A stretch of 30,966 bases of DNA from a virus. Within the stretch, counting starts at the first letter, position 1, and each line of letters starts with the position of its first letter. The notes beneath the pieces were generated by a model. The model was given only the letters and a program-made list of their open reading frames with translations. It made no database searches and had not been told where the DNA came from. Positions 1-30,966 of this stretch are shown one piece after another. The stretch lies in the IMG/VR virus record IMGVR_UViG_3300023170_000116, positions 1-30,966 of that record; one strand, given 5' to 3'. The translations under genes and the position numbers were made by a program.

Positions 1-1470
1 CTCAGAGAACATGGCTTTGAGAATGGCGATACTATCTTTGTTTACAGCGACCTCGACCCAGTTGGTACTGATTTTACCATCACTACTCCTGTAGTAGAAG
101 ATGTCAGTGGAACCAAGTATGTCAAGTTACCAACTACTATTGCTACACCTGCTAACTATACTACCGCAGCCTACACTGTGATTCAGAACAAAACTATCTT
201 CACCAACGGTAAGAGTCGTGGTGTGACCAAAGATATTGTTAACGAACATATCAGAAGAATACAAGATAGGATTGACAATTATACTCACAATGCTTGGCGA
301 CCTTATCTTGTTAGCGCAGAGTATCTTAATTTTGATACTTACAAACCATACAGAAGGCGATATTATACTGATTATGTGGGTACTACTCCCCTATTGTTTA
401 GGAATGTTCAGCAAATACTTAGGTTAGAGATATGGCAAGGAGACAGTTATCGTGAATTGGCTGGAGCAGAGGCGAGACTTGAAGTCTTAGACTCAAAGGG
501 TTTAGCAGGTGGTGCTTTGCTACTTTGTCCGGGTGCCAAAGGCTTTGCAAAATTAGCAGAGGGGAGCAATTCTCAACAGTGGGAATCTGAATTTAACGAA
601 GTTAACACTGCTCAGAATATCGCTGATTTGGTTAACAAAGAAGATAGAGTAGGAAGAGGTACTGTCACATTCACTCAAAATACTGACAGTCCCAGTGGTA
701 CTACTTACACTCAACCCGGCTCATCAGGTGATGTAAGCGTGTTTGTGAATAATGAATTTATAGCAAGTGCTAACTCTGATTACGGTAATGGTAAAATTAA
801 GATTACCAGTATGCAACAAACACAGGGCGGACAAAATGCTACCATTGCTAGTAACAACATTAAGAAAATGCCCATAAGTAATACAGAAGCGGTGACCAAA
901 AGTGGAACATTAGATTTGACTGGTGGAGATGGAAATTATTCTATTACATTTACAGATTCTTCTGACTTTGCAGATTACGGATTAGTCATGGTGCCTAATA
1001 ATTCAGGAGATGAATTAGGAATCATAGGTTATACTGCTAACAGTGGCACTGCTTTGACAGGAGGCTACCGTTTACATGGTAGTTTACCCGGCTCGGTGAC
1101 AAAGGATATTACTCAGCATCAGTTCAAATCTGATATAGGTGCTTTCTCTGATGCTGGCGGTGACCAAGGTAGATTGAAAGACTGGTGGCTTGACCACGAG
1201 ATGGGCATTGTTTACTTCAACAACTCTTATCCTTTCTTTGAGTGGAATGCTGTAAAGGCTACTTACATTTACGGAGAGAGGTATGTCGAAAAGGCAATAG
1301 AAGAAGCAGCCACCAAACTTGTAGCAAGCGAATTACTCTTGGCTGATGACCGAAGTGTACTGATACCGGAGGGTACTCAAAATATCGACTTAGGTTCAAA
1401 GGCTCAGTTATGGCGTAGAGAAGCGATGGAAATCCTGTCTCGCTACAAGGAAGTGGTGGTATTCTCATGA
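1..1470 (+). CDS. Head-tail connector (neck adaptor) protein, 5' partial, with large beta insertion
   Basis: The reading frame is open from base 1 to the TGA at 1468-1470, giving at least 489 codons, so the gene starts before the window. The GTG at 178 is probably an internal valine, because clean protein-like sequence continues upstream of it (for example NGDTIFVYSDLDP near the window start). The segment at about 220-500 is helical (DIVNEHIRRIQDRID then YLNFD), and the end (YVEKAIEEAATKLVASELL, then LWRREAMEILSRY) is a helical pair. This is the pattern of gp6/Ad1-like connectors that join the portal to the tail. Between them lies a Gly/Ser/Thr-rich beta region at about 510-1190, so the protein is several times longer than ordinary connectors of about 100-200 residues. 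Its place just before a tail completion protein and the tail tube supports the role. The assignment rests on order and fold pattern, not on a decisive motif. Confidence 0.6.
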   Translation, partial: LREHGFENGDTIFVYSDLDPVGTDFTITTPVVEDVSGTKYVKLPTTIATPANYTTAAYTVIQNKTIFTNGKSRGVTKDIVNEHIRRIQDRIDNYTHNAWRPYLVSAEYLNFDTYKPYRRRYYTDYVGTTPLLFRNVQQILRLEIWQGDSYRELAGAEARLEVLDSKGLAGGALLLCPGAKGFAKLAEGSNSQQWESEFNEVNTAQNIADLVNKEDRVGRGTVTFTQNTDSPSGTTYTQPGSSGDVSVFVNNEFIASANSDYGNGKIKITSMQQTQGGQNATIASNNIKKMPISNTEAVTKSGTLDLTGGDGNYSITFTDSSDFADYGLVMVPNNSGDELGIIGYTANSGTALTGGYRLHGSLPGSVTKDITQHQFKSDIGAFSDAGGDQGRLKDWWLDHEMGIVYFNNSYPFFEWNAVKATYIYGERYVEKAIEEAATKLVASELLLADDRSVLIPEGTQNIDLGSKAQLWRREAMEILSRYKEVVVFS

Positions 1471-1940
1471 CGGCTGACTGGAAAGAGCCACTTGATACAG
1501 TTATTGATATTCTCAAGGCTGATTATAATGCAGGTACAGGTCTTGGTTGGAACAGAGCAAACACTGACAACATTAAGCCAGTAGTCCTTGATATTGCTAA
1601 CGAAGGACCTGAAAGAGGTAAGCGTCTTGATTTACAACGCCACGATTACATACTGTGCTACGAGACGGCTCTAAACGAAGAGGTTCCTGATTTACTGTAC
1701 AATTTCGTCACTACAAGGGTGAATATCACCGTTGATATGAGGACTACAAAAAGCAGAAGCCGTCTAAGAAAGATGGAGAATGAAATGAGGAGAATTATTC
1801 ATGTCAACAGGAAAGGAGACGGTGCTAACTTTGACCGTATGATTCTCAAGGTAAGAACTGATTTGAGCGACAGAACCAAGAAGTTGTTCCGACACACCTT
1901 CCAAGTAGAGGTCGTTATACTGGCGGAGTTGATACCATGA
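1467..1940 (+). CDS. Tail completion / tail terminator-like protein
   Basis: 157 residues starting at an ATG that overlaps the previous stop (ATGA), so translation is probably coupled. The sequence is mixed alpha/beta: an N-terminal helix (TVIDILKADYN), a middle strand region (YNFVTTRVNITVDMRT), a basic helix (RLRKMENEMRRIIH) and C-terminal strands (MILKVRTDLSD, HTFQVEVVILAEL). The size, the alpha/beta order and the position between connector and tail tube fit the neck proteins that cap the head-proximal end of the tail tube (HK97 gp10 / lambda gpU type). The helix followed by a strand ending in a hydrophobic FQVEVVIL stretch is typical of tail terminators. There are no catalytic motifs. The exact neck subtype (stopper or terminator) cannot be decided by eye. 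Confidence 0.6.
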   Translation: MTADWKEPLDTVIDILKADYNAGTGLGWNRANTDNIKPVVLDIANEGPERGKRLDLQRHDYILCYETALNEEVPDLLYNFVTTRVNITVDMRTTKSRSRLRKMENEMRRIIHVNRKGDGANFDRMILKVRTDLSDRTKKLFRHTFQVEVVILAELIP

Positions 1941-4021
1941 GCGGGTTTGGTGCACATTACAAGGGTGATGTCTCTGAGGTCACTATGGGTCATGAAAGTG
2001 GTCTGTTGATTGAGCACAACCAGCCTCGCAGTTGGAGAGCGACAGATAACACAGATTACACTACGATTCAGTTCAGAGGGACTGGTGCAATAGGTAGCAC
2101 AAGTATATTTGAAAACGCACTACCTATTCTAAAATATCCTCTTGGTATGCTGATTGGTCAGAAGATGACTTTTCATTCTGTAGCCAGTGGTGATAACAAC
2201 TTTTCAGAGTATTACAACGACTCTTTCAAAAGCAGAGTTTACACCATAGTAGACCATACATTAGAAAGTAATACTGATGCAGACAATGCTACATTCATCA
2301 AGGTAGTACCTGCTCTCAATTTTCCAGTAGGTACTACTACCATAGATAGTGGTACAGGAGATGCTATCTTTTTACATTCCACAGGATTGCCGACTTTACA
2401 AGGTGATGCTAACTTCGTCATGAATACGGCAGCATCGTCTTCAAAGGAGGTCAGTATGATTGACCAGTTTGTAGGACTTGCTTCTTTCATGACTCTTCCT
2501 GATACAAAAGTAGACTTGCACAGTTATCATGTTGTAGGATTAGGTAGACAAGTTGCAGTTCAGCAAACTGGTAAGGTTCACCACATGGGAGGCTCGCTTG
2601 AAATGCCTCTGCATAATCCAAGATGGTTGTATTACAGTCTCGGAAGAGAAGTAGTCAGTAAAGATAAGTGCGGTACAATCGCTCACGCTACAAGTCCAGT
2701 TCCATCCATATACGCAAATGTAGCACCGGGTCAAAGTCACATTGATGTGACAAGTAGCGAAAGCGGTAGTGTAAGATTCGGCTCGTCTACTGACGCAGCA
2801 GTAGGTGATTACTTGCTAATCAAAGACACTACTCTGACACCTACTACTACTTACAAAACCCCTCAAAAAGATACAGATAAGTACTGGCCTTCTGAATCAT
2901 CCGGCTCTAACTTGGCAAGTGACGCTGCTCATTTTGAGTGGGCGGAGACAAGTGAGTGTAGAAGAATAAGTGCAATCGAAGGACTTGGAAGTAGTAGATT
3001 CAGACTTTACTTGGATGACCCAGTTCAATTCCAGCACACTACAAGTGACACGCTTGAGTTAAGGCATTATCGTGATGACGACTCTGACGGTAGTCCAAAT
3101 GTAAACACAACAACTCGCACAATTACTAATCATGTTCATCGTCTATTGTTCTCTGCTGAAACAATTCCAAGTTTCTCTTTAGAACACAGCGTCAGGACAA
3201 GAGATTTAGGTTCTTACAATGCTACAGGAGAATCCACTGTAGCACCCGGCTCGGCTGGAGACAGCAAGCAACTGACTCGTGTATTCAAAGGATGCAAAGT
3301 AGTTGAATGGGAATTGTCATCTACTGTCGATGCGGAATTAAAATACAGATGTGTATTTGACGCACTGGCTTGTTATACAGACACTGGTCGCCTTGAGTCT
3401 TCAAACAAGGGAGACAGATACACCGCTCACAGAATGTTTCAAAATACTGCTGATACTCTCAAGAATAGAAAGTCCAGTGGTATAGCAAACTGCTCTGAAA
3501 AGCCGTTTATGTTTTACAACGGTACAATCAGTGCATTCGACCAAAACCTTGCGTTTGTAAGTGCATTTGAACTGAGGGGTAAGACAGGTGTGGAATTATT
3601 CCATACCATACAAAGCAATCCTGTAGCGGAGTCAGTTGACTCATCTACTAAACTCAGCCTAAAGCAAGTGCCTTACGGCGGTACTCGCAATGCCAGCATC
3701 ATCCGAGAAGGCAGAGAAGAGTTTGAAATGGAAATGACGCTGGCTATAGAAGATGCAAATCTTTTCCATGAACTCAGAACTCACATTCAAAGAAGCGGTA
3801 CTGTCAACGCTACTGGTGGCACAATCATGCTTCACTTCACCAAGCCAGTGACTACTGGCGATTCAGGTGTGACACCAAGTCTAAGAGTAATGATAGACGA
3901 TTACTACATCACAGAATTACCAATCCCTATGCCCGATGACAAAGGGTTGCTATTTACGACCATGAAACTCAAACCTCAAAATGTTAAAGTAATAAGTGAG
4001 GATACAGAGTACCACTGTTAG
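1937..4021 (+). CDS. Major tail tube protein, unusually long (694 aa)
   Basis: The start ATG at 1937 overlaps the previous stop, with GGAG about 8 bases upstream. The C-terminal third reads like a siphovirus tail tube protein: strands around KPFMFYNGTISAF, an amphipathic charged strand and helix (REGREEFEMEMTLAIED, then ANLFHELRTH), and a final beta hairpin (LRVMIDDYYITELP) leading to MKLKPQNVKVI. Ordinary tube proteins have about 150-250 residues. Here the extra length lies mainly between residues about 80 and 430 and includes a beta module at about 268-380 with the phrases AAVGDYLLIKD and RFRLYLDDPVQF, which looks like a surface decoration. The position after the terminator and before the tail assembly chaperone is the conserved place for the tube gene. 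The protein would polymerise around the tape measure to make the tail tube. Confidence 0.65.
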   Translation: MSGFGAHYKGDVSEVTMGHESGLLIEHNQPRSWRATDNTDYTTIQFRGTGAIGSTSIFENALPILKYPLGMLIGQKMTFHSVASGDNNFSEYYNDSFKSRVYTIVDHTLESNTDADNATFIKVVPALNFPVGTTTIDSGTGDAIFLHSTGLPTLQGDANFVMNTAASSSKEVSMIDQFVGLASFMTLPDTKVDLHSYHVVGLGRQVAVQQTGKVHHMGGSLEMPLHNPRWLYYSLGREVVSKDKCGTIAHATSPVPSIYANVAPGQSHIDVTSSESGSVRFGSSTDAAVGDYLLIKDTTLTPTTTYKTPQKDTDKYWPSESSGSNLASDAAHFEWAETSECRRISAIEGLGSSRFRLYLDDPVQFQHTTSDTLELRHYRDDDSDGSPNVNTTTRTITNHVHRLLFSAETIPSFSLEHSVRTRDLGSYNATGESTVAPGSAGDSKQLTRVFKGCKVVEWELSSTVDAELKYRCVFDALACYTDTGRLESSNKGDRYTAHRMFQNTADTLKNRKSSGIANCSEKPFMFYNGTISAFDQNLAFVSAFELRGKTGVELFHTIQSNPVAESVDSSTKLSLKQVPYGGTRNASIIREGREEFEMEMTLAIEDANLFHELRTHIQRSGTVNATGGTIMLHFTKPVTTGDSGVTPSLRVMIDDYYITELPIPMPDDKGLLFTTMKLKPQNVKVISEDTEYHC

Positions 4022-4032
4022 GAGGATAAAGT

Positions 4033-4251
4033 ATGCCGATGAAAGCATGGATTTCTTTGTCTCCTAACTGCTATTATGCTATTCCTATAGATGATGAAGA
4101 AGAAGAGGGCGGAGAGTACCTCTTCGACCCGGAAGCAGGTAAGGCCAGCGATGACCCGTTTGCCCACCTAAAACTGGAGGAAGCCCCCTCTGATGAGGCG
4201 GTTTCCGATGCGGAAGTGAGTAAGTATGTCGGAGGAGATGAAGAAGAGTAA
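4033..4251 (+). CDS. Small acidic protein of unknown function
   Basis: 72 residues with a strong ribosome binding site (TAGGAGG at 4019-4025, about 7 bases before the ATG). After a hydrophobic start (MPMKAWISL, then NCYYAIPI), the rest is strongly acidic, with runs such as DDEEEEGGEYLFD and a DEEE end. No family is recognised. It sits between the tail tube and the tail assembly chaperone and its end overlaps the next gene, so it is expressed with the tail module. An acidic assembly helper or tube-binding protein would fit, but this is only inferred from position and charge. The N-terminal PM-KAW-x-x-L faintly resembles the shared tag of the accessory genes at 25389-27377. Confidence 0.6.
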   Translation: MPMKAWISLSPNCYYAIPIDDEEEEGGEYLFDPEAGKASDDPFAHLKLEEAPSDEAVSDAEVSKYVGGDEEE

Positions 4252-4609
4252 GATAACAATAAACGGACAGCCTTTGGAAATAACAGCAAAACGCTTGACA
4301 TTTTTTGATATACAAGAAGTCGCACCTTTTTTTATAGGTGGAGACTTGAATTTTTCACGCTACTGGCGACATGCATTTTCACGATGGTTAATTTTCCAAG
4401 ACCCTGACGGTAAATCTATAGAACTTGATACTGAAAACCTGTCACCCGAAGAGGGAGCAGAGTTAACTACGCTATTACCTGACCCTGCTCAGATTATGGA
4501 CTGGTTAGTTTTTCGGGAAGCGAAGTTGACAACATCAAGCAGTTTGTCCACGGCAAGTTTGTCAACGAGCGACTTCGCTACCAACGAGAAGGGATGGAGT
4601 ACCTTTTGA
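4226..4609 (+). CDS. Tail assembly chaperone, short (zero-frame) product
   Basis: 127 residues if read straight through. The first 96 or so look like a folded chaperone domain (KITINGQPLEITAKRL, then FFDIQEVAPFF, then MDWLVF), which starts with a beta hairpin and continues with helices as in lambda gpG-like proteins. The last 31 residues (REAKLTTSSSLSTASL and on) are low-complexity Ser/Thr and look like the out-of-frame read of a real coding region in the -1 frame. The ATG at 4226 overlaps the end of the acidic gene. An ATG at 4238 is a possible alternative, but its nearest GGAGG lies only 2 bases upstream. In siphoviruses this protein binds the tape measure and recruits tube subunits. Confidence 0.6.
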   Translation: MSEEMKKSKITINGQPLEITAKRLTFFDIQEVAPFFIGGDLNFSRYWRHAFSRWLIFQDPDGKSIELDTENLSPEEGAELTTLLPDPAQIMDWLVFREAKLTTSSSLSTASLSTSDFATNEKGWSTF

Positions 4610-4776
4610 TGACGCATTACAATATTAGTTTACGGGAGGTCAGGGATTTGTCTATACAAGATGCAAAGCAGTTATTGTACTGGGCACAGTCTATGCATGG
4701 TCAAGAAGAGGTGCCCAAAGACGCAGTTTATTTGGGCTACGACAGAGTGCCACCAGTGGAGGGGAGTAAATGGTAG
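4226..4776 (+). CDS. Tail assembly chaperone, -1 frameshift extended product (G/GT-like)
   Basis: A second frame (-1 relative to the chaperone) is open from 4483 to 4776 and encodes a convincing protein from about 4513: SGSEVDNIKQFVHGKF, NERLRYQREGMEYLLM, then SLREVRDLSIQDAKQLLYWA. Joining residue 96 (Phe, 4511-4513) to the serine codon TCG at 4513-4515 gives a fusion of 183 residues. This is the known arrangement in lambda-like phages, where a minor share of ribosomes slips back one base to add the T domain that contacts the tail tube protein. The ATG at 4594 would give only a 60-residue protein and leaves the good upstream coding sequence unexplained, so I prefer the fusion. It ends just inside the next gene. 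Frameshifting itself is inferred. Confidence 0.6.
4507..4514 (+). promoter_or_regulatory. Probable -1 programmed ribosomal frameshift site
   Basis: In the zero frame the codons here are TTA GTT TTT CGG. A Phe-tRNA on TTT (4511-4513) can re-pair perfectly with TTT at 4510-4512 after slipping back one base, which leads into the open -1 frame (TCG GGA AGC). The site is not a canonical X-XXY-YYZ heptamer, since the P-site GTT would have to re-pair with AGT. The run of five T's is the best candidate in the window of overlap (4483-4609). I did not fold the downstream RNA. Confidence 0.45.
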
Positions 4777-5249
4777 ACGGACAAATAGACCCACGCTCTG
4801 TAGAGGCTATGGAGAATTTCAAGAACTACAGTAAAGAAGCGCAGCAAAATATGCAATCTTTACAACAACAAATGGACAAGTTCACTAACTCTATGGCTAT
4901 GACAAAAGGACATACTCAAGACCTAACCGAGGCTTTGAGAAACATCGGTAACACTCAACCATTCCAGCAAATGGAAGAGTCAATCAAAGAAGTACAAAGT
5001 GGACTTGAGCAGACTATGAACAGAACTCAAAGCCCTGTCAATAACATGAATCGTGAGCCAGTCAACGCTGTCGCTCAAGCAAACAGTACACCTGATGTCA
5101 CAGTGAATCTAAGGATAGATGTAAGCGGAGTTACTGACAAAACAGATAAGAAAGCCTTGGCTAAAGAAATCAGTAATATGGTGACAAAGGAACTGAGAAG
5201 TAAAATGGGTGGCTCACTAACTCAGAGCGGATTCAATAGGAGTGGTTAG
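4770..5249 (+). CDS. Short coiled-coil protein in tape-measure position
   Basis: 159 residues. The start ATG at 4770 overlaps the end of the chaperone extension and has GGAGGGGAG just upstream. Residues about 10-90 are Gln/Met/Glu-rich helix with heptad-like spacing (EAQQNMQSLQQQMDKF, then MEESIKEVQSGLEQTM). After a linker comes a conserved-looking tail, VTVNLRIDVSGVTDKTDK, then a helix ALAKEISNMVTKEL. A helical protein directly after the tail assembly chaperone is normally the tape measure, and the C-terminal strand and helix recall the ends of tape measure proteins. It is far shorter than usual (often over 600 residues) and lacks hydrophobic membrane segments. It could be a minimal tape measure for a very short tail, or a separate tail-tip adaptor. 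Confidence is high that it is a gene and moderate on role. Confidence 0.6.
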   Translation: MVDGQIDPRSVEAMENFKNYSKEAQQNMQSLQQQMDKFTNSMAMTKGHTQDLTEALRNIGNTQPFQQMEESIKEVQSGLEQTMNRTQSPVNNMNREPVNAVAQANSTPDVTVNLRIDVSGVTDKTDKKALAKEISNMVTKELRSKMGGSLTQSGFNRSG

Positions 5250-7793
5250 ATGGCAGACGAAGGAGAGAGGATGCCTATTAGACTCGTTCAAGAGAACGGC
5301 AATACTATCTCCTTGGATGCGACCAGCATAGACATAGTTGTTGAAAGAATACAATCTAATTTCGGAATACCTTTCTTTGATGCGAAAAAGATGGGTATAG
5401 ACCTTAACCAAGCCCGAGTGGTAATGGAAATACAAGGAGTGATGACAGACGACTTAGGTCAAGAAGAGACATCTAAAGCAACTGCTACTCTCGATTTTTA
5501 TCAGCCACAGCAAGTAGTCAACTGGGGTCAACCTCTTGGTGGAGGTGGAGGTGGCTTGACATCAGGAGGAATACCTTCGACTTTCAATGTCACATCTGCT
5601 TCTGTTGCTGGAATTACTGGACTTACTAACACTGGTTTGACTGGTGGCTTTTCGTCAGGATTCGGAGGGTCAGTGGGCACTGCCCCTGTTGATTTCAAAG
5701 ACTTCGGTAATAACATCCTAAAATACTGGAACAAGAAATACATAGACTTCCCTGTTGCTTACTGGGTAGAACAATCAGGTGAATTGGGTATACCTGTAAC
5801 CAATGGGTTGCAGTTGCATCTCAAAGCAGACTCTTTGAGTAGCACACTTAGTAATAACGAAGAAGTAGAGATTTGGACAGACAGCAGTGGCAACGGTAGA
5901 AATGTCAACCAAACAAATGCCAATAAAAGACCCAAGTACAAGCGTCTGAACCAGTTTGACAGTTATGTACAGTTCGATGGAGTAGATGACTTCTTGACAG
6001 TAGATTATTCTCCCTTCTTGAACTCAGAAGAGTTTACTTTAGTAGTCGCTTGTAAAAACAGCGATAGTACTGGTGTACAGCCAGTCATCACCTCTACCGA
6101 TGCATCATCTGTCGGTTATAGTTTAGCAGTTAATCGTGGAAGCACTGTAGGTAGATTCCAATGGCAAGGTACGGCCTCTAACACGCTTAATACAGACAGT
6201 TCTATTTCTGTAAAAAATGACATACATATCTTTTCAGTAACTATGGAAGATACAGATTCTCCTTCTGATGCAGAATCAGATGCGGTTACTTTCTATGTAG
6301 ACGGAGTACCTGCCGAGACTACATCCACTGATTTCGCTCCAAACACAAGCGTTTCGTTTGACATAGGTAAAGACGCAAGTAATTTTTTTCAAGGTGCTAT
6401 TTTTGAAATAGCATTTTACAACAGAGTGCTAACAAGTAGTGAGTTAGAGAGTGTAGAAGGATATTTGGCTCGTAAGTATAACACTAAGATACAGCAAGAA
6501 GGTCACACTTACTACGACAACGGCTCTTACAATTACGATACCAAACATGTTCGTTTAGCGTTTGACAGAAGAATGGTGGGTAGCGCAAAGGAGCCTTATG
6601 GTTTTCTTAATCAAACAAGAATAATGACTGGTGTCACTATATCTGCTTTAAGTGCTGATAAAAGAACAATTACTGTCACTGGAGGTAGCCCTGACGAATG
6701 GTTTGAGTTGACAGAAGGTGACAGAGAATACCGTGTTATATTCCGTAGTTCAACTGGCTCTTGGAGAGTTAGTGGAGGAAGAATATACGAAGGGTTAGTG
6801 ACATCAGTCAGCGGTAGTCAATTTACCATTGAGTTTGTCAATAAGTCAGGAGGGGCCACTCCTCATTCAGTGGGAGACTCTATTTACATCAGACCAGTTG
6901 ATTATGGAGATTCACAGTTGTACTCCACTCCACTCAATCCAGTGATGATAATTCCTATCAAAAACGCTGACACATTTGATGAGCAGGCTGCGCCTGAGAA
7001 AGCAGTAGGTCCTGAGTTCCCTAATCACGAAGATGGGAGCGCAAGAGACAGTGGTGGAGGCTTGACGAGGACAGACGAATACATCACATATTTACTATCA
7101 AAAGCGTTGACTGCTGACTACATTGATTTGAATCGACCAGTAAATGCTCTTGAGGAGACTACTTTAGACAAAGTATTCTCGACTGCGATTACTAACTCTA
7201 CAAGTGACCATGCCTCTCGTCTAACTATAACGCAAGAGTATGCTTCTTCTTTAGGTAGTCTTTCTGATACAATCAACACTAACTTAGGTGTAGGTCAAAT
7301 GCCAGTGACTCAAGGTTTCTCAGGTGGCAGAAGCGGTAAGCGTGTCAAGAGTGGAGGCGATAAGATACAAGACATAATCGGTATACTTGGTAACAGTAAT
7401 AACTACGCTACTAATCCTGATTTGAATTTTGTCACAGATGCTTTGAACATAGGTCTTGATTTCTTGAGCAACCAAATTGGCAACAAAGATACAAGCGGAG
7501 ATTACATCAGAGGTATACAGGTTCCGTACAACTCTCTTGCCACTAAGGGTAAGAATCAACTTGATACAGAAGTAGCACAGCGTAATTTCTTCTTGACAAC
7601 AGAGGGCAATACTGCTGATAAATTATCAAGTGCAAATACAGTTCACGCTTCACGCTCATTCTCTCATGTAGTAGAAGGTCATTTGAAAAATGGCATCAGT
7701 GGATTGGTGACTAACTTTTCATTCAATCGTGAAGCGGAAATGAAGGCTTATGAATTTAGTTTGAAATTCATAGCAGCAGATATAATATTGTGA
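5250..7793 (+). CDS. Tail protein with LamG-like insertion, paralog of the next gene
   Basis: 847 residues from the ATG at 5250, which touches the previous TAG and has AGGAG 7 bases upstream. An ATG at 5271 (MPIRLV) is a possible alternative because it aligns with the start of the paralog. The N-terminal domain (about 8-90, ending near VVNWGQPL) and C-terminal domain (about 690-847, with GDKIQDIIGILGN, GIQVPYNSL and RNFFLTTEGN) match the 650-residue neighbour. Between them are a Gly-rich linker (95-140) and, at about 184-414, a laminin-G/concanavalin-like domain shown by LQLHLKADSL, IWTDSSGNGRN, VQFDGVDDFLTV, VTFYVDGVPAE and FFQGAIFEIAFYNRVL. Such domains bind glycans in many virus tail proteins. 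A beta module follows at about 460-560 (TITVTGG, then VGDSIYIRP). It is probably a distal tail or baseplate component; the precise role is not known. Confidence 0.6.
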   Translation: MADEGERMPIRLVQENGNTISLDATSIDIVVERIQSNFGIPFFDAKKMGIDLNQARVVMEIQGVMTDDLGQEETSKATATLDFYQPQQVVNWGQPLGGGGGGLTSGGIPSTFNVTSASVAGITGLTNTGLTGGFSSGFGGSVGTAPVDFKDFGNNILKYWNKKYIDFPVAYWVEQSGELGIPVTNGLQLHLKADSLSSTLSNNEEVEIWTDSSGNGRNVNQTNANKRPKYKRLNQFDSYVQFDGVDDFLTVDYSPFLNSEEFTLVVACKNSDSTGVQPVITSTDASSVGYSLAVNRGSTVGRFQWQGTASNTLNTDSSISVKNDIHIFSVTMEDTDSPSDAESDAVTFYVDGVPAETTSTDFAPNTSVSFDIGKDASNFFQGAIFEIAFYNRVLTSSELESVEGYLARKYNTKIQQEGHTYYDNGSYNYDTKHVRLAFDRRMVGSAKEPYGFLNQTRIMTGVTISALSADKRTITVTGGSPDEWFELTEGDREYRVIFRSSTGSWRVSGGRIYEGLVTSVSGSQFTIEFVNKSGGATPHSVGDSIYIRPVDYGDSQLYSTPLNPVMIIPIKNADTFDEQAAPEKAVGPEFPNHEDGSARDSGGGLTRTDEYITYLLSKALTADYIDLNRPVNALEETTLDKVFSTAITNSTSDHASRLTITQEYASSLGSLSDTINTNLGVGQMPVTQGFSGGRSGKRVKSGGDKIQDIIGILGNSNNYATNPDLNFVTDALNIGLDFLSNQIGNKDTSGDYIRGIQVPYNSLATKGKNQLDTEVAQRNFFLTTEGNTADKLSSANTVHASRSFSHVVEGHLKNGISGLVTNFSFNREAEMKAYEFSLKFIAADIIL

Positions 7794-7802
7794 GGTGATA
7801 AG

Positions 7803-9755
7803 ATGGCAATTCCAATTAAGTTGATAACAGGAGACAACTCAATCACTGTCGATTTGGAAGCACAGAGCATTGATATGTCTATTGATAGGAATGTATCAGC
7901 CTTCCCTACGCCTGCTAATATTTTGAAAAGATTTGCAGTAGATACCAACATACCGAGAATTACTATGGAAATAAATGGCATTTTGACAGATGATGATGGC
8001 GTTGACATATCAGGCATTACCAATGTAGAAGATGCTGTCACCACTACACCTATGAGGACAATAATCAACTTTGGTAGTTTTATGAGTAGTGAGCCTTTTG
8101 ATGCCACGCAGATAGTTGACTTTGGTGTCAGAGGAGGATACCCTGACTCTATCACACAAGGCTCAATTTACAAAAGTAGTTCTGCTTATGTGAAAAACTC
8201 GACCAATACAATTGTCGGTACAAGAGATAATGCATCTACGCCAGTCTATAGGCAAGGAACTACTTTAGAATTTGATAGTAACTATTTGGTGGGAGCGACA
8301 GGTGCTTTAGACTTAAGAGATTCTGTTGTTTCCACAGTTGATGCAGATTCCATAATTGCACAAGGAGATAGAATAGTAAAGTCAGATGGTACTCAATTAG
8401 GTATAGTTTCTTCTGTAACAGATAGTACTGTTACATTCGATGCAGCGTTGCCTGTTGCCGTTTCCACAGGGGATGTATTGCACATAAGTTATAAGTGCTT
8501 TAATTACAAGAATGAATTTTTAGGTTATGTTGATAATGTAACTTCAAGTGGTAATGACTATACATTTACCTTAGACAGAGATATAGAAAGCAACATACTA
8601 CAAGATAGCAACTTTGCTGTAAATGAAAGAAACAATAATGTGGAGAAATTATTGCACAGGCAATATTTGAAATTCACTCCATCTTGGTGGCAAGAAAGCC
8701 CCTCTCGTGGACCTACTGGAAGCAGACCACTAACCGATGTAATTAACGGTTCTTTTGCTTACCCTAATTACGGTATAAAGTTCTTATTTGATAAAAATAG
8801 CAGTTATACAAATAGTGCTACGATAAAGTACAAAGCGGGAGAAATAAGCGCAAACGCTTCCCCTTACAGAAAAGAAGTAAGTTCGACTGATGCATCTTAT
8901 CTCGATGCAGAGGTTTGGGTTCCTATCAAAGACATTACTGTGACTGATGGCATAAACCCTGCCGTAGAATTAGCAAAGTCAGTAGAAAGTGCTATGCAAT
9001 TGACTGGTACTATTACTACTAACTCCAAAAAACTCAACTCGTCAGGAGACGAAGTTCTTTATTCAGGAGGGGAGTATACTACTTTCAAAGTTGTACGCAA
9101 TGGTCCAATCTTAATCATAGAACAAATTTACAAACCGGAGGTGTCAATAGAAACTCCTCCTATCACGAGTAGTAGATTTAGAAATATATTTGACCCTCAG
9201 ATTTTCAATTCTTCTTCCTCATTCAGTTCCTTTACAAAGAAATCTGCCGGAGACAAAGCACAAGATTTGATTGGTCTTATCTCTAATGCTAACACTACTA
9301 AGGGTGATTTATTCCAAGGTGTGCAGATACCATACGACAGTTTGATTACAAGTTCAGGCGTGACTGGTATCGCTCGTAATTTCTTTTTAACATTTGGAGA
9401 AATACCAGCATCAGAAAAGGGTGCCTTGGTAAATACTCGCTCCGCTTCCGAACCTATGACTAATTTGTCTTTAACGGGTGATGCAGGAGGTAATAAGGCT
9501 GACAAAGATGAAAGTAGTGACAGTTTGTTATCTAACTTTGCTAAAGGTCTTGTACCTGATGATATACAGTCTTTTGTAGGATTTTTGACTAATTCAGTCA
9601 CGGATGTATTTGTTACTCTGAAAACTGGTGCACATGGTAATGATGGTGGTATTCGTATAATGCCGGAGAAACTTCATGTGCGATATGATGCTGGCAACAA
9701 CTACTACGCATACAATTTGGTGCTTGTTGCTACGGACTTTGTGATAGGTGTATAA
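7803..9755 (+). CDS. Tail protein, paralog of the preceding gene without the LamG domain
   Basis: 650 residues from the ATG at 7803, with an excellent ribosome binding site GAGGTGAT at 7792-7799. The start (PIKLITGDNSITVDLEAQSI, then ITMEINGILTDDDG) aligns with the start of the previous protein (IRLVQENGNTISLDATSI, then VVMEIQGVMTDD). The ends also match: GDKAQDLIGLISN, GVQIPYDSL and ARNFFLTFGE, then a final strand FVIGV against IADIIL. The middle differs. It carries a beta module at about 165-230 (STVDADSIIAQGDRIV, then DGTQLGIVSSV, then STGDVLHISYK) also found in the giant protein and the hub protein. The pair probably forms a distal tail or baseplate ring, as homo- or hetero-oligomers. No enzyme motif is seen. 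Confidence 0.6.
   Translation: MAIPIKLITGDNSITVDLEAQSIDMSIDRNVSAFPTPANILKRFAVDTNIPRITMEINGILTDDDGVDISGITNVEDAVTTTPMRTIINFGSFMSSEPFDATQIVDFGVRGGYPDSITQGSIYKSSSAYVKNSTNTIVGTRDNASTPVYRQGTTLEFDSNYLVGATGALDLRDSVVSTVDADSIIAQGDRIVKSDGTQLGIVSSVTDSTVTFDAALPVAVSTGDVLHISYKCFNYKNEFLGYVDNVTSSGNDYTFTLDRDIESNILQDSNFAVNERNNNVEKLLHRQYLKFTPSWWQESPSRGPTGSRPLTDVINGSFAYPNYGIKFLFDKNSSYTNSATIKYKAGEISANASPYRKEVSSTDASYLDAEVWVPIKDITVTDGINPAVELAKSVESAMQLTGTITTNSKKLNSSGDEVLYSGGEYTTFKVVRNGPILIIEQIYKPEVSIETPPITSSRFRNIFDPQIFNSSSSFSSFTKKSAGDKAQDLIGLISNANTTKGDLFQGVQIPYDSLITSSGVTGIARNFFLTFGEIPASEKGALVNTRSASEPMTNLSLTGDAGGNKADKDESSDSLLSNFAKGLVPDDIQSFVGFLTNSVTDVFVTLKTGAHGNDGGIRIMPEKLHVRYDAGNNYYAYNLVLVATDFVIGV
9746..9750 (+). promoter_or_regulatory. 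Ribosome binding site that sets the start of the giant gene
   Basis: AGGTG lies 6 bases before the ATG at 9757 and pairs with the usual 16S rRNA end. An in-frame GTG at 9748 would be inside this site, so ATG 9757 is preferred. The start lies one base after the stop of the preceding gene (TAA at 9753-9755). Confidence 0.6.
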
Positions 9756-9756
9756 T

Positions 9757-12700
9757 ATGACTCTGACAATAGACGCTGGATATGCTATAAAATTCAATGG
9801 TATTAGCGATAGCATATTAGTACCTGTCAATAACAAATTCATACACGGAGTACAGAATGAAGAGCGAAAAGGACTACCTAAAGCAATCAACTCTTTTACC
9901 TTAGAAACTTGGTTCATACCTGACTGCGGTGGGGTTATATTTGAACAAGAAAATGTAATGCGCCTTACTGTAGGAAGCCCAAGTAGCCCTGCTCCTGCTA
10001 CATTTGAAGTTAGACTAAGAAACCAAGCCAGTGGCAGAGACACCGTTTATACTTTGGCTACTGCCAAACCTGTCACAAAGGCTAACGGAAGAATAGCGTA
10101 CTGGGATGGAATACAGTTTCCTTTAGAAAACGACATGCATACTTCTTACTTAGCGACTGATGTAGAAAGAGATGACTCCTCTGCACTCAACGAAGGTCAT
10201 AGAGAATTACTAAATGTCACAGTAATATTTGACAGAAAAACTTTGAATCTATTTGTCAATGGAGACTTGGCTGTCTCTCAAGAGTTAGAGGAAGAGCATG
10301 AGTTAGTCACTCAGCAAAACCACATCTATCTCGGAGGTAGGGGTGGAGATTTCAGAGGGACACTTGAGGCAATTCATTTTTCACGAGGCTCGCTCCCATC
10401 AGGCTATCAACAATACGCTCCTGTAAAGAGCGATAATACACTTGGGCTTTGGAGGTTTGAAGAGCCTGTGACTCCGATAAACCTGATTACAACTACTCCT
10501 TCGATTACTGCATCTACTTCTGCTAACTCTACCATAACCATAGGTACAACTGCTGCACAAGCATTAGTCGATGAATTAAGTGGACAAAGCGGTCTGACTT
10601 CTTTAGACTTCACGGCGAGTCCTTACAGCGGTGGTAATTATAGCGTGACCGTACACGCTGCGTCTTCTACTTCTACTGCTTCTATTCCAAAAGTTCCCTA
10701 TAACATATTAGTCAATCCTCTCGGATACAATCAAACTACAGGTAAACCTACTGGTAAATCTCCTGAGAGAATGAGGCTTATGTCAGTAGACGCAAGTGCG
10801 GGAACTATCACTGTTGAATCTATTCACTTAGATTTCAGTGCAAATCCAACAAGCGGAAGAAGAGGAGCATTGATGAATCATGATGCTGGTAGGTTTGTCA
10901 TTATCACTGGAGACTGTATAGTAGACACTGGTAATGGTAATGATTTCCAACCTTACGGTACAGGTACTCAGTTCTCGCAAAGGCAGGGTCAGGTTATCAT
11001 AGATGAAAGTGATTTCAACAACAATGGTATAATGTTCTCTCAAAGTATGGCTATTGATAGTCACGAATACAACCAATTCTCAGCCAGTACTACAAATGTA
11101 GGTAAGCAATTCGTAGCAGGTCATTCAGGAAGGCATGTTCTGAATCATGTAGTAAGTCACCCGTTCATGGGTACATTACCTCCTACCAGTTCCCATGATG
11201 TAGAAAAGAAATTAGACATAGGTAGCGATGTATTAGTTGCCGGATTCCCATCTCAATTTTCTGATATTCGTTCAACTGTACCAATCAATAGTGTGGTTTC
11301 AAGTTACGATACTCATGGTCCGATTAAGATAGAAAGCCTGTCAAATAGTACTTTAGTAAACAGCGTTGTTGAAAATGGAATGTCGGATATTGACGACACC
11401 CAAAGAGGCATACTTGCTATAGGTGGAAAAGGATTTGACCCTGAGCCGTTTATGTTAAAGTCTACATCTGCTAACGATGAAAAAGGTGATACTAAGCACA
11501 TAGTACCTGCATCAGAAAGTAGAATCGCTATACTACATGTACCTGATTTATCTACATACAATTATGCACCTTTCTTACAAGTCCACTACAACGCCATTGA
11601 TGTAGACGGTAATCAGTTTACTACAGGTGCTACTTCAAGATTGACTGCTAACATTAGCGGAGCCAACACAGTGTTGACTTTACAAAGCGTCAAGTCTTTT
11701 GGATTCGATGGCGAAACAATCAGTGCTAATCTAATCAACATCGCTGGAACAGTTGCTTCTTCATCATCATCAATCGTAGGTACAATCGACTACGCTACTA
11801 AGACAATTACATTCAATTTAGCAGTCGATGCAGGCTTTGCGACATTAGCGACCACTGGTGCGATTGTCAAAGTTTCTAATTTTGACTCAAAGATTATGAT
11901 TACAGATATTTTACCAAAGGTAGACACAATTGTCACAGGTAGTACTTCTATACTTGATGTAATTAGGAGTAGTCTAAAAGGGCGAGACTTGAGACTATTT
12001 TCTCCGGGTGGAGTCATTGAGTTTAACCAACCTGAAATGTTTGGCTTCTTAGACGGCGATTTAGAAGGAGAAACCTCAGAAGGAACTGTAGCAGAGAAAG
12101 TATTGAACTATGACCTCTGTCCTGAAAATTATTTACCTTTAACTTCTACAGATTCGCCTCAGACAACGCCTCAAGCAATTGCGGTTGCGACCAGTGAACT
12201 AAGCACAAGAGGCTCTGTCTTCCACAGAGTTGTTGTAAGAACTAACAAGACTAATTTAGGTACATTTCAAGAAGTCGCTAATGTAAGAAGTCAAGATGCT
12301 ACTAATGGCTCAAGGCCAAGGATAGGTGTAAAAATCAACAACGCATCGGGATATTCGTCTTCTACAACTGGAGCGATGACAGTTGACGGAGTTGATGCTA
12401 CTACTGTTATATTTGTAGGAGACAATTTGTACAAAGCAAATGGTAAGAACTTAGGTGCAGTCACCGCAGTAAGTACTACAAGCGTGACAGTAGGAGGAGG
12501 AACATCTGACGCACTTGTAGACGATGATGAACTATTTACACAACCTCAGATTACAGGCAGAGGAACTGCTAATCAAAGTTCTTGTGTGCACGAGTACTTT
12601 GACATTATTGAACATCAATCTGTAGGTAAGACTGTCAAGTTAGTTATACAGCCAAGCGATAAGAGTAGATTTAACATTTTAAGTAAAATGAGTGCTTCTA

Positions 12701-15700
12701 CTGAGGCTGCTAATTATATTACTGTAGAAAGTTTGACTTCTCGTGCAAGAGTATTATCTTTCTCTGATGATGCAGAAGGAAATACTGTCATGCGAGCACA
12801 TGGTATTATCAGTGACCTTGCTTCTTCAAGCGTCTATGTAAAAGGCTCTGCTGCGCCCGATTCTCACATTGTCAAAGAAATCATGCCGGGTGCACCTGTA
12901 GTGACTATGACTCTTGGTGGTCCGGGTCAAGGTGCTGTAAATACAAAAGAGAGTTATGACCCAAGTCCTCTTTCAAGATTAGAATGGAGCACTCGTAGAG
13001 ATTGTCAAACTCGTGTCGGCTCTACCACCAGTACTACTGTAGTGGTTGCTCCTCTGAATAACAAGTCTACAGACTTGCAAAGTTGGGGTACATACTGTTT
13101 TCCTAAAGTTGGAAAGATATACCTACAGGTCGCAGGAAATCAGGGCGAACAGATAAGATTCGCCAGTGCCGAATATGCCAGTAAGACAGGTGACACTTTC
13201 ACATTTGTATCAGGTACAGGTCATACTGGTACAGGTAAATTCGTATTAGCAGATGGTTCGGAGGCAGACTCTTTGAGTGCTTGGATAACCGCTACAGGTA
13301 TAACTGCCGGTAGCATTCTTCATGTTGACGATAAGTTTGGCGAAGAGGCTATGTGTAATGATGGTACTACAATTAACGATAGGTTGTTCCAAACGCTGGA
13401 TACAGTTCAGCACGACTATCAGTTAGGTACACAGTATGCCAGTACAAGAGCACTTGTCGAGATACCTCTGTTTGAGCAATTTTTCTTTGATAATCCTGAA
13501 AACGGAATATTCCCCGGACCTGATAACAGTATGAAATTACACATAGATGCCACACATACTGCTCACTCTTGGAACCCTAACCCAGTAGGAAGAAGACCAA
13601 ATTCAATATCCCCTCAAGACCCTGAGTTATTTGGGCCATTTTCTTATGCGATTCAAAATAAAACACATCGTAGTGGAACAAAGATTACTCGACCTTACGA
13701 CTCTACTAATTACCGTATTTATGTCGAAGATGCTAATATATTCCCTATACCTACAGCACCTCCTGTTGAAGTAGCATACTTGGGTGGTAGTGCAAGGTAT
13801 AGAAGAGCGTTTTTAGGAAATGGCGAATGGGTAATTTACAGTGCGAGAGACACTACCGACCATTATTTGACTGTAGTTGATTCAGGCGATGACCATGCCT
13901 TTAGTGAGTTTTTCTTGAGAGACATTAGCGTAGGCTCTCATATCTTCCCTGCACCCGGCTACCAAGATATGAATTACAGCAGTATGGCTGACAATCCAAG
14001 TTTGATTAGTGCTGGTTATGAAAACAGACGCTCATTCTACTTTGACCGTTCAAATGTCATGACTCAAGGTGGTAATGTTGATTATGGATTAAAGCAATAT
14101 GTTAGTGCTATAGAATTGAAAGCAGGTCCATCAGTTAATCCTCACCTACCAAAGATTGTAAGTAAAAGACCAAGAGGTATAATTGCATCTGTCACAGGAA
14201 GTCCTGCTACTTCTATTACATTAGAAGATGGAAGTCTTTTCCCAATCAGTTCTACAGACAGTGATTACAAATTCAGAGTTGCTTGGAAGAACGCAAGTGG
14301 AACTGTTAATCGTGGATTTTACGATAATAGAGTAGACAATGTACTTACGATAGTTAGTCCTGATGCTGGCTTTACACCTGCCGTAGGTGATGAAATATAT
14401 GTCGAAGACTTGTACGCTACTGGTGCAGGTACATATCCAAAAGTAAAGGAGACATTCCTCAATAGAGCATGGTCACACCCTTACTGTGTCGGTGGGCTAA
14501 GACAAGGCGACACTGTTTGGATGAACATGCATTACACTAACCCTCATGCAATTGAAGGTCTTTTCTGTAAAAGCAGAGGTACTCTAAACGAGGCAGAAGT
14601 TTGGAGTGGGTTTAATGGAGGAGAAGGTGCATTTGACGCTGACCCAAGAGACAGTATACCTATGGAGAATTTCTTAATCGGTGACAGTTGTATAGAGACT
14701 GCTCAAAACTTAGTTCAGCATATCAACAAAACTATCGAAATGAACTATGATGCCATTGGATTGTCAGAAACTCCTCCAGTAGTTGCTTATCTTGACCCTT
14801 ATCAGTGTACTCAAGATTATGCAAGGATACTACTTTACGATGTAGAGCATGACAGAGAGTTCATTGCATTCCAAGATTTACATATGCAGGTTCAGTCAAG
14901 TCCTGCTACATCTTCAATAGGAAAAGAAGATACTAACAAAACTGGATACATTGACAACAGCGTTGATGGCTCAGGCTCTTTGTTAGATGTAGCCGCTGGA
15001 TTCCCAACACAAAATAAGAGACTGAATACTACCGAGCAGTCTGATTTTATCGAGGCATCTTATGCTCATCAATCTGTTTGGAACGCAAGTGTCGTTAACA
15101 TAATGTCAGAGCATGATGTAGGTGGAGTAGATGATACTGCTACAAATGGTTACACTGACCGTACCGATAATGCAGTCACGATTGCCTCTGATGCAAATAC
15201 CAAACACCAAGAAATAGACTCATCAACAAGAGAGCAGTCTACTTTCTTTGATACGCCTGACGGTACAAGAGTTATACCTGCATTTTTAGCAATGAAAGGT
15301 ATTCGCAACTCAGCACTTACTTTAGACAATACCCGTATGAATAACTTAGACCATTGGACTAAGATGGATTTCGTAAGAAGATTGACAATTGATATGGGAG
15401 AAGTTTCTCTCAAAGATGGTGTCACGAACATAGAGTCTGCTGCAAGAGAAGTAGTCAGGTTAATCAACCAAGCAGGTGCAAGGAACGGAAAAACACAGGC
15501 AAGGAAACCTGCTGACCAATTCTTGGGAGTCAGTGACAAATTCGACCCTGCTGATGTTCATCAAAAAGCAGACTTCGCTACAACAGGTTCTACACACGAC
15601 CCTGCTCCATTTTGGGATGTAAAGAAATCATTTTCCAGTCACGACAGAGGCTCTCATATGGGGTATGTCCGTGCTCACCTTGGCAGGGTAGTCTTGGATT

Positions 15701-18700
15701 CGGATGGTAATCAAGGATTCTCTATTGTAATACATTCTACAATACCGGGTGCTGGTGGTAGGAATTTCTGTACATGGTTAGATAACAGTAAATCTCAAAC
15801 TCCTTACAAGCCTCAGTATCTCATAGGTCACGGTGGTAGATTTAGAAACTACTGGTGCCAGCCGGATGAGATAACTGGAGAAAACATGCACCCTGCCCCT
15901 ATGCCTATCAATAGATTTGGTAGACCATTTGCACCGATTACAACTCTCAAAGAATACTTACCTCCTGAGTCTCCTGATGATGAATTACTTAACAACCTTA
16001 ACTTAGGAGCAGATAGAATAGATAGCCAGTCTGCATTGGCTACGAGCAATGTTGAGATGGTAAGTGGAAGAAATGCCAACACAGTTCTCAACGAATCGTT
16101 TGAAACTAAAAGTCCTGCTTCTGTACTCGTAGACGGGTTGAGAGTAGGTACTAAAGCGAGAGCAAGAATAAACTTCGGTGGTATAACCCAAGCAGGTATA
16201 CCCGGTTGGGCACCTGACTTAAGCAAGTGGGGATTCGATAACGATGGAACTACCAATGTATCAAGATACGGTAATGCGAGTAATGCTGCAACTGCGATGA
16301 CAGCGACTACTGTACAAGCAGGAAGCGATGGGTATATTCCGTCAGATGATATGAAGAGCGAAAATATTGGTCAAAGACCCATGTATGGTTTGAAATTCAC
16401 AGACCACAGAGGAGATAACCATACCATTCGTTTACTTTACAGGCAGTTTGGTGAAGCCTTTGCCAGTGATAATACCTTCTTGCCATCTACGCTTGATGAA
16501 GAAATTATAATCCATTTCGATGATAGAGATGTAGGACAAGGTGGCTTTACCGTTGGTCGTCACATGGTTGGTAGCGGAGAGGTCTGTGGTGAAAAAACAG
16601 GAGGTGACCCTATCAATTTCAAAGGTAACCTTTGGAATACATACCCTGCTCCGGTTGTCGGTGTCAAGGTGACCACTACTTTATCGAGTAACGAAATGAC
16701 AGTTGTATTGGACAGACCTTATGCAGGTAATGTAAGTGACGCTGTAATGAATAATCATCCTGATATACTTGGCTATCTCGGATTACCTGAAAGTGGTATG
16801 TTCCAACTTTCAATGCATGGTACTACAGCCAATGACCATCAAGGTTTAACTTTCTACTATACGAGTAGAACTCATAACGCTGCTGGCGGAACTCATAAAT
16901 TCTACGGAGTTCAAGGCGGAGGAGCGAATCACGCTAACGGAGATTGGTATTTAAGTCCAAGAATCAACTTTACTTCTTTACTTACTGACGAAGTGATTGC
17001 AGCGGCTGTAGAACTTGCAATTAATTCAACTAATAATGACGAAGACATTACATTTGATTGTACGAATATGTTCGCCCCTGATGGTAAACGATTGAGCGAA
17101 TGGGGAGTTAGCCCAACTGCTATTAGAATCAGAACAAGAGCAGACGGTAAGACTCCGATGAGTAAGTTGTTTGAGGCTACTCGCACAAGAGACTGGGGTC
17201 TACTTGAAGGTGCTTCTACGGATGCGGTTGTTGCTTCTAAGCATACTGGTGGTTTATCTAATGCTGAGAAAGACGCAGGTACAAGATTGGACATAGGATA
17301 TATACCTTATACAGTTTTACAAATAAATACTAAGTTCAGAGGCTCTAATGCTAACACCGCTACTCCTGTGTTAGTAGATAGTCAGAATAACATAGTAGAT
17401 ACGACTACTTGGCAAAGAAACTTGAGGGGGGATAACTTTACTGATGTAGCAGGTGACCACATTATACCAAGAGTAGATTCACCATGTATTGAGGTACATA
17501 ATACATCAGGTTCAGTTATACTTGCTAACTCTAATGAGTCTTGGGCATTACTAGGTAAACTGGCATCTCATGATGCAAATAGTTGGGGAGAGCGTTATAT
17601 CGTTTGGTATAGTACTACTGAATATGCAGAAGTGTGCAGTCAACCCGGAACTAATGCCATCGTAAATGTAGACGAAAAAGTAGAGTCAGCCAACTTCGCA
17701 CCTTCGCAACACGATGTTCTATTCAAAGGAACAAGTCGCATAGCAGATTCTCGTGAAACAGATGGTATCCGCAGAGCAGGGAGTAAGCAATCTAGTCCTT
17801 TCCTTTACTTTAGAGGAGGCAGAGACAGCCCTGACCATTGGGTTCCACTTTACTTTGGTGGTGGATTTAGCGGTGCAGTAGTTGACATCAACGATGGTAC
17901 TCAAAATGACTACTCTGATTTCTACGAACATCCTTATTCCAGTGGACCTACAGGAAGCGCAGGTTTCCAAAATGTAGGAGAAATCGCTGGCTCTTACGCA
18001 TTGTTAGATGCGAATGCGATGATGGCTATGTTCCCCGGTACTCCTTATCTTGACCAGCATCGTGGTCAAAATAACCCTCCTTACTTCAACCAAGACGCTC
18101 TTTTACCATTCGATATGGCAAAGGGTGCAAATACAAAGGTTACTGGGTTAACCTATACAGACGGCTCAAATTCTGTACATGCAAATATACCAAGCCCTAT
18201 CGTTTTGAGATTCGCTCATCCAAATGCAAGATATGACTCAAGTGGAAACAAAGATGACCAAACCGTTTACATGGTATTTGGACCGGGGCAAGCCTTCCCT
18301 CACAACACCGCTTCGTTTGAGCCTCAAGGTGCTAACATAGTCACGGCAGGTAATGGATACAGTGCTGTACCTATACACTTTGGCGGAGTTGTTGGTCGTG
18401 ACACTTACTTGCCTAATCAACTTGCTAACGGTGATGGTACTGAGCATAGTGGCTTGAATAGAACAAGTAGTGTCGCTGCTCATTTACCTATGACCACCTT
18501 TTTCCAACAGAATAAGAGGTCAGGTTACAATTATGTAATGAACTGGGAGCCTGTCAAAGGTTTACCTTCTACAGCAGCGAGTTCTACTAAGAATTACACT
18601 CAGAGTTACAATCATGCGTTTTATTACGAAGGCTCAGTCGCCACTACTTCTAACCTACCTAAGCATTATCATCCTTTCAATTACAGATTTAGTGACATCA

Positions 18701-21700
18701 GTGGTAACCAAGTAGGTAGCGGTACATACCCTAAGACGAGGGCATCGGCTGTACTGTGGCACATGGATGGCGGTTATCATCCGGGTGGTCATTTCCTTGA
18801 TGACAGTGTAAATAAAAATCCAAAACATAGCGTGGCAAATGCGAGGCTTGCTACAGGTAGCGGTGCTAAACACAATTCCTCTGTATTCAGACCTTGTGGA
18901 CTTTTGGCAGAGGCTTATCTAACTTATTATGGAGGAACGCCTGATAACCAGTTATCGAATGAAAATATCGTTATCGTGGATGCTACGAGGTGTCAAAATG
19001 CAGAAGAGTTAGGAACTGTTATCAGTGGTGCTATCAACACATTCCCCGGCAAAAACCCATTGAAAGCAATCGGTGGTACATTCATGCCTTCGATGCAGAA
19101 CGCTCATAAACAAGATAGATACGGTTGGGTAGAACTTCCAGTTGTAAGTTATACCGCAGAAGCAGGTGCTACACCCGCCAGTTTGGTAGTTACTAATACA
19201 GCGACAACTTTGCCTAATTACGGCTGGTTGAGAGTAAGTGACGGTACTAACTCAGGTTACGCTCCTTATATTTCTTACAGTGTATCTTCTCCAAATACAA
19301 CATTAACATTAGCAGCAAACGCCGTAACATCTAACACAAATATAGTAGATGTAGCCAACGCTACTGCTTTGACTCCTGATGCTACTTACAAGGCTTATAT
19401 TTGGACAAAGGCTGGTACTCATAGATTCAACAACGCTGCGTCAGGTTCCGCTCGTGACCATATGACTCAAGTACATTACAGTGGGTACATAGATGCGGTA
19501 GACAGAACAAAACCTGTGGGTGCGGTTGGATGGGCAGGTGAAGCCTATTCTTATCTGAACTCTTACGAAGCACCTAACGATATAGGGGCTAATTTGCATC
19601 CGGCTGGATTAGGTGCTTGGCACCCATTCTTAGGTTTCAATCCCTACGGTGCTGCTGAAACCTGTGTATCAAGCCCCACACCAGTTGGAACAGCCGAAGT
19701 ACCTACAGCCACATTCTATGCTGATTACTGTGTGACTGGGTTATTCAGTAGACATTTGATTGCGATTACTCATGAAAGTGAATTACCTTTGATAGCGAAG
19801 GCAGATAGAGATGGAATAACTTGCGCCGGAGATTGGCTAAAGGTAGCAGAAACAGGTACGCTTTCTCATGCTGGTACAATTGCTTGGGACACGGATAAGG
19901 TTCACAATAAGAGCAGATATGTCGGCTCTGCTACTGCCGGTCCTCATGTAGAAGCGCAGATGCATAGTGGCTACACAAGGCCATCAGCATCAGGAGATTA
20001 TCCTGCATCAGGCTCCGCTCCTACTGATTTACAACTTCACCGTACCATACAAAGCGGTGACATGGTAAGGGCTAACGCTTGTAATTTTGCAACAGGTGAT
20101 TTATTTTGGGATGAATCAGTTGTTAAAAACTCTGCATTCCACGAAGATGCAGGTACATATGGAGTAGAATGTATAGGGGTAAGTAATCACGACCACTACT
20201 TAGACATCACTGCATCTCCTCACACTGGTCTTTATGGCTACTATGGAAGCAGACATCCATCTCGTAATTTCTTACCTGAGCATATAGTATGGAAGCGTAT
20301 GGATGGAGGAAGTCTAACCATGCCAGCAGTAAATGCTCGTGGACTCGGAATGGTTCCTTGGGTGAAACGCAAAGATGGTTCTGATTACAAGATGGTAGGA
20401 GAGAAAATACTTGGAAATGTAAGATTCTCTTTTGAAACAACTAACGGCGCAATGTTCCCTGTTATACAGGCTCAAGAATTAGGTCATCCTCAGTTAGCAA
20501 ATAAGCATCCTTTGGAAATCAGAAACGCTCTTCTGATTCCGAATGAGCACATTCAATTTGAAAGCGTACAAGTCGTAGACGATACTGGTCAAGAGCACAG
20601 GCTGTCAGGCGGCTCTCCTTTGGGAACTGTAATCATGGACTTCCGTCACATAAGCGACAGAGAAGTAGAAGGATTAGCACCTGCATTAGCCGGAGCAGGA
20701 GTAAGTCCTAACTTGAAAATAAGACTACCTAACCCTGACGAAATACCCGGCAACATAGTGGTTAGGTCAGGATTCGATAGAATACAGGCTTATCAAAATG
20801 AAACATTTGGCTCAGGTGGATTACAGCACCCTGCACAGAATATTACTAACATTCGTCAAATGTTTGAAAACGAATATGCAGGACCAAGGCTTTGGCCTAC
20901 TTGGGAAAATAACGGTTGGGAGCACCTAAGTCAAGATGCTATTGACATATCTACTGATACAAGTAACTCTCGATTGAAGTTCCCTGCTTCTACTAACGAA
21001 GGATGGTCAGACCATACAGACAACGCTCCTTTGAAGTCTGCTTACGAGCCTCACGACAGAAGCCTGTTCTTCCATGTCACACGCATGGGTGTAAGTATGA
21101 CTCATCGTTATGATGTAGATGAGTTATCATTCAGTGCTTATGATGAGGCGAACAACGAAATTGATGTCACCACTACACCGGAGTCTGCTACTTGGGCAGA
21201 TGCGAGTGAGCAAAGCGGCGGTCGCTATTTCCTCAGAGTATACGACCCTACTACGAACAAAGGTGTACTGGCATCTTATACAGGAACTGGTACAAACAAA
21301 TTTACAGGAGTAGTAGTATCTCCTGACTTCAAGTCTTTCATCAGTGGAAAGAGTGGATTAAAAGTAGTTCCAAGTTATTACATGCCTGCGGGTAGCACTC
21401 GTATGTTTGCAGCAAGGAGATTGCGTGACCACAGTGAATACAGTGGTGCCAGTCCTGATATGCAGAAGATTGATTGGTTTGATATGTACAGTAATTTACC
21501 AGCATCTACAGGAGCGATGGCAAAGCCATCAGTGCCTCACGAAAGTATAACTTCTCCTAAGATGACACCTATGCCTGTTCCAAGAATGGGTCATCACTAT
21601 GTCACACCTACTATGGCATTGATGCCGGGGCACTATGCTCACCCTGCCTATCAGAGATTGTATGATTTGAACAGGTCTTGTAAGAGTTCAAGTCACAGCC

Positions 21701-24700
21701 CTATCGAAGACTCTTTAGTAGGTACATTAGAAACTGCAAGAACTGGTGGAACTAATACACTCAACGACCAAGGGTTTGGTCGTGACCCATTGATTTGGTT
21801 CTCTACTCCATCGGCAGCATTCAGCCCAAGTGACATTCATGGCGGAGCGTTTACTCTTCTAACAGAAACCAAACTCAAATACGAAGGTTATGGGATAGCA
21901 GCGTCTGTAGGAACTAACGCCGGAGATGTAAATGCATCAGGTGGTCATACGCTTGTGTTAGAGGCAGCAGCGACTTATACCTTCAACAACCATTTCCCTG
22001 ACCCGTTAGAAGTAGGTGCTTATCAGATTATCATACAGCCGAATGTATTCAAGCAACAACTGAAAGGATTCCATGCTAATGGTCCTGCTACAGATGTACC
22101 TGATGGCTCGGTGGTAGAACTTACGGGACAACAGGTCAATACCGTGATTGCAATAGAAAAGAATGTATCGACAAGAGGCGGATACGCTCTCATATTAGCA
22201 GAGGCTACTATGGCAGATGTAAGAGGTTGTGAAGTAATACTAAACGAAATTATACTTGACATAGAGCCTGATGCTGGTAGTCAATTTACCAACCTACCAC
22301 CGTTGGCTCTTTACAACCCATTAGGTGTACAAGAAAGTTATAGCCCTTCATTTACAAGAAGAAGTCTTCCTTACAGACCAAATATGTTCAAGAGTTCTAC
22401 TCCGGGCAGAACACTGAATATCCCTTGGTGGGGTATCTTACACAAAGACGGTGCGTCTGCATCCGGTGCTAATAAATTCAAACACCTTGAGTGGCACAAG
22501 CCTGATAATTACTACGAGTTCTGTAGAGCAAACTACGGATGCGTAGGTGCTCAGTTGACGCTTGCTGGATACCCTACTTCATTCTTAGATATATACGAGC
22601 CTCATAAGAGGTTAAGGAGTCTGAATCCAAACTGCGTAGTAATCAGTGATAACGGCTCTTCTACAATCACCGTAGATAACAATGACCTTTTCCCAGTAGT
22701 ACCTTACTACGGTGAAGTGTTAGAGTTCACAAAGAACGGAGTAAGGTACACGGCGACTTACAGCAACAGAACTGGTACACTTGCTCATGCTAATTTGGGC
22801 GAAAGCGATACCTTTGAAGGCGTGACAGCGAATGCAGCGTTTTGGGCTAACATAGCGACTGGCGACATAATCAGACTTAGCCGACCTTATGACAATGCTA
22901 AATCTGATACACTGTATACTGATTTACAAACCAGCGTCTTGACAAGGCACTTGGGTCAATTGCAAACTGGAAGCAGAGATACCAACTCTCTAAATCCAGC
23001 AGACTCATTCCTTTGTATGTGGCATCCTAATTTGGGCAGACCGTTTACTTGGTACAGTGACGATAGCAGTAGGGCTTTCTATACTAAGGCAGGAACTGCT
23101 GATACTCCTGTAGACCAAAAAGGATACAACCACATTCCTGAGCACTTTGAGACAATCCACTATCAGGACTTTAATTATGTAGCAAGTAAAGGTCCATTCG
23201 CACTTGCTATGAAGTGGGTAAGTCCACCGGGCAGTGCTGGATTATCGACTGACGGTACAGTGTATACTGCTACGCAGATAGATGCAGATGCAAACTTGTC
23301 TAACCAAGGTGGTACAGTAGGCTCAAACAAATACAACTTCTTCGGCTTTTGGCCGGGTGGCTCTCACGGTGGAGGCGGAGTAAGTAGATTAGAATCGTAT
23401 GGTCATTCTCTGATTGGTTGGGGTAGCGATACATTTGGAATGGACTGCGAAACATATCAAGACTCTACTGGAGTCGCTACTCTAACTTTGCCAAATGACA
23501 GAAACAGATGCTTCGGTTATCGTATGGGAGTTCGCCAGTTGTACAACAGACCACGCTGGTCACCTTATGTCCGTGGATGGTTAGAGGTAGCAAATAGCAA
23601 CGCCATGCTTGGATATTATCACGGCCCTCTAATCCAGCAAGATTCTAAGACAAACGGTTGGGATTATGTGGGTTCGGATAGTGGTCAAAGTGACCAAGAC
23701 TTCGATGCAATGTATGTAGGTATACTTGAGAGGCTAACTCAAGTTTCAAGTCTAATCGGGCAAGACCAAATCGGTAGACAAGTCAGGTATAGCGATGGAA
23801 GAAGAATGACAGGGCCATTCGGTTGCCCTGTTAGAACTCTAAGAAATGCGTCTACTACTACCCGAATGTTCCCTAACGATGAGGCTGGACAAGGTATTGA
23901 AGAGTTGGCAAATGCTCACAGATTCTACATGGTAGATTGGTGGGGCAACACTCGTGGTGAAGATGTCAGGCGTTTCCCTGTAAGAGGATTCGGACTGCGC
24001 CCATCATGGGACCCCGAAGACGCTTACAAAGATACGAATGTGACGCACAGACCCGCTGCTCACAATCTGTTTGGCGGTGACGGTAATGACAGATATAGCG
24101 GTAGTGATAACTCAGATAACAACGATGGCACTAACATGGGAACAGCAGACTGGTTTAATCCAGCCAGTGCACTAAGAGTAGGTGACCGTGGAGATGGTAG
24201 AGGTGTTAGATGGCCTACTGTATTCAACGAAAGTCTACTGATGGCAGTTAGTGAAAACCACGATGCTACAGGATTAGTATTGTCTCATAGCACTGCCGAG
24301 CCAATATTCGGACAAGGACTGATTAGGCCAAGTAATGACGCTGCTCAGGCTGGAGAAATCGAAAGAGGTATCAGTGACAGAGTTGATTTGAACTCTGATG
24401 ATGGATTGCTCAAGCCAAGTGCACAAGTAGGTGAGGCTACTGAAACCGTTAACGCAGATGACCGTGGTGCAGAGCCAGTGTCGAGAAACGATGTAAGACT
24501 TGGGTTAGATGTAGACACGCTTGCTGAATTGAATGACGGTGTATCTCGTGAGTATGTAGTTCTGTCAACAGAGGCTGCGAGCCTACACACTGACAGAGAA
24601 GTAGGTCAGAGGACTAACATCAGAGGGGCTTACAATGTCGGTAGTCGAACTCTCAAAGACTTAGATATGACTGCATTAAATTGGAGTGCACAACCTGTCA

Positions 24701-25383
24701 CTGGTATCGTCAAGCATTCTAACGCTCATGCAATGTGGCCTCTTGGTGGAACATATGTCATGGAGTGGAGTAAACACGCTGGAATTTTAGATGTAAAGGG
24801 ATGGGGTAAGACAGGCGTATCTTCGTCATCTAACCCATACCAAGATGCTAACCACGACCCAATCCTTGAAAATATCAACTATACAGATAGCACTATACAG
24901 TTCTTGTACAGACCTGCTTATGGATTAGATTACAAGCACAGTCAAATGTTCAGACCTTATGTTGCTTTGAAGGGAAGCAGTCCTCAAGAGAATGCTAACT
25001 TTTACAGAGCAACTGCTGGCGGTAAGTACGGTATGTTCACCAGCGATGCACCATCTGCTCGCACAGGAACTCCAAGCAGTCCACCTTATGCTCCTGTTTA
25101 CAACATTGTTCCGACATCAAGTATCACAGTACCTGATAGCCAAGGTCCTAAGATTCAGGGTGTAGATGTCACAGGCTATGATAAGAGTGACATACGCTCA
25201 CCTGTAGCGAGAGTAGTCATGTCTGAGAATACACTTGAGCATTTCAGAGCAGATGCAAGTAGAAAGTCAGTAGATGACGATGAAGGCGATTACGAAGTGC
25301 AACCGAGATTCAGTCAAACCCTACACCCGAAGGGTAGTAAAGAGGATGCATCTTATAATACGGGTGACCATAGTGGGGAGTGA
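9757..25383 (+). CDS. Giant tail-tip / receptor-binding-like protein (5208 aa)
   Basis: One unbroken frame of 5208 codons, roughly 570 kDa. Residues about 1-235 form a LamG/concanavalin-like domain: FTLETWFIPDCGG, VTVIFDRKTLNLFVNGDL, then HIYLGGRGGDFRGTLEAIHF and TLGLWRFEEP. Later parts are rich in Gly, Asn, Asp, Ser, Thr, Tyr and His, without coiled coils, signal peptide or obvious membrane spans, as expected for stacked beta domains. At least four beta modules related to each other appear at about 13711-13970, 14212-14430, 19180-19400 and 22660-22900, with the motif D-x-x-L/I-F-P in three of them. A module at about 12340-12543 (VDGVDATTVIF, then ANGKNLGAVTAV) recurs in the hub protein. No catalytic residues are recognised. 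Its position between two distal tail proteins and the hub suggests a large host-contact structure. A tape measure is unlikely because it is not helical. The last six residues (GDHSGE) lie in a 51-bp repeat shared with the accessory genes. Confidence 0.6.
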   Translation: MTLTIDAGYAIKFNGISDSILVPVNNKFIHGVQNEERKGLPKAINSFTLETWFIPDCGGVIFEQENVMRLTVGSPSSPAPATFEVRLRNQASGRDTVYTLATAKPVTKANGRIAYWDGIQFPLENDMHTSYLATDVERDDSSALNEGHRELLNVTVIFDRKTLNLFVNGDLAVSQELEEEHELVTQQNHIYLGGRGGDFRGTLEAIHFSRGSLPSGYQQYAPVKSDNTLGLWRFEEPVTPINLITTTPSITASTSANSTITIGTTAAQALVDELSGQSGLTSLDFTASPYSGGNYSVTVHAASSTSTASIPKVPYNILVNPLGYNQTTGKPTGKSPERMRLMSVDASAGTITVESIHLDFSANPTSGRRGALMNHDAGRFVIITGDCIVDTGNGNDFQPYGTGTQFSQRQGQVIIDESDFNNNGIMFSQSMAIDSHEYNQFSASTTNVGKQFVAGHSGRHVLNHVVSHPFMGTLPPTSSHDVEKKLDIGSDVLVAGFPSQFSDIRSTVPINSVVSSYDTHGPIKIESLSNSTLVNSVVENGMSDIDDTQRGILAIGGKGFDPEPFMLKSTSANDEKGDTKHIVPASESRIAILHVPDLSTYNYAPFLQVHYNAIDVDGNQFTTGATSRLTANISGANTVLTLQSVKSFGFDGETISANLINIAGTVASSSSSIVGTIDYATKTITFNLAVDAGFATLATTGAIVKVSNFDSKIMITDILPKVDTIVTGSTSILDVIRSSLKGRDLRLFSPGGVIEFNQPEMFGFLDGDLEGETSEGTVAEKVLNYDLCPENYLPLTSTDSPQTTPQAIAVATSELSTRGSVFHRVVVRTNKTNLGTFQEVANVRSQDATNGSRPRIGVKINNASGYSSSTTGAMTVDGVDATTVIFVGDNLYKANGKNLGAVTAVSTTSVTVGGGTSDALVDDDELFTQPQITGRGTANQSSCVHEYFDIIEHQSVGKTVKLVIQPSDKSRFNILSKMSASTEAANYITVESLTSRARVLSFSDDAEGNTVMRAHGIISDLASSSVYVKGSAAPDSHIVKEIMPGAPVVTMTLGGPGQGAVNTKESYDPSPLSRLEWSTRRDCQTRVGSTTSTTVVVAPLNNKSTDLQSWGTYCFPKVGKIYLQVAGNQGEQIRFASAEYASKTGDTFTFVSGTGHTGTGKFVLADGSEADSLSAWITATGITAGSILHVDDKFGEEAMCNDGTTINDRLFQTLDTVQHDYQLGTQYASTRALVEIPLFEQFFFDNPENGIFPGPDNSMKLHIDATHTAHSWNPNPVGRRPNSISPQDPELFGPFSYAIQNKTHRSGTKITRPYDSTNYRIYVEDANIFPIPTAPPVEVAYLGGSARYRRAFLGNGEWVIYSARDTTDHYLTVVDSGDDHAFSEFFLRDISVGSHIFPAPGYQDMNYSSMADNPSLISAGYENRRSFYFDRSNVMTQGGNVDYGLKQYVSAIELKAGPSVNPHLPKIVSKRPRGIIASVTGSPATSITLEDGSLFPISSTDSDYKFRVAWKNASGTVNRGFYDNRVDNVLTIVSPDAGFTPAVGDEIYVEDLYATGAGTYPKVKETFLNRAWSHPYCVGGLRQGDTVWMNMHYTNPHAIEGLFCKSRGTLNEAEVWSGFNGGEGAFDADPRDSIPMENFLIGDSCIETAQNLVQHINKTIEMNYDAIGLSETPPVVAYLDPYQCTQDYARILLYDVEHDREFIAFQDLHMQVQSSPATSSIGKEDTNKTGYIDNSVDGSGSLLDVAAGFPTQNKRLNTTEQSDFIEASYAHQSVWNASVVNIMSEHDVGGVDDTATNGYTDRTDNAVTIASDANTKHQEIDSSTREQSTFFDTPDGTRVIPAFLAMKGIRNSALTLDNTRMNNLDHWTKMDFVRRLTIDMGEVSLKDGVTNIESAAREVVRLINQAGARNGKTQARKPADQFLGVSDKFDPADVHQKADFATTGSTHDPAPFWDVKKSFSSHDRGSHMGYVRAHLGRVVLDSDGNQGFSIVIHSTIPGAGGRNFCTWLDNSKSQTPYKPQYLIGHGGRFRNYWCQPDEITGENMHPAPMPINRFGRPFAPITTLKEYLPPESPDDELLNNLNLGADRIDSQSALATSNVEMVSGRNANTVLNESFETKSPASVLVDGLRVGTKARARINFGGITQAGIPGWAPDLSKWGFDNDGTTNVSRYGNASNAATAMTATTVQAGSDGYIPSDDMKSENIGQRPMYGLKFTDHRGDNHTIRLLYRQFGEAFASDNTFLPSTLDEEIIIHFDDRDVGQGGFTVGRHMVGSGEVCGEKTGGDPINFKGNLWNTYPAPVVGVKVTTTLSSNEMTVVLDRPYAGNVSDAVMNNHPDILGYLGLPESGMFQLSMHGTTANDHQGLTFYYTSRTHNAAGGTHKFYGVQGGGANHANGDWYLSPRINFTSLLTDEVIAAAVELAINSTNNDEDITFDCTNMFAPDGKRLSEWGVSPTAIRIRTRADGKTPMSKLFEATRTRDWGLLEGASTDAVVASKHTGGLSNAEKDAGTRLDIGYIPYTVLQINTKFRGSNANTATPVLVDSQNNIVDTTTWQRNLRGDNFTDVAGDHIIPRVDSPCIEVHNTSGSVILANSNESWALLGKLASHDANSWGERYIVWYSTTEYAEVCSQPGTNAIVNVDEKVESANFAPSQHDVLFKGTSRIADSRETDGIRRAGSKQSSPFLYFRGGRDSPDHWVPLYFGGGFSGAVVDINDGTQNDYSDFYEHPYSSGPTGSAGFQNVGEIAGSYALLDANAMMAMFPGTPYLDQHRGQNNPPYFNQDALLPFDMAKGANTKVTGLTYTDGSNSVHANIPSPIVLRFAHPNARYDSSGNKDDQTVYMVFGPGQAFPHNTASFEPQGANIVTAGNGYSAVPIHFGGVVGRDTYLPNQLANGDGTEHSGLNRTSSVAAHLPMTTFFQQNKRSGYNYVMNWEPVKGLPSTAASSTKNYTQSYNHAFYYEGSVATTSNLPKHYHPFNYRFSDISGNQVGSGTYPKTRASAVLWHMDGGYHPGGHFLDDSVNKNPKHSVANARLATGSGAKHNSSVFRPCGLLAEAYLTYYGGTPDNQLSNENIVIVDATRCQNAEELGTVISGAINTFPGKNPLKAIGGTFMPSMQNAHKQDRYGWVELPVVSYTAEAGATPASLVVTNTATTLPNYGWLRVSDGTNSGYAPYISYSVSSPNTTLTLAANAVTSNTNIVDVANATALTPDATYKAYIWTKAGTHRFNNAASGSARDHMTQVHYSGYIDAVDRTKPVGAVGWAGEAYSYLNSYEAPNDIGANLHPAGLGAWHPFLGFNPYGAAETCVSSPTPVGTAEVPTATFYADYCVTGLFSRHLIAITHESELPLIAKADRDGITCAGDWLKVAETGTLSHAGTIAWDTDKVHNKSRYVGSATAGPHVEAQMHSGYTRPSASGDYPASGSAPTDLQLHRTIQSGDMVRANACNFATGDLFWDESVVKNSAFHEDAGTYGVECIGVSNHDHYLDITASPHTGLYGYYGSRHPSRNFLPEHIVWKRMDGGSLTMPAVNARGLGMVPWVKRKDGSDYKMVGEKILGNVRFSFETTNGAMFPVIQAQELGHPQLANKHPLEIRNALLIPNEHIQFESVQVVDDTGQEHRLSGGSPLGTVIMDFRHISDREVEGLAPALAGAGVSPNLKIRLPNPDEIPGNIVVRSGFDRIQAYQNETFGSGGLQHPAQNITNIRQMFENEYAGPRLWPTWENNGWEHLSQDAIDISTDTSNSRLKFPASTNEGWSDHTDNAPLKSAYEPHDRSLFFHVTRMGVSMTHRYDVDELSFSAYDEANNEIDVTTTPESATWADASEQSGGRYFLRVYDPTTNKGVLASYTGTGTNKFTGVVVSPDFKSFISGKSGLKVVPSYYMPAGSTRMFAARRLRDHSEYSGASPDMQKIDWFDMYSNLPASTGAMAKPSVPHESITSPKMTPMPVPRMGHHYVTPTMALMPGHYAHPAYQRLYDLNRSCKSSSHSPIEDSLVGTLETARTGGTNTLNDQGFGRDPLIWFSTPSAAFSPSDIHGGAFTLLTETKLKYEGYGIAASVGTNAGDVNASGGHTLVLEAAATYTFNNHFPDPLEVGAYQIIIQPNVFKQQLKGFHANGPATDVPDGSVVELTGQQVNTVIAIEKNVSTRGGYALILAEATMADVRGCEVILNEIILDIEPDAGSQFTNLPPLALYNPLGVQESYSPSFTRRSLPYRPNMFKSSTPGRTLNIPWWGILHKDGASASGANKFKHLEWHKPDNYYEFCRANYGCVGAQLTLAGYPTSFLDIYEPHKRLRSLNPNCVVISDNGSSTITVDNNDLFPVVPYYGEVLEFTKNGVRYTATYSNRTGTLAHANLGESDTFEGVTANAAFWANIATGDIIRLSRPYDNAKSDTLYTDLQTSVLTRHLGQLQTGSRDTNSLNPADSFLCMWHPNLGRPFTWYSDDSSRAFYTKAGTADTPVDQKGYNHIPEHFETIHYQDFNYVASKGPFALAMKWVSPPGSAGLSTDGTVYTATQIDADANLSNQGGTVGSNKYNFFGFWPGGSHGGGGVSRLESYGHSLIGWGSDTFGMDCETYQDSTGVATLTLPNDRNRCFGYRMGVRQLYNRPRWSPYVRGWLEVANSNAMLGYYHGPLIQQDSKTNGWDYVGSDSGQSDQDFDAMYVGILERLTQVSSLIGQDQIGRQVRYSDGRRMTGPFGCPVRTLRNASTTTRMFPNDEAGQGIEELANAHRFYMVDWWGNTRGEDVRRFPVRGFGLRPSWDPEDAYKDTNVTHRPAAHNLFGGDGNDRYSGSDNSDNNDGTNMGTADWFNPASALRVGDRGDGRGVRWPTVFNESLLMAVSENHDATGLVLSHSTAEPIFGQGLIRPSNDAAQAGEIERGISDRVDLNSDDGLLKPSAQVGEATETVNADDRGAEPVSRNDVRLGLDVDTLAELNDGVSREYVVLSTEAASLHTDREVGQRTNIRGAYNVGSRTLKDLDMTALNWSAQPVTGIVKHSNAHAMWPLGGTYVMEWSKHAGILDVKGWGKTGVSSSSNPYQDANHDPILENINYTDSTIQFLYRPAYGLDYKHSQMFRPYVALKGSSPQENANFYRATAGGKYGMFTSDAPSARTGTPSSPPYAPVYNIVPTSSITVPDSQGPKIQGVDVTGYDKSDIRSPVARVVMSENTLEHFRADASRKSVDDDEGDYEVQPRFSQTLHPKGSKEDASYNTGDHSGE

Positions 25384-25413
25384 GGCGTATGACACCGATG
25401 GAGAAGGCTTGGG
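25363..25413 (+). repeat. 51-bp direct repeat, copy A (gene junction)
   Basis: Identical over 51 bases to 26262-26312. It covers the last six codons and stop of the giant gene, the ribosome binding site GGGGAG (25375-25380), and the first eight codons plus one base of the next gene (MTPMEKAW). The match ends abruptly on both sides (CGGG against TAGG upstream, CGGTTT against TAGTGT downstream). Confidence 0.9.
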
Positions 25414-25847
25414 CGGTTTTGAAAATGCCTGTTTACGATACAGGTATACCCGGAATACAATTTGTCACTCAAGGAGAAAATGAAAATTGGTCGCAAGATA
25501 AAAACTTACATGGGGGCTTACCGGGCGTTTGGATGAAAGAAGGTAAAACATTTGATTCTTCTCAAAGAGAAATACCACATGAAAGGGATTTAGAAGATAT
25601 TGCAGAAATAACCAACATGACTCCAAATCAATTCTTACAAGAAACAGGAACAGATGAAATGGTTGATGACGATTACTACAAAAACCTCATGCAAAGAGCA
25701 ATACAAGGTGAAAATATGCGTTTTGTGATGCCAAGAGCAGATTATGAGTTTACTGACAGCCCTGTGGGGCATGATGGAAGACATCGTATGCAAGCGTTGA
25801 GAGATTTAGGATATGGAAATTTACCAGTACCAGTTTTTAGACAGTAG
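25389..25847 (+). CDS. Tagged accessory protein 1: ParB/sulfiredoxin-like C-terminal domain
   Basis: 152 residues from ATG 25389, which has GGGGAG 8 bases upstream. A GTG at 25380 is in frame, but it overlaps that binding site. Residues 1-12 are the shared tag MTPMEKAWAVLK. The C-terminal part holds GHDGRHRMQALRDLGY at 127-142, followed by strand LPVPVF. This D/E-G-x-H/R-R plus helix plus I/L-P-V-x-V pattern is that of the ParB/sulfiredoxin-like fold, used by ParB CTPases, Srx and some nucleases, and often found in phage-borne or toxin-like proteins. The middle is acidic and helical (EDIAEITNMTPNQFLQE). Activity (nuclease, nucleotidase or binding only) cannot be told from sequence. It is the first of four tagged genes, located after the giant tail gene. 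ParB partitioning is unlikely because there is no DNA-binding domain. Confidence 0.65.
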   Translation: MTPMEKAWAVLKMPVYDTGIPGIQFVTQGENENWSQDKNLHGGLPGVWMKEGKTFDSSQREIPHERDLEDIAEITNMTPNQFLQETGTDEMVDDDYYKNLMQRAIQGENMRFVMPRADYEFTDSPVGHDGRHRMQALRDLGYGNLPVPVFRQ

Positions 25848-25895
25848 GGAGTGAAGCGCATGACACCGATGGATGAGGCTTGGACATTGTTAAAG
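25847..25895 (+). repeat. Junction repeat, diverged copy B
   Basis: A related copy of the junction segment: GGGAGTGAAGCGC, then ATGACACCGATGGATGAGGCTT in the gene start, then TTAAAG. It differs from copies A and C at several bases, mostly in codons 5-6 of the tag and in the leader, and encodes the tag variant MTPMDEAWTLLK. Here the upstream GDHSGE-coding part is missing, because the preceding gene ends in VFRQ. Confidence 0.8.
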
Positions 25896-26282
25896 CGTCA
25901 GACTACGCTTGGCGAGTTTCACCCCGATTTACCAAGTCCTTATGGTCCTGTGACTCATTATCATGGAACAAGTGCACAGTATTTACCGAGCATCCGAAGA
26001 GAAGGGCTTCGTCAATCAGTTAATGAGCCTATTTACGGTCAAGGTGTATATGTCGCTGATAATTACAAACAATCTAAGTTATACGCAGATGATGGACCTG
26101 CTGGTGTTGAGGCGAGAGTCAATTTTGATTTAAGTAGACATCAGCCCAGTGTTATTGGAATAAGGGGTCAATCTCTTCCCTTCTCCTCAACAGTAGGACG
26201 AGAGCATTTTGGAGAAGGTAAGTTCAACCTTAACAACATTGACCCGAAGTATCTTGTTATAGGTGACCATAGTGGGGAGTGA
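25860..26282 (+). CDS. Tagged accessory protein 2: ADP-ribosyltransferase-like
   Basis: 140 residues from ATG 25860 (GGGAG lies 8 bases upstream; an in-frame GTG at 25851 adds only MKR and overlaps that site). Residues 1-12 are the tag MTPMDEAWTLLK. The rest has the signature of the ADP-ribosyltransferase fold: THYHGTSAQYLPSIRREGL at 32-50 with the NAD-binding His35-Gly36-Thr37, then GQGVYVADNYKQSKLYA at 60-76 with Tyr64 and Tyr75, matching the H and Y motifs of the H-Y-E class. A glutamate for the third motif is not certain; Glu115 or Glu119 near IDPKYLVI are candidates. Such enzymes move ADP-ribose from NAD+ to a protein or nucleic acid, and T4-like phages inject related enzymes to modify the host. 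It may be a virion effector. The RNA 2'-phosphotransferase family (KptA-like) is an alternative within the same fold. Confidence 0.7.
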   Translation: MTPMDEAWTLLKRQTTLGEFHPDLPSPYGPVTHYHGTSAQYLPSIRREGLRQSVNEPIYGQGVYVADNYKQSKLYADDGPAGVEARVNFDLSRHQPSVIGIRGQSLPFSSTVGREHFGEGKFNLNNIDPKYLVIGDHSGE

Positions 26283-26312
26283 GGCGTATGACACCGATGG
26301 AGAAGGCTTGGG
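26262..26312 (+). repeat. 51-bp direct repeat, copy C (gene junction)
   Basis: Perfect match to 25363-25413, 899 bases downstream. It covers the last six codons (GDHSGE) and stop of the ADP-ribosyltransferase-like gene, the GGGGAG binding site, and the MTPMEKAW start of the next gene. Recombination between copies A and C would remove accessory genes 1 and 2 exactly and leave an intact junction. Confidence 0.9.
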
Positions 26313-26785
26313 TAGTGTTAAAGCAATCCCAGTCACATAAGTTTGACTTCTTAGGCTACAGTTCCAGCCAAGAGCCTTTTGGCATAGTCACGATAAAGTC
26401 TTCAAAAGGAGAAAGGAAAATACCATTTTATCAACGAAGTGGCGGAGGCTCGGCATACAATTTTGAAACTGGACAGACTGAGTATGAAGAAGGTGAGCCA
26501 CGAGCAGGTCAATGGGTTCCTTTTCTTGGGTATGATACTGATATGCATTTTGGTGATTCAGCACAGCCTTATTTGATTAAACCATATCATGTCTTCAAAA
26601 GAGATGAAGATGTACACAAAAGATATACCGTTCCTCAACTCAAAGAGGCAGGTGAATGGTTAGACCGTAATCACGATGTAAAGCCCTTTGACCCCAACAC
26701 ACATGATGAAATAGATTGGGAAGACGCTAATCAGATGATGTTAGAACAAGGGGCGCATTTAGCAGAACCTTACAGGGGAGAGTGA
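26288..26785 (+). CDS. Tagged accessory protein 3: unknown domain
   Basis: 165 residues from ATG 26288, with GGGGAG (26274-26279) 8 bases upstream. Residues 1-12 are the tag MTPMEKAWVVLK. The remaining protein is not recognised. It shows strands near FGIVTIKSSKGERKIPFY, a Gly/Ser loop SGGGSAYNFETG, aromatic and acidic segments (WVPFLGYDTDMHF, then IKPYHVFKRDEDVHKRY) and a C-terminal acidic helix (DEIDWEDANQMMLEQ). His, Asp and Glu are plentiful, so a metal-dependent enzyme is possible but not shown. By analogy with the flanking tagged genes it is probably another effector or virion cargo protein. It overlaps the end of the previous gene's stop region and ends just before the next tagged gene. 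Confidence 0.6.
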   Translation: MTPMEKAWVVLKQSQSHKFDFLGYSSSQEPFGIVTIKSSKGERKIPFYQRSGGGSAYNFETGQTEYEEGEPRAGQWVPFLGYDTDMHFGDSAQPYLIKPYHVFKRDEDVHKRYTVPQLKEAGEWLDRNHDVKPFDPNTHDEIDWEDANQMMLEQGAHLAEPYRGE

Positions 26786-26825
26786 TAGCATGACACCGAT
26801 GAATGAGGCTTGGTTGGTGTTAAAG
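26775..26825 (+). repeat. Junction repeat, diverged copy D
   Basis: Fourth copy of the junction: GGGGAG, a changed leader AGTGATAGC, then ATGACACCGATGAATGAGGCTT and GTTAAAG. It encodes the tag variant MTPMNEAWLVLK. The leader here has no in-frame GTG upstream, which shows that the ATG of MTPM is a usable start and supports the same start in the other three genes. Confidence 0.8.
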
Positions 26826-27377
26826 GCAAAATTTCACTTTGAGCCTAAAATAAGAGGTAGGACAATGGAAGCAGGTTGGGTCCCTGCTTCACTCCCTAAT
26901 AGACCGGACTGGGGGCTTGCCGAATGGCAGTCTGATATTGAAGCCCACCCTTCTGAAATGCAAATAAATCTTGGTCACTCTAAATGGCCTTATGAGGTTA
27001 AGAGTATGTCGGGCGGGGAGTTCCAATTACCTGAATACCCTGAATCCAGTGGTGTACCTAACAGTTATTGGAAACATTACGACAAAAAGTATGATGAGCA
27101 CTTAGTCAATAGTATCGCCAATACACTTCGACACGAAGGTATACACGAAGCACTCGATAACACACCTGAAATGAGACACGCTGCACTTAATGCATTAAGA
27201 GAGAAAAAAAGCGGTAATCCCGTTCCTTTCAATCAGTACAGAATTGCTCACGAAACTATGGCTAATTTCCAGCCCCCTGATTACCAAGGTGATAAAGAAA
27301 ATGTCAAGACTTACCCTTGGCTTGATGCAGATTTATGGGAAGAGGCTCAGAAAGTTAGACAAGGTGGTTGGGAGTAA
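26790..27377 (+). CDS. Tagged accessory protein 4: HExxH zinc-metalloprotease-like
   Basis: 195 residues from ATG 26790 (GGGGAG 9 bases upstream). Residues 1-12 are the tag MTPMNEAWLVLK. The central helix SIANTLRHEGIHEALDN contains HEGIH at 115-119, the zinc-binding HExxH motif of zincins, with His115 and His119 as metal ligands and Glu116 as the catalytic base. A second helix has AHETMANF at 153-160, where Glu155 could be the third ligand as in gluzincins. The N-terminal half (about 13-100) is Trp/Pro-rich, without a recognised family. The predicted role is proteolysis, either of virion parts during assembly or of a host target after delivery; neither can be decided. The TAA stop overlaps the start of the hub gene (TAATG). 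The motif is short, so the enzyme class is probable, not certain. Confidence 0.65.
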   Translation: MTPMNEAWLVLKAKFHFEPKIRGRTMEAGWVPASLPNRPDWGLAEWQSDIEAHPSEMQINLGHSKWPYEVKSMSGGEFQLPEYPESSGVPNSYWKHYDKKYDEHLVNSIANTLRHEGIHEALDNTPEMRHAALNALREKKSGNPVPFNQYRIAHETMANFQPPDYQGDKENVKTYPWLDADLWEEAQKVRQGGWE

Positions 27378-29032
27378 TGGCAGTAGGTAAGAACACAGTT
27401 ACTGGTCGCTTTGACGCTGACCAAGATTCTGTTATGAAGGTCGTGCGTAAACCACGCTTCGTAGATAACGCTGTCAGACATGGTGAGTACACACGAGTCA
27501 AAGCAGGATTCGCTGTCAACAAACCTACTGCTACAGATTTCGTTCCTACCGCTGAGAGAAAGTACAAGTTGATTGAGGAAGAGGATACTGTCCGTTTGCT
27601 TCACAACCCTACAGATAGCATTCGATACGAGGGCGCAGTTTACTTCGACAAAGACAAAGTAAGCACTTCCAGTACACTACCTGCACTGTTAGTAGGTGCT
27701 GAAAACAACGACCAAGCGTTAGTGGTATCTCAGATAAAAGACGCTAACAAAGGTACGAGGTATTTGGTTGAGAATCTGAAAGGGCAAGAATTAGCCAACA
27801 TTGGCTTCACCAATAAAACCATCCGTTTTGCTCAGAAAGTGGGCGTGGGCTTGCGAACTTCTGACTTGGCAGTTAGAGTAGCAAAAGCAAACACTTCATC
27901 AATCAACGGAGTGAGAGCGAGGCTACCAAGTTCTACTTTCCTTGCTCAAGACTTCTATGGTGTCGAGGCATTCAGCGCACTCAGATACCTCGCAAAGCAC
28001 GATGGCTATAGCCCTCGTGGTGACAGGTATGGGAATGTCTGCTATTTCCCTCAGAATAGAATAGAAAGAGAATATCTGTTGACTGAGAACAGAGTAGTAG
28101 GAGGTACTGTTGATGACAATAACGAAACCACTCCTAACAGAGTAGTCGTCAGAGGAAAAGCAAGAGCCAACAATCATCAAAATACAGTACAAGTAGATGA
28201 CTTTGGTAGACAAGAAAACGGCATAAACGAAGTACCGGGTGGCATACATGCTCCTACAGCAGTTACCAAAGCCAGTGCTAAGTTGATAGGTCAGCGTATG
28301 CTAAAGATGGCAAAAAACGCTACAGGCTCTCGTAAGTTAGTAGATGTCCTGTCTGCTACACATATGCATCCGGGCGACATGGTATCTTACCAATCAAGAA
28401 CTGATAACGAAAGATACATGGTACTGGGAACCAAGTTTGACTTAGATACAAGAATGAGTGAACTTCATGTCAACTCTGTAGATGTGACATTAGAAGATGT
28501 ATTACAGCGTTTCCAAGAAATAGACATCAGTGGTAATTTAGAGGCTAATCAAGAAAGAAATAGACAGTTCTCAACAGAAGAGTTCTCTACATCTTTTGGC
28601 TTCAAATTCAAAGTGACTTGGCAAATATCTGAAAGAGTAGATATGAACCGTGGAGTAGGATACACTCTTGGTATGAACAGGCGCAATTCCATACACGGAG
28701 ATATATTCTTTGAAAGCACAGGTGTACTAATCAATAACGCTGGCGGATATGCAATTGGTACTTCTTCATTCACAGTTGATGGAGTGAATGCTACCAGCGT
28801 ATTTACCACTGATAATCAGGCTGTTTACACTGCGAATGGTAATAAGTTAGGTCACATTAACTTAGCCGGAGTAGGTGCAACTACGGTGGTAATCAAATCT
28901 GCGAGTGTACATCCAATCGCTGATAACGAAGAAATATTCATACTATCTACACAGACCAATCCTGAATCAAGGAATAGTCGCTTGAAGATAGGTACGATAC
29001 ACAGTAATTATTTGAACACGAGGAGGGGATGA
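27377..29032 (+). CDS. Baseplate hub-like tail protein
   Basis: 551 residues from ATG 27377, overlapping the previous stop (TAATG), with AGGTG at 27362-27366. An in-frame TTG at 27368 is less likely. The segment from about residue 250 to 395 resembles the hub domains of gp27/late-control-D proteins: VRGKARANNHQNTVQVDD, then a long helix TKASAKLIGQRMLKMAKN, then VDVLSATHMHPGDMVSYQ, a beta barrel typical of hub proteins with the HPGDMV turn, and MSELHVNSVDVTLEDVLQRF. Residues about 450-525 hold an added beta module (SFTVDGVNATSVF, then ANGNKLGHINLA, then IADNEEIFIL) also found in the giant protein. It probably sits at the tail tip, linking tube, giant protein and fibres. The hub assignment rests on fold pattern. 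Confidence 0.55.
   Translation: MAVGKNTVTGRFDADQDSVMKVVRKPRFVDNAVRHGEYTRVKAGFAVNKPTATDFVPTAERKYKLIEEEDTVRLLHNPTDSIRYEGAVYFDKDKVSTSSTLPALLVGAENNDQALVVSQIKDANKGTRYLVENLKGQELANIGFTNKTIRFAQKVGVGLRTSDLAVRVAKANTSSINGVRARLPSSTFLAQDFYGVEAFSALRYLAKHDGYSPRGDRYGNVCYFPQNRIEREYLLTENRVVGGTVDDNNETTPNRVVVRGKARANNHQNTVQVDDFGRQENGINEVPGGIHAPTAVTKASAKLIGQRMLKMAKNATGSRKLVDVLSATHMHPGDMVSYQSRTDNERYMVLGTKFDLDTRMSELHVNSVDVTLEDVLQRFQEIDISGNLEANQERNRQFSTEEFSTSFGFKFKVTWQISERVDMNRGVGYTLGMNRRNSIHGDIFFESTGVLINNAGGYAIGTSSFTVDGVNATSVFTTDNQAVYTANGNKLGHINLAGVGATTVVIKSASVHPIADNEEIFILSTQTNPESRNSRLKIGTIHSNYLNTRRG
29021..29028 (+). promoter_or_regulatory. Strong ribosome binding site that supports a TTG start
   Basis: AGGAGGGG lies 5 bases before the TTG at 29034. 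No ATG or GTG exists in that frame near the site, and the protein-like sequence starts right at this codon (MPLLDEGTRFLIDTLKD), so TTG initiation is likely. Confidence 0.65.
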
Positions 29033-29033
29033 T

Positions 29034-29390
29034 TTGCCACTATTAGACGAAGGAACAAGATTTTTGATTGACACTCTCAAAGACAGGATAAACGAAGTTG
29101 TCTTTGGATTTGACGGAACTATTGCTACTCAGCAAGACGGAGGTATAGGAAATCCAGCCGTAGTGGTGACTCCTAATGTTAGAGTAGTAGATGATAATAC
29201 TCTCATTGTACAAGCGAAACTGGCATTAGATACTACCTTCACCCGCCCTCTGAGGGAAGTAGTTATTCGCTATAAGAATCCGGCAGATTCTACCGATACT
29301 ACAGATTTTATGAGATATACTTACAACGCTATCCAAAAGAATAGCAATAATGAAATAGAATTTTCAGCAATAATAGAGGTGACAGCATGA
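29034..29390 (+). CDS. Small baseplate/tail-tip protein
   Basis: 118 residues from a TTG start. The N-terminus is a helix (LLDEGTRFLIDTLKDRINEVVFGFDG), followed by alternating strands: PAVVVTPNVRVVDD, then NTLIVQAKLALD, then REVVIRYKNPAD and NEIEFSAIIEVTA. No family is recognised by name. The position between a hub-like protein and the tail fibre, and the helix-plus-beta-sandwich pattern, fit a small baseplate or fibre-adaptor protein. It overlaps the fibre gene by four bases (ATGA), which implies coupled translation. Confidence 0.5.
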   Translation: MPLLDEGTRFLIDTLKDRINEVVFGFDGTIATQQDGGIGNPAVVVTPNVRVVDDNTLIVQAKLALDTTFTRPLREVVIRYKNPADSTDTTDFMRYTYNAIQKNSNNEIEFSAIIEVTA

Positions 29391-30966
29391 CCAATCCGAA
29401 AGCAGGGCATACAAGCGCAAGTGGAATGACAAATGACTCTCAAGGTTTGAGAGATGGTGATGGACTTACCAGTCCGAGCCTAACTAATCTTTACGAAGGA
29501 TTACACGGTAATGGTATACTTAGACTCGGTGACGGAGCGAAGGGAGATTCTCTTAGAAATAGCATAATCGCTAACACTCCCGGTTTCATAGAAACGACTG
29601 CTACTCAGGGTGAACTGAAAGTATACGGTGGCTATTGTGTATTAGACGGAGTATTGTACAAATTCGCTAACGGACCCGGAAATCATGAAACATTTGTTTT
29701 AGGGACTACAGGTGCAGGTGCTAACCATAGCGGTGATTTACCAAGCGTACCTGCTTCTAATAGCGATGTATTTGTCGTAGTATATCTTGTAGGTAGGAAT
29801 ACGCCCGAAGCGCATCTCATGTACGAGATGGGTACTCCTGCTGCACCATCAAGTGGTACTCCTTTGATTCCTAACCGATTCTTATCTAACCCAAGTATAA
29901 CTGGTAATACTGATTTGAATCATCAAACTACTGTATTAGCAGTCTTGAGATATACAATGACTGGAGGAGCAGGTAGCGTCACCAGTTCTCTTAGCACCAC
30001 TCCTACAATAAATGACAGAAGAGCATTCATTAGGCAATCTCCTGTCTATTTGACTCCTATGACAAAGGGTTCGATAGGAAATGTAGACGCTACTAATATA
30101 GTGACCGACCCTGATGGCTTCTTCCCATCACCCGAAGACGGTGACTTTGGCGGTAGTACCTTTGGTTCAATTTGGATGAGCCATATGGAAGATGTAGCGG
30201 GGAATAAACACGCTGTAATTTATGCAGCGACTCCTCGTAATCTCAACACTACGCCTGCTACAAATACTCACATATTGGGACCTGATAGATTAGAAGTACA
30301 GACTACTACGGGTAATATTACATTTGAGTTTAACGAAGGTAATGTATGGATTATAACAACCGACACTAATCGTACAATCAATCCAGTAGGTAATTATCCC
30401 GTAGGTCATACTGTGGAAATACATCACTCAAGCGGAGCGCACACTCTTTACTTTGATTCCACTGTAGGTGGACACAGTACTACTCCAATAAATGTAAACA
30501 TACCAGTAGGTAGTTTTGGTAAATTTATCTATGACGGCGCAGATTGGAAACAGTTGCACTTAGGTTCTACCACAGTAGTTTCTACTCCTTCATCGGGCGC
30601 ATCAGGGTTGGTTCAACTCTCTGACGGTTCAGGTGGTTTTACCAGCGATTCTGATTTATCTTGGGATAGTGCATCTAATGAATTGACTATTAATGGTAAA
30701 TTAACTGTCACAGGGCTAATTGACCCAACAGGACTTGAATTAGACCCTGTAGGTGCAAATCCCGGTGGAGTTGCTGCTAACACTCTATGGTTAGACAGTG
30801 GTGCATCTAATCGGCCTAAAATTGGCACTAACGCAGTTATGCGAGCAAGTGACAACATAAGTGAACTTAACAATGATTCGGCATTCATTGATTCTGCTGG
30901 TGCGCCTGTACAAAGCGTAAATGCTGCTACAGGTGCAGTAGTTTTGGATGCTGATGATTTGGCTGA
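29387..30966 (+). CDS. Tail fibre protein, 3' partial
   Basis: The frame opens at ATG 29387 (GAGGTGA at 29376-29382 upstream) and stays open to the window edge, giving at least 526 codons. The N-terminal region (about 1-80) is Gly/Asn-rich (SGMTNDSQGLRDGDGLTS, then LYEGLHGNGILRLGD) and probably attaches to the baseplate. The C-terminal part has typical phage fibre phrases: SSGASGLVQLSDGSGGF, then LTINGKLTVTGLIDP, then NTLWLDSG, ISELNNDSAF and VQSVNAATGAVVLDADD. These repeat-like segments build trimeric shafts in many fibres. The receptor-binding tip, if any, lies beyond the window. Confidence 0.7.
   Translation, partial: MTNPKAGHTSASGMTNDSQGLRDGDGLTSPSLTNLYEGLHGNGILRLGDGAKGDSLRNSIIANTPGFIETTATQGELKVYGGYCVLDGVLYKFANGPGNHETFVLGTTGAGANHSGDLPSVPASNSDVFVVVYLVGRNTPEAHLMYEMGTPAAPSSGTPLIPNRFLSNPSITGNTDLNHQTTVLAVLRYTMTGGAGSVTSSLSTTPTINDRRAFIRQSPVYLTPMTKGSIGNVDATNIVTDPDGFFPSPEDGDFGGSTFGSIWMSHMEDVAGNKHAVIYAATPRNLNTTPATNTHILGPDRLEVQTTTGNITFEFNEGNVWIITTDTNRTINPVGNYPVGHTVEIHHSSGAHTLYFDSTVGGHSTTPINVNIPVGSFGKFIYDGADWKQLHLGSTTVVSTPSSGASGLVQLSDGSGGFTSDSDLSWDSASNELTINGKLTVTGLIDPTGLELDPVGANPGGVAANTLWLDSGASNRPKIGTNAVMRASDNISELNNDSAFIDSAGAPVQSVNAATGAVVLDADDLA

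Follow-up and report, generated by a model that had tools for sequence, protein, structure and literature searches.

A conserved 12-residue motif on many unrelated late proteins of archaeal-type tailed viruses, a candidate address label for particle loading

What is the use of one and the same short peptide at the start of four neighbouring viral proteins that otherwise have nothing in common? The question is raised by the window, that is, the whole stretch of 30,966 nucleotides of IMG/VR record IMGVR_UViG_3300023170_000116, in which an original prediction, made from the DNA letters, had seen four consecutive genes that open with MTPMxxAWxxLK and then diverge. A DNA pattern for MTPMxxAWx[hydrophobic]LK gave four exact matches in the window, at 25389, 25860, 26288 and 26790 on the + strand, and none in 100 dinucleotide shuffles of the window with up to two mismatches allowed; together with the translations, these matches bear out the prediction. 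The features of the locus are listed below, with genes given from their ATG starts (for genes 1–3 a GTG start three codons upstream is also possible).

9757..25383, +, giant late gene, 5,208 aa, left flank of the cargo island
25359..25388, +, conserved leader, covers the last codons of the preceding gene (..GDHSGE-stop) and contains the Shine-Dalgarno-like GGGGAGTGAGGCGT
25389..25424, +, tag 1, MTPMEKAWAVLK (translation, pattern match)
25389..25847, +, tagged gene 1, 152 aa, GHDGRHR motif; tagged body family of 20
25860..25895, +, tag 2, MTPMDEAWTLLK (pattern match, structure model)
25860..26282, +, tagged gene 2, 140 aa, predicted ADP-ribosyltransferase (KptA/PARP-type) fold; tagged body family of 34
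26258..26287, +, second leader copy before gene 3, 28/30 identical
26288..26323, +, tag 3, MTPMEKAWVVLK (translation, pattern match)
26288..26785, +, tagged gene 3, 165 aa, no family match; resembles a late protein of record G015
26790..26825, +, tag 4, MTPMNEAWLVLK (translation, pattern match)
26790..27377, +, tagged gene 4, 195 aa, HEGIH metallopeptidase-like motif; tagged body family of 5
27377..29032, +, conserved late gene, 551 aa, right flank of the cargo island

Cargo and spread of the motif

Comparison of the islands showed that the cargo at this site differs from virus to virus. The 551-aa gene on the right flank matched a Pfam tail protein only at E 0.03, and a Pfam search at 0.001 returned no match; the window region and gene 2, looked up in the phage collection, had no match there. 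After residue 12 the four proteins are unrelated, as had been claimed, but this does not extend to the tagged relatives of gene 2, many of which share a second linker, RQTTLGEFHPDLPSPYGPV. The earlier domain calls were loose. The ADP-ribosyltransferase-like nature of gene 2 was upheld by a Pfam PARP match (E 1.5e-4, under the curated cut-off) and by the similarity of its predicted fold to KptA/PARP-type structures (Foldseek probability 1.00, E only 2.4e-3), and the HEGIH motif of gene 4 is present. The GHDGRHR of gene 1, which we take to be ParB/Srx-like, is a call by motif alone, and the gene has no convincing Pfam or PHROG match of its own. No family match was found for gene 3, which resembles residues 262–381 of a late protein with several domains and 667 aa in G015 (36% over 137 residues, E 5.7e-14).

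The motif is not confined to this array. A relaxed viral scan found at least 120 stretches, 80 of which were listed, and the totals are lower bounds: at least 332 distinct tagged proteins (median length 156 aa) in at least 168 body families, of which 114 are singletons. Fewer than 70 open codons precede the tag in 320 of these proteins, from 163 families. The cargo comprises ADP-ribosyltransferases, HD proteins (alarmone-hydrolase-like), NUDIX proteins, DNA methylases, HExxH proteins and basic DUF6321-type proteins, and multi-part proteins with internal tags occur, one of them of 667 aa (locus L181). The expectation that many different toxin or enzyme domains would follow the same tag, always in virion modules of related viruses, agrees with the survey, in which the tagged domains are unrelated, their genes lie on the virion strand and the viruses belong to a single related group. 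A cellular origin is not supported: among 84,980 cellular genomes scanned there were five matches, none convincing, with a chance expectation of about seven calculated from the degeneracy of the pattern. Three lie in frames of 15–36 residues, one opens a 285-residue protein that is membrane-like by eye, and in the fifth (L162) the motif is absent on translation.

The general form of the tag is M-[TNS]-[AP]-[FM]-x-x-A-W-x-[LIV]-[LVM]-K, with a core F/M-x-x-A-W-x-L-L-K and conserved positions 4, 7, 8 and 10–12. Position 8, at which the search expressions did not demand W, is W in 325 and F in 7 of the at least 332 tagged proteins; the invariance of A and K is partly built in, these residues having been demanded by the expressions. 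The last residue of the core is K at 401 sites and R or E at 15 (5 of them N-terminal), part of the loci having been fetched with K in the pattern; in 80 loci for which only the capsid protein served as query the ratio was 11 to 0. Synonymous codons vary freely at the conserved residues (218 cluster representatives: Phe TTT 98/TTC 81, Lys AAA 138/AAG 80). The sequence comparisons support the view that the tag is a conserved protein-level signal on many unrelated domains.

Modelled as a helix, the 9-residue core is amphipathic (median moment 0.50 vs 0.32 for shuffled cores). A model of gene 2 of moderate confidence has a helix at residues 3–14 and no secondary structure from there until residue 31, with residues 15–18 below pLDDT 50, so that the tag probably forms a short helix. 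The best PDB match of the tagged HD protein is a (p)ppApp hydrolase, in an alignment that begins at residue 15. Relatives of the HD domain occur in 557 phage records; the 15 alignments listed start at query residue 6 and do not locate the start of the domain. The gene 2 model, the residue-15 structure match and C-terminal copies of the motif disfavour the possibility that the tag is an integral part of each fold.

The original prediction had called the tag N-terminal. In 3,006 proteins, 305 sites were indeed N-terminal (183 match the patterns by which loci were fetched and 122 lie outside them), but 15 C-terminal and 81 other sites had been missed; the reversed motif gave 0, 0 and 3 in the same proteins. 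Strict rules left 36 of the 81 as internal (inter-domain) copies, six of which represent one conserved family, and 45 as ambiguous. The 80 capsid-fetched loci (1,017 proteins) contained five N-terminal, one internal and five C-terminal sites, and neither reversed nor R/E motifs. Eleven of the proteins listed have an N-terminal tag plus a further copy; ten remain once L008, an artefact of the called start, is left out. At 29 non-N-terminal sites, 13 of them strict internal ones, the motif precedes a body that is found behind an N-terminal tag in other proteins, and in 26 of the 29 both alignments begin within four residues of the K. A domain that in one virus forms a gene of its own after the motif can in another follow it within a fusion. 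These gene-or-fusion domains, and the C-terminal and inter-domain copies, argue for docking or sorting at the protein level; they speak against a leader for translation and against a site of DNA recombination alone.

Within the MTPM group the DNA before the tags is also conserved. Gene 2, like the gene upstream of gene 1, ends in GDHSGE, and a DHSGE-stop-GGAGTGA leader lies within the 30 bases before the tag in 24 of 40 members of the MTPM group. Such leaders, the near-identical copies before genes 1 and 3 and the varying cargo at the same site would suit a shared start that is a feature of DNA or translation, namely a homologous leader for cassette recombination or a strong initiation context. 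Across the wider family, however, codons vary freely and leaders differ, and C-terminal and inter-domain copies cannot serve initiation; on account of these copies we reject a translation-start or DNA-only signal as the main function, and regard such an account of the motif as very improbable. The conserved DNA in the MTPM group indicates that recombination also shapes the locus, and the leader homology probably describes cargo exchange at this site, not the function of the tag.

Carrier viruses and the strand of the tagged genes

Among the matches listed from both viral scans, 47 distinct records reach 40 kb or more; a common major capsid protein is encoded by 37 of them, six more encode the PolB DNA polymerase of the lineage, and two of the remainder are chance matches. 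Two fragments, G081 and G082, have no lineage assignment by capsid or PolB. The relatives of the G005 capsid protein in the phage collection are 11 records, all of archaeal viruses (HVTV-1/2, HCTV-1/5/16, vir519, vir335); the structure model of the capsid protein has a mean pLDDT of only 33. A Peptidase_S78 prohead protease adjoins the capsid gene in G005, G010 and G015, and G013 encodes PolB, a TCP-1/cpn60 chaperonin and an AAA clamp-loader-like protein. The window itself, without capsid and PolB genes, was placed via its syntenic relatives G013 and G005. The magrovirus-like group, described in part in PMC10160649, has PolB, replication and structural modules and a capsid related to that of haloarchaeal tailed viruses, and the same modules and capsid relation are found in the carriers. 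By sequence, the carriers constitute a single magrovirus-like lineage with archaeal tailed viruses as its relatives, and appear to infect marine archaea.

Tagged genes are confined to the virion strand: 19 of 137 genes on this strand and 0 of 142 on the other carry the tag (p 7e-7, unfiltered count), or 17 of 112 and 0 of 121 when a Shine-Dalgarno filter is applied to all genes. The 19 are an undercount, since wrong starts were called for some tagged genes, among them the HD gene of G013. Across 27 records, 86 of 88 pattern matches lie on the strand of the capsid gene, the exceptions being in G018 and G019; a backward control pattern gave six matches in the same set. An other-strand gene of G010 has an internal motif and adjoins a tail-like gene.

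Docking, loading and cleavage

We consider it rather likely that the tag is an address helix that docks cargo in archaeal-type tailed viruses, most likely for loading into the particle and delivery. The amphipathic helix of the 12-residue tag would dock many different proteins to one common partner, whether placed at either end of the protein or between its domains. The partner would most likely belong to the immature head, as scaffold, capsid interior or portal, and tagged cargo would be built into the particle and enter the next cell with the DNA, where the delivered enzymes (ADP-ribosyltransferase, HD, NUDIX, DNA methylase, HExxH and DUF6321-type) would act early. Speculatively, the S78 prohead protease might cut after the tag lysine. 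Of the predicted virion-loading tag there stands, in this form, a conserved and probably helical signal on unrelated domains in virion-strand genes; its restriction to N-termini was dropped. The overlap of the cargo kinds with injected polyvalent proteins and T4 Alt counts for loading. Against it we count the lack of a motif match in the haloarchaeal virus HVTV-1, whose capsid protein is related, and in 22 capsid-bearing fragments of 22–54 kb, the G018 match opposite its capsid gene, and the C-terminal copies, which do not fit the one-cut N-terminal scheme of T4. On a broader claim we are evenly balanced: that a general, position-independent 12-residue address code loads a large, fast-changing arsenal of enzymes into the particles of marine archaeal tailed viruses, genes or fused domains becoming cargo once the helix is added to one of their ends or placed between domains.

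The same amphipathic core might instead dock late proteins within the producing or infected cell, at a membrane, a virus factory or the virus-encoded chaperonin. Of the 23 records that carry the motif and span 80 kb or more, 21 encode a TCP-1/cpn60 chaperonin, but G010 and G046 (records possibly incomplete) have several motif matches and no chaperonin match, and a role inside the cell alone gives in itself no reason to expect that 142 other-strand genes lack the tag; we find this role unlikely.

Processing alone seems less probable still, i.e. that [LIV][LVM]K is only a cutting site of the prohead protease, by which domains are freed and virion proteins trimmed, and the element has no part in targeting. 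The bodies restart right after the K, [LI]LKAD stands some 33 residues into the capsid proteins examined, and hydrophobic-hydrophobic-K-[ASG] immediately precedes the protease domain in the listed protease-scaffold proteins, although this lysine may simply be part of the S78 fold. In proteins of at least 80 aa with a Shine-Dalgarno score of at least 4, orthologues of several genomes being counted as independent, hydrophobic-hydrophobic-K occurs within residues 4–45 of 44/141 untagged late vs 14/89 early proteins, and the trend is reversed for the version with R (10/141 vs 18/89); in the 42 residues that follow, late proteins have no excess (27/141 vs 23/89). However, cleavage leaves F4, A7 and W8 unexplained, and a cut at the K would strip merely 1–12 residues from a C-terminal copy. 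A cleavage site common to tag, capsid and protease, for which the late/early comparison argues modestly, is an interesting possibility.

If particle loading is true, this single motif picks out the proteins that are likely injected by ocean viruses of a widespread group that has no cultured representatives in the phage collection searched. Hundreds of candidate effectors against archaeal cells would be at hand; to our knowledge, little is known of takeover and counter-defence in these cells. The T4 capsid-targeting idea would extend to archaeal viruses and to both protein ends, and the tag would be a testable, portable loading peptide. Keyword listings of open-access papers, and the passages of papers used here, mention no such tag.

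Comparison with known systems

Head loading in the manner of the T4 capsid targeting sequences (CTS) appears, by analogy, to be the best explanation, and the T4 precedent had been aptly chosen: in both cases a short conserved N-terminal peptide stands on different proteins. In the part of PMC9026906 used here, residues 4 and 7 of the 10-residue T4 CTS serve targeting and residues 8 and 10 processing, next to conserved positions 4, 7, 8 and 10–12 in the present tag; T4 heads carry the ADP-ribosyltransferase Alt, and an ADP-ribosyltransferase is tagged here. A prohead protease is encoded in these viruses too, of the S78 type. In contrast to T4, the sequence differs, the tag is also C-terminal (15) and internal (36 strict), it ends in K and not glutamate, with no [LI]xE site of the gp21 type, and it is found on at least 168 body families in an archaeal-type lineage, for which loading is likely and cutting speculative. 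The head propeptides of SPN3US and phiKZ are likewise N-terminal on virion proteins and are removed by the prohead protease; those of SPN3US are 20–254 residues long (PMC10052503) and are cut after glutamate (PMC9026906, figure legend), and the part of PMC10052503 used here describes no common 12-residue tag. Polyvalent proteins of phages and conjugative elements combine the same kinds of domain, encoded near virion genes (ART, ParB-like, metallopeptidase, DNA N6-methylase and RelA/SpoT-related, in the part of PMC5512222 used here), whereas the carriers described here are mostly small, each with its own tag, and the motif often lies between fused domains. The encapsulation peptides of bacterial microcompartments, as far as described in the part of PMC12339742 used here, are short amphipathic helices joined by a flexible linker to the N- or C-terminus of diverse enzymes; they typically have 18 residues and serve the shell of a cellular organelle, and the likeness to the present tag is an analogy of function only.

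The four tagged genes of the window

Four consecutive genes of the window had been claimed to share an N-terminal tag; this observation is real, and its extent is greater than first reported. Each gene opens with MTPM[EDN][KE]AW[ATVL][VL]LK, and these four are the only matches to the pattern in the window, with none in 100 shuffles. The genes form a cargo island:

9757-25383, left flank, a single 5,208-aa gene
25389, ATG of tagged gene 1
25860, ATG of tagged gene 2
26288, ATG of tagged gene 3
26790, ATG of tagged gene 4
right flank, a 551-aa gene

The window is itself a virus record of 30,966 bases. Half of it is taken up by the 5,208-aa gene, and the syntenic relative G013 has a similar gene of 5,220 aa. 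Ten entries, of which nine are distinct (L036 and L169 represent one virus), were compared at the site of the island: they carry one to four MTPM genes between the same flanking genes, in nine different sets.

For gene 2, structure prediction from 13 sequences (mean pLDDT 69) gave a helix at residues 3–14, no secondary structure at residues 15–30 and a fold from residue 31. Foldseek ranked tRNA 2'-phosphotransferases best (the first at probability 1.00, E 2.4e-3) and PARPs next; no match to this model had an E-value below 0.001. The pattern of the tag fits that of a helical docking label, with the hydrophobic positions 4, 7, 8, 10 and 11 directed towards one helix face, a charged lysine closing the helix and a flexible stretch following.

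Separately, the window is nearly purged of short palindromes (seen/expected: GATC 0/100, AGCT 0/126, ACGT 0/58, CGCG 0/33, CTAG 3/110, CCWGG 0/39). The values for CCWGG are 0/101 in G005 (also syntenic), 0/56 in the virus record G015, 0/41 in part of G013 and 81/157 in the record G010. The purge resembles what evasion of several host restriction systems would produce. Avoidance of CCWGG would also explain the rarity of GCC-TGG (13 of 662 Ala-Trp pairs, versus 19% GCC in all Ala codons; long frames of L001-L161 and the window).

Spread of the tag and its positions in proteins

Searching viral metagenomes with the motif and listing the domains behind it yielded many loci and many different bodies. 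In the viral contig collection, MTPMxxAWx-hydrophobic-LK was found in 39 stretches and the relaxed pattern Mx[PAST]FxxAWx-hydrophobic-[LF]K in at least 120. From the collected loci 332 distinct tagged proteins were extracted, which excludes that the motif is confined to the one array. Single-linkage clustering of the post-tag sequences (blastp, E 1e-5) gave 168 families, 114 singletons; fewer than 70 open codons lie ahead of the tag in 320 of the 332 proteins (163 families). Many tags per genome are possible, as the 10.9-kb locus L046 shows twelve. Among the genomes of 84,980 bacterial and archaeal species (one genome per species), the related pattern Mx[PAST]F[DE]xAWx-hydrophobic-hydrophobic-K matched 5 stretches, none of them a convincing tag.

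When 131 representatives were aligned with gene 2, A7, W8 and K12 were invariant and M1 nearly so, the invariance of A and K, but not of W, being partly imposed by the search expression. Position 8 is W in 325 tagged proteins and F in 7. Taken over 218 cluster representatives, the consensus reads M-[TNS]-[AP]-[FM]-[DE]-x-A-W-x-[LIV]-[LVM]-K, with little in common beyond K.

Judged from the sequences, the tag is a protein signal, because the conserved residues are encoded by freely varying synonymous codons and the motif also occurs at the C-terminal ends of proteins or between domains. Across 3,006 non-redundant called proteins (780,621 residues), 305 sites are N-terminal (in the first residues), 15 C-terminal (at most 12 residues from the stop) and 81 elsewhere; these counts partly reflect selection, because the motif itself was used to fetch loci (the search patterns match 183 of the N-terminal sites and miss 122). 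The same proteins contain the reversed motif 3 times and a version with R or E replacing K 15 times. Where retrieval relied on the capsid protein alone, 80 loci (1,017 proteins) contained 5 N-terminal sites, 5 C-terminal sites and 1 internal site; reversed and R/E versions were absent.

Strict internal sites (60 or more residues after the called start, without a start codon just ahead) number 36, of which 6 come from a single conserved family of late proteins; another 45 sites are ambiguous. The [GSTKE]PM type, often [TS][GE]EPM[DEN][IL]A[FW][QR]LLK, makes up 15 of the 36. Ten proteins combine an N-terminal tag with at least one further copy (an eleventh, in L008, was left out as an artefact of the called start), and one of the ten, a NUDIX protein of locus L107, is tagged at each end. 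For 29 non-N-terminal sites, 13 of them strict internal, the body downstream of the motif recurs in other loci after an N-terminal tag; both alignments begin at most 4 residues from K in 26 of these cases. The APVYTDDN body, for example, forms a tagged gene of its own in L072 and L091; in L107 and L102 it belongs to a fusion.

Virus lineage, genome position and cargo

One major capsid protein family was found in 37 of 47 pattern-matching records of at least 40 kb (distinct ones among the matches listed). The other ten comprise six whose DNA polymerase B is related to that of the lineage, two chance matches and two unplaced fragments. Each of the 8 capsid-bearing records that reach about 80 kb has two or more motif matches; none was present in 22 capsid-bearing fragments of 22–54 kb or in the haloarchaeal virus HVTV-1 (102 kb). 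The capsid-record set gave 88 matches versus 6 for the backward control, and 86 of the 88 lie on the capsid gene's strand (27 records with matches). In the three records using both strands (G005, G010 and G013; no gene filter), the N-terminal tag is present on 19/137 capsid/late-strand genes versus 0/142 other-strand genes (Fisher p 7e-7).

Tagged genes cluster at a few places in the late region: beside tail genes (as in the window), past the capsid gene and ahead of the terminase. Late proteins encoded immediately past the capsid gene have C-terminal copies (loci L194, L198, L202, L203 and L205). An untagged HMG-CoA-lyase-like gene (PF00682, E ∼2e-22) lies inside tagged clusters of G005 and G010 (L167:1551-2396 and L177:3957-4823, both minus strand); the tag is therefore not simply a property of the region.

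Eleven records of the phage collection, all of archaeal viruses, contain a relative of the G005 capsid protein (haloarchaeal viruses at 31–33% identity, plus two others linked to methanogens), and G013 encodes PolB, a TCP-1/cpn60 chaperonin and a clamp-loader-like AAA protein. For these reasons the window is read as a putative magrovirus-like virus of marine archaea, a name taken from kinship and from PMC10160649, not from a host record. The chaperonin is present in 21 of 23 motif-bearing records of at least 80 kb. HVTV-1 has a gene annotated 'zeta toxin' (L267:13623-17564) between head-assembly and protease genes, a position similar to that of the 1,939-aa (G005) and 1,151-aa (G010) proteins; the former matches DNA ligase at E 6e-4, below the curated cut-off.

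Among 132 tagged sequences, taken as single members of their families, Pfam assigned NUDIX, DUF6321 (judged basic on inspection), D12 DNA adenine methylase, HD, helix-turn-helix, LIM and PARP; at least 124 of the sequences had no match at E 1e-3. PHROG matches include a ParB C-terminal domain, phosphohydrolase, methyltransferase and one portal-like protein; PADLOC returned methyltransferases and two unnamed candidates. Among the 332 proteins, HExxH was counted 26 times, a YHGT-like ART start 34 and GRHR 7. The HD protein of locus L001 aligns, from residue 15 onwards, with the structure of a (p)ppApp hydrolase (E 4.6e-12).

Possible cleavage, probable head loading and comparison with T4

The lysine of the tag might belong to a prohead-protease site shared with the capsid protein and the protease, which on sequence grounds we consider possible rather than probable. 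The capsid proteins examined have [LI]LKAD about 33 residues from the start, and the listed protease-scaffold proteins of the S78 family have hydrophobic-hydrophobic-K ahead of the protease domain, although this lysine may be structural. Within residues 4–45, hydrophobic-hydrophobic-K occurs in 44/141 untagged late versus 14/89 early proteins (at least 80 aa, with a Shine-Dalgarno-like site; orthologues entered separately). The R version is rarer in late (10/141) than in early proteins (18/89), the E version differs little (21/141 versus 18/89), and in the 42 residues that follow, hydrophobic-hydrophobic-K is not enriched in late proteins (27/141 versus 23/89). Against a shared site, C-terminal tags need no cut.

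The proposal that the tag is a sorting signal is well supported. Loading of the tagged proteins into the virus head would be its most likely role, the best reading though unproven, because of the restriction to the virion strand, the tight link with one capsid lineage, the types of cargo and the C-terminal copies beyond the capsid gene. The domains of the cargo are of the kinds listed for injected polyvalent proteins in PMC5512222, and the enzyme class of T4 Alt is also represented. In the 10-residue capsid targeting sequence of T4, residues 4 and 7 drive targeting and residues 8 and 10 processing, according to PMC9026906. The layout of the tag is strikingly parallel, a likeness that is, as far as we can tell, convergence; position independence, breadth of cargo and occurrence in archaeal-type viruses set the tag apart from T4-like capsid targeting.
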